Assembly: GCA_000310025.1 (NCBI GenBank) | Contig: FN649732.1 | Location: 2,086,811 to 2,150,810 of the forward strand | DNA length: 64,000 bases | Source: Ectocarpus siliculosus | Lineage: Eukaryota > Sar > Phaeophyceae > Ectocarpales > Ectocarpaceae | Direction of reading: 5' to 3' | Part shown: positions 1 to 64,000 of the stretch, piece by piece | How positions within the stretch are numbered: position 1 is the stretch's first letter | Layout of the letters: each line of letters opens with the position of its first letter | Notes under the pieces: generated by a model | Databases searched by the model: none | Seen by the model: only the letters and a program-made list of their open reading frames with translations | What the model was told of the DNA's origin: nothing | Position numbers and translations under genes: made by a program

Positions 1-470
1 AACTCGGCAACCAGGTTACCGTTTTTTTTTTTACCTCGGTTTTTTTTTTTGGCGGTAACCATAATGGTGGTCGAGTAGATCATGTTGTGCGGGGTGGAGA
101 AACCTCACTCCGCGCAACGGGGGATGATCGCACCACGTTGTGTTAAAATGGTCAAGCTTCCTCGAGGCAGTTACACAGTGCTTACAACTGTCTCTGGAAG
201 TGAAAGCACCAGAAAATAAATTAAGTCATACGCAGCTGTCATCCGTACGCAAGGAAGTAAGCACAAGATGCCGAACACCCTTAGCAGGATGGCAGCTCAC
301 CCTTCATGCGACTCGCCAAATACCTCACGGCGCTTCGCGCTTGGTGATGTGAGAGCCTGGTCCGGTGAGAACCCGGCGTGCTCCGTCCCGGCTTTGTAGG
401 GATGCGAGGTCAATGGTCAAACGACTACGGCATGCACGACTATGAGTACACCCCCCCCCCCCTGAACCCG
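1..470 (+). repeat. Interspersed ~460-bp repeat, copy 1
   Basis: This copy runs from AACTCGGCAACCAGGTTACC to a terminal poly-C run after GACTATGAGTACA. Another near-identical copy is at 25738-26200, a third lacking the first ~120 bases at 21892-22205, and an inverted 3' part at about 1640-1770. The left part contains short hairpins (GGTTACCG...CGGTAACC, and GTTGTGCGG paired with CCGCGCAAC) around T runs. No coding potential is shared between copies. It looks like a short non-autonomous element of unknown class. Here it occupies the stretch between the oxidoreductase exons and the window edge. Confidence 0.8.
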
Positions 471-586
471 ACCCTCAGCCCGAGGAAAAAGTCAATGCAA
501 AACATCGCGCCAAGCAACGGCGTATCCGAGGCCATCCACTAATCGGCAAACCAACGAAACCGGAGGGGAGAAAGCATCCGGCAAAC

Positions 587-2398
587 CTGCATGGGAACGG
601 CAATGTCGAACCACTCCTCCGCCAGACAGGACCACGGCCCCATGGCCACGACCACCTATAGGCAGAACCAAAAAAAGAAACAAGACGACGGAGATAATTG
701 AGGACGGGGACGAGAAAACGGCGGAGGAGGAACGCATGAATAACGCGAACAAAAACAACGCCACCTCTAGAAAAATTGGTGATTAAGAACTGGGTGGATT
801 CAACCTGAAAAATAGACTATATAAGAAATTGGGTATTCCATTATACACAAAAATCTACCATATTACCTGCTGGATTCCTCACAGAGGAAATGAGCCGCGA
901 GGGTTGCCCAAAACAGTGACGTTCTCAAGGCGGCGGCATTGTAAGCAATGCCAGTTTGGGCACATAAGCAATAAAGACAGTAGTGACCTCAACATTGCAT
1001 GCGCGTTTGTGAAGAGGCGATGTTTGGTAGAGGTGAAGGCGAGGGGAGAGAGAGCGTGTGTGTGTGTGAGAGAGAGAGAGAGGGGGGGCGCATCAGTTAT
1101 GCTCCCGCCAGGAGTGTGCGTGAGCGAGAGAGAGAGAGAGAGAGAGAGGGCGCATCAGTTGTGGTTTGGAGGCAGAAACCACAAGTTTGTCTTGACACCC
1201 CCCCGAACCCCTACCCTCGATGGTGCTCTACTGTTGTTGCTATCTATCGTCGCTGTCGTCGTTGTTGTCGTGATTCACGTTGACGACCACTCGTACACAC
1301 GTGTTCGGTGCTTGGTGGCATTTCCTCCGCGCGCAAGACAAACACACATTCCTGCTGTGGCAAATGAGCTATCGCACCCGGTCGCATGCAATCTCCTCCC
1401 CGTCTTCCAGCACCACGGCCGTGACGCGACGTTCCCCTCCATCTTCCTCTTTCCCGGCACCCCCATCCAAGTCCGCGACCTCCGCGGGAGAGCTCGACAC
1501 TCCCGACACCGTGGCTATCCGCACCTCCGCCCCCTTCTCCTTAGCCGCATCCATGAGTTTCGTGGTCAGTTCCAACGGAGTCACCTGACGAACACAGAAC
1601 ATTATTGGTGGTCATGCTTGGCGTTACGCGGAGGGGGTGGGGGTGGGGGTGGGTGTACTCATAGTCGTGCATGCCGTAATCGTTAGACCACTTACCTCGC
1701 ATCCCTACAAGGACGGAGCACGCCGGGTTCTCACCGGACCAGGCTGTCACATCACCAAGCGCGAAGCACCGTGAGCTATTCGGAGGGGGTGGGGGGGGCA
1801 TTATCATGCCCGCATGCCGTAGTCCGTCGACGATATATCTCGCTCCGCTGCAAATCCGGGATGAGGCATGCGATGGGGGGGCTATTACTGCTGCGGACAA
1901 CCGACCAACTACGCTCGGTCACCGAATGGAAGGAAACCCAGAACTACGCTCGGTCATGGGATGGAAGGCATGACACAAATGCGTTGTCCTCGACAACAAC
2001 GAAAGCACACCTGAGCCGTGTCCGAATCCATCAGCGAGCCAGAGGCCTTCCCGTCCAGCCAAGCCGCAGGCGAAGACCCACCCCGCCCTCCATTCACCTG
2101 TGTCGCGTTGTTGTTTACGGTGCCGCACGGCGCCATCGACGTCGACACGAAGTGGCGAAAAGAGAAGGGGAGGGGTCGGGAAGGAACAACAGCAGAACAC
2201 AACGAGAACAAATTTCAACAAAGCGGCGGGCACAGCAGCGGCGGAGAGAAAATAGTAACGCAGGGCTACTGCGACGACGGCGATGTCATCACTCGCCTGA
2301 GTCCAGACCACATCAACCACCTCCACCACCCACATAACCACCGCCACCACCACAACTACAACACCACCACCACCACAACAACAACAGCAACCACCACC

Positions 2399-2444
<46 letters not shown>

Positions 2445-4238
2445 CTCAGCGCACCCTACCCCCTGTACTCGCCAAAATATCGAGTACGGAAATAGCGCGC
2501 CGTCGCAAAAACTCCGTGATTTTCTAGATCCGAAAAATACACCGGAAAGGAACAAAACACGAGACTCCGTACCGAGAGGGTCGGGATCTTGCGGTAAGAC
2601 GTGACCCCCAGGGTTTCCGCTAGCTTCTCGTGCATGTCGAAGCTAATCTCGTGCATGGGCACCGTCGGGCCGCTGCCCCAGCCGCCGGCCAGGAAACCCC
2701 CGGCCTTGCCGCTGGCGGCGGCGGCGACGTTGCTGCGCTCGATGACGATGGGCTTCACTCCCCGAAGCGCCAGGTGGTAAGCGGTGCTGGCTCCCACTGT
2801 CGTTGTCGTCGTCGTCGTCGTCGTCGTGATCGTTGTCGTAGGTGGTTTTCAATTTTTTGTTCCGCGCGATTATTATTGGGGCGGTTTTAGACATGACAGC
2901 GGACAAAAAGGGAAGGAATCGTACCACTTGAAACGGTGTGCCACCCAGAAACCATGTGGGACAAACACAGCTTGATATGAGGGCAAGTTTTTTAAAGGCC
3001 ATGCTGGGGCGGCCAACGACCACTGTTTTCACGGCAAACGTGGGCGGGGGCACATAGGTCAAGTACACGCGGGCGTCTCGTATTTTGAGATAGGTTTGGG
3101 AGACAAGCATGTGAACAACCTGTACCTTTTCGGGAGCCAAGCGCAAGACATTTGCGGGGCGTTTATTTTCGCAGGGACCAACTGCTGTGCGCGTTGACAC
3201 TTTGTGTGCAAAATCGTTACCACGGGTTCCACAATGTGTGCCGGAAGTCTTGGCAGCGAGTGGTGGACAAAGCCTGCCGGATGCTGGGTGTATAATTTGT
3301 TCCTGGCTGTTTTCGTACCGGCTGTAGCCTCTGACTCTATTCATCGGTCCGCTTATGAGGGCCGTAGATGCTAAGTGGATACACTTCCTCGTCAAGTTAT
3401 GTTGCGCGGCAAGAGTGTGTGTAGTCTTGAAAATTCCGTACAGCAGTATCGGACAGCATTCACAAAGCGGCATCTGCACAATTAAGTGACGAGGAGCGGG
3501 CTAACTGCAACGGACCATCCGACTCTGGTAATCAAATGGCGTATGCCCATCCACGAACACAGGTGGTTCTGCTCACGTCGCGCGAGGAAACATTTGTATC
3601 GCAGTGAAAGAGCGACGCGCCTGTGTGACTGCTGCGTTTTGCTGCGGCATGGCATGCACACACCGTATTGTACTTGTAAATAGAACCTCGAACGTGTAAA
3701 ACTGCTGTAGTCTGAAAGAACGCAAGACTTTTGTCCTTGGTGTCCCGATCTGTACACGTTCACTCCCAAAGTTTTGTTGGCGCACACGCTGTCAATTGTG
3801 GCGGGCTCGGAAACACGCGTGATGACAACAGATGCAATGCTGGCACGGTACTGCTGTGTGCCGGCATTGTTAAACTCCGAGATATCTAAATCCATTCTAT
3901 TCCGCCGCATATTTACACATGTGTGCACGGGTACACCGGTACACCGGTGCCCACTTGGGCTTCCTCGAACTATCCGCCTACGTCATACTTCGCAGCCCTC
4001 TCTCACCTATTCCGCCACCGACGATGACCACCCTTTCCTCGGCTCCAAGTGGCGGTGAACCCATTCTCAAGGCTCGTTGCCCGCCCCTCCTTGTCACTTC
4101 CACAGCCGATCTGGTTGATAGAGGGGTATTCGCCACGAAGGCTGTAGAGGGCCGTGCGCAGCCAAATGCAACCGTTACTGCAATGGCGAGATGTCCGAGG
4201 CGGTTAGCCGTGGCTGCTGGCAGCAGAGGGCTTGGCAT
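587..4238 (-). CDS. FAD-dependent oxidoreductase (DAO fold), plastid-type leader, 5 exons, 3' end beyond the window
   Basis: Exons 4238-4007, 2796-2573, 2097-2011, 1584-1378 and 655-587 join with matching phases (exon 1 ends in phase 1, the rest in phase 0) at GT-AG junctions. The start at 4238 gives MPSPLLPAATANRLGHLAIA, a signal-peptide-like leader, followed by PSTAFVAN, which resembles the ASAFAP motif that routes stramenopile proteins through the four plastid membranes. The mature part opens with the dinucleotide-binding motif VVIVGGGIVGASTAYHLA, split by intron 1, then VIERS, the acidic end of the Rossmann strand. Further on come a WLDG block, VTPLELTTKLMDAAKEKGAE and VVVAMGPWS, which match the DAO-family order. 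Such enzymes oxidise amines or amino/hydroxy acids with FAD; the substrate cannot be told. Roughly 250 residues are visible. The C-terminal part, with the second FAD-contacting glycine motif, should lie left of base 1. Introns carry microsatellites and an inverted copy of the 460-bp repeat. Confidence 0.87.
1049..1150. repeat. (TG)n and (GA)n microsatellites
   Basis: A TG run and two GA runs lie in the intron of the oxidoreductase gene between exons 1378 and 655. Long open frames here are artefacts of the repeats. Confidence 0.9.
1640..1775 (-). repeat. Interspersed ~460-bp repeat, inverted 3' fragment
   Basis: Bases from GTACTCATAGTCGTGCATGC through CTTCGCGCTTGGTGATGTG (read inverted) match the 3' part of the repeat at 1-470. 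It lies in the intron of the oxidoreductase gene between exons 2011 and 1584. A second, weaker copy of the GTACTCATAGTCGTGCATGC end follows at about 1795-1835. Confidence 0.65.
2330..2445. repeat. (CCA/CAA)n microsatellite
   Basis: A run of about 115 bases of CAC, CAA and AAC triplets lies in the intron between the oxidoreductase exons at 2573 and 2097. Confidence 0.92.
2795..2832. repeat. (GTC)n next to a splice acceptor
   Basis: Read on the minus strand this is a GAC run ending in AACGACAG, directly before the acceptor of the exon starting at 2796. It replaces the usual pyrimidine-rich tract. Confidence 0.75.
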
Positions 4239-4239
4239 C

Positions 4240-6400
4240 AGCGAGACGAGAAGGGTACAAGTAGGACTACTAACGGCGCATGAGAGAGGGGGGGGGGTAA
4301 TTGACGCGCAGCCCCGGGTGTTCACCGCTTGGATTTTGGTTCCAAAACAACATGAGCTGACATGAGCAACCTTGTTTGAGTGCAGCAAAAGTGACACATA
4401 TGCGCGGAGACCAACGGTGCACAACAACAACAACAACAACAACAACAATGTATGCGCTCCATGCGCTACTGCTATACGTCACGCACAGTTACACATCCAA
4501 TGCGCTCAATTCCTGGGTGTCACAACGTGTCACGAAAGTAACACGGATATCTGTTTCTAACGCAGAAGACATTTTGACGGATTTCCGCCGCCGCCGCCGC
4601 GCCACTGCTATCGTCACACACAGAGCTCCGATACCACGTCCCCCGCGCCGCCCTACTGCAGGCTCTGGCACCTGCATGGAATTCTACAGGATCGTCGACG
4701 CCCGTCCCATGGTCGAAGAGGATGGGAACACCAATCGGTCAGGGTCGAAGATGTTCCCTGTGGGGAAATCTATGTAGTCTATGTCCGCTGCGACCTTGTT
4801 AGAGGCGCCTTATATATATTACGCCGTCTAGCGGATTCAGTGGTATCCTATGGTGATGATATGAGCCTCAAATCAGGCAAATGTGGCCACCCACCCCCGA
4901 GGCGTTCAAATATGCAAACGATGTCGGCCTCATCCCCCCCCGAGGCGTTCAAATATGCAAAGGAGGTCGGCCTCGGCCGAGCAGGATTTCATGGTGACTG
5001 AGTTTGACGTCACCAAACAAGAGATGTAGTCTAGGCGGGTGGGCAACAGGTGGTTGCGCATAGTCTATGGCACGCGACCCCACGCTGCTGTCCACCAATG
5101 GCCTTTGCTCGACCCCGCCGTTCGTGGCGCAAGATAGTATCAGGTACAAATTGGTACCAATTGCGTGGCGCACGCGTATCTCATTGTCTGGCTTCGGGGG
5201 CGCGCGCTATACAAACCGAGTTGCGACCGGGTACTATACATTATTCCCCTCGGTGGGTGCCTCTCGGCCGGGCAGCATACAGGTCATGTACATCGTGAAA
5301 AAGAAGTGTGTTTGTGTCTAGTACGTGTAGATCCGGGTACTCTTCGTTGAAAGACTATTTTTGGGTATTATCTTGCGTGTGCCCCTTCAGCTGCCCGCGC
5401 CCACATCCATGACTGTGGACAGGACGCCGAGCTTATGCTACTTGTATGGGTCTCCGCTGGCGACGGCCTCACGCTATAATCTATCGGTACCATAGGACAC
5501 ACCTACGCTTGGTGTAAGAGGGCTACTACAGTAATCGTACAACTCCATTGACGAGAGGGGACAAAGGCCCCACCGACAGGAACGCTACAGCAGTACAGTA
5601 GACATGCACGCAACGAAATATGTTAGTTATTGCACAACGCGACGCGTGGTGGAAGTTACCTGTACCTCCACAACACCACCACAATAATACACACAGCGCG
5701 AAGCCGCTGCCGCGGCGTCGCTTGCAGATAACCCAGCGAAGACAAGAACCTTTCTAACCTTGAAGGTCGAAACACACAAAATTCTGTGCACCGATCGATG
5801 CGGTGCCTATTGCACCAAATCAACCTCTTCACCGGGGCCACAACATCTTAGGCGAAGAGGCCGGAATACAAGCAGCCTACTCCCGTCCCAAGCAAAACAC
5901 ACGAGATCATCGCACTCTCCAGCGTAACTGGACAATTCGCCAGTGAAAGACACGAAGGCATGCATACAATGGATCTGCATCTTGTTGCTGATTTTCGTTA
6001 CTTTCAACTGTATCAGCAAAAATGCTGTATCTTCGAGATATTATCATACATAAAGTGCACAGCGGATGCAACTGAGGGCAAGATTATTGAAAAGCCTATT
6101 TTCTTTTGTCGGGGGCACGACGCGACCGCTGTTTAACGCGCTACCTAACGCTCCTGCGAAGAACCCGGAGCAACAAGCTTCAGTTTGAAGCGGAATTGAT
6201 TGGACACGATCCAATCCGGGGCACGTCATCAATAAACAAACATACGCATGAACGCTGTCCCGTGATAATTGCACGAAGAATCCGCTCCTATCTCCTTTAG
6301 ACAGCGTGCGCTCTTCTGGCGCACCCCACAACTTGATCGTGTCTGTCGTCGCTGACGTCCATCTTGCGCGGAATGGTGGCGGTCCCAGGGTTTTCTGTCC
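4240..6400. other. Region without a recognised gene; short repeats
   Basis: Upstream of the oxidoreductase start lie an (AAC)n run at 4422-4448, a CCG run at 4589-4605 and a tandem pair of about 50 bases at 4885-4975 (CGAGGCGTTCAAATATGCAAA). Short open frames at 5050-5350 and 5650-6330 have no splice context or motif I can support. Confidence 0.5.
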
Positions 6401-6499
6401 ACGGTTACCTCGCTTCCGTCTCCTTCTTTGCCGAGGCCCTACTCCCTGTGGATGTTGGCTTCGTCGTCGTTGTCATCGTCGTGCATCCTGTCGAAGAAC

Positions 6500-7330
6500 G
6501 GACGCACCAATGATGACAAGGTCACTGACACCGCCCCCATCGCCCGGCAGATCCGTCCCCGTCGCCGGGCTCGGCGAACGGGGAGACCGGAACCACGCGG
6601 TGAAGGCGTTCGTTGTCGTCGAAGCCACGGCATCGTCAGCGCCGCCGCCGCCGCCGCCGCCCCGGGCCCCGGATGTCGTCGGAAGCGGGGACCGGGGCGG
6701 GCGCTTCTTCTACCAGCACGGGGACGCCGGCGGACAGCCACGCCGCGGAATCCGCGAGGTTGTCTTGCTGGGGAGATCGGTCTCAGCGCCCGGAATAATG
6801 ATGCCGGTGCGACGTGCCTGCCCACGCCGCCACTTGACCGCGGCCGCGCTCCGTGACACCTTCGGACTGCCGCATTCCTTCTCTACTGACCGCATCGGTT
6901 TGGGGTGAAGCGGCTCGGGAACGGCTCCACCCCAAACCGATGCGGTCAGTAGAGAAGGAATACGACAGTCCGGAGGTGTCGTGGAGCGTTAGCTGTGGTC
7001 ATGTTACGGCATGGGCAGGCACGTCGCACCGGCAGCATTATTCCAGGCGCAGGGACCGATCTCCCGAGCAAGACAACCTCGCGGATTCCGCGGCGTGGCT
7101 GTCCGTCGTCGTCCCCGTGCTGGGAGAGGAAGCGCCCGTCCCGGTCCCCGCTTCCGACGAAGTCCGGGGCCCACGGCGGAGGGCGGCGCTGACGATGCCG
7201 TGGCTTCGACGACAACGAACGCCTTTACTGCGTGGTTCCGACCTCCCCGTTCGCCGAGCCGGGTAATGGGGACGGTTCTGCCGGGCGATGGGGGCGGTGT
7301 CGGTGACCTTGTCTCCACGGCACCTCCGGA
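6500..7330. repeat. Large palindrome, ~400-bp arms (centre ~6917)
   Basis: The left arm (about 6500-6905) and right arm (about 6930-7330) are long imperfect reverse complements around a spacer of about 24 bases. The inner ends read CTGACCGCATCGGTTTGGGG and its complement. The same protein-like reading (MGRHVAPA..LF...) can be read outward from both arms, which confirms the symmetry. A smaller palindrome with the same inner sequence follows at 7345-7410. Confidence 0.82.
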
Positions 7331-7339
7331 CTATCGTCT

Positions 7340-7760
7340 TTCGTCTCTGCTGACCGCATCGGTTTGGGGTGGAGCGGCTTCACCCCAAACCGATGCGTTC
7401 GGCGGAGAAGGAATACGACAGTCCGGAGGTGCCGTGCCCAGGCCGCCGCCGCCGCTGCTGCTGCTGCTGCTATTGCTACTCCTACTGCTGCAGCACGGTT
7501 TGTGTCCAACGACGGCGGCGGCGAGGACCCCGGGCATGGCGGCGACGGCGATGGGGACCAGGGCAGGCGTACTGCCGCCGCAGCAGTACCCACCACCACC
7601 TACCCCCCCCCCCCAGCACGGGGCCGACGACGAACCACGCCGCGGAATCCGCGAGGTTGACTTGCTCGGGAGATTGGTCCCTGCGCAGGCACGTCGCACC
7701 GGCAGCATTACTCCGGGCACAGCGACCGAGCTCCCGAGCAAGTCAACTTCGTGGGTGCTG
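7340..7760. repeat. Two smaller palindromes and (CTG)n tract
   Basis: A second palindrome is centred near 7377, re-using the CCCCAAACCGATGCG motif of the larger one. Another is centred near 7705, pairing GAGGTTGACTTGCTCGGGAG with its complement at 7730-7752. CTG/CTA repeats at 7456-7492 lie between them. No gene is seen. Confidence 0.7.
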
Positions 7761-10700
7761 CTGTTGCTGCTACTGCTACTGCTGCTGCACGGGGTCTGTC
7801 CGACGACGGCGGCGACAGTGACGAGCGGGAGATTGAATCCTCAAGGTCGAACAGCGCGTGGAAAGACTCGGAGATGATGACGTCGACATCGCCCGCGTCC
7901 CTGGATGGCGGCGGCGGTTGTATCGCAGCGTCGAACTTGCCGGTTTGTCCTACGACGACCTATCGCCGCCTTCCCCGTAGCCCGACACTGCTACGGGGCT
8001 GGAGGGCCTTGGCGATCCGGAGGTGCAGGAGCATCTCATGAGGGCTCCATCTTCCAATCCCTCCTCAAGCCCCCGGAGATGGAGACCGCGACGGCCAACG
8101 GCGAGGCAGAAGGCAGCAACAGGATCGATGGCGAGGTGTACGCCGGCACTACGGAAGGAGTTCCTTCATCCATGGCCGTCGGGTACGGTTGCACCTACGT
8201 CGCGAGCGAATCCGTGACTATCGAGAGCTCCGAGTCTCACCGAGACGTCCGCTCGCCCCGCTCGCACGGTGAGACTCGGAGCTCTCGATGGTGACCGATT
8301 CGTTCGCGATGTACGTGCACCCGCACCCGACGGTCATGGAAGAACGAGATACTTCGGTAGTGCTGGTGTACACTTCGTCGCCTATCCTGCTCGTGCCTTC
8401 GGTGTCCGCGTTGGCCCCCGGCCTCGATCTCGGGCACCTTGAGGAGGGACTGGAGGATGGTCCCCCTGAGAAGGTCCCCCTTCACGCCCCGATCGCCAAC
8501 GCCCTGCAGTCCTGGAGCAGCGGCGAGCGACGGGGGCGGCGGTGAGTCGTTGTTTTACAGGCTGGACAACAAATGATCCCCAAACGGCGAGTACCCGTTG
8601 ATGCCGTGGTCGTCTCGTTCTCCGTCACCGTCGAGGCCGGCGGGCACGGCGACGACGGCGGCGGTCACGGCGGTCACGGCGGTGAGAACCGCGGGCATGC
8701 TGGCGACGGCGACGAGCGGAAGATCGAGTCTTCCCTGTCGAACAGCGTGTGGAACGACTCGGAGATGATGGCGTCGACATCGCCCGTGTCCTTGGATGGC
8801 GGCGGCGGCTGTATCGCAGCGTCGAACTGCAGGGACAGGGTGCGCGTGGGTGATGCGTGGGTGTGGGGTGTTCGGAAGGGTGGGAAGGTTTGAGAAGTAC
8901 GGGGGGTGAGTGGGGAACAAGCAGGTTGTAGTTACAATTTCGGCAATTTTCAACACATTCCCGAGGTCGGGCATCCGTACGACGCTGCACAGTCTAGACG
9001 ACAATAGTATTCAGAAAAAGTCAAAGTAGCACCCGCGACGCTCGACGTTATACTCTAACACGAACGTACCACTACAATGGCATTGTTGAGCGAAACCAAA
9101 CGCTGTGGCCACTTCTTACCATGGTCGATTGCCCGCCTCCGGTCGGTTGTCGAACGGCGCGGTCGTCGGATGACCACTCGTGCGGTCGGTGAGTAGTACC
9201 CGGGAAGCCCGCAGCTTGCCCAACACCTCCGCCGCCGTACCCAACGCCACCACCGCAGGCGTCGCCCCCGCCACACGCTCCCCCCTAACCGCCGGCGACT
9301 CCGCCGTGCTGCCAACGCCGTCATCGGCCATCGCTCCCGCCGCCGCTGCCGGCAAGCGGACGTCCCGGGACAGGTAGCGCCGTGGTTGTTTGACGTTGCC
9401 GCAACAACGAGATGGCGGCGTGAACAGCCGAGCGGACAACGAACAGAGCGGTGGGGTCGACGACAGCTCATCGAACAGCATGGAGGAGCTGCTTGTTGGG
9501 CTGTCGTTGCCCCCAACGCTCTGCTCGTTGTCCGCGGGGTTGTCTACACCGGCATCTGGTTGTTGCGGGAATATCAAACAATAACGGAGAATATAGGGTC
9601 CAGGAGTTTGGGTGAGAAGCCGAGGCGTCGCCAACCAAAAACTCGACGCCCATCGGGGGGAGGGGGGTCTGCCGAGCATTCCTCATGATAAGCGCCAATA
9701 TTATTCGGGGTTTTATCGATTACACACAATTCGGGTACCAGCAGGGTAGATTTGAACGGCGCCCCTTTCAGGACGGTACTCGCCTTTGGAAGGCGCATCC
9801 ACCGCTTGACAAACAGAACGCGAACCGGAATTCATGGTGTTTCGAGTGGACAGGCAGGGATCGACACGACCCAAGACGAAGGGGAAATACTGGTACCACC
9901 CAAGGTTTTGGTATCTGCGTACATATGCCGCCCCCCTCGATCACCATGCCATCCTGGGACGCAGCAGCCAACCAAAAGCTCATGCATCATCGATGGTTTT
10001 GAGGGGGCGGGGGGGCGAAAGGTTTAGGCGAAGCACAAACTTAGCACAAAGCTAGCGAGTGGTAGCGGGCCTAGACTATACTTGTTGGTTTTGGGTGGAC
10101 CGGGGCGGCGACGTTGTTGGGCAAACCATCGCACCTTCGCTCGGAGGCACAGGAAGAGTCCGCTTGGGTGTCGATCTTGCGGAGGTCCCCGTGGAAGAAG
10201 AAGGGGACGATGGCTCCGTTACCGGGTCAACCCGTAGAACAGGTTTTCCCACCGATCCCCTCGCTTTCATAGAACGCCGTCCCAGCCGGCCATTGGGGAA
10301 TATATATATATATATATATGACCTCCAAACACAAGACCAACAAGCCTGTTGAAGTTGGCGGGGAGGGGACGGGGTAGCAATATCGGTATCAATATTGCGA
10401 CCCTCTCCCCCTCCCCAACATGAAAAGGCTGGTTGGACGAGTATTCGGAGGTCTGCCGAACGGCGGGCTAGGGCGGCGTTCTATATAGGCGGGAAATCTG
10501 TTCTACGAGTTGACCCCGTGACGGAGTCATCGCCTCCTTCAACATCGGTGTCTGATGTTGCGACCATCTTCTCCCTCCAACTTAAGCAGGCTTGTGGGTC
10601 GTTTATTTGGAGGCGTCCCCAACGGCCGGTTAGGACGACCTTCTAGTAAAGCGGGGGGAATCGGTGAGAATACCTGTTCTGTCAGCAATCGAAATATCAA

Positions 10701-10820
10701 TCCTAGGCAAGAAGGCCCAACGGCCGGTTAGGACGGCCTTCTAGTAAAGCGGGGGGAATTGGTGAGAATACCTGTTCTGTCAGCAATCGAAATATCAATC
10801 CTAGGCAACAAGGAAGACAA
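7680..10820 (+). repeat. 3.2-kb tandem duplication, copy 1
   Basis: This block matches 10868-13900 at an offset of 3192 bases on the left and 3201 on the right; the 9-base difference is one extra GGTCACGGC unit in copy 2. From about 8900 to 10270 the copies differ by only a handful of bases; the outer parts differ more. Copy 1 has an (AT)n tract at 10302-10318 and an extra 99-base repeat at 10624-10809. Inside are palindromes centred near 8256 (22-bp perfect inner arms, TCGAGAGCTCCGAGTCTCAC; total about 540 bp) and near 9480. A direct repeat of about 116 bp is at 7821-7936 and 8710-8826. I recognise no protein. Confidence 0.85.
10624..10809 (+). repeat. 99-bp tandem repeat, two copies
   Basis: The units start with GGCCGGTTAGGACG at 10624 and 10723 and end with AATATCAATCCTAGGCAA. 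They are almost identical. The extra unit is present only in copy 1 of the 3.2-kb duplication. Confidence 0.85.
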
Positions 10821-10867
10821 CAGTCCGGAGGTGCCGAGGAGCGTCAGCCGCGGTCACGCGGCGCCAT

Positions 10868-13800
10868 GTGCAGGCATGCCGCACCAGCAGCGATATTCCG
10901 GGCGCAGCGACCGAGCTCCCAAGCAAGTCAACTTTGCGGATGCTTCTGTTGCTGCTACTGCTACTGCTGCTGCTGCTGCACGGCGTCTGTCCGACGACGG
11001 CGGCGACGGCGACGAGCGGAAGATCGAGTCCTCAAGGTCGAATAGCGCGTGGAAAGACTCGGAGATGATGGCGTCGACATCGCCCGCGTCCCTGGATGGC
11101 GGCGGCGGTTGTATCGCAGCGTCGAACTTGCCGGTTTTGTCCTACGACGACTCACCGCCGCCTTCCCCGTAGCCCGACACTGCTACGGGGCTGGAGGGCC
11201 TTGGCGATCCGGATGTGCAGGAGCATCTCATGAGGGTTCCATCTTCCAATCCCTCCTCAAGCCCCCGGAGATCGAGACCGCGACGGGCAACGGTGAGGCA
11301 GAAGGCAGCAACAGGATCGATGGCGAGGTGTACGCCGGCACTACGGAAGGAGCTCCTTCATCCATGGCCGTCGGGTACGGTTGCACCTACGTCGCGAGCG
11401 AATCCGTGACTATCGAGAGCTCCGAGTCTCACCGAGACGTGCGCTCGCCCCGCTCGCACGGTGAGACTCGGAGCTCTCGATGGTGACCGATTCGTTCGCG
11501 ATGTACGTGCACCCGCACCCGACGGCCAGGGAAGAACGAGATACTTCGGTAGTGCTGGTGTACACGTCGTTGCCTATCCTGCTCGTGCCTTCGGTGTCCG
11601 CGTTGGCCCCCGGCCTCGATCTCGGGCACCTCGAGGAGGGACTGGAGGATGGTCCCCCTGAGAAGGTCCTCCTTCACGCCCCGATCGCCAACGCCCTGCA
11701 GCCCTGGAGCAGCGGCGAGCGACCGGGAAGGCGGTGAGTCGTTGTTGGACAGGCTGGACAACAAATGATCCCCAAACGGCGAGTACCCGTTGATGCTGTG
11801 GCCGTCTCGATCGCCGTCACCGTCGAGGCCGGCGGGCACGGCGACGACGGCGGCGGTCACGGCGGTCACGGCGGTCACGGCGGTGAGAACCGCGGGCATG
11901 CTGGCGACGGCGACGAGCGGAAGATCGAGTCTTCCCTGTCGAACAGCGTGTGGAACGACTCGGAGATGATGGCGTCGACATCGCCCGTGTCCTTGGATGG
12001 CGGCGGCGGCTGTATCGCAGCGTCGAACTGCAGGGACAGGGTGCGCGTGGGTGATGCGTGGGTGTGGGGTGTTCGGAAGGGTGGGAAGGTTTGAGAAGTA
12101 CGGGGGGTGAGTGGGGAACAAGCAGGTTGTAGTTACAATTTCGGCATTTTTCAACACATTCCCGAGGTCGGGCCTTCGTACGACGCTGCACAGTCTAGAC
12201 GACAATAGTATTCAGAAAAAGTCAAAGTAGCACCCGCGACGCTCGACGTTATACTCTAACACGAACGTACCACTACAATGGCATTGTTGAGCGAAACCAA
12301 ACGCTGTGGCCACTTCTTACCATGGTCGATTGCCCGCCTCCGGTCGGTTGTCGAACGGCGCGGTCGTCGGATGACCACTCGTGCGGTCGGTGAGTAGTAC
12401 CCGGGAAGCCCGCAGCTTGCCCAACACCTCCGCCGCCGTACCCAACGCCACCACCGCAGGCGTCGCCCCCGCCACACGCTCCCCCCTAACCGCCGGCGAC
12501 TCCGCCGTGCTGCCAACGCCGTCATCGGCCATCGCTCCCGCCGCCGCTGCCGGCAAGCGGACGTCCCGGGACAGGTAGCGCCGTGGTTGTTTGACGTTGC
12601 CGCAACAACGAGATGGCGGCGTGAACAGCCGAGCGGACAACGAACAGAGCGGTGGGGTCGACGACAGCTCATCGAACAGCATGGAGGAGCTGCTTGTTGG
12701 GCTGTCGTTGCCCCCAACGCTCTGCTCGTTGTCCGCGGGGTTGTCTACACCGGCATCTGGTTGTTGCGGGAATATCAAACAATAACGGAGAATATAGGGT
12801 CCAGGAGTTTGGGTGAGAAGCCGAGGCGTCGCCAACCAAAAACTCGACGCCCATCGGGGGGAGGGGGGTCTGCCGAGCATTCCTCATGATAAGCGCCAAT
12901 ATTATTCGGGGTTTTATCGATTACACACAATTCGGGTACCAGCAGGGTAGATTTGAACGGCGCCCCTTTCAGGACGGTACTCGCCTTTGGAAGGCGCATC
13001 CACCGCTTGACAAACAGAACGCGAACCGGAATTCATGGTGTTTCGAGTGGACAGGCAGGGATCGACACGACCCAAGACGAAGGGGAAATACTGGTACCAC
13101 CCAAGGTTTTGGTATCTGCGTACATATGCCGCCCCCCTCGATCACCATGCCATCCTGGGACGCAGCAGCCGACCAAAAGCTCATGCATCATCGATGGTTT
13201 TGAGGGGGCGGGGGGGCGAAAGGTTTAGGCGAAGCACAAACTTAGCACAAAGCTAGCGAGTGGTAGCGGGCCTAGACTATACTTGTTGGTTTTGGGTGGA
13301 CCGGGGCGGCGACGTTGTTGGGCAAACCATCGCACCTTCGCTCGGAGGCACAGGAAGAGTCCGCTTGGGTGTTGATCTTGCGGAGGTCCCCGTGGAAGAA
13401 GAAGGGGACGATGGCTCCGTTACCGGGTCAACCCGTAGAACAGGTTTTCCCACCGATCCCCTCGCTTTCATAGAACGTCGTCCCAGCCGGCCATTGCGGA
13501 GACCTCCAAAAACAAGACCAACAAGCCTGTTGAAGTTGGCCGGAGGGGGGACGGGGCCGCAACATCGGTATCAATATTGCGACCCTCTCCCCCTCCCCAA
13601 CATGAAGTGGCTGGTTGGACGAGTATTCGGAGGTCTGCCGAACGGCGGGCTAGGACGGCGTTCTAGTATAGCGGGGGGATCGGCGGGAAATCTGTTCTAC
13701 GAGTTGACCCCGTGACGGAGTCATCGTCTCCTTCAACATCGGTGTCTGATGACCCTCTCCCCCTCCAAGTTAAGCAGGCTTGTGGGTCGTATATTTGGAG

Positions 13801-13900
13801 GCGTCCCCAACGGCCGGTTAGGACGACCTTCTAGTAAAGCGGGGGGAATCGGTGAGAATACCTGTACTGTCGAAATATCAATCCAAGGCAAGAAGCGTTT
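10868..13900 (+). repeat. 3.2-kb tandem duplication, copy 2
   Basis: This is the second copy of the block at 7680-10820, with the same palindromes centred near 11448 and 12681. It ends with alternating-orientation units of about 140 bases (13420-13560 minus, 13570-13720 plus, 13740-13890 plus) sharing AACGGCCGGTTAGGACG and related words. The corresponding units in copy 1 lie at 10215-10375, 10390-10520 and 10555-10690. Confidence 0.85.
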
Positions 13901-16900
13901 CTCATGCGGAAGAAATACCATCCTCCTCCTCGAGGGTTACAGAACGGCCGGTGCCACAGAGGCTTTAGAGCAAATTTTCCACCACTATTTCTTTATGAAC
14001 CAGTTCTCTGGCGTGTATGTAGCCTGTCTACGTATACTCAAAGTGTATTATATTTTTGCCCTCCCCAGTAGTCCACCCCTCTAGGTTTTCGTCCAACAGC
14101 GTTTAGTATTCGTTGCGTTGATCCCGGGCGCGAGAAACAACATGAGCTGCGCCCCACCCCCCCAAGCTTGAGTTGGCCCGGGGCTTGTTTACCTTTGGCG
14201 TGTGGGGGAGTATTGGTGTTCTTCAGATGTGTTTGTTAACAAGAAAGAGTTTTTAACAAGAAAGTGCGGGTTAGAGGGGCTTGTCTACTTTTGGCGTATA
14301 CGCGCGGGCGAGTATCGTTGTTGTTAGGCGTGTTTATACCAAGAGTGTACGGGTTGGAGCGCTTGTCCTATTTGAGCCTATACCACACTAATTCGTCGAA
14401 CGTGCCGGATCTAGGAGACTCTGTCATCCATGTAGTTCTAGTGTTTGCCGTGCGTAGTCTAATGCAACATCACAGATCTTCCCGTCGGAAATATGGTAGA
14501 AATATACCTACATATTCGGCGCATAAAAAACATCGTTTGCCACATAAATATCTCACATCTGTCTTTTACAAGAGAAATATGCCCCCGGCAAAAAGGAACG
14601 CTAAGGGTCTAAATCGCCCGCGGCCATCTCTAGACAGTGTCAGTTGTTCGTGGCGTCTGGTACACAACCCTGCGCCACGGTCTGCTCTATATTGGTTGTC
14701 GGAGAAGACCTTAACGGGTAAAAGGGGTACAGGTGGCTTTTGTTGCGGCCGGTTTTATTCACGAGAAGGGTGGGCCGCACGAACATCATGTCCTGGCATC
14801 TGATCTCCACATCTGATGAAGAGCCGCGGGTGCACGCACAGTTTGACTACATATATGTACACACACGTCGGTGGAACAACGCCGTAGGGGTAGCGAACCA
14901 TTACAAACATGAGCTTACCAACTACTGTAAAAGCGCTTTCAACTTTAAACAAAAGAGTCTCAACACTCACATGTCCCTCGCGGTTGGCTTTTCAAGTCTC
15001 CCACCCGCCGTCTCCGGCTTCCACAACGATCACCATCCTCTTCCTGATGTCCCGAAAAGCCAATGTGGTTGTTCTCACTCCAACGCTGCGCGGTGACCCT
15101 GTGGCCCACTCGTGACGCGGTGAGCATGCTGACATAATCCTACAGGGAGCTGAAAGGCTATCCTGTCGGGGCGGTCCCGCTCCTCCCTCTTGTCTGAACG
15201 AGGCGGTAAATAAGATCTGTATCTGCAACCAACCGCCTACAGGTGTTTGCCTCAGGCGAGCGCACAGAAGAAGTGTCACAACGCTTGTAGGTCCCACGCT
15301 ACGGTCGCGAAGCTTTCCGCTTCCCTCTGCTACTGCCGTCCTATTCCTGCTGCTCCCTCTCTGCCTCGTCTGCTTGTCTGTTCTCGGTTCCACCGTCTCA
15401 AATCGTCAACTGAGCGGAGTCCGCTTTCTCTCTCTCTAGCTCGGCTGATGTGCGGACGGACGGGATACGGCGAGAAGGTTATTTCCTCCGGTGCCAACAG
15501 CAACAAGCGAGGTCGTAAGGTAGTATGATCTTGGTCTTGTATTCACCACCCTGTCTCTGCTCGTGCGTGTCGCTCCTGCTGAATGCCGCGTGATATTGTG
15601 TGAGTGTCATGGGCGGGCGGGGGCCCACGCCCGTGTAAAATCCTCCGCTATAAATGAACGGAGAGGCGTCATTGCCGAGGGGGCGCGGGCGCTGGGGCTA
15701 CAGCACAGTCTCGCAGCGGGCCGATAGGAGGCCTCTATTTTTCCCACCCCCCACACCGCACTGTAGATACATGTAGCTTCGCCCGTCCCTCCCCTCAACA
15801 TGTGTGTCAAAGCTGGAGACATCAAGCACATAAAGCACCAATGGGAGAAAGAAGAAACGAGGCAAGGGGGGAGGTGGAAACTCTGTTGTACCCAACGGAC
15901 GAGTTTCGACGAGTTGTCAACAACGTGGAGGTATATGGATACGAAGGCCCGCAATTCTATCATACTGTCCGAGATATGTCTGATGATTGGTTCTCTACGA
16001 TCAACCCAGGGACTGCTCATGGCCGACGTGATGATTGGTTCTCTACGTTGTGTTTGGTGTTGTCGATGGACCTCAAACGCGGCTGTTTTTTTTCCGGCCG
16101 GACCGGGGGGTCTCCCACACTACAGTTTTCCCGAACGACCCATCGGCCGCCCATGGGCACCCCGTCAGGCCCATGATCTTGCCCATGGGTAGCCCGTCGG
16201 CAGCCCATCGGCGGCCAATGAGAGCCCTTCAACCGTACCAGTGTACTCCTAAACAATAGATTGTCTACTTTTGGAACGGGCACTATTGCGGCTAATAACC
16301 CAAACGCTGACCGTAACCCCAACCCCAATCCCACACGATACGTGCTAGGTTGGCGCTGGTGGCTAACTTCTAGGTTGATGTGAAGGTGGCTAACTTCTAG
16401 GTTGAGGTGCCCACGGTCGGCACTTCATGGGCCGCCCATGGGCGGTTTAGCAAAACTGTCAGTATTGTAGTCTAGTATGGGAGATTGGGACCGGGCTCGC
16501 ACCGATCGCTGTCGTGAGTAGCATGAAGGCGAAATTCAGCTAGAGGTGGTGTTTGGCATATGGCGCCGCGACAACACCGTCACGTACTGCTGTAATGGAA
16601 GGCTCTGGCAATTTTAATCTGTGCTATTGTGCGAGAAGCACTCACGAGGCAGGTGCGCCTGCCTGATCGCGCATGAGGCAGATGGTCGAGACGTCCCTGG
16701 GTGAAAGGGTATCTAGATTATGTGCACAAGTTCACTCACGGTGAGAATAATTATGTGGGTGGACAACGCTCGTTCGTGTCGATCTACGGGACGCCTGTCC
16801 AGACCTAGATGCGTCGATCCACACGAACGTTCTCCACAGAGGATTGATTAGGATTGTTTCAGCAGCGGGGGGACTCGGGTACCGTCATGGCCGTTTTTCT

Positions 16901-18370
16901 GAACTGCTGCGTAGACAAATATCTTGTCTCGCGTGAGTTCAAACTCGGTCACCTTGAAGTCCTGCTCGCTAAGGCCGACCTCCTTAGCATATTACAGCGC
17001 TTCCGCAGGAATAGGCGCGTTCGCTTTGTCGGGTTTTGACGCCGATGCTACTGGCAGGAACCACAGAATCTGCTCCCAGCAAGCACCTCGTAGATGGAGT
17101 CCGTGCACAAAAGGCCGCATGAAAATGGTCAGATTATTGCCCATCCAACACACCAAAAGGACCCTGGTCGCTCAGGATTGTTGTTGTCCTTTCTCCGACC
17201 GGAACAGTGAATTCGTTCCAACTCTGGTACAGGCGTCGGTTATCCTGTATGCGTAGAATCTCCTGAGCCCAGGGCGGCGCGGCGCGGTGGATGCAGCATC
17301 GGAGCTCTGCGTGTCACGATGGCCGAGGTGCGACACAAAACCGTACCGTATGTAGCACATGCGCCACTTTTTCGGTGTTAGGACATGGCGTACTGCTGTA
17401 ACGCGAGTAGTGCGTGAGTCACTAGACTTAACTGCGTTGCGTGTGCGCCTGACGCCGTAGTGACGCAATGCACCACGCGGCGTGTATGCATGTGTGTGTT
17501 GTTTCGAGGAAATCTTTCTACCACGTTCGTTCCCCTTAGAGGGAAGCCTTCAGCCTCATCTTCTTTGTGTTCCCTCACCCCGACATTGATCGTGCAAAAC
17601 CAATCGTGTGCGGAGCTACCTTGTCAGAGCTCTCGGTTCTTCGGTTAAGGAGGAGGCTGCCCCAGCCCGCGACATGCAACTGCTCATCATCAACGTGTCG
17701 TCTGGAGAGATGATCCAATTCAACGCAACAGTGGAAAGCATCGACCATGAGGCGCAAACCACACAACAAGCACATATGTTTACTCAAAACAAACGAGAGT
17801 ACACTCAATTGGATCGTCCACAAAATGAACGTCCATGATGTACTGACTATTTTCACCAAAATACGTCCATTAGGAATGCCTTGGAAAACACATTGAGACA
17901 CAACCGCAAGAAACAAATTTGACCACCCCAAATAGAAGATCTATTTCTTATATTCTTGAATATTCAAAGTAACGCCACTCTGGCATTAAACACTCGCTCC
18001 ACTCCACGTACACACTACACAATCAACCGCGTTTGCCTGTATCTTACCGTTATCGGCAGTGAGAACGCTTTCAATTCTACTTTCAATGCTACTCCCGTGC
18101 GGCCTAAGCCCTATCTATTCATTTGAAGAGTTTCACCTTTCGAATCGACCCGAGGCCAACTCTACTGCAGTACCAGGCGGCAGCACATGACCGAAACTTT
18201 TGGCCGAGTGAAGCACTACTGTATCTAAACACTTTCGTCGCTGTTGTCACATACCCCTAAATACACGTAGGCGGCGCTTTGTAGTGGGCGGGATCTACTC
18301 TCTTGGGGGGTTCGGCCTCGGAGGTAGTCCTTGTTGGCCCTTCACGTGAAGGGGGTGGTTGTAGGGCGGT
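13900..18370. other. Region without a firmly supported gene; small repeats and hairpins
   Basis: Small direct repeats include GATGATTGGTTCTCTACG at 15982 and 16030, and a 26-bp pair with GGTGGCTAACTTCTAGGTTGA at 16358-16412. CCCATGGG-rich sequence lies at 16135-16215 and 16425-16445. An imperfect hairpin is at about 16758-16842. The plus-strand stretch 15860-16020 (EVETLLYPTDEFRRVVNNV) and a terminal-exon-like piece at 15433-15528 are protein-like but unanchored. Confidence 0.45.
16866..17160 (-). pseudogene. Protein-like remnant with one internal stop
   Basis: The minus strand reads NNLTIFMRPFVHGLHLRGAC, then ASKPDKANAPIPAEAL, one TAA, then YAKEVGLSEQDFKVTEFELT and RDKIFVYAAVQKNGHDGT in the same frame. 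The composition is clearly protein-like on both sides of the stop. It could be a gene remnant, a spliced pair of exons, or a sequencing error. I do not recognise the family. Confidence 0.33.
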
Positions 18371-21300
18371 TCAGGGGCGTTGTGCAAGGCAGTCGAGCGA
18401 TAGGTTCGGTACCGCAGCAATAGCAGCTTCAGCATCAGCAGTCGATTGTCCGGGTGGTGTTGACAGCTTATTGTTTCCATCATTCGATGCGGCAAGCTGA
18501 CGCCTGGAACCTTCCCTTGAAACCCCATTATGCCCGCCCTTTTCGCACGAATCCCTCCTGCAGGTAGAGGCCGACGAGACGATGTACCCGACCTCTCCCA
18601 TTCTTTCGACGCCAGCTTCGGAGAAGCCGCTTTGCGCCGCCGCCTCTCGGCTGTGTTCTCTCCGTCGGTGGGGGTGTTTGCAGCGCAATTTTCGCGGCGG
18701 CGTATTCGCTGGCGCTGGCGAAGAACGCGTTTCGAGTCCAAAGCACGACGCGCTCGGTGCCATGCAACGCGCCCCGCCACCGCAGATTCCCCCCGCAGAC
18801 ATGTCTGTTGACTCTGAGACTTCCTCGCGCCTTGGAGACGCCAGCACCATAGGCTTGCGGCAGCCCCGCGACGCTGGTGCGTACACACCTCCCGAGCTGT
18901 TCCCGTTCGGACCACTAGACACCGCCCTGCTGCTCGTGAGAGGCCTCGAGGACAAGCCTGGTATGGAGGAACTCCATATGCTCATGCCGGCGGGTTCTTG
19001 ATTGTTATCCCTTCGTGCCCTACTTGAATGTGCCGGGGTTGTTCTTGGGCGGCAATCCCCGCTGCTGTAGCCATTCCCCGCAAAATCTTGCCCGCCGTCC
19101 GCTGAGGATATTGATGCTCCTCCTGTCGTCGCCGGCCGTTCTCGGTCGAAGGCATCGATATCACCGGTCGGCTGGGAGGGGGGCGTAGGGACTACCAAGG
19201 AGTGGTTCAAGTACTGTTTCGCCACCGCGAGTTGCCGAACCATCCCGCCAACGGCCCCCCTGGGGCTCACGCTCGTCGCGCCCACGCCACCCGCGATGGT
19301 GCACATCGCAGAGGGAATAGCCGGACGAACAACGCCTCCTTCGCTCTCCGACGTTGGCTGGGCCACCCCAGGGCGCGGCGAGGACGGGGTTGCTGTGTCT
19401 CCAGACTGGAGGTCTTCCGCCGCTCCACCGACGGATCCCTGTTGCTGGTGCTTTCTCCTCGGCGTGCGACTTGGGCTTGAAGGTAAAATTTCAACACGAG
19501 AAGAGATTCGCCGCGGGCTTGCGATTCCCTTGTCCCCGGTACTCTTACCGCTGTGGAACCTCGAGTACCCGCGGCCCCCCTCCCCCTCCCCAGCCTGTCG
19601 TCCGAGACTAATAACTGGTTCACCACCGGCGGTCGACAAGTCGCCCGTCGATCGGGCGAACGCCTTCTTTCTTGGGGACCCTTCTGCAGCGGAGACGGAC
19701 GCTAGGTCCTGACGGATCACACACAGGGGGGCCGGCGCATTGGAGACGGGAAACGCGTGGAGAAAAACGGGGTTCGGTGATTCTAGGTAACTGCCGCTGC
19801 ATTTACAGTGGTTTCTCTGCCGAATGGTAAGATGAATGCCAGCTACGGTTCTGAGGAAGGGCGACCTTGTCCTTAAAACCGAGCCCAAGGCAACGCGAAT
19901 ATCGCCGTCAAGAATACACGATACACAACTTCCGAGGCATTGTCGTGTTACCTTCGCAGTCGCCGCGCGGTTCCAAAAAAGCAAACGGAAATAGCAGTCC
20001 GTTGCGCCCGCCTCGAGCGAAAGGCGATGTTGCCCCGTGCCGTGCTGCTGGTCTCTCGGTCCCACCTGCGAGGAGTTGAATAGAGATCGGGGCTTACAAC
20101 CACAGGATGTGATGTCTTACACAAGAAAAAACAAGAAAACCTCGGTGTGCTCGAGCTCAGTACGACAATCCAGCGGAGCGTACATAATTGTTTGAATACC
20201 AGCTGTGGAGAGTTGCCATCGTACCCTTTGGTAGACATCGAATCATTGGACATGCCTTCAGAATAGCGCTAGGGATGAAATATGGAGCTAGCTCTAGCGG
20301 GAAACTTCAATCACATTAACGGGTTGGGGGAAATACCGTCCTATGCCATTGTCGTTGAAGCTCATCAAGTCGGTTCCATCCTTCCTATATGTCAGGACAA
20401 CAGCTATTTCAGCATCCGTGGCTCTCGCCCTCACCTGACCAGTCTCCAACATGTACCTTGCTTGGCCACAAAATCGTCACTTCCGACCCATCCCCTTGTT
20501 GATCGGCACAAGCTTACAACAAAGCCGTAATCATTTTGTGGACCTTTACACACGGTCCAGTTGTAGCACGGCGTTTTATCCCATTACGGTGCTAGCCTTC
20601 GTTTCGTCGTTTTCCGACAGACGTCGGCCTCACGCGTGTTTGTTGTTGTGTCCAAGGCTGCTTCCGTACGCAACGACCCTTTTCGACCCAACCAAGTTTC
20701 CGCAGAAGGAGCATGCTTACACGAAAACTGCTTCGAACACGGAAACCGAGAGAGAAGAGACCCGACAACATCGAGATTAACAGAGCCGGAGAGCAGTGGC
20801 CAACACAAGCACCAACCACCATCGTGTGTTGTACTTCCATAGACCGGAATCTGGGATAACGAGAGCGCGAGAACTTTAGAAGACCAGTCTACAAACCTGG
20901 AGAGTTTCCGTGTAACGTGTCAACACTCGACCAGGCCGGTTGCTGTCGCGTAGCACCTCAACCAGCCCCTCCGTGTTGGTCCCCCGCCACGAGTACTCGT
21001 TCTGCGACGGCGAGATCCTTAACAAAGAGATTGGGAGAGACGAAGAGATATATTCGGATATATATATATTTTGACGCCCGAACGATAACAAGTTGGGCGG
21101 AAACCGAGACAAACAGCGGAGGTATGTTCGTACGTGGCCATTTGGGCGCTGCCGGACGCGTGTAGTAAGATCGCTGGGAGGGAAAGAACACAGAACAGCT
21201 CCTCCCGCAACAGGGAAGACAGCGCTTACCATAACCCGTCAATATTTAGGGATCAGACATTGAACAACTTCGTAGCAGTAATTTTATGCGTGAAAGATGC

Positions 21301-24300
21301 CCGGTTGGCCTACTGTGTCCCGTTCATGTCATTGGTGTTTGCAGTTGTTCATTCTACCACCACAGCTTCCCGATTCTAGCTCCGAGCTGGGCGGACAGGA
21401 GGCAACCGTGTGCCAATGCGTGGCTATTCGTTCAAACCTAAAAAAAGGGGTGCTGAGAATGCTGAGAGATCATTTACGGCACGCTCCTCTCTTGTCATGC
21501 CCGCCGTCTCCGCATGGTCGGCACACCGAGCATTGTGTACAAGTGTCACGCCTCCGATAGTTGCCACGGGAAAGGAAATCTGGAGCAACACAGTTTCGCC
21601 AACAAAAGTGTTCTGGCTTTTTGTCCTGGCCGCCACACCCAACAACAATACCTTCTCGACGCCAGCAAGAAAGGTCGGGTGTGCACACCCTGGCAGGCCC
21701 GTCCCGACCCCAGCACGGGGACGCGCTCGTCATCATCCCCTGGTGGACAGAAACGCCTGTGGAAGTCCTGGGCGAACTCGAGCTGCTTCAGGACGAACTG
21801 GTCGTCGATCAACCGCGTTACCTGAATTTCGGAGGAGAAATATTGAACACGGGAGCATAAGAATCTCCCCCCCCCCCCCATGGGGATGATCCCACCACGT
21901 TGTGTTAACATGGTCAAGCATCCTCGAGGCAGTTACACAGTGCTTATAGCTGTCTTTGGAAGTGAAAGCACCAGAAAATCAATTTAGTCATACGCAGCTG
22001 TCATCCGTACGCAAGGAAGTAAGCACAATATGCCGAACACCCTTAGCAGGATGCAGCTTACCCTTCATGCGACCCGCCGAAAACCTCACGGCGCTTCGCG
22101 CTTGGTGATGTGAGAGCCTGGTCCGGTGAGAACCCGGCGTGCTCCGTCCCGGCTTTGTAGGGATGTGAGGTCAATGGTCAAACGACTACGGCATACACGA
22201 CTCCCCCCCCATGGTTATTCCATGTTGACAAATACCTTGACCGAACCCAGTTGGATGTCCTAGGTTGTGCTTGTAATGCGAGCCTTGGCCAGCGGTTTGT
22301 TGGTCACTCCAATAAAAAAGAGGAGTGCATCGATGAGAGGTACCGATCCGGCCGGCAAATAATCACTCGGCAAGCTTCAAGTGTACTCTCGTGAAGCTAT
22401 TCACCAAACGAGCTGCAAACGCCTTATGTCTACCGGCAGCAAAACAGAGAGGCCAGTCGATCGGACGCGCTGTCGTCCAATCTCGCTCGGGCATTGTAAC
22501 CTCAATTCGGGTCGATCTCAGGTGAAAAACGAGCGTAACCCTTTCGCACCTCGACCCTCGCTTCGAAGACGAGCTTGTCCTGCCCAATAGTCCAGAGCAG
22601 CTCACGCCGTTGCCCCCGGGGCAGGTGTCCGCAAAGGGGAAGGCGCGGGGGAACCACGACAGCAGGGCACCACACGACCGCCTGTATTGTGTATTGTCGG
22701 ATCCATTCACAGAGGAGCTACTTATTGCGGAAAGCTCGCAGGTAGAGGGCCCGAGGGGAATAACTCACAGTTGCAGTTCAGCACTCAGCTGGGGTGTATG
22801 ATATTGATCGGTTGCTCTTCCCCATTGCCACGCGTTTTCGTGCTCTTGCCTTGATATTGATGGTTCCCCCTCTCGCTGTACCACCGCCGGTGGTGGTCTT
22901 GCGGCGCTCCCTCCCGAACACGCCGACTTACACAGAGGAAACAAGTAATCAAACCGCACGGATTTTGCGAGTGCGAAAATTCGAACGAAAAGGATCAAGC
23001 CAAGAGGGGGGAAGTTCAACCGGCCGCGTGAACAGAGCTGCCCCGCAAAACCGCCAAATTGGGTAGTTGCGTCGAAACTCGGCAACAACAGTAGCCGTAC
23101 GGCATTTCTTGACAGCAACAGTAATCTTCAAAGAAAGCAGCGACAAGGATTGCCTGCTCCATCTCTCTCACCATGGAAGGCGCCCGTGTGGTCCCTTGGC
23201 ATGGCCACAGTCATTCTGCTGACCCCAGCGCCGGCGACCTCGCCGGCCGCACCATGATGATTATCTGAAGCAAAAGTATACCATATACATACACGTGTTT
23301 GCGGCCGTTTCACCAGATGGCCGTTCTTGTTCGAAGAATGCGGACGGTTGAAAAAAAAAAGAAAGGTGTGCTGTGTGCGGGCGCTCTACGCGAAGGACTC
23401 CGATCCGCAGCATGCAATAGCGGCGGTCTGTACGCCCGGCGTCGCACGGCAGCACCGTGCGCACCTACCTCCGGGCTGACGGTGGCCTGGTGCAGGACAA
23501 ATTACTCCCCGCGTCCCGTTGTTCCCGCTCCCGCCACCACCGTCGACGGGCTGGCTAGGCGCTGGCTTAGCCACGGGGGGGTTGGTTCCGTCGGCGTCGG
23601 AAACCGGGGGGTGAGTCCCAATTGCGTCAGCGGCTGCCTCGTCGGTTTCGTCGACTTGACCGCCGCCGTCGAAGTGCCACTGCTGCTGCGGGACTCTCAC
23701 CGCTCCGGGTACCCGAGCCGCAACCCCGCTGCCGCCGCCGTCACCGCCGCCACCGATCGGCATCCGCCACGTGTGATCGGCCGGGCTAGGGCGAGGTCTT
23801 GGGGAGGTGCCGCAGTAGATGTCGACGGCGTCAGGGTCGCAGGTCGAATGTCGAGCCTTCGTTGCGGCCGTGGCGGGTCGAGTTGTGCAGAATCGACGAC
23901 GTGAAAGGAAGGAAAAAAAAACGAGAAACAATGACGCAATTTTCTCGTGTTTGGCCGGGCCCACCGACGGCTCCATAAAACGGTCAGGTGTAACTTGGTG
24001 GTATTCCCCAAGAGGAGTGGGCGGTGCTGTTCGGTGAGCAAGGCGACGTAGAAGTGGGAGACACTACAATATTGCCAATAGGTCAGGGGCAGAGGGGGCT
24101 CGATACACCGACAGCTGCCAGTCGGGCTCGTGCGACAACGGAGGGTTTGGAAGGTGACGGCTGCGGTGGCGGTGGTAGTGGAGACGGCCGCGGTAGCAGA
24201 AAACGCACCCGCTGCTTAAGAAGGTAGGATGGAAAAAGCAGGGCTTGGAACGACACGGCGATTGTCTCAGCGAGCGTGACGGAAGGCGCGGTTTCCCGCG

Positions 24301-27300
24301 TTTTCCGATGAGGTTCTCAAGCAAAACAGCGCTTGCGCTGTTGAAACCATGTCTACGATGACGTGATACTTAGTCATGGTGTCTAGCACGCCCTGGATGC
24401 GCACCTCGACAACTACAGAAAAAATACTCGAATTTCTTCATCGTGATCAGTATTGACAAGACAGTTATACAAGTGCTGTTCTTCGCTATTGAACACCAAC
24501 CTCACCCAACGGTTTCGTTCCACTTACCGTGAGTGAAACACTGTTGCCCGCAAAGACCCAAACCCAGGCAGTGTCAGAGGTAAGACACCACGATCTGTGA
24601 ACAACAACTAAACTAATTTCTCTCGACGCGGCCCCTAGCCTAAGCCTCGCCCTCACCTGAAGAGTCACCAAGGTTTCCGAGTCCACGAACCCGGACCTGT
24701 CTTCCTCCCCTGCAAACACAGACACATCAAGATCTCCAAAGGGATCTTCTGGATAGGAATCCGGGCCCCATCGAGTCGCCCTGAGCGGTGTCGGTAGCCG
24801 AAGGGTGGCGAAAGCGGCCAGGGGATGCGGGCCCGTCGTCCCCCCTCCCGTGTCCGTTCCGAAGGGAAGCGAGTACCACCTGTTGTCGTTCGATCGAAAA
24901 GTGAAAACGAAGATGTGGGGGAACAGCGGTTTAGACGAAGGGATGGGGGGTAGCACGTTTGAGCGGTGGTCATCGCCGTGATTGTCTTGTACATGTTCGC
25001 GGGGTGTGAGAACGATCACTCGTCAAGAAATATCGTTGGGTTGGGGCCCGGTTCACCCGCGATCAAGCTGTATTGACGTCCGATTGGCGCCGTCGACAAA
25101 CAGGTGACACGTGGCAACCCTTCAAATGTTCAGTACTTCAAAACCGCGCTCTGTAGTGCTGTATATTCGCAGCTGATCCCCAAACGTTGGACTCACACGT
25201 CTGCGTGGATTGCAAAATATTCCTCTTGGTTAACATTTGAATGTACTCGTCCCATCCAAATCTTCCCGTAAGTGAGCCACTTGCTCAAAAACAAACGGGA
25301 AATGCTGGGATTGTTCGCGTGGCCTTTCGATCATAGAAATGTTTTGGGCACCAGGCAATGCTGCACCGTGTCTACTCGCCGTTCCTAACGATCATATGCC
25401 GACCGTCTGGCTCGCCACCACCCCACCCACGAAGGCCCGGCAACCCTAGGCCCGCATGAAGAAGCCGTCCATTCTCTTTCTTCATGAAAGGGAAATTTTC
25501 AGGGTGTATAGCATGAGGAGTGCCTTCCCTGCACTGTACCAGGGATATGCCGACCACTCACAAATCTCTCCTCCCCCTCTCCTCCCGATCCCCCCCTCGG
25601 CCTTGTTTGCCATCGGGGTTTGGGTTTTCGTCGCTTGGCAACGACGTTGTAAAACAAGCCCCCCCCTCGGTGTTTGCCATCGGAATTGGGTTTTCGTCGC
25701 TTGGCAACGATGTTGTAAAACAAGCCATTTCACTTCGTGAACTCGGCAACCAGGTTACCGTTTTGTTTTTTTTACCTCGTTTTTTTTTTTTGGCGGTAAC
25801 CATAATGGTGGTCGAGTAGATCATGTTGTGCGGGGTAGAGAACCCTCACTCCGCGCAACGGGGGATGATCGCACCACGTTGTGTTAAAATGGTCAAGCTT
25901 CCTCGAGGCAGTTCCACAGTGCTTACAACTGTCTCTGGAAGTGAAAGCACCAGAAAATCAATTTAGTCATACGCAGCTGTCATCCGTACGCAAGGAAGTA
26001 AGCACAATATGCCGAACACCCTTAGCAGGATGCAGCTCACCCTTCATGCGACTCGCCAAATACCTCACGGCGCTTCGCGCTTGGTGATGTGAGAGCCTGG
26101 TCCGGTGAGAACCCGGCGTGCTCCGTCCCGGCTTTGTAGGGATGCGAGGTCAATGGTCAAACGACTACGGCATGGACGACTATGAGTACACCCCCCGCCC
26201 CCCCCCCCTCTCCTCTCCTGCCGCTACTACGTCTGTTGCGACGACTACACAACTACTACTGCTTCTACTAGTTTTGCCTATCGACAATGATGCACACCTC
26301 ACCTTCCCTCTAGCACCACCCTTGGAGGCCCCACCACCCTCACCCGGACTGTAAACCTTACTCTCTTCCTCCTCGGCGTCGCCACCTGTCCCCCCACGGA
26401 CCCCCTGGTAGCACCACCCTCTACCCGCCCGGGCTCTTGAAGAACGCCCCCGAAAATACCTCGATCGTCGAGCGTTTCATCTGCTTGGGCCGTGGCTGCG
26501 AGGATACCGATGCCGCTGCCGTCGAAAGCGGGGGCTAGCGGGGACGGCGGCGGCGGAGGCTCCGGGCAAACTACCGCCATGTGAATCGGGGCCGGTGGCA
26601 CGGGCTTCCATGGCTTAGAGGCGGATGCCGTGGCGGGGCGGGGGGACGTGTATCCCCTTACTCCATCCCATGGTGACGAAATGACTGCGCCTGTGCGGGG
26701 CGGGGACGGGGCAGGGGATAGAGTTCCCTCGTCGCCCCCCTTCAATCCAGCGGCGGGGCCCTTCCAGTTGAGCAGAAGGCGGTGGTGGGTTTTACCGCGG
26801 GAAACCCAGGTGTAGAACGACAGACGTAGTGGCCGGTGCGGGGCTTGGACGGCGTAAAGGCTGATGGCGGTCGGTATGCCGTTGTCGTTGCTTCGCCCCG
26901 GTGCCCTCGATCCGTCGTCATGGGACTCGAGGGTGATCTCGAGGCACGCTCCCCTCTCTGTAGGACATGGGGTCTGGTAGAAGGCGGCCTGATGCGGGGG
27001 GGTGGTAGTTTGGGGGGTTTGTGAGAGGCTGGAATGAGGTGTCGGACAACGCTTACGATAGCTGAGGAAAGCAAACCTGACAGATGAGCGGGATAGAGGC
27101 AAAGGAGGCCGGGGGGGGGGGTGGGGGGCTCAGAGACGTGCGGCACCAGTTTTGTTCATGGATAGTCTTGCTCGTAGCACTCTGGCATTTTGGGGTTTAG
27201 GTACGCAGCCTCAGAACTCCAATTGGTTCATCTTTCGGCGGGAACGAAGCCAAGCTGTCTCTGCCGCAGTAGGGTCACCGTCTTCAACCCGGAGCAACAC

Positions 27301-29035
27301 CTAAAGGAAAGGAGCGACGACGCAAAGGAGCAGTTGCCCAACTGGAAGAACGACCCTTTCAAGTACCACCAATGATTCAAATTATACTCGTGGTAGATAT
27401 TTTTTCAGTCGGAGGGATGACACACACCGCCGCGCTTGTGATTTAGCAGCAAGTGCCAATAACAGTGGTTGTTCACTAATTTTAGTGCATGGCGACCCGA
27501 GAATCTGGCCATACCCAGAAAAAAAACAGCGCTTGTGAGTTAGCATCAAGTGCTCATAAAGTGTTTGTTCACTATTTTAGTGCATGGTGAACCGAAAATC
27601 TGGCCATACCAAAAAAAAACCACGAGACGTTAACGACAAAGAGTAATGTACGTTCATTCGTTTCTGGGTCATTCTCCAACGGTCAGGACGAAGTGTCTGC
27701 GTGGCCCCTTTCTCCTCTCTCCAATTGGAAGTAGACCACAGAGGGTGAACGTATAGCGCCGATGGAGTGGTCGTCGGGACGGGATTTTGCACGATGACAC
27801 CAGCCAGACGCAAGAAGCGCTTTGCTTCACCTGCCCTTGCCGCACGGAGCCGGCAACCCTCTCTCCCTGCAGCAGCACTCTTCCCGCGGGACCTTCCCCG
27901 CCTCCATGTCTGTCGAACCCGTTGTCCCCGCCACCAACACCCTCGCCATCAAATTCCGCAGCCGCAGCGCCGTCTGTTGATGCCGGGGCCGTGGAAGCGC
28001 GACGATGGCGTTGCTGGTGGTGGTCGTAATCACCGCGCTGCCGCGGCGACAGCAGCACCGGGCGGGCACTGTTTCTTCTGATGCTGCTGCTACTGCTCCT
28101 ATGGCCTTGTCGCCCTCTCGGCGGGTCGTGGAGAAGGCGGTGGGGGATGCTGTACAGGTCGACACCGTCGCTGAAAAAACGACACACACCCAAGCAAACA
28201 ACCCGTGGGTTTCCGGAAGCATGAACCAAAGCAGTGAAGTGCAACAAGGGGGGGGGCAGGAGGTTATCTAGTGCCGCATCTCGTGCGGAAAGGTTGTGAA
28301 ATGAGGGAGACAAAGAGGGCAACAATACTACCGGCCGTCGACCTCCCTCTTGTTTTAGGTTGTGCCGGCGTTATGAGTATTCACAGGGGGCAAGGAAATT
28401 GAAAATTGCGACCGTGAAAGGCCCCGTATCGCAACGGCGTCCATGTCAACACCCCATGACACCGGGGTTGAGGGTAGTTGTCGAGACCAACGCTTGCAAA
28501 TCTTGTGGCGGGTAAAGGCAGTAGGAACAGGAACAAAAAAATCAGGCCGCGCATTTTCAACCGTGTTCATAGTCGACCGACACGACGTTGAATCGGGACT
28601 CAACTTAACATGCCTAACATGTCCCTGGTAGACGCTCTTTCATTTCACTCGGTTTCTCCCCATCAACAGTCAATCTGGAGCCACCCGCGATGCGCTGGTT
28701 GAGGGCGCTTGTAAACAGGCGTTTCGAAAAACGTAAGCCATGTTTGGACTAGGATAGTACACGGTGGTGCTGTTCGAAGCCAAAAGGGGCTACCCAATCA
28801 CTTGGGGACTACAGGTTTGGGTGTTAATTGTTATTAGGATCAGGGGGACTACAGCTGTGATGTACCTGAGGGCCTCGCCGATAGCGCCTTCTGCCTCATC
28901 CCAGAGAAGATCTCGCAGAACCTCCCACAGGGCGTCCATCTGTTTTTTATTTGTGTGCGTTTTGGGTGGGAGGAGAGTGAGGGTCACCGCCCGTGCGCGC
29001 TTGTAGAACCCCAAGGGCATTTCGGTCGCGAGGGA
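18371..29035 (-). CDS. Large multi-exon gene of unknown function (11 exons chained, 3' end present)
   Basis: Exons 29035-28866, 28170-27831, 26988-26357, 24879-24657, 23856-23469, 23264-23172, 22926-22850, 22681-22550, 21821-21652, 21017-20897 and 19708-18371 (stop) all join in a continuous phase, giving about 1,220 residues. Every junction is GT-AG except the donor after 22850, which reads AAG|GCAAGA (GC-AG). I do not recognise the family. Exon 1 holds a helical acidic stretch (MDALWEVLRDLLWDEAEGAI). Exons 3-8 look like beta-rich domains (RWYSLPFG, IGQDKLVFEARVE). Exons 9-10 are the most conserved-looking (IDDQFVLKQLEFAQDF, PSQNEYSWRGTNTEGLVEVL). The last exon is a 445-residue Ser/Gly/Pro/Arg-rich, probably disordered tail. 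Two copies of the 460-bp repeat sit in introns 3 and 8. A possible 48-bp intron in exon 1 (GTGACC...AACAG) keeps the frame whether or not it is removed. The gene may be the 3' half of the gene at 35308-30241. Confidence 0.66.
21892..22205 (+). repeat. Interspersed ~460-bp repeat, copy 3 (5'-shortened)
   Basis: The copy starts at GGATGATCCCACCACGTTGT and ends at CATACACGACT followed by poly-C. It lacks the hairpin-rich first ~120 bases. It is bounded on both sides by C runs (21868-21881 and 22202-22211). It lies just upstream of the acceptor of the exon at 21821 in the large minus-strand gene, antisense to that gene. Confidence 0.78.
25600..25730 (+). repeat. ~65-bp tandem pair
   Basis: Two units contain TTTGCCATCGG, GGGTTTTCGTCGCTTGGCAA and GTTGTAAAACAAGCC, at about 25606-25668 and 25672-25729. 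They sit directly against the left end of the full-length 460-bp repeat at 25738. Confidence 0.85.
25738..26200 (+). repeat. Interspersed ~460-bp repeat, copy 4 (full length)
   Basis: This copy matches positions 1-470 almost base for base, with small changes in T-run lengths. It is followed by a C-rich run. It lies in the intron between exons 26988-26357 and 24879-24657 of the large minus-strand gene. Confidence 0.82.
27438..27620 (+). repeat. ~90-bp tandem pair ending in A runs
   Basis: Two diverged units share GTTCACTA, TTTTAGTGCATGG and AATCTGGCCATACC, each followed by a run of A. They lie in the intron between exons 28170-27831 and 26988-26357 of the large gene. Confidence 0.8.
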
Positions 29036-30240
29036 CTGTCACAACTTGGACGAGGTTTGGGCCACGGCGAAGTCTACAGTTAGGATATGTCGGCGAGACT
29101 GAGCGCCTACCTTCATGCGCCGGAAGCATTTTTGTGGGTTGGAATGAAACGAAGTGACAATGAACTCCACAGAAGGCTCTTTTGACGGCCGTCACAGGTC
29201 ATGCGATCTTTTCCTGTCCCAAAAACGAAGACCGCGGTCCGAAGGGCGGCGCTTGAGGGTAGCATGTGACAGAAGGTGTTTCGGAGTGTCACGGGCTTTG
29301 ATTGAGCCTGGGGATTCCGCTTGGTGCTTGTGGAGGACCCTACCGGTGCGATTGTCAGCCCTGCCCGTTGATGTTGCTGGAGGAAACTCACACCGGTTCA
29401 GCATGCTTGGAACAGCGTGCGAAGGTGATCTTGCACGCCAGAATTTCGGGCTCGTTGAGGGCGTAAGGGATAGATGCGTCCAAAAATGCCCAACTCCGAA
29501 AGTGACTGCAGCAGCCGCGATCGCCCTCCCCTACACCACGAACTATGCGCCAACGGTAACGCAGTGGACGGTTGCAGCGGCAAGAGGGAAAGGGGGATCA
29601 GAACCAGAAACGCAACAATGGCAACCACGTCACCTCGGGACAGCGACCACTCCCGCGCCTCCACTCCGCCGCGACGCCATCCAGGGTTTGCTGCGAGTGG
29701 ACACCTCCGGCTCTTGTGCCCCAGCCGTTGGCGATGGCGTACGCTAAAAAGCTGGCGCGCTGGAAGTGTCGACATAGTGTGCGGTGCGTGAGATTGGGAC
29801 GGCAATTCGAATGAGCGGAAGCTTAAAGTTAGACAACTGGGTGCGGCGCAAGAGACAAAGCAGTTTTCCTCTATGGAGGGTAGCAACAAATCGGATTCAC
29901 TGGTTCGTCGTCCACAACCCATCTGAACGGTGGTAGATCGCCCAGTCAACGCACTCTTTCCGTCGCACGCCTGGTTCAAACGATTTGGCAGCAACACCAA
30001 ATAACGTTGTAGCGCCCCCGTAATTGTGTTCCGGGTGTGTGACCAACCCGCAAGCATCCATCGGAAACCGATCGCAACGCTCCCCCAACTCCACGACTGT
30101 ACGTGTTTTGTGTTCTCCGAACCCATACCGGGAGCTAATCTCCCACAAAAGGCATCCCTCGGGTCGGTCCACACCATGCAAACAATGATTTCTTTCCAAA
30201 ACATTTTCTTGTAGATGAAAAGCCGCAACACAACATGTAC

Positions 30241-33200
30241 ACGCGCCCCGCCCCCCCCCCTCTCTCATCAACCACGCCGCCGCCCCCCGGTCTCTCGCCT
30301 TCGGAGGGCCGATGAAGGCCGCCCCGTATTCCGCCGGCGTCATCCCCTCTTGCCCCGACCTCCATGCCTCCAGCAACTCCCCCAAGGCTCTCGAGGGGAC
30401 GGTTTGGCGACGCGCCCTCTCCCAGGTGGCCTCTTGGGTGCGGTAGCGCCGGACGACGGTGGCGGTGGTGGGCGGCGCAGCCACCCTTCCACCACCGCCG
30501 CCCCCGCCGCCAGCAGCAGGACGTTTCGGGCTGGGGGAGGAGATGGGACGGCCAAGCGCGGGCTTTGTCTGGTCACCGACGCCGACATCCGGGTTCCTGC
30601 CGTAGTTTTTGTTGTTGATGTTGTTGTTGTTGTCCAAGAGGTCGGGCTGCTTCCGCTCCACGAAGAGGATGAAGGCGTCCCTCTGTTGCGACAAGGGCCG
30701 ATGTCCAGCCAGCAGACGTGGAGCACGAAGAAGCGGGGCCGGGGTGGGGGTGGGGGCTCTGTGGGGCGGTTGCGTGCTTGCGAAAACTTGGATGTGTTCA
30801 TCCCGAAGATGGTTGTGGTCATTTTTTCAGTGGGTGTGGGATGGTGGGAAAGGTTCATATTCGTTCAAACTGGTCGGCACATTCTCGCCCCCCTCACCTC
30901 TCGAGAGTTCACCGGAACGTTCCTGGTTATGAAATCCCAGATGCTCTCCATCTCTTCCTTTTCCACCTCCGCCTCCTCCTCCTTTGGACGGTATCCCCCG
31001 CCCCCACCAGTCCTAACATCGCGCTGACGATCCGCCTCCTTCAGAATGCCAGTCACGCGCGTCCGCCGCCGTCCCCTTTGCTTCCTGCTTTGCTCTTCCG
31101 TCTCCTGTTTCTGCTGCTGTTGCCGCTGGTTTTCCTTTGCTCCACCGCTGGTCTCCCCCCTCCCCCCGCCGCGGTGAATGCCGCGCAAACCGTCCATCCC
31201 CTCCGGAGCCAACAGAACCCCCCGGCCGGGATCGACGATGCGGCGTTGCTTGTGTCGAACCCACGCCGCACGCTGCGCCTCCTTCGATCGAAACCCCGGG
31301 ATGCGCAGCTGCTGCAAGCCGTCGGGTGTCTGCGGTGGCGGAAGACGGGTGGGAGGGGCGCGGCGGTTGTCATCAAGCGCTTCGCCTTCTCTCCCCTCTC
31401 CTCCTCCTCCTCCTCCTCCTCCTCCACGCCATCTCTCGTCACCAATGCCCAACACGTTTGCCGCCTTCCGGCTCATCTCGTGAAGGCGGAGGTAATCGTC
31501 GTCCCCGTCCTTTGGCCGGTTCTTCCTCCGCGCTTTCTGGTTTCGCCTACCGATCTTATTTGCAGCAGCGGCTGCGTGATTGCCCTTGTGTTGGGACGGA
31601 GCCGTGGGGGGGTCGTCGCTCTCTGGCTTAAGGGGCGGCGGCCGGAAGAGGACGTCCGGCCTCACGCGCTCCCAGAGCACGCACAGGAACTCGATGTAGT
31701 CGTTGGCTCGCACCGTCTCGGTCCACTGTGCAAATGGGTTTTGGTCGACGGAGGGGGGGGAGCGTGTGCGTATGAGCTTATGCAGACACTCTATTCGGCT
31801 GGGCACAGAACGGGGATTAGTTGAACGCCCAGCAAAACAACAACACATCCGTGAATTTGCCAGTCTTGTTTTGTTCACCTGCGCCGTCCAACCATCAACC
31901 GGTCGACATCGATACTAAATGGAGCTGGTCGAGTGCTTGTTTACGGTTGTGTAGGAACTCCCTTTTCCGTCTAGGTCCGTACACAGTGGAAACGGTGCCG
32001 GTGTTTCTTCAGTCATTGATGTATCACAGAGCACGGTCAAACGTGTTCTTCAGCGACGAAAAAAAGCGCTGGCGAGGCTCCCCTCAGCCGTCCATCAATA
32101 GTTGTCATTTTAACTTCACCATCAATCGTTGCCTGTACAGTGGATTCTACCTGTTTTCGCGACCACTGCAGGTCACGTGTCATTTCTGCGTTATTTTCAT
32201 TGGAACTTCGTAGGGAGGGACTCTGCCTGAAGAGACTCTCTTACGTTGTCCGCAACGGCAAAGAGGGCTTCCGAGAACGCCCCCAGCGTGATTCCCGCCC
32301 GCCCGAGTTCCTGGGGCAGCCCCTTCGCGTCCTCGCCGTACTCCCAGCGCGCGGTCTCCTTCGCCTCTGCCTCGTCCGCCGTTGGCACGAGGGTCATGTA
32401 CATGGCAGTGAAGAGGAGGATATACCCCTGCCTCGGAAGGATCTGCGGAGCGGTACGACCGGTGAGAGGTTGGCGGCAGTGACGCGGGAGGCGTTCGTCG
32501 CATCGCGGGCCGATTCGTTCCGGCTGTTTCCTGGCGACGTAAATGACATTTCGACTTGTTTCCATGTCTGATTGAAAAGACCATACTCACGCACGCGTTA
32601 GTGACTCATCACTACAAAATCGGGATGGATCTCTACACGTCCTTCTACATAGTCACTCCTTTGCGAAAGGAACTGCTTGGTGGAAAAGCGAACATTTTTG
32701 TGTCCATCAACTCGTCATCCAAGAACCATAAAACAGTTTCAACGTGAATCGGATTCATCTTTCTGGCAAGTGTCCAGCTTGTCCACGGGTAGTTGCTTCC
32801 AGTGAAGCGTGCAGACCACGCACTGGGGGGAGGGGAGGCTCTCTCGACGGTATCTACATCAATGCCGCCCTTCGCTGGGTACCTTCAGACAGATGCTTGG
32901 TACTACCACCGAACTGAGATGATTCATAATGAACCGTGGCACCAACATTGTACCTTCGTCCACCATGTAGTTTCGACTCGGTTCCGAGCCCTCCGTTTGA
33001 AATTTGTTTGCATTTTCCCCCATCCTTGCACTCTGTCTGGGCGAGGTTCCACAAACAAGCCTTTGTACCTCATCCCCTCGCCCCCCTGCTCATGAATACC
33101 CTTCCACCAACCTGCACCAGCTTTTCACCTTCAAGACATGCTGGTCGTTCAGTATTACCCAGCGCAGGGGAAGGTACGGCCACCATCCCCGCTCGATCGC

Positions 33201-35308
33201 CGCACGAATGCCTTTATGCTTGGAAAGCCTTCTACGCGCTGCCATTTTCTGGTCAGAGGTTGCGAAGGGCACGTGCACGCGTCCATTTGTTTGCCAGGAC
33301 AGAACGGATTCATGGTTGAGGGATTAGCAGAACCTAATGGTGTTCACCGAGAGCGATCGCCAGCCGTGAAGCATGTGGTGAGCCAGCCCTCCGTCTATCG
33401 CACTGGGTCGTCGAGTAAGGATGGTTGAGACCATGTCCCATATTCGAATGCAGTCTACAAGTTGATTTCGGCAACTTCTCGTTGGGTTGATGTGCCACTG
33501 GAAGTCCTCTATCCGCTACCGGCGCGTTTTCCCCTGAACCCCTTTTCCAATACACCTTTTGCAGATAGGTTCTCGTTGAGAGAAGCACGGACGGGATTTG
33601 ACCGCTGCCGGTTGGGGCGCGGGATACTTTCACCCACCACTTACGCTAGTCCAAGGTATAAACCAATAGCGACGTTACCCCACCACCGATCAAACCCACG
33701 CTACCGCCCACAACAACACCCAGAACAGCGAAAATGACGATAGCACTAGCGCAACACGCGATTCACCTTCTTGCGGTAGAGAGACGGATTCCCATCGTTT
33801 TGGTATGCTCGTCCTGACACGCCCTGCCTCTCCCATCGCAGCTGCAGCAAGGGGGGAACCGACGCTGGCCGAGGTGAAACCTCGTGGCACTCGCTGATTA
33901 CATTTCAACAGCAAGCGCGGGTGCGTGCGGTGGAATGGTTGACGCATTGTGGTCAAATCTTCGCACTATTACGACTCCGTATGGGCGTGGCGCTAGCCAG
34001 CTCAGCAGCGAGGCCACCGCTGTGAGCTGTTGCTACTTCCTTCGAGTTTCATTCCCTTCACACCTCGGCGTCGTTTCATCCAACACGGATGAGTCCAACC
34101 ACGGGAAGCGAGTTTTTGCTCTCTAGAGCTACTGTCGACTTGTGCTCAGGAGGCCAGCAATGGCCAAGCGGTCCACTTCCGGGCCCGAAGCCTAACAGAA
34201 TACGTGTTTCACTCCCTTCGCTATGACGTGGCCCTGTTAGGGACAGTACTACCGCTCTTGTTGCATAGGCGGCGCGCCCAATCAGTCCCCACACCTGGAC
34301 TCTTCATCGTCCGGCCGACGGGAGTCCCTCGGTCCGGACCACGAGGCCCGGCGTCGCCGCCGTCCCGAACAGGGGGAGGGAATGGAAGGAGGGTAATCGA
34401 TCTTCCGCCCGTCACGTGCGAGCGTGTCGTAGGGGACTGTAGGGGGCGGGGTTCCCGGCCCATCTTGCTGTGCAGCGAGGGGGTGTTCGCGGAGAAGGGT
34501 CAGGCCTTGGTCACCGGGCGACCAGTGGGGCTCTCGTGATGTGGTGTTTGCTTGCTCGTCTGTGTGTCGTTCTTCCCGACTCAGGTTGATGTTGCTGTTG
34601 TTGTTGTTCTTGCTTTCGTTGTCATCGTCGTTCCTGCGATGGTTGTTGTCGCTCCTGTTTTTGGTGAAAGGCAAGGCCGCAGAAAGGGATTGACCGCTTT
34701 AGAGCATACCAATTATGCCCCCGGCCAATTGTTGTTGCCATGTCTTTGTTTCCAGCCGCAAAAGGCGGCACGTCCAAATGATGGTGCTTGTCGGTTTAGC
34801 TGTGCTGTTGGTGGGGTAGGATAGCAAGATTAGTGTATGGCCGTCATCTCCCTTCACGTTGGAGGCGGGAAGCACGCCGCCGTCGCCACCGCTGCTGCTA
34901 CTGGTACGAAGAAGACCTGCAGTGGTTGTGAAAGGCGTGTAGCCTAACAGCATCACAAGTCAAACGAAAAAACCGGGAGGCAAGGTATGATACGGGCGCA
35001 GCAAACCAACGTCTCACGACCGAACTACCATAAAGTCAACACTGCTACTGGCAGCAGTGGGATGTTTTTCGCTCACCACGGCGGAATCTCGTTCCCCACC
35101 GAGTGGGCTACTCTTCTCGCGCTTCGCGTTCCGAGCGGGCCCCATTCAGCCGCGGAGTAGTAGAGGCGCGAAGCGGTTGCTCGGCCGCCGAAAATGTCAC
35201 CCGCGGAAAAGCGCCGCTTTCGTTCGGCGTCGACCCCTTCGAACTCGGGAAAGTTCGCGGGCGGCCTAGGTTGCCCATGCTGTGTTCGAATATCGTTGTA
35301 GGAAACAT
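30241..35308 (-). CDS. Multi-exon gene of unknown function with an F..ALF..AD.W..Y..FL module; possibly the 5' part of the neighbouring gene
   Basis: Exons 35308-35112, 34654-34295, 32530-32245 (inner acceptor at 32442 possible), 31725-30898 and 30682 to about 30241-30243 show good splice sites and consistent phase. The start MFPTTIFEHSMGNLGRP has no open frame of note before it. Exon 3 to 4 is the telling junction: GAFSEALFAVADN joins WTETVRANDYIEFLCVLWERV, preceded by an acidic ARWEYGEDAKG. I recall this W..D..G...F..ALF.LAD.WT....Y..FL..LF pattern from large uncharacterised protist and ciliary proteins, but I cannot name a domain. Exon 4 continues with a basic nuclear-localisation-like run (RRNQKARRKNRPK), poly-Gly and a Gln/Arg-rich coiled-coil-like part. 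Exon 5 has Asn and Gly runs from microsatellites. No stop codon was assigned, and protein-like stretches continue to about 29.9 kb, so it may run into the gene ending at 18371. Confidence 0.6.
30604..30642. repeat. (TTG)n microsatellite coding for an Asn run
   Basis: On the minus strand this codes for an asparagine-rich run (LLDNNNNINNKNYG) inside an exon of the unknown gene at 35308-30241. A CTC run at 31400-31425 codes for glycines in the neighbouring exon. Confidence 0.8.
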
Positions 35309-35309
35309 G

Positions 35310-38300
35310 GGTGCAGAAGAAAGAAGGCTTTGAGAAGGGGCGAGAAGGAAGAGGAAGAAGACTCGAATATTACTGACCCTACCCTGCTGCAGCGCAAACA
35401 CTTGACGTGCGTGATACTACTTACCGTCTACTTTGCAGTCGTTGTTACATGGGTCAACCTCAACACATGCTTTCTCTGTGCACAGCTTCATATGGCCAGA
35501 GTGGGACGGCGGACGGAATTGTGTCCGCAGGGATGGCAGGTACGTCATGATGAGTATCAGACACATGCATAATGGTTGCCGCTGCTGGCCAGCAATGTAC
35601 ATGCACCATGCAATGATGCAGAAGATTGGGCGCAGCTGTAGGTGCATGCTTGAGCGAAAAATGAATGTGCATGCAGTGGTCTGCGTGCTCCATGGTCTAA
35701 CACAGCCATGGAGGTTACACATGTTCTCTGAACAATCACTTGTGGCAAGATATTACAGTCTCGTGATATCCATGTAGCCATCCTTACGAAGCCATATCGT
35801 TCTGCAGTACATTAACTTTGAACGTTGTTCCCAATTCTACGCACTCATGAACCCGTGTGGGTACTATTGTAGGTTCGCTCTGTAATCTATCGCGTGTGTT
35901 CTGGGTTCATTCGTCAGCGCCCCCGTTGGAACTTGCTTGTTTGTTGGTTTGTCTTGAAGGGTAGGGAAGAGGGGATATTGAACATTGGTCAGAACCCTTC
36001 CCAATTCAAGACAACAGCAACAACAGCAACAACAATAACAGTAACAACAACAATTACAGTAGTTATCACAAACAAACCTCACTAACTATGTACTCGGGAG
36101 GAAGTTCGACCTTCCGTAATCCTGCAGGCCTCTGTGTGACTGATCAACACCTACGAACGCCTTGGTGCCTTGTCACACTGACCGCGATTCACACGGTGTA
36201 CAAACATAGTCTTCATGAGAGAAGTATATGTGTGTGCAACTACGAAATACTGATCACGCTTCAAATCACCGAGACTGCATCATGCTACAATATATGCTAT
36301 GATAGATCTATGTACGTAGTAGTCTATGTGTCCAGGACAGAGAATAAGTTTCTCCTTTGCGCACCTCTATGTGTCCAGGACAGAAAATAAGTTTCTCCTT
36401 TGCGCACCTCGTGAACCGGTGCATGGCGCCGACGACGCCGTCGGGAATATGAAGACGGCCTTCCCATCGCCTTTTCAGATGCAGACGATATTACACTTCA
36501 TCGCAGGCAGCAGTGTTGCCATGAAGTGCGTGGGTTGTTCGTGCAACACCGTATCATAGCGCGAACAGCGCCCGCACACACCCTCGCGGCGGAACAAGTG
36601 AACTTACCCCGAGGGGGAACATGTTGGGGTAGGATTGCGCCGCGTTTGTCAGATCAAAGATCACAGGATCGAGAGGGGGGCTGGGAGAGAGGGGAGAGGA
36701 GAGGGGAGATGGGGGAACACAACCACTTTTGTACTATCGTAATGCATCTTCAACCTGTGCAAGTGTTTGACTCGAGAAATAATAACGAGCCGCGGAGCGC
36801 GAAGCGCGACCATATTTTCCCTACATCTCAAGGAGGAAAAAAAAAGGCTCAAAATATATCGGCTCTTCCAACCAATGCGCAGGGCGACCCTTCCGCAAAA
36901 CCCCCTGGGGAACGGCACGTCAATAAATTATCGCCTCTGTTAGACGAGAACGAGATCTATAGGACACCGATTTACGATCTGCTGGCTTGTGAGGAGGAAG
37001 CTAATTAGGGCACTCTTCGTCACACCGGTTTGAACCCGCTCCTACAACAGATGGCGGTGCTTGACAGGCATTTGTCCCCAATGTTGTCCCCGAAATCACC
37101 GGATATTTCGACCCTCATCCCCGGGAGTTGGACGAGAGGTAACGAACACGAAAGCAGTGATCTCCTACACACACAGCTGCACTGAGACTCACGTCTTCTC
37201 ATTGGTCAGTCGGTTGGCGCGGTCGATGCTAGTAAAAGAAACACACACACTTCAGTTAGTTGCTCGGTATCCTACCCAGGGGATACAGAGGAAGCACTCA
37301 GCTGCAACATCGCTGGGAGGGGCAAGACAGCACTGGCTAGGGAAGAGAGCCATATATACAGCTCGTGGCGGATGCCATCGTTAGTGCTGCTGTTGCTTCG
37401 GTGTGTGGGAGGGATCATCGGAAAAACGAAACCTACGTGGGTTGGGTCTGGGACAAAAAAACTACGAACTCATCCCAGCAGTCACGATTTCCTCGGAACG
37501 GTCTCCACTAAGGATGGCACAGAAGCCTATTCAGGTAAACAAATAGACCGCACTTGGGTTCAGGTCAGGTGTAACCCTGTTGTTTCACCGACACTGCCAA
37601 ACGTTGACGAGAGAGGCGCCAATCAAGATGAAACTTGCTGGCGGCGTCTACAGTACATGAGGACATCCGACTGGTCTGATTCCTGGCGCCTCGGGCGTTC
37701 GCGTCAGAAAAGCGCGTGGCTCTGTTAGGTTCGGAGTGAACGACGACATTCATTCACATTGTGTTTTTACCGTTGTGTGAGACCTCTGAGACCGTAACGG
37801 TCTCTTGAAAGGAATATGCAGAGGCTGCCGCCATCATGATCGTCCCCTTCGCGAAGGTGCTTTTTCAGTCGTTGCAGCTATTTTTCTCTTCCGGCGTGTC
37901 TTTCCCGCGTGAGCACTGATGGGGACGAGGACAAGCCCCCCCCCCCCCCCCCCCCCAATGCGAGGAAATTCCTCTTTCATCAAGATTTAATCACGATCCA
38001 CGAAAAAAGTCCCGCCCACACACATGACATCCAGACTGAGCATGCACATTTCGGGTCTTGGTGGGTGTTTGCCTTTCTCTCGATCGCGTCGATGCGCTGC
38101 CTCTACAAGACGATGGATCGTTCCGTGTGCGGGGATCTCTACGACACCCCCACCCCACGTTCTTTAGAAAAAACAAAAAAAGGAAAACAACAGGAACGCG
38201 CGAACTATCCGCCGTCTCGGCAGCTCTCGCTACCACCCTTCCCCCGAATCACGGCGAGCGGGAGCCTCCCCCTAAAATACTTCCAACCAGTTCACGAACA

Positions 38301-38711
38301 CTTCCGGCGGTTTCGAGCGCATGCGGCCACACCGGGGTGCACAAAGGGGGTTATCTATGGACTCTATTACGAAGCAAGCGACACTGCAATGTCGCCCGCT
38401 ACTCTGCTGTATTATGTACCCGCTACGCCCACCCCACGTGCATGGAGAGAACGGGGCGATATCTTGTTTCCATCCCCACGCTCCGTATCTCTCGTCATTC
38501 TCCATCTCCGTCTCCTTGATCCTGTTTGATTTCTCCAACAACAAGATCACACCCGGCCTGAGCCCAAACGGAAGTAGACGGCCGCTACTACTGCCGTGCT
38601 CTGTACCAGGCTCCTACTGAGACAAGACGACACATTATTATGGTTATTATTTTGTATTCGAGTTTTTTTACCCGATGGCGCCACGTGCCACCCGGTGCTC
38701 CTTCCCTTGGC
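35310..38711. other. Region without a firmly supported gene
   Basis: It holds an (AAC)n tract at 36010-36060, a 44-bp tandem pair at 36323-36409 (GTGTCCAGGACAGA) and a C run of about 22 bases at 37936-37957. An open stretch at 36750-37008 on the plus strand (PTSQGGKKKAQNISALPTNA ... stop) is protein-like and preceded by a possible acceptor, but I could not chain it to other exons. Confidence 0.45.
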
Positions 38712-41473
38712 CTAGCGGATTTCACGGTCGTCATCGCGGATGTACCACCAGTACTGCACCATTGGGATCACGAAAGAGCCGGCCAGCAGCACCGCCAGAA
38801 CCGAAGTATACTTGTCTCGCCCCTCCTCCGTCTCCTCCTTCTTCTTAAACGTGCTGATTCCGAAGTCCGTCTGGTCATAACATACGGGACCGGCGATGAC
38901 GAACGATACCATGGACAAAAAAAAAAGGTGACGATAATATGTTGTCAAGAAGAGCAAGGCCACGGGTTTACATAGAACATTCCAACGTCGACTCATGGAA
39001 TGGACACAGGTGTAGACCATGACAGAAATAAAAAGAAGTGCTCCAACCACACCGTGTCCGGAGACTTGTGCCCAACTCCGAAATTTTGGACATAGCGCGA
39101 CATTGCGGTAGTCGTGTCTTCACCAAGAGAATCCGCGCATTAGAGCCTAGTCTTCCCCCGCAGGCAGGCCGGATTTTTCGGCCTGGTTGTTCAACACCTG
39201 GCAGGATATATTGGACGCTGATGCGCGGATTTCCAAGGTGAAGACACGACGACGGCAATGTCGCGCTATGTCCAAATTTTCGGAGTTGGGCACCAGTCTC
39301 CGGACACGGTGCAATGGGACCGCTTGGTTTGATTTCTGTCATGGTCTACACTTGTGCCCATTCCATAAGTGAACGCAAGTCGCAACGAAGAAACCAGAGC
39401 AGCATGCCGAGTAGGGGGGGGGGTCGTACTCTTATGTTTTGCATGCCTTAGTGGTCAGATCATTGACCACGCGTCCTCGAGAGGACGGAGCATTGTTCCC
39501 ACCGGACCGATCACCGATGGTCAACCGTTCCTTCCTACTTTGCCAAAGGTGGCTCAAAAATGTCGTCCCTAGTCGATCTATCCTAACGATATCCCTTCCC
39601 GCCTTTTCAAACCACTTCCTACTCCAGCTACCGTCTTCTCCTCTCTATTCCATGCCTCAAACATCTCCCTGTACGTCCCTTGTATTTTTCCCAGCTCAGT
39701 CATGCACACTTCCCTCTCCTTTTCGTACAACTGATATTCCGCGAATACATGAACACGGTCTTCGCATTCGAAGCCGCAATCACATTTGAGCTTGTCGTCT
39801 TCGTCGTCTACCGTCCTATGTCTTCGTCGACGTTCTCGAAGGCCTATGTCCCCGGTCCTGAATTTGACCTTGAGCTTAGTCCCTGAACCCATTGGTCCAT
39901 GTAGGCAATCCTTGAACCCTTTTCCTTCTTTCAACATTCCGTACACTTCTAGACCCCCCTTATCCTCGGTTTCTTTCCTGAGATTCTGTTCCTTCTCTCT
40001 CGGCACAAGCAACAGATATCTTCTCCTTGAACCCCTGTAGACCCTCCGTTTCCAGCGTTTCATCTTCGTCGATTTCGAACCCCTTCTATACGTCCTCTAC
40101 AACCTTGACCCATTCCGTGGGTTGTCTACCCTTCTTTTTGTTTGTCCACTTCGCCTTCCGTACTATTCTCGGCAACCTCTCCTCTCCCATCCCGCACATG
40201 CGATACTGCCATGTCAGCTTCCTCGCTTCTCTTCCCGACCGTAGGGATTGGATCCCCAATTCTCCCCTGACGGCTGCATCACTTGTGCGCTTGGAGCATC
40301 CTAGGATGATTTTCGCTGCTTGAGTAGGGGGGCGACTAATTGGATGGAGGGATTTCGGAAAGAGTAGGGTACGGGCAGGCCGCCAAAAAAACTACCACGG
40401 AAAAGACGCGGGTGCGCTTACTCCTGGACAAAAACTCAAAAGACAAGAACCGCCCGGAAGCACACGTGGAACATCCCAAAGGTCCCAATACTATAAACAG
40501 AGTGGTAACGGGGTGGGGGCTGATTTCGCCGGAGACGAAGTGAACCTGTGGAAATTCCACGAACACACCCGCAGGTATGCCTACGTCCTGTTGTTTGAAG
40601 ATTCAAAATGTGGTCTGGAAATCTTCTTCGGTAGATACACCATTGTGTCAGGCTTAGGGAAAAAAACCTCGCGGTCGTCGTCCCCCTTCCCCTCTCCCTC
40701 TCACCTCCGGTGCCCGCTCCTGCACCTCCACCTCGTAGGGACCGTACAGCCCCTCCCGCGTTTCCTTGTAGGCCACGAGGTGGGTGGGCTGCGACTTGGC
40801 AGAGACCAGGTGCTCCGGGTTGATCGGGTTCGATCCGATCAGGTGGGCCACGGCGGCCCCTGCACGCAACGCGACGCACGGGGAGTGTTACTGCGAGATC
40901 TTGATCTCGCGGGGGATTGGTACAAGACGACGTCTTTTTTTCGGGAAAACCAACGGTGCAGTGCTCGCCTGGCTCAACCTTCCTTTGACTGGGTCTTCTT
41001 CGCGATGGGCAGTGATTCTCTTTCGGAGAATTTGTTAATTTCTACCTCATCGGCACTCGTCTATTGTCAGCGTCCCTCCATAACATTATTCGGGCGTTTT
41101 GGTCCACCTATGGCTGAGCTTCTAACATTTTCGTGCTGAATGTGCGAGTTCCACGGGTACACATGCACAAACAGAGGAGTTGGGTCTCTGACGCCAGACA
41201 GACAACGATTTCATGGTGTGAAGTCAGCAATGACAACACGGGCTCGCAACAACACCACTGACAAGAGCAACAGAGGCAGCGATGAGGCAAACAACAACGA
41301 AGCTTGTGGAGCAAACAAGTGTTCGCGCAACAGTTGCACAGTTCCGAACACGCATCGAAGCCGCAACAAAAACACCATGCCACCCTCACCCGCGAAGGGC
41401 GCCATCGGCAACATCATGCGAGGCCCGGACGCAGACGCCGCCGAACGCCCTGCGGAAACCCTTCCGCCAAGAC
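38712..41473 (-). CDS. Small membrane protein, last three exons (5' end not found)
   Basis: Exons 41473-41390, 40859-40705 and 38870-38712 (stop) join in phases 1 and 0 at GT-AG sites. The joined product reads LGGRVSAGRSAASASGPRMM, then GAAVAHLIGSNPINPEHLVS, YGPYEVEVQERAPE, a lysine/glutamate patch (FKKKEETEEGRDK) and one clear membrane helix, YTSVLAVLLAGSFVIPMVQY, ending WWYIRDDDREIR. The Ala/Ser-rich N-terminal part would fit an organelle transit region with one membrane anchor near the C-terminus. I do not recognise the family. The 5' exon should end in phase 1 and was not located. The final intron (38871-40704) is 1.8 kb and holds the foldback element at 38992-39373 and the LINE remnant at 39510-40325. 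The evidence is splice sites and phase only, so each exon is less certain than in the oxidoreductase or nonaspanin genes. Confidence 0.5.
38992..39373. mobile_element. Foldback/MITE-like element with ~150-bp inverted arms
   Basis: The left arm (38992 to about 39150) and right arm (about 39220-39373) are imperfect reverse complements. Both carry GTAGACCATGACAGAAAT near the outer end, CCGGAGAC and TTGGACATAGCGCGACAT further in, and GAAGACACGAC with CGCGGAT at the inner end. About 70 unrelated bases separate the arms. The outer ends begin ATGGAATGG. There is no coding capacity, so this looks like a non-autonomous DNA element. I could not settle a target-site duplication. It sits in the final intron of the small membrane-protein gene, beside the LINE fragment. 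Confidence 0.7.
39412..39512. repeat. Diverged relative of the 460-bp repeat's 3' end
   Basis: GTCGTACTCTTATGTTTTGC, GCCTTAGTGGTCAGATCATTG and GGACGGAGC follow the same order and spacing as the inverted 3' end of the 460-bp repeat (compare 1648-1710). A third relative is at 53250-53330 in an intron of the nonaspanin gene. Identity is loose, so this is a family-level call. Confidence 0.45.
39510..40325 (-). mobile_element. Non-LTR retrotransposon (LINE) 3' fragment, dead
   Basis: On the minus strand, 40323-40063 encodes QAAKIILGCSKRTSDAAVRG, RKLTWQYRMCGMGEERLP and NKKKGRQPTEWVKVVEDV. A second frame, 40063-39578, encodes HGPMGSGTKLKVKFRTGDI, then a zinc-binding-like CDCGFECEDRVH and ELGKIQGTYREMFEAW. 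I know this order, with a C-x-C-G...H...Y finger after the reverse transcriptase, from the C-terminal end of LINE-type ORF2 proteins. The reverse-transcriptase core and 5' end are missing, as is usual for 5'-truncated LINE insertions. One in-frame stop and one frameshift are visible, so it is an old copy. It lies in the last intron of the small membrane-protein gene, in the same orientation as that gene. The left limit is approximate. Confidence 0.75.
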
Positions 41474-41479
41474 CTGCCG

Positions 41480-44400
41480 GCGTGCGCCATACAAGAGGGG
41501 GCGTAGGTGGACGGGTACAACAACAATGGGCGGGTTAAGGGCAGCACACACGTCAAGCGGGGTGCAAGAGGAAAGGACACGCGGAGGCGAAAACATAAAG
41601 CCGATATTAAACGAATGGGCTGAAAACGCCGGAGGCTGTTGCTCAAGTAGGTCCTAGGCTGCCTGCGGGCTGCTGCTTGATTGAAGATATTTGCCGTCCC
41701 GTGCTAGCGCTTCTTTTCCCCCTGTTGTATGCATAGCATCATCCATTTAGGGCCCCTTGCTCTGATACAGGCAGAGACGTTCGAGCACGGTGGTGTTTTG
41801 AAAAATAGCTCCTATTGTCAGGCCGACGACCGTAGAAGCCGCCGGATACTACGTGAGCATAAAAAACTGCTGGCATCGGCTGGTGGGACCAAGAGCCAGC
41901 TCGGTGGTCGCTTCGCCTGCGCGTTCACGGGGTGGGAGGCACCCAACCTTCCCTCCGCGCACACAAACGCTTCCCCAACGAGCCGGGAATGGACCACAAT
42001 TACCAGTTCACACGCAAACGAGGACAGCTTCTCCCGGTAGCCATAGACTTAATCCTTTACTGGACTTCAGCGCTTCTACGTCACCATTCGGTACAGTAGT
42101 CTGCAAGGGTGTTTGGTCGTTCTTTCACAGTCTTTGGCCATTTTCAAGAATTTACACCCCTCGCGATATGTACGAAGGTCATCACCACAGCATGAAAGAA
42201 TCAATGCACGTGCCGAACTACGAATAGAATCCCTTCGTCCCAGGGCGGGGTTTCTCAACGACAGACAGCAGTGTCACCACATTTGAGAAGGTTGCTTGCT
42301 GCGACATTGAGACCCAATGCTTTCGAAATGTAGGTGGGTGGAAGCGAATTGGCATCGTTTCTGAAGACCACAAAAAAAAAAACTTCTCGGTGGAGCTTGA
42401 GAGAGAGGCTTTCAGTTATGCCTTGCCAAAGCCCCTTGCGATCAACAACACCCCAACGTATTAGGCCTCATGTGGTGTGTGGAGACGTTGGATGCTGCAA
42501 ACAAAACATCATTGGTATTGGCGCAGCACATCAGACAGTTGGGTGTTGTTGGTCGTAGCCGTTGCAGCAGGCACTGACGCGAAAAAGCGGCCGATATGAG
42601 GATGATCTGTTTCGCCTAAATAGTGCCATGCCTTCATCCAAAGATTTCGATGGTGCCTTCAGACCAAAGGGGTTCTGCGATAGACGTTTCGGGTTGTGGT
42701 TGTTGTGGATGTCGTCTTACCGTGAAGACCGTCCTCGGTCATTACTCAGTACCTCCTAACATCGTACCACAGCTGGCACGGACGCCTTCCGTGGTCACAG
42801 GTCAACTACCCCCCAAAGGATACAACTCCCACAATCAAAACGGAAATACGTAAGATGGATAAAAAAAAAATCCATAAACGCGATATGACTATGTAGCATG
42901 TTACAACAACCGGGAGACAAGCGACGAAACCGGGGTGTATATGAACACAACAGTACAACATACTTCTGGAACATGAACGACCGCTTTGTTTCGCCAATCG
43001 AGTCCTTTCATCCCTTCCACGGTGATGCATTTTGTTTTTTCTGCGTATGCACGATGCAAATACGACACGATGCTAAGAACGAGAGTATTGTTGTTGTTGT
43101 TATTGTTATCTTCACATTAGACTCGTGTCAGTTACACGCCGCGATATCTTCCCACAGCAGTCTTCACAATCTTTGCGCACGTTTGTGTGTACACATGCTG
43201 ACGGCGAGGGCGGACTGCTGTTGAATGTATCATGTCGGGCAACACCCCCTCTCCCATCGGCTGCCCGACGTAAGGAAGCAAAACGGCTGCTAGCTAAAGG
43301 TTGGCTAGACCCTAATCAAACGGGGCAATGAATCTCAGTTCCAATACAAATGTAATGTCCATCTCATCAACGACCGGCTACTTGAATGTGGGTGCTTGCC
43401 CCTCCGTCCCAAGTCCCTCCCTGTGTCTCATCGGTACTGCAGGCTGTACTGCCCGCGGTGCAAGTTGCCCTTCAAGTTTCGATGCACGTGCGTTTTTCTT
43501 TCGTGACCCAGTCAGCGGAGAGAGATGGTGCTCATCACGTCCAACGCTGGCACAGAACCCTACGTACAGTGGCAGATAACTACTTCCATACTGCTAATGC
43601 TGCGGGGGGGCGGTGAGAGTGAGAACGGCGAGCGCCTTGCGGATTGTCTTCAACCGACCGCTAGCTGACATCATCTCGCGGGTGCATGTACAGCAGTGCG
43701 TATGCCTGCTGGGAAGCGGCGGCATGGTTCTGAGACAGCGTGGGAAACTCTACGGCAGTACGGCTTCAACGCTTCCGATGCTAGCACGAGGCGGTTCCAA
43801 TCCTCGGGCAGAGAACATTACTCCACTCCGATGTATGAACAAGTGCGACATCATAGTGTAGCTCTATCGTGGTCAAACGAGGACTCTCAACGTGAGATTG
43901 GCTGTTGCATGACGCCGTCGTAGTCTCATTTGTCATGAAAGAATTTCACCTGTGACGGGGGGAGTTACGAAGGCCTGAGAGCAGCCTACCAACCCCAGCA
44001 CCAACCCGCTGCTTCCCGCTGTGAACTTCATCGCTCTATCCTCGGCACCTCACAGCACTACCCGTGTTTGTGTACGAAGAAATAGAAATGAACGCTGCTC
44101 TCTTGTGCTCGACTCTCCGCTCCTGGCTCCGCTCCCCTGCCAGCTCTGCCTATACCTACCCCAATTTCTTTCTGCGAACCCCCTTTTTCTCTCTACCGCA
44201 GCGTGTCCCTCTTTCGCCGGCGGTGACAGCCGGTGACAGCGAGCACAGACACGTCTCAACCATTGGAGAGAGCTAGCCACCACAGGTGAGTGGGAGGAAT
44301 GGTGTTGCATTGAATCAATTCTGAGCTTGCACGATGAAGCCTCCGGTTGAACGACTCTCCTCCGGGTTGTCTGGGTCGCTTGTCGGATCTCTGCGCCACA

Positions 44401-46072
44401 TTCACGCCTACCGCCGCGGTAGACCTTCCTTCTAACCCCGACCCATGTGTGTGCGTGTGGGTAGAGGGAGATGGGGTGCTTTGGTAGCAACGTATGTGAG
44501 CGAGACACGCACGAAGCAAGCACCTCGTAGCTGGCCCAGCGCAGTAGCTCTTGGCCAAGACCAGTACAATGTTGTGTTGGAGCGTTTCGGTCTAGACTGC
44601 TGTGCAGCTCGGTCTAGACTGCTGTGCAGCTGAAATGTCGCGTTGTTGTCCAGCATGGCTGCACTTGACCGTGGGACCATTGCTCTTTTCCCCACCGATG
44701 GCTGCACACTATAAACGTGTCACAGGGCCTGCTGCTGTCCCACTAGCTTTCTCACCGTCCCCACGCATTTTTCACCTGCCACACAAGTTCAGGACCTTGT
44801 TCCACCTGCCACACAAGTGCGGGGGGATTTTCGATTTTTCATCTCTTCTCCGACGTATTTCAGCACAAGCTAATAATACCTCTATGCAAAGCACAGGTAC
44901 TTGTAACTGCTGTTCTTTTGGGTTCCAGCAGTAGGAGGAGAGCTCCAAACCCGACGGAGACACACACACAACCTCGCGCACCAACAACAGTGTTGGTAGT
45001 GACACCACACAAACCTGCTTGGTGTGAGGAACTATTTGTGCCAGCATGGTTTTTGTGTGCCTAGCAACGATTCGGTACCTATTCAGCCGCGGAGAATTGC
45101 CAGCATAGTTTTATGTACGCCATACTTTGTGTAAGACAAATGCCAATCTCAATCTCCGAAACAGCGGGTGAGGGTGCGAGTGTGTTGATGGCGGTGCCAT
45201 ATGTCCTATGACGCCGTCGCCGTCGATGGCGGTTCCCAGCCCAACTCGGCTCCCTCGGTACACAGGCGCACAGCAGTGGTGACACCTAGCCGACAGCCAT
45301 GCGCCTCCGCACGAGCATCGGCCGGGCCGAGCGAATTGCACCTATAATGGATTCAGTACGAAACGAGTCACCAAAGCAACGGGCGGGGAAGAGGAAATGG
45401 GCAGACGAACACCGCCATTCTCCCGCAAGGCCCGGAAGCCTGTGAGAGCGTCGGCAAACACGCAGACGTCCACAGGCATACACCGTATGTTAAACCTTTC
45501 GTGTTCGTTGCACCCACTCCCCGACTACCACAGCACCAGATTTTGTTCGCCTTTTGACGCGTAGAAGCTGACGCTACAAGTTCCTCCCGTTCTCCCTCCG
45601 CGCAAGGCGTACACCCCAAAGCGGAACCGAAGAGGCAGATACTACCAACAGCCCAGGGGAAAAGGGAGCTCTGTCCTCGCCGGCGGACTTTGCTGGTGGT
45701 GGCGCTACTTGTGCACCTGTTTACAGGTCGTGCACAGAGTGAGCTTGGCACGCCTGGGCCGTGTGTGTGTGTGTGTGTGTTTCAGCCCTGACTACTAGAG
45801 GGGGGCTCGCGCGCATAGAGGGGGGGGGCAAGATTCATCACGGGGCGGGGGGTCGTCAACAGATGAACCGAGAGAAAGAGCGGCATACAGCGCTAGCCAA
45901 TTCATCGGACGAGCGAGGAGTCTCTCGTTCCGCGTCTTCTGCCTGGAGACGGAGAAGGTCTGGCGGCCGGCCGTCGTCGCCGCTGCGGGTGATCACAGCC
46001 AGCAGCGCTGGAGGCAAGGGGATGGGGCGGCCGGGGACGGGGCGAGGAGGGGGACTGGCGGGCTCATCGCTG
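41480..46072. other. Region without a firmly supported gene; upstream of the nonaspanin gene
   Basis: Small direct repeats occur at 44588-44632 (22-bp pair, GGTCTAGACTGCTGTGCAGC) and 44770-44818 (CACCTGCCACACAAG pair), and a GT run at 45762-45781 about 290 bases before the nonaspanin start. The missing 5' exon of the small membrane-protein gene may lie here. I see no TATA-like element I would defend. Confidence 0.45.
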
Positions 46073-49000
46073 ATGCGTTTTGCTGTAGCCGTGGTGGCGG
46101 CGGCGGTCTTGTTGGCCGCGGGTCCCTGCGAGGCGACGACGAAGCCGTACTCGAGCAGGGACGACGTGCCCGTGATCGCCAACAATGTAAGCAACAGCGG
46201 GCTTCTTCTTTCGTGACGCTGTTGTTGCACCGCGGGTGTACGTGTGTTTGTGTTTGTGTTTTTCTCTTAGTTAGCATCGGCCGCGCTATTACCGGCTGAC
46301 CAATGAAATACGTTAGTCTTGTAGCGGCGTCACGGTTGTGCTTAACAGGTATCTATTATGTCAACTAGGTGGATCTGGTCATTCGTATTGGTCAGCGTCT
46401 CAGAGTGGTGCGGCTCCGTGTGCTGTTGGATTTTGTGGGACGTGCCGCACAGCAGCCACAATTGGCAGTGCCTTTCTGCGAATGTTGTCCTATTTTCTCC
46501 ATTATTTTTGTTTCAGCCACGTCTCTCTCCGCATGTTTTTTTGTTCGTCACTACACGGTGGTGTTTTGTTTTCTCGAATACCAACAGCCACCGTGTTTTT
46601 TTCTCACTTGTGTGAGTATTTATTCCTGTTTATGGCGTAAAGAATACACCGGCCGCATGACCAGCAGAATCACTACAACGATCGATGTAACCGCATCGGC
46701 ACTAGTGGCGCCACAACAACAACAACCACAACCACAACACGATGACGTTGCAGGTGTTCCCCTACAACAACCCAGCGGAGACGTACAAGTACTACTCCCT
46801 ACCGTTCTGCCGGCCCGAGATCTCAGAGCGCGAGCGTCAGCGCTTCGGGGAGATGCTTGTTGGGGATCGAAAGGCGAGCCGGCCGTCTTTTTTTTTTTTC
46901 TTGTGTGGCTGAACCTATGCTGGTGTTGATGGCCTTGGTGTGGGCGCACCGGGTGCTGGTGCTGTATTTGCTCATGTCGTGTTCGTAGTTTCACAAACCT
47001 GTGAAATTCCGACATGACTTCGTCGTTGCTTTCTTGTCGGTCTTTTTGGTCGCACACGATGTGCCTTATTTTTCAAGTGCGTCAAACGCGAAGTCATTCG
47101 TAGGATGTGTATTGTAGCGGGTGCTTGCCTCGCCCTTGTGTGATCAAATCCTTTGTTTGTTTTTGAGTACTGTACTGAGCGAGCAGGCTTGTACACGGTC
47201 CTCCTCAGCTGCGATTTTTGTCTTTCGAAATTCCCCATAGTCCTTTTCTTTTTCGGGGTGTTGGTTTTTTTTCTTGAGTGATGATGGCGTGCTTGTTTCT
47301 GGCCCGCTCAACAAGCAGGTGTCCACGGACTACAAGCTATCTTTTGGTGTCAACATGTCGATCATGCGGCTGTGCAAGCCTACGCTGTTTCCAGACGATC
47401 TTCGACAGCTGTCGGAGGCCATCAAGGAGGGTTACTACTTCGAGTTCTTCGTTGACGACCTACCCGTCGAGGGGTGAGACTCATTTTTTTTTTTTTCATC
47501 CTTGTGTTTGGTCCTGTTTTTTGCTCGTCGTGTGATCGTTGCTGTATTTCTCTGTCTCTCTCTCTGTCTCTCTCTCTCTCTCTTGTCTTTGTCTTATTCG
47601 GAAGCCATCGAGCTGGACTTCTTCGACGGCCCAGGCGGGGAGAAAGAAACGACCAGTATGTCGCCGCCGAAACGCGGGGTTGGTCCACCTTTGAATACAG
47701 CAATATATAGGCACCATCACGTAAGGGTTATGACTACGATCCTGTTGTTTTCCTCGGGGGCCCATTTCTTATTATCCTGTGGGGTATATAGGTGAAGATA
47801 ACTCAACACCGACTGTAAAGACTTTAGTGTGGGCTTCTTAGTGGAGCACCTGTTCCTGTGTCAGGATTTGTTTTTGTGCCTGGAGTGCCTGGCGCCCCCG
47901 GGGTTGCGTCTTCTGTACTGCTGTACCTGTACGGTTTGTCCCCATGTAGCCGTTCGGTAGCAGGCGTTTCCGTGGTGAGGGCCGACGGCGACTGCTCCTC
48001 TCCACTACCAGCACCCTCCCTCTCTTGCTTGGTCAGGGCATTCTTGGCCACGTCGTCAGAGATACGGTGTACCCACGTCACCCCCTGCTCCCCTTGGTTC
48101 CTTCGCTTTTCGCGTGTAAGGCCAATTGGCCAGGTGACTGGACACGACATCCACGTCCCGTTGGGGTTATTGCAGAGCGCGGGTACAGTGGAGCTCTACA
48201 AGCACATCAACTTCGTCATCGGGTGAGTGTTTTCCTTCCCCCGTGACCCGCCTCCATGTAGTAATTGCAGTGACAATTCTTGGTTGTTTGTTTCCTCTTT
48301 TTTTTTCTTCTTTCTTCTGTGTGTCATGCTCTCGGTGGTTCTCTCTTTGCATGTACGCGTGTTTTGTTTGGTTTCACGGAAGCTGGTCGCCAGGACTCCT
48401 TGCCGTATTGTCTGACTCCGGAGTGACTACATGACTAGACACGCTCGACTTCGGAGAACTTGAGGGCACCCACTACCCATTCGACTCTGCCGTTGGCGCC
48501 GGCCTCAACGTGGAGCGTAGAGCAGCAGCAGCAGCAGCAGCAGCCAATTTTGTTATCACGTTTTTCTCTGGTGGCTTAAGGCTGGTTGTTGTACCACTTT
48601 TTTTTTTTTCTTCGAACAACACCGCGAAGACTCTAGCCACCAGTATCAATTGATTATCCTCACCCACCGCCCCTTTCGCTCTCTTGCGACAGGTACAATG
48701 GAGACCGGATAGTCTCGGTGACCACTAACCCTCACGAGCCAGAATCGGACCAGCCACCATACGTAAGTTTAAGTACAAAACAGTATGGGCGTGATACTCG
48801 GATTGGTGGGGTGTATACCTATGACAAATACCGTTGTCTCCATGGGAAATTTCTTGTCGAGTACGCCGTCTAGCCCACCCGATTCGCGTTCTTCCCCGCA
48901 AGGTTCCTTTCTTTGTCTTCTTTGTCATGTGTCCACTCGTCGCCTCAATTTGGACTTGACTACACAACCGATCGTCCTAGTTTTAGTTTCCTCGCCCCAA

Positions 49001-52000
49001 TGCGACACAGGCCAATCTACATAATCTCACGCAAACGCACCACACAGCGTTCATTTAGCATTTGTAGCGCCTCCGCCCCCATTTAACAGTACTCATTTAT
49101 TGCGTTGTCCACTTTCGCACGACCAGGCTGGCACCAGTTGCCCAATCAAGGCGTAGACCGCCCTCCTTGCTTGCTTTCATTCCACCCTTGTTCATGTTGC
49201 TTATTTCCATTGCGCACCGCTTCACCCACCACAATCTCGTCCACGAATCGTCTACAATACGTACCCGGACTGTTTTCGTTTTGCCCTGCCCCCACGCCCT
49301 TCTTGTCGTCCGGCGGGCGCACTTTTTTTGTTTTGCTTGGCTCTCCGCGTAGGTGGACATCAGCAACACGGACAGCGAGATCGAGGTTGAGTTTACGTAC
49401 TCGGTGGTGTGGAAGGCGGAGGACACTCCCTTCAGTGCTCGGATGGACAAGTTGGCGGGCGGCGGTTTCTTGCCGGAAACCTTCGAGGTAAAAGGGTCGT
49501 TTTTTTGTTTTTTGTACTCCAATGTATTTGTGCAAGCAGATCGAAAACCGAAACGACCAATTTTTTTTTTTTTGTTCTCTTTTTGGCGCTGCCCCGTCAG
49601 ATTCATTGGCTCTCCATCATCAACTCTTTCGTGCTGGTGGTGATCCTCACCGTCTTTCTGGGCATAATCCTTCTGAGGATCCTAAAGAACGACTTAACGC
49701 GCTACATGGACGGGGATGAGGTGATGGCTGTTTCGGTGTCCCCTGTTGTCTTGGTTCTATTCGGTGTCGTCAGCGTCTTCGTTGACGTCGTTGGAGCTGG
49801 TCGATCGTCGTGATGAGGTCGAGGAATATTTTGCTTGAGGATGATGTAGCACGCCTCTTACGACGCGCGAATGGTGGGCGTGAATGATTCGTTTTGGTTT
49901 CCAGGACGGACGTTGGGAGGCCTGAAGACGTGCTCGAAAGACTTAAAAAATGTCGAGATGAACCCCTTCTCCTTCCCCACATCTGCCTCCTTACCTGTTT
50001 TTCGTGTTTTTGTTTGTTGCGCTCTCTTTTTGCACCACCTTTGTTCAGGACGACATCGGGGAGGAGGAGTCGGGATGGAAGCTTATCCACGGCGACGTGT
50101 TCCGCTTCCCAAGGTAAACAAACTCCCGCGGAGGCTATTGTAGGGCTAACAAAGGTCGCACAGACAGAGACACACCGCCACAGTGAACGCCGGGCAGAGA
50201 CACACCAACATTGTAGAATTTGTTGTTGTTGGATGAGGAGACCTCGGCAGGCTGACGCCACAAGTTCATCTGTTTGCCGCTCCGTGTCGGGAACGTGTCC
50301 GGAGTTCCAAGTTCGGTGTTGCATGCAACCGCGCAGCTCGGTGCCGACGCTAGTAGTCACACACATATCACGAAGGTGGTTACAAGTTGGCAATCTTCAG
50401 ATATTTTGACCGCTCTCTCGTTCAATTATTTTTCGAGTGATTTTCCCACGCGTACCGCGATCGCAATTGTTTCTTTGTCGGAAGTTGTCGGGTGTCGGTT
50501 GTCAACGGCACAAAACCACCAACGAAGCCACCCCTCTTGACTGCATTGCCCTCTTTGTCCCCTCCCCCGCGGTTTGGTGTTGTGGCAGCCACGTGAACTT
50601 GTTTGCGGCCTTAACCGGAGCAGGCGCTCAGCTGTGCGTGGTGACGATCTCACTGCTCCTTTGCGCCCTTCTGGGCGTGTTCCGCCCCACCAAGCGCGGC
50701 TCCATCCTGACGTGCATCCTTGTGCTCTACTCGCTCACGGCCTGGGTTTCGGGGCTCGTGTCTGCAAGGTTGGTGTGCGCGTGCGTGTGCGTAGCCACAC
50801 CGGCGCTTCTTTTTTCGGGAGCGTGGTTGTTGCTTCCTTGCTTTTGGTTGTTGTTTCCTTCGCGCCGAAGGACGATTCTGCATCCTCTCTTTTCCAAGCA
50901 AATAGTGCGAGGTTATTTATTTTTTTGTTGTCTGCGAGTTCCGCTGTATGTTCCGATATGTCTGCTGGCATGCCCACATTATTGTGATTCGTGCGGTATG
51001 ATGATGCGGTGCCCCCCGGTTTGCAGGTTGTACCGCCAGCTCGGCGGGGGCAAGTGGGTGTGGAACGCCATCACGTCTTCCCTCGTGTTCCCTCTCCCCC
51101 TTCTTGGCGTGTTTAGCGTCGTCAACACCATTGCGATATCTCAGGTGAGCCGGCGACAGAACAAGTTATTTAGAGTTAGAGAATCTCTCCCTCCCCGCGA
51201 GCTTGACGCATCACATGCTACACGTATTGTGTCGGAGGAACGCATGTTCTGTTTTTGTCCGTCGAAAAGTAGTACACGCGTCTATTCAATTTTGTACCGC
51301 TGCTTGGGGGAAGGTGCTCGGCTGTGGAATGTGTGGAAAACGGAACGAGCGTATTTTTGGATTGTTTGTTCGCCTGTTGTACTGGTCCTCGATGTGCCAG
51401 TGGTGTGTTAATCTAAAACTTCCGAGCGCTGGCCGACAGTCACTGTTGCTTTCGCACGCCTTTCGGGGGTAGGCAGTACTGCAGTTCTTCCGTGCCGCAG
51501 CTTAATATTGCAACCACATGCACACGCGACTGGCCACCCACGTGTGGGGTATGCCCCTCCATCAGGAGTCCAGGTTGCCCCGGTCCACAGAAGGCGCGTT
51601 GCCCCTCATACCAAGGCTACAGGGCGGTCGTGACAATTTATTACTCTCCCTCGTAGCGCGTAAAATGATTTCAAAATTCCATGCGTCAACGACTCGAAGT
51701 TGGCTCCTTGTGATGTATGTACTGTAGCAAATCCCCGCGGCCCTGCCTTATATTCCTGCCATGAAATCGTCTACCCGGCAACACTTCCCCCTCCCCCCCT
51801 CCCNNNNNNNNNNNNNNNNNNNNNNNNNNNNNNNNNNNNNNNNNNNNNNNNNNNNNNNNNNNNNNNNNNNNNNNNNNNNNNNNNNNNNNNNNNNNNNNNN
51901 NNNCCCCCCCCCCCCTCTCTCTCGTGTCGTGCCCCCCAAAAATGCAGTCCTCGACGGCAGCGCTCCCGTTCTACCCAGTAATGGTGATCGTGGCGATGTT

Positions 52001-54296
52001 CGTCTTCATCGTCTTCCCCATGACGGTGATCGGAGCCATCATCGGCCGCAACACTACCTCTGACTTCCAGGCCCCATGCAGGACCACCCGCGTTCCTCGC
52101 CAGGTTTGGCCGTTTCATTTTAGCTACTTGTTTTCGGGGTGATCGTGAGCTGTTGGCGTTGTTGTGCGGAAAGCCTCGTTTTTTTTTGTTTTTTCAACGC
52201 CAGGGTAGAGCACGCTTGTAATGATGAAGAGGTCTTCGCAGGGGGAGGGGGGGGTGTCCCTGGCGCCAACGCGGGATTTCCTAACGTAATCAGCATTTTC
52301 CTTTCTCTTGTCTTGGGCATGAATGAGATTTCGTCAAAGATCAGTGGGTAGCCACGTTTTCTTGTCTTAGGAGTCTTGGATGCTTGGGCGCTCCGTTTTT
52401 GTTGCCATCAGAACGTCCGCAAGTGCTCTGGTTACTCTGCCACACAACCCCCAACCGCTCTCTTTTTGGGAATAGCGGCTACACGTAACTGTTCGATTTT
52501 TGACGATGGAATGCTGTTACCGTCAAGGGAAAAATAATCCCGCGTGGTTGTTCCGTCCCGTCTGTCGGTGGCGTTCATGGAACAGGTTCCCAAGGACGTT
52601 CCGTGGTACCGCCGGGACGCCTCCCAGATGGTGATGTCGGGCTTCTTGCCGTTCAGCGCGATCTACATCGAGCTGCACTACATTTTCGCCAGCGTGTGGG
52701 GGCACCAGATCTACACGTTGTTCGGCATCCTTATCTTGGCGTTCCTCCTACTGCTCGTTGTGTGCAGCTTCATCACGGTGAGAAGAGAGCAGCACGGGAA
52801 ATTTGCTGTGGTTGTCATGGTCGTGCCTGTGGTTGTCATGGCCGCGCCTGTGGTTGTCATGGCCGCGCTTGTTTCTCTTGCGGGTGTTGTTGTTGTTGTT
52901 GTTGTGTGGGGTCCACACGGCGCAAGCGCTTGCTTTTCTCCGCAGCACACGCATGCAGCCCCCAGAGCGGGAATGGTCACATGGTTGACGCTGGTGTACA
53001 TCAAGCCATGGTCGCGGACCCTCTACATTCAGGGCGGGTATGTGCCCAGGCCTATTCAATCGCCCAATCACGGGCACGCGCCCGCTCGATTCAAAAGTGA
53101 CAAGCTGGCGTGATTGGTCTTGTGTGTGCCCAGAGTTTTCGCCCGCCCTATACCGGCCACCTGCCCAATAGAGGGACCCACTTTTAGAGGGACCCCGCAC
53201 AATAAAGAGCTCACGACTGTATGCCAAGGCTACCGCCGGGTCAGGTTGGGAGGGGGCGTACTCATGCTTTGCATGCCCTAGTTGTTCGACCGTTGACCTC
53301 GCGCCCTCGAGAGGACGGAGCAGAGGGTGAGCTTTTGTTTTGCGGCGGATTCTTCCCGTGCCATCTAATCTGTCGTCGCTCGTAGACTACTGGCTGGTTG
53401 TCCTGCCGTTGTTGTCGATGTACACCCGCCTCCTCACTTTACTGCCCGACTTTCAACCATCGCGGTGCCCCACCAATAAAATCGTGTTGTCCCGCATGCA
53501 CAGGTGTCCCTGATCTACTTCCAGCTGGGGCGAGAGGACCACCGCTGGTGGTGGCGGAGCTTTTTTTCGGGAGGCTCTACGGGACTGTTCGTCTACGCCT
53601 ACTCGTTCTTCTACTTCTTCAACCGCTCACAGATGGACGGCCTTTTGCAGGTACAGTGCCGCAAGCACCAAGTAAAAATGTGTCTGGCACCGTTGTGCTG
53701 GTGTTGCTATAACTGCCGTTGTTGTTGTCGGTGTGTAGCGCTTGCCGCTAGTGCGTGCACTCTTTCTAGTGTCTCTTTTCCCCGCCTTTCTTTTCGTTGG
53801 CCAAAGACCGCTGATGGTGAGGGTGTGCGTTCGCCGAGCGGGCGTTGTCTCGGACGTTTTTTTTTCCGATGACACCCTGTCACACGTACTTCCAAAAATG
53901 ATGCTCCCTGGTTTACTCGTGATTCATGGGGTTGTCTTCATCAGAGTCGGACCGAAGGATCAGCTTGGCATTATTTAGCACACTAGTTGCTTCAATTCGA
54001 GATGCCATCTGGTTTCCGTAGCGAATATTTTCTTCTTTCCTCGCTGTCGCCCCTCTTGCGAGTTTTCGTGTTTTTCCCTTTTTTGTCTGGTCGGCGGTCC
54101 ACGTCACACGCGTATCTGAGACGCATTCTCTTGGATCGATTGCCCTGGTTCCTCGCGCGCGCACCCGCAGTCTTCTTTCTACTTCGGGTACATGGCCGTG
54201 ATCAGCTACGCGTTCTTCATCATGCTCGGGTTTGTCGGCTTCGTCTCCTCGCTCACCTTCGTGAAGCACATCTACAGCGTCCTTAAGTGTGACTGA
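46073..54296 (+). CDS. TM9SF3: Transmembrane 9 superfamily protein (nonaspanin), TM9SF3-like
   Basis: Exons 46073-46186, 46754-46873, 47319-47473, 48176-48222, 48693-48762, 49353-49487, 49601-49720, 50049-50113, 50589-50768, 51027-51144, 51948-52103, 52586-52777, 53504-53650 and 54171-54296 give about 580 residues; human TM9SF3 has 589. A signal peptide ([20 protein letters not shown]) is followed by the lumenal family blocks [25 protein letters not shown] and YNGDRIVSV, then [10 protein letters not shown], the first of nine membrane helices, [20 protein letters not shown] and YSFFYFF. The protein ends in K-C-D, the KXD signal that binds COPI and keeps nonaspanins in the Golgi. The family aids membrane-protein sorting. 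Intron 2 has a GC donor (AAG|GCGAGC). The junction between 47473 and 48176 does not keep phase unless the acceptor shifts to 48178 or a missed short exon lies between. An upstream in-frame ATG at 46022 would spoil the signal peptide. The N gap is in the intron before exon 51948. Confidence 0.93.
47545..47582. repeat. (CT)n tract in intron
   Basis: A CTCTCT run lies in the nonaspanin intron where a short missing exon is suspected (47474-48175). A (GCA)n tract at 48522-48543 lies in a later intron. Confidence 0.85.
51804..51903. other. Assembly gap (N run)
   Basis: About 100 N bases are flanked by C-rich homopolymers. Comparison with the TM9SF3 protein shows no residues missing between the exons on either side (IAISQ joins SSTAALPF), so the gap is wholly intronic. 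Confidence 0.95.
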
Positions 54297-56835
54297 GCCG
54301 CCAAAGCCAAGGCCTTGCCTCAAGCGTCGCTCACACCGACGGGAGGGGGCATTCTTCCGGACAAGCGACAAAAACCCCGTCTTAGCGTCTTGTTTCTGTC
54401 ACTGCTGTTTTCGATGTTTTCTGATGTTACCTATTTTTTTTGTTAGATTGCGGTACCCTGCCTACATAAAGGAAGAATTGCCGCGGCATCTTGTATATTT
54501 GTTGCGGCATGATTCGTTGGTAAAATTCGGTGCGCTATAGGCTGGGTGGGCCGTCCGCCCTCCCTTGTGCTCAGTCACGGTCTGCGGCTTTCCCTTTCCC
54601 CACCATAAGTGTGGTGGGCATGGAGACTTGCGGTCCTCCGCAGCGGGGATGCACGATTTCACAGCGCGTGGATTCGGAGTGTTGATGATGCGGCATATCT
54701 CTGTTGTTCTTCGTCGCGGCTTGAAATGACGGGGGACGCACGGGCTGCATCGTTGTGGTAGCGGCCGCGGTTAGCTTGTAGAGTGGGAGGTGATCGCGAC
54801 TGATGACCGCTGGGTCGAGCAAGGAGGCTCGCGTACACAATGACACAGGAGGCGGGGTAAGGTTGGTTGTAAGCCGCTGAGTTGCCGCTCGTCCTCTTGA
54901 TGTACGGGAGGTGCGTGGTCCAAGCCACGGAACAGTGAATCAGCTCGAAAATTCTGGATTCCAATAGAACACGTATCATTGGCATGAAGTAGTTGCTGCG
55001 CGTGTGTATCTGTCGCTCGTCGTGCCGTGGGCTGTCTGGCTGTCGTGTCTTGTGTTTCTGGGCGCAAGTCTGTTCCTGTCCTACACCCTTGATGCCGACG
55101 TCGAAGCTTTCAAACTTGCACTCCCTGCACCATTTATTCTTCCTGAGGCCGGCTGCTTCAGCGATGTCTTTTTTTGTTTTGCTGTCGCTCCGTAAAGCGC
55201 GGCGACACCGGGCAAAGCATTCGTGGGTGTTACTGTCATGTTCCACGGCGTTGGCCCGTGTTTTGTGCGACCTATTGTCATGAAGCGTACGTAGCATCAA
55301 GTCCAAATTCCCACTTCCCCACATACACGTTGCGCGAATCCCCGACATCACTCAGCTCGGACGTTAGCCATCAAGAAGAGAGACCTGGCTGTCCGGGAAA
55401 CAACGTTTTCCGCGACATCGTCAAGCATGCATGCTCGCTACATAAGTAGCGGAGCTTGGTACGTGTTCCGAAGGTCGACCAACCATCGAATGAATGCTCT
55501 GGGCAAAATTGATGTTGTGTCATCCAAAATCTGCGAACGATCAAGCCCTTCCTCGTGCTCCACGTCCCTTTGTCTTACGACGGAACGTCATTCATGCGAG
55601 AGAGCAAGGGGACGTGCATGACGAGATTCATTCCATCACCTGCGAATGAACCTTGTGAAACACCGAAGATTCTCTCTCGAGAATGCAAGGAGGGCCCGAA
55701 GATGATTGGTGTTACGTACCCCGAATTGATGGCGGGAAGCGAGCGGAAGTGCCTTGCTACGCCTGTCGCGTGGCGGCTGACCTCGACTCTTGGTTTACTT
55801 GACTCTGGGACAGTTGTAGGTTATGTATGTGCATGAAATGACAACACCACTGCGAACGGTGAACAATGACTTGTACGAACGTCCACAGAATGCTGGTCGA
55901 TTTCCGTTGGGTTTTATCTCAGCAAGATGAAACAGTGAGCAGATGCAGTGACGCGGTCTTTGCTTGGTTGAACTAAGAGCTGTAGGCGGGGATGACTTTA
56001 TTGAATATTCTATCGGAACCGCATCAGTTTTTCGTTTACCGGTTTAAGAGTATGCACCCTGGCCGAACCGCATTACAGTGAACCTTGCGGTTTTCTTGGC
56101 CTCTATGCCAGTTCGATATGAAACACTATTCGGCGGATATGTCGTACACCTTCGTGACTCTAGGTTCCAGGTTCAACTATAGCTCAGGAGCGCAGGCTCG
56201 CAGTTTTGCAGTGAAGAGCGCAGAGTGAGTGCAAACAACAACGGGCGGAAAGTGATTGCTGCGCCCTCCTCCCGGTGGGCAACGAGGGCAAGCACCACAG
56301 GAGGGAAGGTAGATAATGCTCTCGTGTAACCACGGTTCGTCGTGATGACTGGACAACATGGTCAGGGAGTACCAAACTTCGACGATATTAGCACCCTTCT
56401 CGAGATAAAAAATAACATTCAGCACGCACCGCAGCAGGGAGGTGGGGCACGAAAAAAAAAGAAAAAGGAGAAGAGAAAGCCCCGCCTCCTGTGTGACCCG
56501 GGATGGTTGTATACGTATGCATGCATAGCTTATGCAGCTGTACGGAAAATAGTAGAACTCAATGCATACACACACAGTCAGTGTGTGTACAGTACACGAA
56601 AAAATAGGGGACTGTCGAAAACGGACACACAAACGACAGGCAAGCGCCGTCGATGTCAATGCTACAGAAGCACAGTTGCACACGTCGTGTGCGTTCACCG
56701 GCGCGTTATTGCACGATTGTTTCACGCGGTAGTTGAGGGATGAGACACGACGGAAATATATTCCCCCGAGATTCCCCCGAGATATTTTCCTAGCGTGTGC
56801 ATCAAAACCAATCATATACACTATCGTTATTCGTG

Positions 56836-56915
56836 CCCATGGGTACCCATGGGTACCCGTGGGTACCCACGCCCCATGGGAACCCATGGGTACCCATGGG
56901 TACCCATGGGCACAC
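56836..56915. repeat. GGGTACCCAT satellite, short cluster
   Basis: Alternating CCATGG and GGTACC palindromes give GGGTACCCAT units in near-perfect tandem over about 80 bases. This is the same word as the longer array at 57550-57970. Confidence 0.9.
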
Positions 56916-57549
56916 ACGGCCACCAACGGCCCACGGAGGACCGTAATGGCCTTCACCTCCACGGGGATGGATCACAACGGGTAACAAGATTAAGCGTACT
57001 CTATAACATCGATTAGGCGGGGTCGACGAAGGCGCGGCCGCAGCGAGGTGGTACACCCAAGGTTCCGTGGGAGGCTCACAGCACAGCAGTTGGTGAGTCC
57101 AGCATTATTCCAGCTCGGCGCAAGAATGTAAAGAAAGAAAGGATACAACTGAACTGGCTTGGTGTAGGCGTGGAGGAAAGCGCGTCAGTGTGGCCTCACC
57201 CAGATCCACGGCGCTAGGCTCACCCAGGTCCACGGCGCGACGCTGAGGGCGTAGTCGCATCTCCCGTGTTTCGTACAGTGCACGCGCACGCCGAGGCCTT
57301 GGGCACGTCTCTTCATCATACTGACTTGTTTCAGATTTAAACGGTACGGTGGGTTTAGTTGTTTTCAAAGCTCCAAGACATGTCGTCTTTCCTTCGTCAG
57401 GACGAATAGGTCCCTTGGTGATCATCCCGAATTCCCGTCGGCACCCGTAGGGTGCTACACCACCGATACCAACGGATCGCTACCCACGGTTATCACCAAC
57501 GGGTGCCTGTGGCTACCCACGGTGACGACCATGGGCTAGCGTTAGGCAT

Positions 57550-57970
57550 CAGTTTGGGTGCCCATGGGTCACCATGTGTGTGGCCATGAGTCACCATGGG
57601 CACCCATAGGCATTGCCCGTGGTAACCCATGGGTACCCATGGGCATTGTCTGTGGGAACCCATGGGTACCCATGGGCATTGCCTGTGGGAACCCATGGGT
57701 ACCCATGGGTACACATGGGTACCCATGGGCATGCCCATGGGTGCCCATGGGTAACCATGGGTATACCCATGGGTTCCCATGGGTACCCATGGGCATTGTC
57801 TGTTGGAACCCATGGGTACCTATGAGCATTGTCTGTGGGAACCCATGGGTACCCATGGGCATTGCCCATGGTGAACGTGGGTACCCACGGGGTAATATCA
57901 CTTGGTTATGTATGGATTGGGTACCCATGGGTACCCATGGGCATTGCCTATGGTGCACGTGGGTACCCAC
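57550..57970. repeat. GGGTACCCAT self-complementary satellite array
   Basis: About 420 bases of CCCATGGGTACCCATGGGCA-type sequence with a higher-order unit of 33 bases (ending ATTGTCTGTGGGAA or ATTGCCTGTGGGAA). Because the unit is a multiple of three and the word is its own complement, long stop-free frames of very similar protein sequence run on both strands. These are artefacts, not genes. Confidence 0.92.
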
Positions 57971-59269
57971 CGTGTAATTTCACTTGGTTATGGGCCAATG
58001 TATCAAACATCTGCACCGAGACACAGAAATTAACGGAGAACCCCGACGCAATGAAGAGGGCCGCGGGGCGGGAAAGCTTCGGGTATGGTTTGAAACCCTT
58101 TTGTCACCTGAACGGGCACGCACGAATGCGTGTATACTACCTCGGGGAGAGATAAAGTAAGGAACAGAACGTCAATTGGCAATGCGGGTTCGCTTCGGCG
58201 ACGATATGAAACCCGGTATGTATGTCGTGACCATCTCGTGTCCACGTGGTTGAAACCCCCTTACGCTTCTTGGGGCGGGGTCGCTTCTGCCACGACCTGA
58301 ATCCCTTACCCCTTGCTGTATATGCCCCATATTCGGCACTATTTGGCTCGGTCCTGAAGAACCACGAAGGAAATACTAACATACGTAATGACGCCACAAA
58401 AAGACGATGTTGTGAAAAATATATGAAGCCAAACACAGCACCATAGAAAATCCACGCTCGACACCTTCACGACGAACTCCGCGTGGGACATTGTAAAATA
58501 TCGTCGTTACGCTGTGTACGACGCAACAAGGAAAAAAGATGTCGTCGGAACCAAGATATCGACAAGAAGTCGGAACCACGATGTTGACATACACACGGCA
58601 CATATCGTCCCGAGAACAGAGACAACACTCCCGCCAGGAAGGAAACCCATACCGGGAAACGTTGGCAATTTTCAATGTCAACCGTGCAATGGGACAAAAA
58701 AAACAACGACAACAACGTCAACCCATTCTAGTAAACCCACTCTAGGAAAAACGTCGCCGATCAAAGTGACATGACGCAGCTAGATAAGAGGAAGCAACCT
58801 AAACGGCTCGAATGTACGTAAAGCAGCCCCATTAGGTAGCGCGAATGGTGTAACCATAACCAAGTGCATCCTTCAGCCCATCACTCCAGGACATCTGTGC
58901 GGGTGGGATTCCTCTCTGCTAGGTAGAGAGCACCAGGGAACTCGGATCGGTAGGAATGTTGGCCCGCTCTCGACACACCGTAGGAGGACGAAAAAGATGG
59001 CAGCGGGAGCTGTACGGTGCCTGACGTCTACAACCTGCCGTTCCGGATGTATGTGTTGTACGTGCTTCACTAACGGTCAAAGGTCGGGTGCTGGGACAAC
59101 AGCTTTTTGGTGAGCAGGAGCTCGTTCTTGAAGCAGATGTTTTTGTCCAAGACGAAACGGTTCAGCACCATTGGCATGCGCATGAGGACATGTCGAAACC
59201 CTGGTCAACAAGAGAGGCATGCGCTTCAGAACAGGTGTGGGTAGTTAACGTAGTTGGAGGTACTTAGCC

Positions 59270-60062
59270 TTAATGGATGAAACAACACGGACTACGAGTG
59301 AGACAGCGAGGAAAATACATCAACGGGGGTCTGTAATGACGGTGTTAACCAGAAACTGGTATTGGTTCGACGCAGGGTGTATCTGACGCACGGCTTAGCC
59401 ACCCGTTGTTGGACTCGGCGATGGAGGAGTTCCAGCAGAACTCGGGTGGGTCTTGCTGCAAGTTTCACAGAAGAGGGTTGTTGTAGTCGTTTGGGTTGTT
59501 GAGGATAGAGCACGCAAGCTCCGTATGGCCCCGATAATGGAACCTGCCGGCGTCCATAGTAACGATATGCGCACAACGCGGGTATTGGGTACGGCCGGGG
59601 TATGTTGTACTGAATTCCAAGTTGGAGTTCGGACACACCGTACACGTCACCCCCAACGCCACGCCAACTACAACTTAGAACGCCCAACCTGCTGCTGTGA
59701 GTAACTCACTATCAGGGAGCACGCCCTACTGTAGGCCGAGGTGTACGTAGTCTCTCGTTGAATTGCCCCGGGTGCTTTGGAAACACCGGCCCACGTGTCA
59801 CGTACCGGTCGACGATCAGCATCGTTCCAACCCAGGACAGATCCCCTCGGCCGCTCAGGTAGCGGTCCAGAACGCAGGCCTTGTCGTAAAAGAGGATGGT
59901 CGGGCGTCGATCCTCATCGGGAAAAATATGTTTCAGGGCCGCGTCCACATCGGCACATCCTTCCGCCTCCAAGAGGGGCACTATCCCGCAGATGATCCCG
60001 CAAGACCAGTCGCGGAAAGACTCCCCCAGCTGATCTTCCTTCCTAGAACTGCACGGAGCATC
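59270..60062 (-). pseudogene. Decayed KDZ-like transposase fragment
   Basis: The minus strand from 60023 to 59712 encodes DWSCGIICGIVPLLEAEGC, then DEDRRPTILFYDKACVLDRY and DLSWVGTMLIVDRYV. Further along, about 59455-59300, SSIAESNNGWLSRASD and NQYQFLVNTVITDPR appear in two different frames. The order 'cys-rich lead, P.I.FYD.AC.L.RYL, W..T..VVDRY, then AE..N.WL' matches what I remember of the KDZ (Kyakuja-Dileera-Zisupton) transposases and their CxC-associated domains. The reading frame changes at least twice after 59712, so this is a remnant of a DNA transposon. No terminal repeats were found. A plain host gene is possible but less likely given the broken C-terminal part. Confidence 0.52.
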
Positions 60063-61995
60063 CTCATGTCCTCAGGCTATGTTGTCGGCACACACACGCA
60101 CGCAGTGACAAGGGAGCGAGGGGTTTGTGATGGTGCCGATCAATGTGGCTTAAGCCCGGCTGCTCCCATGCGCGCCAGATTCGTTATGATACACTCGATA
60201 CCGCCACGTTCAAAATAGGTTAAACCCGAAGCCTGCGGTGTCAGTGGGCTTCAATCGCAGGCCCTCCTACAGTGTATTCTTGGAGTGCATGGTGATGTAC
60301 ACCCTCAACTGATGTTGGTGTGTGGAGCTTCTGTCTCAAGTCCATGCGGTGTGAGAAAAAGCGTTCGCGTCGTCTGCCGGGCGCGTTCCGTCCTCCGCCG
60401 AGAACCCATGTCGGAGGGACCATCCCGGCCGGAACACGCCTATTGTCCTGTAGCTGTGGTGGGGTTAGGAGTAGAGTTAGGGGTAAAATAGCTTGCGCTG
60501 TTCTAGGAAAAACGTTGAGGTGGGTATTTTTCACCCGTGAAGCAGAGGGGCAGTCGATGCAAAAACCACGGCGCTTGTGCGAGACTTTTTAGATTGGAAC
60601 GTGCGCACATCACGTTGCTGAAGAAAAACCGGCACCCCTATCGGAGCGGTTTTCCAAAAAAAAACTGCCAAAAATAAAGAACGCAAGGGGAAAGGAGCAA
60701 CAGTTGTTGGGGATCTGTAAAACGGGCCAGATGAAGGAGGAGGAGCCAAGCAGCTCTGTACCTTCGAAGAAGTCCAAAGACTGTTATTCAGACTCACGAC
60801 GAAACACGTACCTGACAGGTAGTTGATAAGCCCTACCGAAGCCTCTGGTGATGTAAAGACGATATCATGTCGGTAACCAATCACAGAGTATGCCACCGCC
60901 GCAATTTTTGTTTATGCAGAAACCCGACATCAAAACCCTTCGTCGTAGGTTGCTGTTTCGTCCTAAAGGGGTTAGCTGAAGGCGACTCGCCATCGGTTGT
61001 CGGTTCTGTGTGAATAACCCTCCGTGCTGTAGAGGAGGCGCGGTCGTTCGTGTAACCGCTAAGGCTTGTCAAACATCTCCCACCCCCGGTAGGTGTCCCA
61101 CCCCTTGCGTAATGACAGAGGAAAGACAAGAAGAAACAAACGATTGACTACTGCCAAATAAAAGGCTCGCACGCATGTCCCCTGCTCGGCGCTCCCTTAT
61201 CCTTCCTACGAGAAGTTACTGTTAACCTGTACGCGGTCGGAATGGGGATTGGGTGCTAAATTTTGTTCGCCTTCGATGGAAAATGTATTCCAATGCGGGG
61301 AGAGGTCTGCTGTGTTGTCACAACAGAATACAACATGTTGCAGTAAGGGGACAACGCAACTTTCTTACCGACATCATTTGCGGCCTTAAGCACGGCGTAT
61401 ATCTCCCAGCACTGCAGGAGCTCTGAACCTAGGAGGCGCAACTCCCGGCCGCCGCCGACGTCCGCGGCGGCCGTGTTGGAGTGCAGTTCAGCGTAGGAGT
61501 TGAAGCCCCCCCTGTCAGATATGCAACGTAGCAGCGATGTGTGCCACAGTAACCCACAGAGGGATGCTGGATCCTCTCCTCAGGAGTACCCTAGGCGACG
61601 AAATTTACCAGGGGCCGACATACGACAGAGAATCGGTAGAGTGGCTAACCAAGCTGAAGCCATCGACGGCGGTTGCGAGTACTTGGTCGGCATGTACGTC
61701 CGCCCCTTCTTTTAACAAGTTCCACGACAACATGCACGGCGTCAGGATGATGTCGATTTCCGCGGACTTATGGTCCGCTAGCGGGCAAATCACATGTTCG
61801 CATGTTGCCGCCGAGTCACTTGCGTGTATTTCGGGCGTGTATTTCGGGCCAAGGATTTATTCGACTCGCCCATGGACGGAGTGGTGTGGCCGGCCACCGT
61901 TGAGGTGATGTCGTTCGTAATCTCGGATTTGAGACGCATCTAGATTTCGGAACGAAATCGGGAAGAGTCAGATATTCCAGAAAGGATGTTGGAAA
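60063..61995. other. Region without a recognised gene
   Basis: Short frames on both strands (for example 61537-61740 plus and 61793-61605 minus) overlap each other with similar protein-like quality, and none can be anchored by splice sites. No repeats stand out. No reverse transcriptase was seen here, which matters for classifying the tyrosine-recombinase element that follows. Confidence 0.45.
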
Positions 61996-63963
61996 ATGAC
62001 CCCACCTAGTTTAGTCCCCCTTTTCTCTCCCGAAATACGCCGGAGCTATCGAGGAGAAGGGATATATTTTGAGAGTCGTAACATGCCGCCTCGCAACACG
62101 CGGCGCTCCACGGCGGCGACTTCGGCGGCTGCTTCTTCTACAACGGCTTCCTCAGCGGCTGCGCCTGCTTCCTCAGAGGCTTCTGCCCCGGCGGCGGCTG
62201 CCGCGGCCCCAGCGGCTGCCAGCGCGCCGATGGGACCGCTTTCCCTGCCTCCACCTGGGCTGCCTCCCCGGCCCGACCGCCAGACGGCCGCGTTTGTGGA
62301 CGCGACCACGGCCGCCTACGCTCTGCCGTGCTACACGGCGCTGGTGCCGGGAGCAGGGGCAACGCTAGACCTTGGGCGGGTGTTCGACCGCAACCGGCTC
62401 GGTTGCGATCAGGGCACTGTGGAGGAGCTGGTCCTCCGTTTGGGTGAGGTGGACACTCGGCTGCCGCCCCTTCCCGGGGTGGAGACCTACACGGCAGTTT
62501 TGGCGCGCGCCAGGAAGGTGGCCACTTCGCGGGCGGGCGACAAGTCAGTTGCCTACCGCCAGGCCGAGGCGAAGAAGCTCCTGGCCGAGTACACTGTGGA
62601 ACTCGCGCTCTGCCATGGCCGCCTCCTGCAGTCAGAAGGCTGTGTTCGTCGTGCCAGACGGAAAACGTGGGACATTACAACTATTGTTGATCCTGCGGTG
62701 TTCAGCCTGCCCGCGGGCGTCCGGTACCGCGTGACCCTCAAGCGGCTCGGGTGTCGATCGATTTCGACGCGCTGCGCGCTCGTGGTGATCAGGTCCTCTC
62801 GGCCGCGTCTAACCGTCGTCCTCAACAGTGCAAGTGCGCCGTAGCGGACGGGTTCGACGCTTTCATACTTTCGGCGACTGAACAACGTCGGGGTTGGAAG
62901 CAGGCGTCGGACCGAGACGTGTTTGACTATCTCTGCTTCTTGGAAACACAAGGTAGTGGTACCAAGCGGGTGCACGACAGGGCATGCCCTGGTGTCGGCA
63001 CGACTCACGGCCGCGATTGTCTTCCAAACACGCCATGTGCTAAGCGGAGTGCCGCCGCGTCCATGCAGAAAGGGATCGTGTCCAAGCTGAAGATGGCGAT
63101 GCAAGAACAGTTGGGAAAAGACAGCAGCTGGGACCCTGCCACGCGCTCGGGCAACCCCTGTTGTAGTCCTCTCGTCGACTCCTACCTCGTCTTCACGGGG
63201 GAGAAAAAAAAATGTGTGGGTGTCGCTGTCAACCAGGCAGAGGCTATGTTACCGCACGTCCTCATCGATCTGTTGAGGGACATGCGCTCTCGCGCGCAGA
63301 CTGCGTCCTCTTTGGCGGAACGTATTGAGCTCACCAGGGACTTCGCTTTGTTTTCGCTGGCGTTCGCCTCCATGCGGCGAGGCCATGATCTCTCCTTCAC
63401 TATGGGATCGCAAGTTTTGCGGTTGCCCGCGGGGCAGGGTCTTCTGATTTTCAACTTCCAGTTTGGCAAGACCCTCCGGGACTCTGTTGATGCCGTGGTC
63501 GTGCGTCCGGACGTCGCTTGCCCGTCTATTTGTGCGGTGAGCAATTTTACAGCCTACATCAGTGCGGTGGAGCGTATTGGCTGGGATTTGTCCCAAGGGC
63601 ATCTGTTTCCTATCGTTCTGCTGGATGGAACTCGGGGCTGCGCTCCGCTTACGGCGGTTCAGATGACGGCTGCCCTACAAGGGCATTTCCGAGCGGCGGG
63701 ACTGCCGCACCGCTACTATGCACTCGTTCCGCGTCGGAGGTTCTGTAGCGCAGTCGCTTGACGGAACGGCGATGGTCGCTATCATGAAAATTGCCGGGTG
63801 GCGCACGGAGAGTGTAGCGAAGCGATATGCTGGCGCCACTACTAGTGTGGGGGAACCGGGTTCCAAGAGGACCCGTAGCGAGCTGTACGCAGACTCAAAC
63901 GCGTTGCCGTTGTCTGCTGACTTCACATGCGATTTCTCTGCGTGTGCTCGCCGCGAAACATAA
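61996..63963 (+). mobile_element. Tyrosine-recombinase element (Crypton-like, or DIRS-type), apparently broken
   Basis: A first frame from about 62083 encodes a protein with an Ala/Ser/Pro-rich N-terminus (start MPPRNTRRSTAATSAAAS) and a helical part. A second, overlapping frame to 63761 carries a Cys/His-containing region (VHDRACPGVGTTHGRDCLP) and the first catalytic arginine block, FASMRRGHDLSF. The end of the enzyme (63718-63963) shows MHSFRVGG, the H-x-x-R box, and KIAGWRTESVAKRYAG with the catalytic tyrosine. These are tyrosine-recombinase hallmarks. The parts lie in about three frames, so it looks broken, with roughly two breaks unless the first overlap is natural. No reverse transcriptase was seen in the 2 kb upstream, which favours a Crypton-like element, but the right end is cut by the window. 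Termini were not found. Confidence 0.72.
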
Positions 63964-64000
63964 AGAAAGTTTGGGTGGGCGAGACCTAGCTTAGAGGCGT

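What the first reader, a model, noticed from the sequence alone, without database searches (positions are those of the whole stretch)
6400..13900. Array of nested palindromes embedded in a recent 3.2-kb tandem duplication
At least six palindromes (centres about 6917, 7377, 7705, 8256, 9480 and the 10.2-10.7 kb units) follow one another, then most recur in the second copy. Shared words such as GAATACGACAGTCCGGAGGT link the palindromes, so one short unit seems to have been copied in alternating orientation. I know no element class with this layout; foldback amplification or replication-fork template switching could produce it.
Basis: partly seen in the sequence, partly recalled or inferred. Interest (0 to 1): 0.82.

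Follow-up and report, generated by a model that had tools for sequence, protein, structure and literature searches.

The report
Cluster of unrelated DNA palindromes, partly duplicated
In a eukaryotic (probably seaweed) genome, six imperfect hairpins built from four unrelated sequences sit side by side in 4 kb, and half of them were copied again in a 3-kb tandem duplication; it looks like a local hot spot of inverted copying that could feed RNA silencing, rather than a new kind of mobile element.

Summary
Six imperfect palindromes (A-F) lie in 6515-10540, arms 79-90% alike. A 3.0-kb tandem duplication (7679-10714 vs 10864-13895, 95.7%) repeats D, E and F, not A or B. None of 30 randomised windows gave a comparable palindrome. 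Palindromes fill 3397 of 7381 bases of the block, 877 of 56619 elsewhere.

"One short unit in alternating orientation" holds only for A, B and C. D, E and F are unrelated to these and to one another, so four sequences were each made palindromic. No target-site duplication of note and no protein domain was found. The left arm of C is an inverted copy of A's right arm 0.5 kb away (95%). Best reading: a hot spot of fold-back inverted duplication or template switching on partly gene-derived DNA (F units keep a coding signature), then tandem duplication. Transcripts would form long hairpins, like palindromic small-RNA loci of Ectocarpus (PMC4513859), but transcription is untested and the arms show no pairing constraint. 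Species unidentified; the collections searched hold few or no algae. New member of a known kind; modest interest.

The parts
6515..7313 (.). Palindrome A, arms about 395 nt, 90% alike, 12-nt spacer; holds the b (core) and a (outer) units in both orientations
   Evidence: RNA fold -816.5 kcal/mol, z -57 against 20 shuffles
7316..7436 (.). Palindrome B, a second copy of A's core, joined directly to A's right end; its centre resembles A's centre with 11 nt lost between CGGCT repeats
   Evidence: centres printed, the 11-nt loss read off by eye
7612..7761. Palindrome C; left part 7612-7686 is an inverted copy of A's right arm 7047-7124 (95% of 75 ungapped columns; 91% with the gap), right part 7682-7761 groups with the 10.85-kb unit (84% of 79 columns)
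7811..7937 (+). 127-nt direct repeat d, first copy, before palindrome D (second copy 8702-8828, 88%)
7945..8561 (.). Palindrome D, arms about 290 nt, 79% alike, 24-nt spacer; both arms can be read as related peptides (67% identical over 49 residues), with frame-shifting gaps between the arms
8702..8828 (+). 127-nt direct repeat d, second copy
9380..9587 (.). Palindrome E, arms 100 nt, 79% alike, 8-nt spacer
10200..10540 (.). Palindrome F (first copy); 158 nt between the well-aligned arms, with an (AT)n stretch in the left arm that the second copy lacks
10560..10813 (+). Further F units in direct orientation, including a 98-nt tandem repeat (10618-10715/10716-10813, 97%)
10810..10941 (+). Half unit b-a (81% to 6955-7086) at the start of the second tandem copy, without inverted partner beside it
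10864..13895 (+). Second tandem copy of 7679-10714 (95.7%)
11138..11751 (.). Palindrome D, second copy
12581..12788 (.). Palindrome E, second copy (0 substitutions in 208 bases relative to the first)
13401..13734 (.). Palindrome F, second copy (120 of 145 ungapped columns alike, 39-nt spacer)

Best explanation
A hot spot of repeated local inverted duplication in a eukaryotic nuclear genome, probably a brown alga. At different times short stretches, at least some of them derived from protein-coding sequence, were copied next to themselves in inverted orientation, by a snapped-back 3' end or by template switching at a stalled fork. This made palindromes, most with short spacers, from four unrelated sequences (A/B/C, D, E, F). 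About 3.1 kb carrying D, E and F was then tandemly duplicated, and an inner 1.6 kb stayed or was made nearly identical. If transcribed, the block gives long double-stranded hairpins that Dicer could cut to small RNAs. Shown: anatomy, unrelated families, no target-site duplication of 4 bases or more beyond chance, local inverted origin of C's left arm, tandem copy. Inferred: the fold-back mechanism, homogenisation, the organism. Not shown: any transcription or function.
For: Spacers of 12, 1, 30, 24 and 8 nt for A-E. A/B/C, D, E and F share nothing beyond short matches at chance level (best E 0.008 over 26 bases), so the neighbourhood rather than an element is what recurs. C's left arm matches A's right arm at 95% (75 columns) but C's right arm at only 80% (45 columns). 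Flanking direct repeats at A-F are no longer than random intervals give. Arm identity of 79-90% suggests separate events. F units keep one reading frame: 12 of 20 variable columns at third positions, P 0.007 for any of three frames. The window has further palindromes at 38991-39370, 56833-56913 and 57555-57970, so the genome seems prone to this. Hairpin-mediated fold-back inversion is established in yeast (PMC7467729, abstract).
Against: No junction proves template switching; the C junction shows at most a few bases of shared sequence. F does not have a short spacer (39 nt in one copy, 158 nt in the other). Coding signature is absent in A and E and weak in D; in F's two arms the third-position excess (P 0.006) is not matched by amino-acid identity (P 0.14), and no value survives correction for 17 segments and 6 frames. 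The F stretch was chosen after it was seen. No genome, second individual or algal collection was on hand; searches in other collections found nothing. Third-position bias between F arms could also mean that already diverged genes were brought together.
Confidence: 0.58

Rival explanations
1. A selected small-RNA locus: a cluster of long hairpin RNAs (hpRNA or proto-miRNA type) made from inverted gene fragments, diced to 21-nt RNAs that silence the parent gene family; tandem duplication raises dosage.
For: Very stable predicted RNA hairpins (A z -57, D z -18, second F z -17), as any inverted repeat would give. Ectocarpus has many candidate small-RNA loci in 'complex, extensive palindromic' regions (PMC4513859) and 21-nt AGO-bound RNAs (PMC12867755, passages); Phytophthora inverted repeats make 21-nt RNAs (PMC3804510, passages); Drosophila hpRNAs occur in tandem clusters (PMC10317233, passages). 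F units look gene-derived. G:U-compatible mismatches lean to one strand, 54 of 87 pooled over A, B, C, first D, E and second F, P 0.03.
Against: No RNA data. Palindromic parts differ more between the tandem copies (46 of 1222, 12 of them in the 76 bases of C's right half) than the rest (25 of 1781), the reverse of constraint. Changes in D between copies do not favour pairing: 16 of 20 leave one copy matching the other arm, about 86% being expected by my own reckoning. No single palindrome shows strand asymmetry (lowest P 0.20 of 9); the pool mixes related arms and leaves out second D, first F and the 39-kb palindrome, the last leaning the other way (8 to 11).
Confidence: 0.25
2. Nested non-autonomous fold-back or miniature inverted-repeat transposons.
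For: Palindromic form; B is a second copy of A's core.
Against: No exact flanking repeat longer than 5 bases within 8 bases of the ends (repeats of 2-3 bases or decayed ones would be missed), no shared terminal sequence among families, no match for the 11 block ORFs scanned (10 in Pfam; 7 in PHROGs), no copies elsewhere in the 64-kb window.
Confidence: 0.08
3. Assembly artefact: haplotypes or chimeric clones falsely joined into tandem and inverted copies.
For: The copies are a mosaic of a nearly identical inner part and flanks of 86-99% per bin, as a join of two haplotypes could give; the record holds 100 N.
Against: 71 substitutions and 10 gaps separate the tandem copies and arms differ by 10-21%, so no sequence was simply read twice; three further palindrome sites exist elsewhere in the window.
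Confidence: 0.1

Closest known systems
Complex palindromic small-RNA loci ('weak miRNA candidates') of Ectocarpus (PMC4513859, section 17 and passages)
   Same: Extended, complex palindromes over several hundred bases in a brown-algal genome.
   Different: Small-RNA output not testable here; species not identified here; section 17 mentions no tandem duplication of such a block.
Drosophila hpRNA clusters (hp-CG4068, hp-tHMG cluster; PMC10317233, passages)
   Same: Long inverted repeats, some derived from coding genes, in tandem arrays.
   Different: There one hairpin unit is repeated and (for tHMG) its targets are named; here four unrelated hairpins are mixed and no target is known.
Inverted-duplication origin of young MIR genes (Allen et al. 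2004; recalled, seen only in the reference list of PMC4513859)
   Same: Hairpin arms apparently derived from coding sequence, at least for F.
   Different: Parent gene not found; processing unknown.
Hairpin-mediated fold-back inversions of yeast (PMC7467729, abstract)
   Same: Inverted duplications explained by single-stranded hairpins, without a transposon.
   Different: Those are gross chromosomal rearrangements; here small interstitial palindromes.
Fold-back transposons such as Galileo and Tetris (PMC3573991, PMC4079207; search listing only)
   Same: Long inverted repeats; Galileo's are internally repetitive.
   Different: No clear target-site duplications or shared termini here.

Membership tests
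Fold-back / MITE / TIR transposon | Target-site duplication flanking the element | tested here: not met
   Exact direct flank matches of 4 bases or more within 8 bases of the ends: A 5, C 4, none for B, D, E, F; 432 of 2000 random intervals give 5 or more. F has 2 bases exactly at its ends. Duplications of 2-3 bases or decayed ones are not excluded
Fold-back / MITE / TIR transposon | Common terminal sequence among copies | tested here: not met
   Families A/B/C, D, E, F unrelated; only A's core and B share ends
Fold-back / MITE / TIR transposon | Dispersed copies in the genome | not testable with these tools
   No genome held; none elsewhere in the window
Ectocarpus complex palindromic small-RNA locus | Extended palindromes over several hundred bases | tested here: met
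Ectocarpus complex palindromic small-RNA locus | Several small RNAs mapped to the locus | not testable with these tools
   no RNA reads on hand
Ectocarpus complex palindromic small-RNA locus | Lies in a brown-algal genome | not tested
   Eukaryote-like: DAO and EMP70 domains, the latter split over two ORFs, 55% GC; the brown-algal label is my impression and comes from no call
hpRNA / inverted-duplication siRNA locus | Arms homologous to a protein-coding gene | tested here: inconclusive
   F units coding-like, D weakly, A and E not; only the D peptide was searched for, in viral and prokaryotic contigs, without relatives
hpRNA / inverted-duplication siRNA locus | Dicer-dependent small RNAs | not testable with these tools
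   no RNA data
Fold-back inverted duplication / template switching | Short-spacer inverted copies | tested here: met
   Spacers 12, 1, 30, 24, 8 nt for A-E; F 158 and 39 nt in its two copies
Fold-back inverted duplication / template switching | Inverted copy drawn from nearby sequence | tested here: met
   C left arm from A right arm, 95% of 75 columns
Fold-back inverted duplication / template switching | Microhomology at junctions | tested here: inconclusive
   C junction shares about 2-5 bases, read by eye off the sequences; the other junctions were not examined for it

The most novel reading that the evidence does not exclude
A genomic nursery for hairpin RNAs: a locus with a high rate of inverted duplication that again and again turns neighbouring, unrelated gene fragments into hairpins and spreads them by tandem duplication, supplying a brown alga with young silencing RNAs. 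This would help explain why the 64 Ectocarpus miRNA loci fall into 63 families (PMC4513859, section 17).
Probability: 0.15. Interest if true: 0.62.

Novelty: new member of a known kind. Interest (0 to 1): 0.36.

Why it matters
If the hot-spot reading holds, four unrelated sequences in 4 kb converted to hairpins point to a regional mutational process rather than an element. That makes the birth of hairpin RNA genes directly testable by comparing strains and small-RNA libraries. If it is only scar tissue, it still warns that palindrome-based miRNA annotation in such genomes will meet many neutral hairpins.

Tried and rejected
Transposon reading: tested by flank comparison, domain scans of 11 block ORFs (135 stop-free ORFs of 50 aa or more overlap 6000-14200, so most were not scanned) and cross-family comparison, and set aside. 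Relatives in other collections: none for 6500-10820 in phages; none for the 20-mer or for a 28-mer of an unrelated window repeat in viral contigs; none for that repeat in plasmids. The 15-mer gave 27 viral stretches; for so short a word I judge these to be chance and did not examine them. The D-arm peptide alignment found no relatives in viral or prokaryotic contigs; the F peptides were not searched for. These collections are not algal, so the absence says little. Rfam: no match at gathering score. tRNA: none. PDB: one F-unit ORF, best E 0.22, without meaning. Arm-to-arm gene conversion after the tandem duplication: three tight clusters of changes in D look templated, but the overall count (16 of 20) is what I would expect by chance, so it is not claimed. 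Strand-biased G:U pairing: weak pooled signal only. A hub-like pattern around A's right arm in the b unit did not hold in the a unit against the 10.85-kb copy, so it was dropped. The printed list was cut and is not relied on.
Full report
What is there. Self-comparison of the 64-kb window and arm-by-arm alignment confirm six imperfect palindromes in 6515-10540: A 6515-7313, B 7316-7436, C 7649-7754 (wider unit 7612-7761), D 7952-8553, E 9380-9587 and F 10200-10540. Arms are 79-90% alike over ungapped columns. A tandem duplication, 7679-10714 against 10864-13895 (95.7%), carries second copies of D, E and F; A and B are not in it, and of C only the right part, within a half unit at 10810-10941. 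So 3 of 6 palindromes recur. In 30 first-order Markov resamples of the window none gave a palindromic pair of 45 bits or more, against 20 pairs in the real window, 9 of them in the block. Palindromes make up 3397 of 7381 bases of the block and 877 of 56619 bases outside it.

The surroundings. The window looks eukaryotic: an ORF at 2459-2848 (minus strand) carries a FAD-dependent oxidoreductase domain, and two separate ORFs at 50.4-53.1 kb carry parts of an EMP70 domain. GC is 55% and there are 100 N. I take it for a brown alga from its general look; that label comes from no call, and no genome is held. Thirty ORFs of the window were given to Pfam, out of 844 stop-free ORFs of 50 aa or more. 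The 10 from the block matched nothing, and 7 block ORFs, 6 of them the same, matched no PHROG.

One unit or several? Pairwise search among A/B/C, D, E and F finds only short matches at chance level (best E 0.008 over 26 bases). The block thus holds four unrelated sequence families, each turned into a palindrome. Within the A family the copying is local and in both orientations: B repeats A's core, and the left arm of C matches A's right arm at 95% of 75 columns in inverted orientation, while C's own right arm groups with the 10.85-kb unit (84% of 79) and matches its left partner at only 80% of 45. So palindrome C was most likely made by placing an inverted copy of a nearby sequence beside an older one.

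Coding ancestry. F units (one minus, two plus in the second tandem copy) give variants of the peptide RLVGRVFGGLPNGRLGRRS in one frame; 12 of 20 variable columns fall at third positions, P 0.007 for any of three frames, though I chose this stretch after seeing it. Between F's two arms the third-position excess has P 0.006 but amino-acid identity only P 0.14. The D arms give a related 49-residue peptide, 67% identical, with a weak third-position excess (P 0.011) and frame-shifting gaps; A and E show no such signal. One search tested 17 segments in 6 frames each, and no value there survives correction for that. A gene-fragment origin is therefore likely for F, possible for D, and unshown for A and E. 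No parent gene was found; only the D peptide was searched for, in viral and prokaryotic contigs.

Not a transposon on present evidence. Among A-F the longest exact flanking direct repeat within 8 bases of the ends is 5 bases (A), a length reached by 432 of 2000 random intervals; the 39-kb palindrome and the tandem unit give 4. Duplications of 2-3 bases or decayed ones cannot be excluded. Ends are not shared between families, and no copies lie elsewhere in the window.

History. The tandem copies differ unevenly: 6 mismatches in the 1600 bases of 8.68-10.28 kb, 86-99% identity per 100-base bin on either side. Palindromic parts differ more (46 of 1222) than the rest (25 of 1781); by palindrome C's right half has 12 of 76, D 22 of 617, F 12 of 321 and E, inside the conserved stretch, 0 of 208. 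Homogenisation of the inner part, or a haplotype mosaic, could give this. If hairpin pairing were under selection the palindromes should differ less; they do not. Changes in D between the copies also show no preference for keeping pairs (16 of 20).

What it may do. As RNA the palindromes fold far better than shuffles (A z -57, D z -18, second F z -17), which any inverted repeat would. Ectocarpus has many candidate small-RNA loci in complex palindromic regions (PMC4513859, section 17) and a single AGO with 21-nt RNAs (PMC12867755, passages). Phytophthora inverted repeats give 21-nt RNAs (PMC3804510, passages), and Drosophila hpRNAs form tandem clusters (PMC10317233, passages). Passages of the Ectocarpus transposon survey (PMC12477816) that I saw mention no such block; the word hairpin does not occur in its text. 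A small-RNA role is plausible but unsupported by data here. The one hint, an excess of G:U-compatible mismatches on one strand (54 of 87, P 0.03), pools related arms, leaves out second D, first F and the 39-kb palindrome (8 to 11 the other way), and no single palindrome reaches significance.

Verdict. Observation confirmed; interpretation partly supported. It is best explained as a hot spot of fold-back inverted duplication or template switching on partly gene-derived DNA, followed by tandem duplication. Literature searches run. I opened six papers (PMC4513859, PMC12867755, PMC12477816, PMC10317233, PMC3804510 in passages, the first also one section; PMC7467729 in abstract); none of what I saw describes this particular block, but most subscription papers are not held.

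Noticed in passing
38991-39370: Another palindrome (380 bases, 78%, RNA fold -266 kcal/mol), unrelated to those of the block and without a flanking repeat longer than 4 bases.
   Followed up: partly
56833-56913 and 57555-57970: Two arrays of the self-complementary-looking 10-mer CCCATGGGTA and longer periods, each palindromic as a whole and related to each other.
   Followed up: no
1-462, 21882-22202, 25740-26202; inverted at 1642-1783: Short dispersed repeat family, 95-97% alike (inverted piece 88-90%), perhaps a short interspersed element; by eye a similar fragment lies beside the 39-kb palindrome.
   Followed up: partly
9116-9679 and 12317-12880, minus strand: Open frame of 187 codons identical in both tandem copies and spanning palindrome E; the second copy has no Pfam match.
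   Followed up: partly
27432-27620 and 36323-36410: Two-copy tandem repeats of 95 and 43 bases, possibly footprints of the same local duplication tendency.
   Followed up: no
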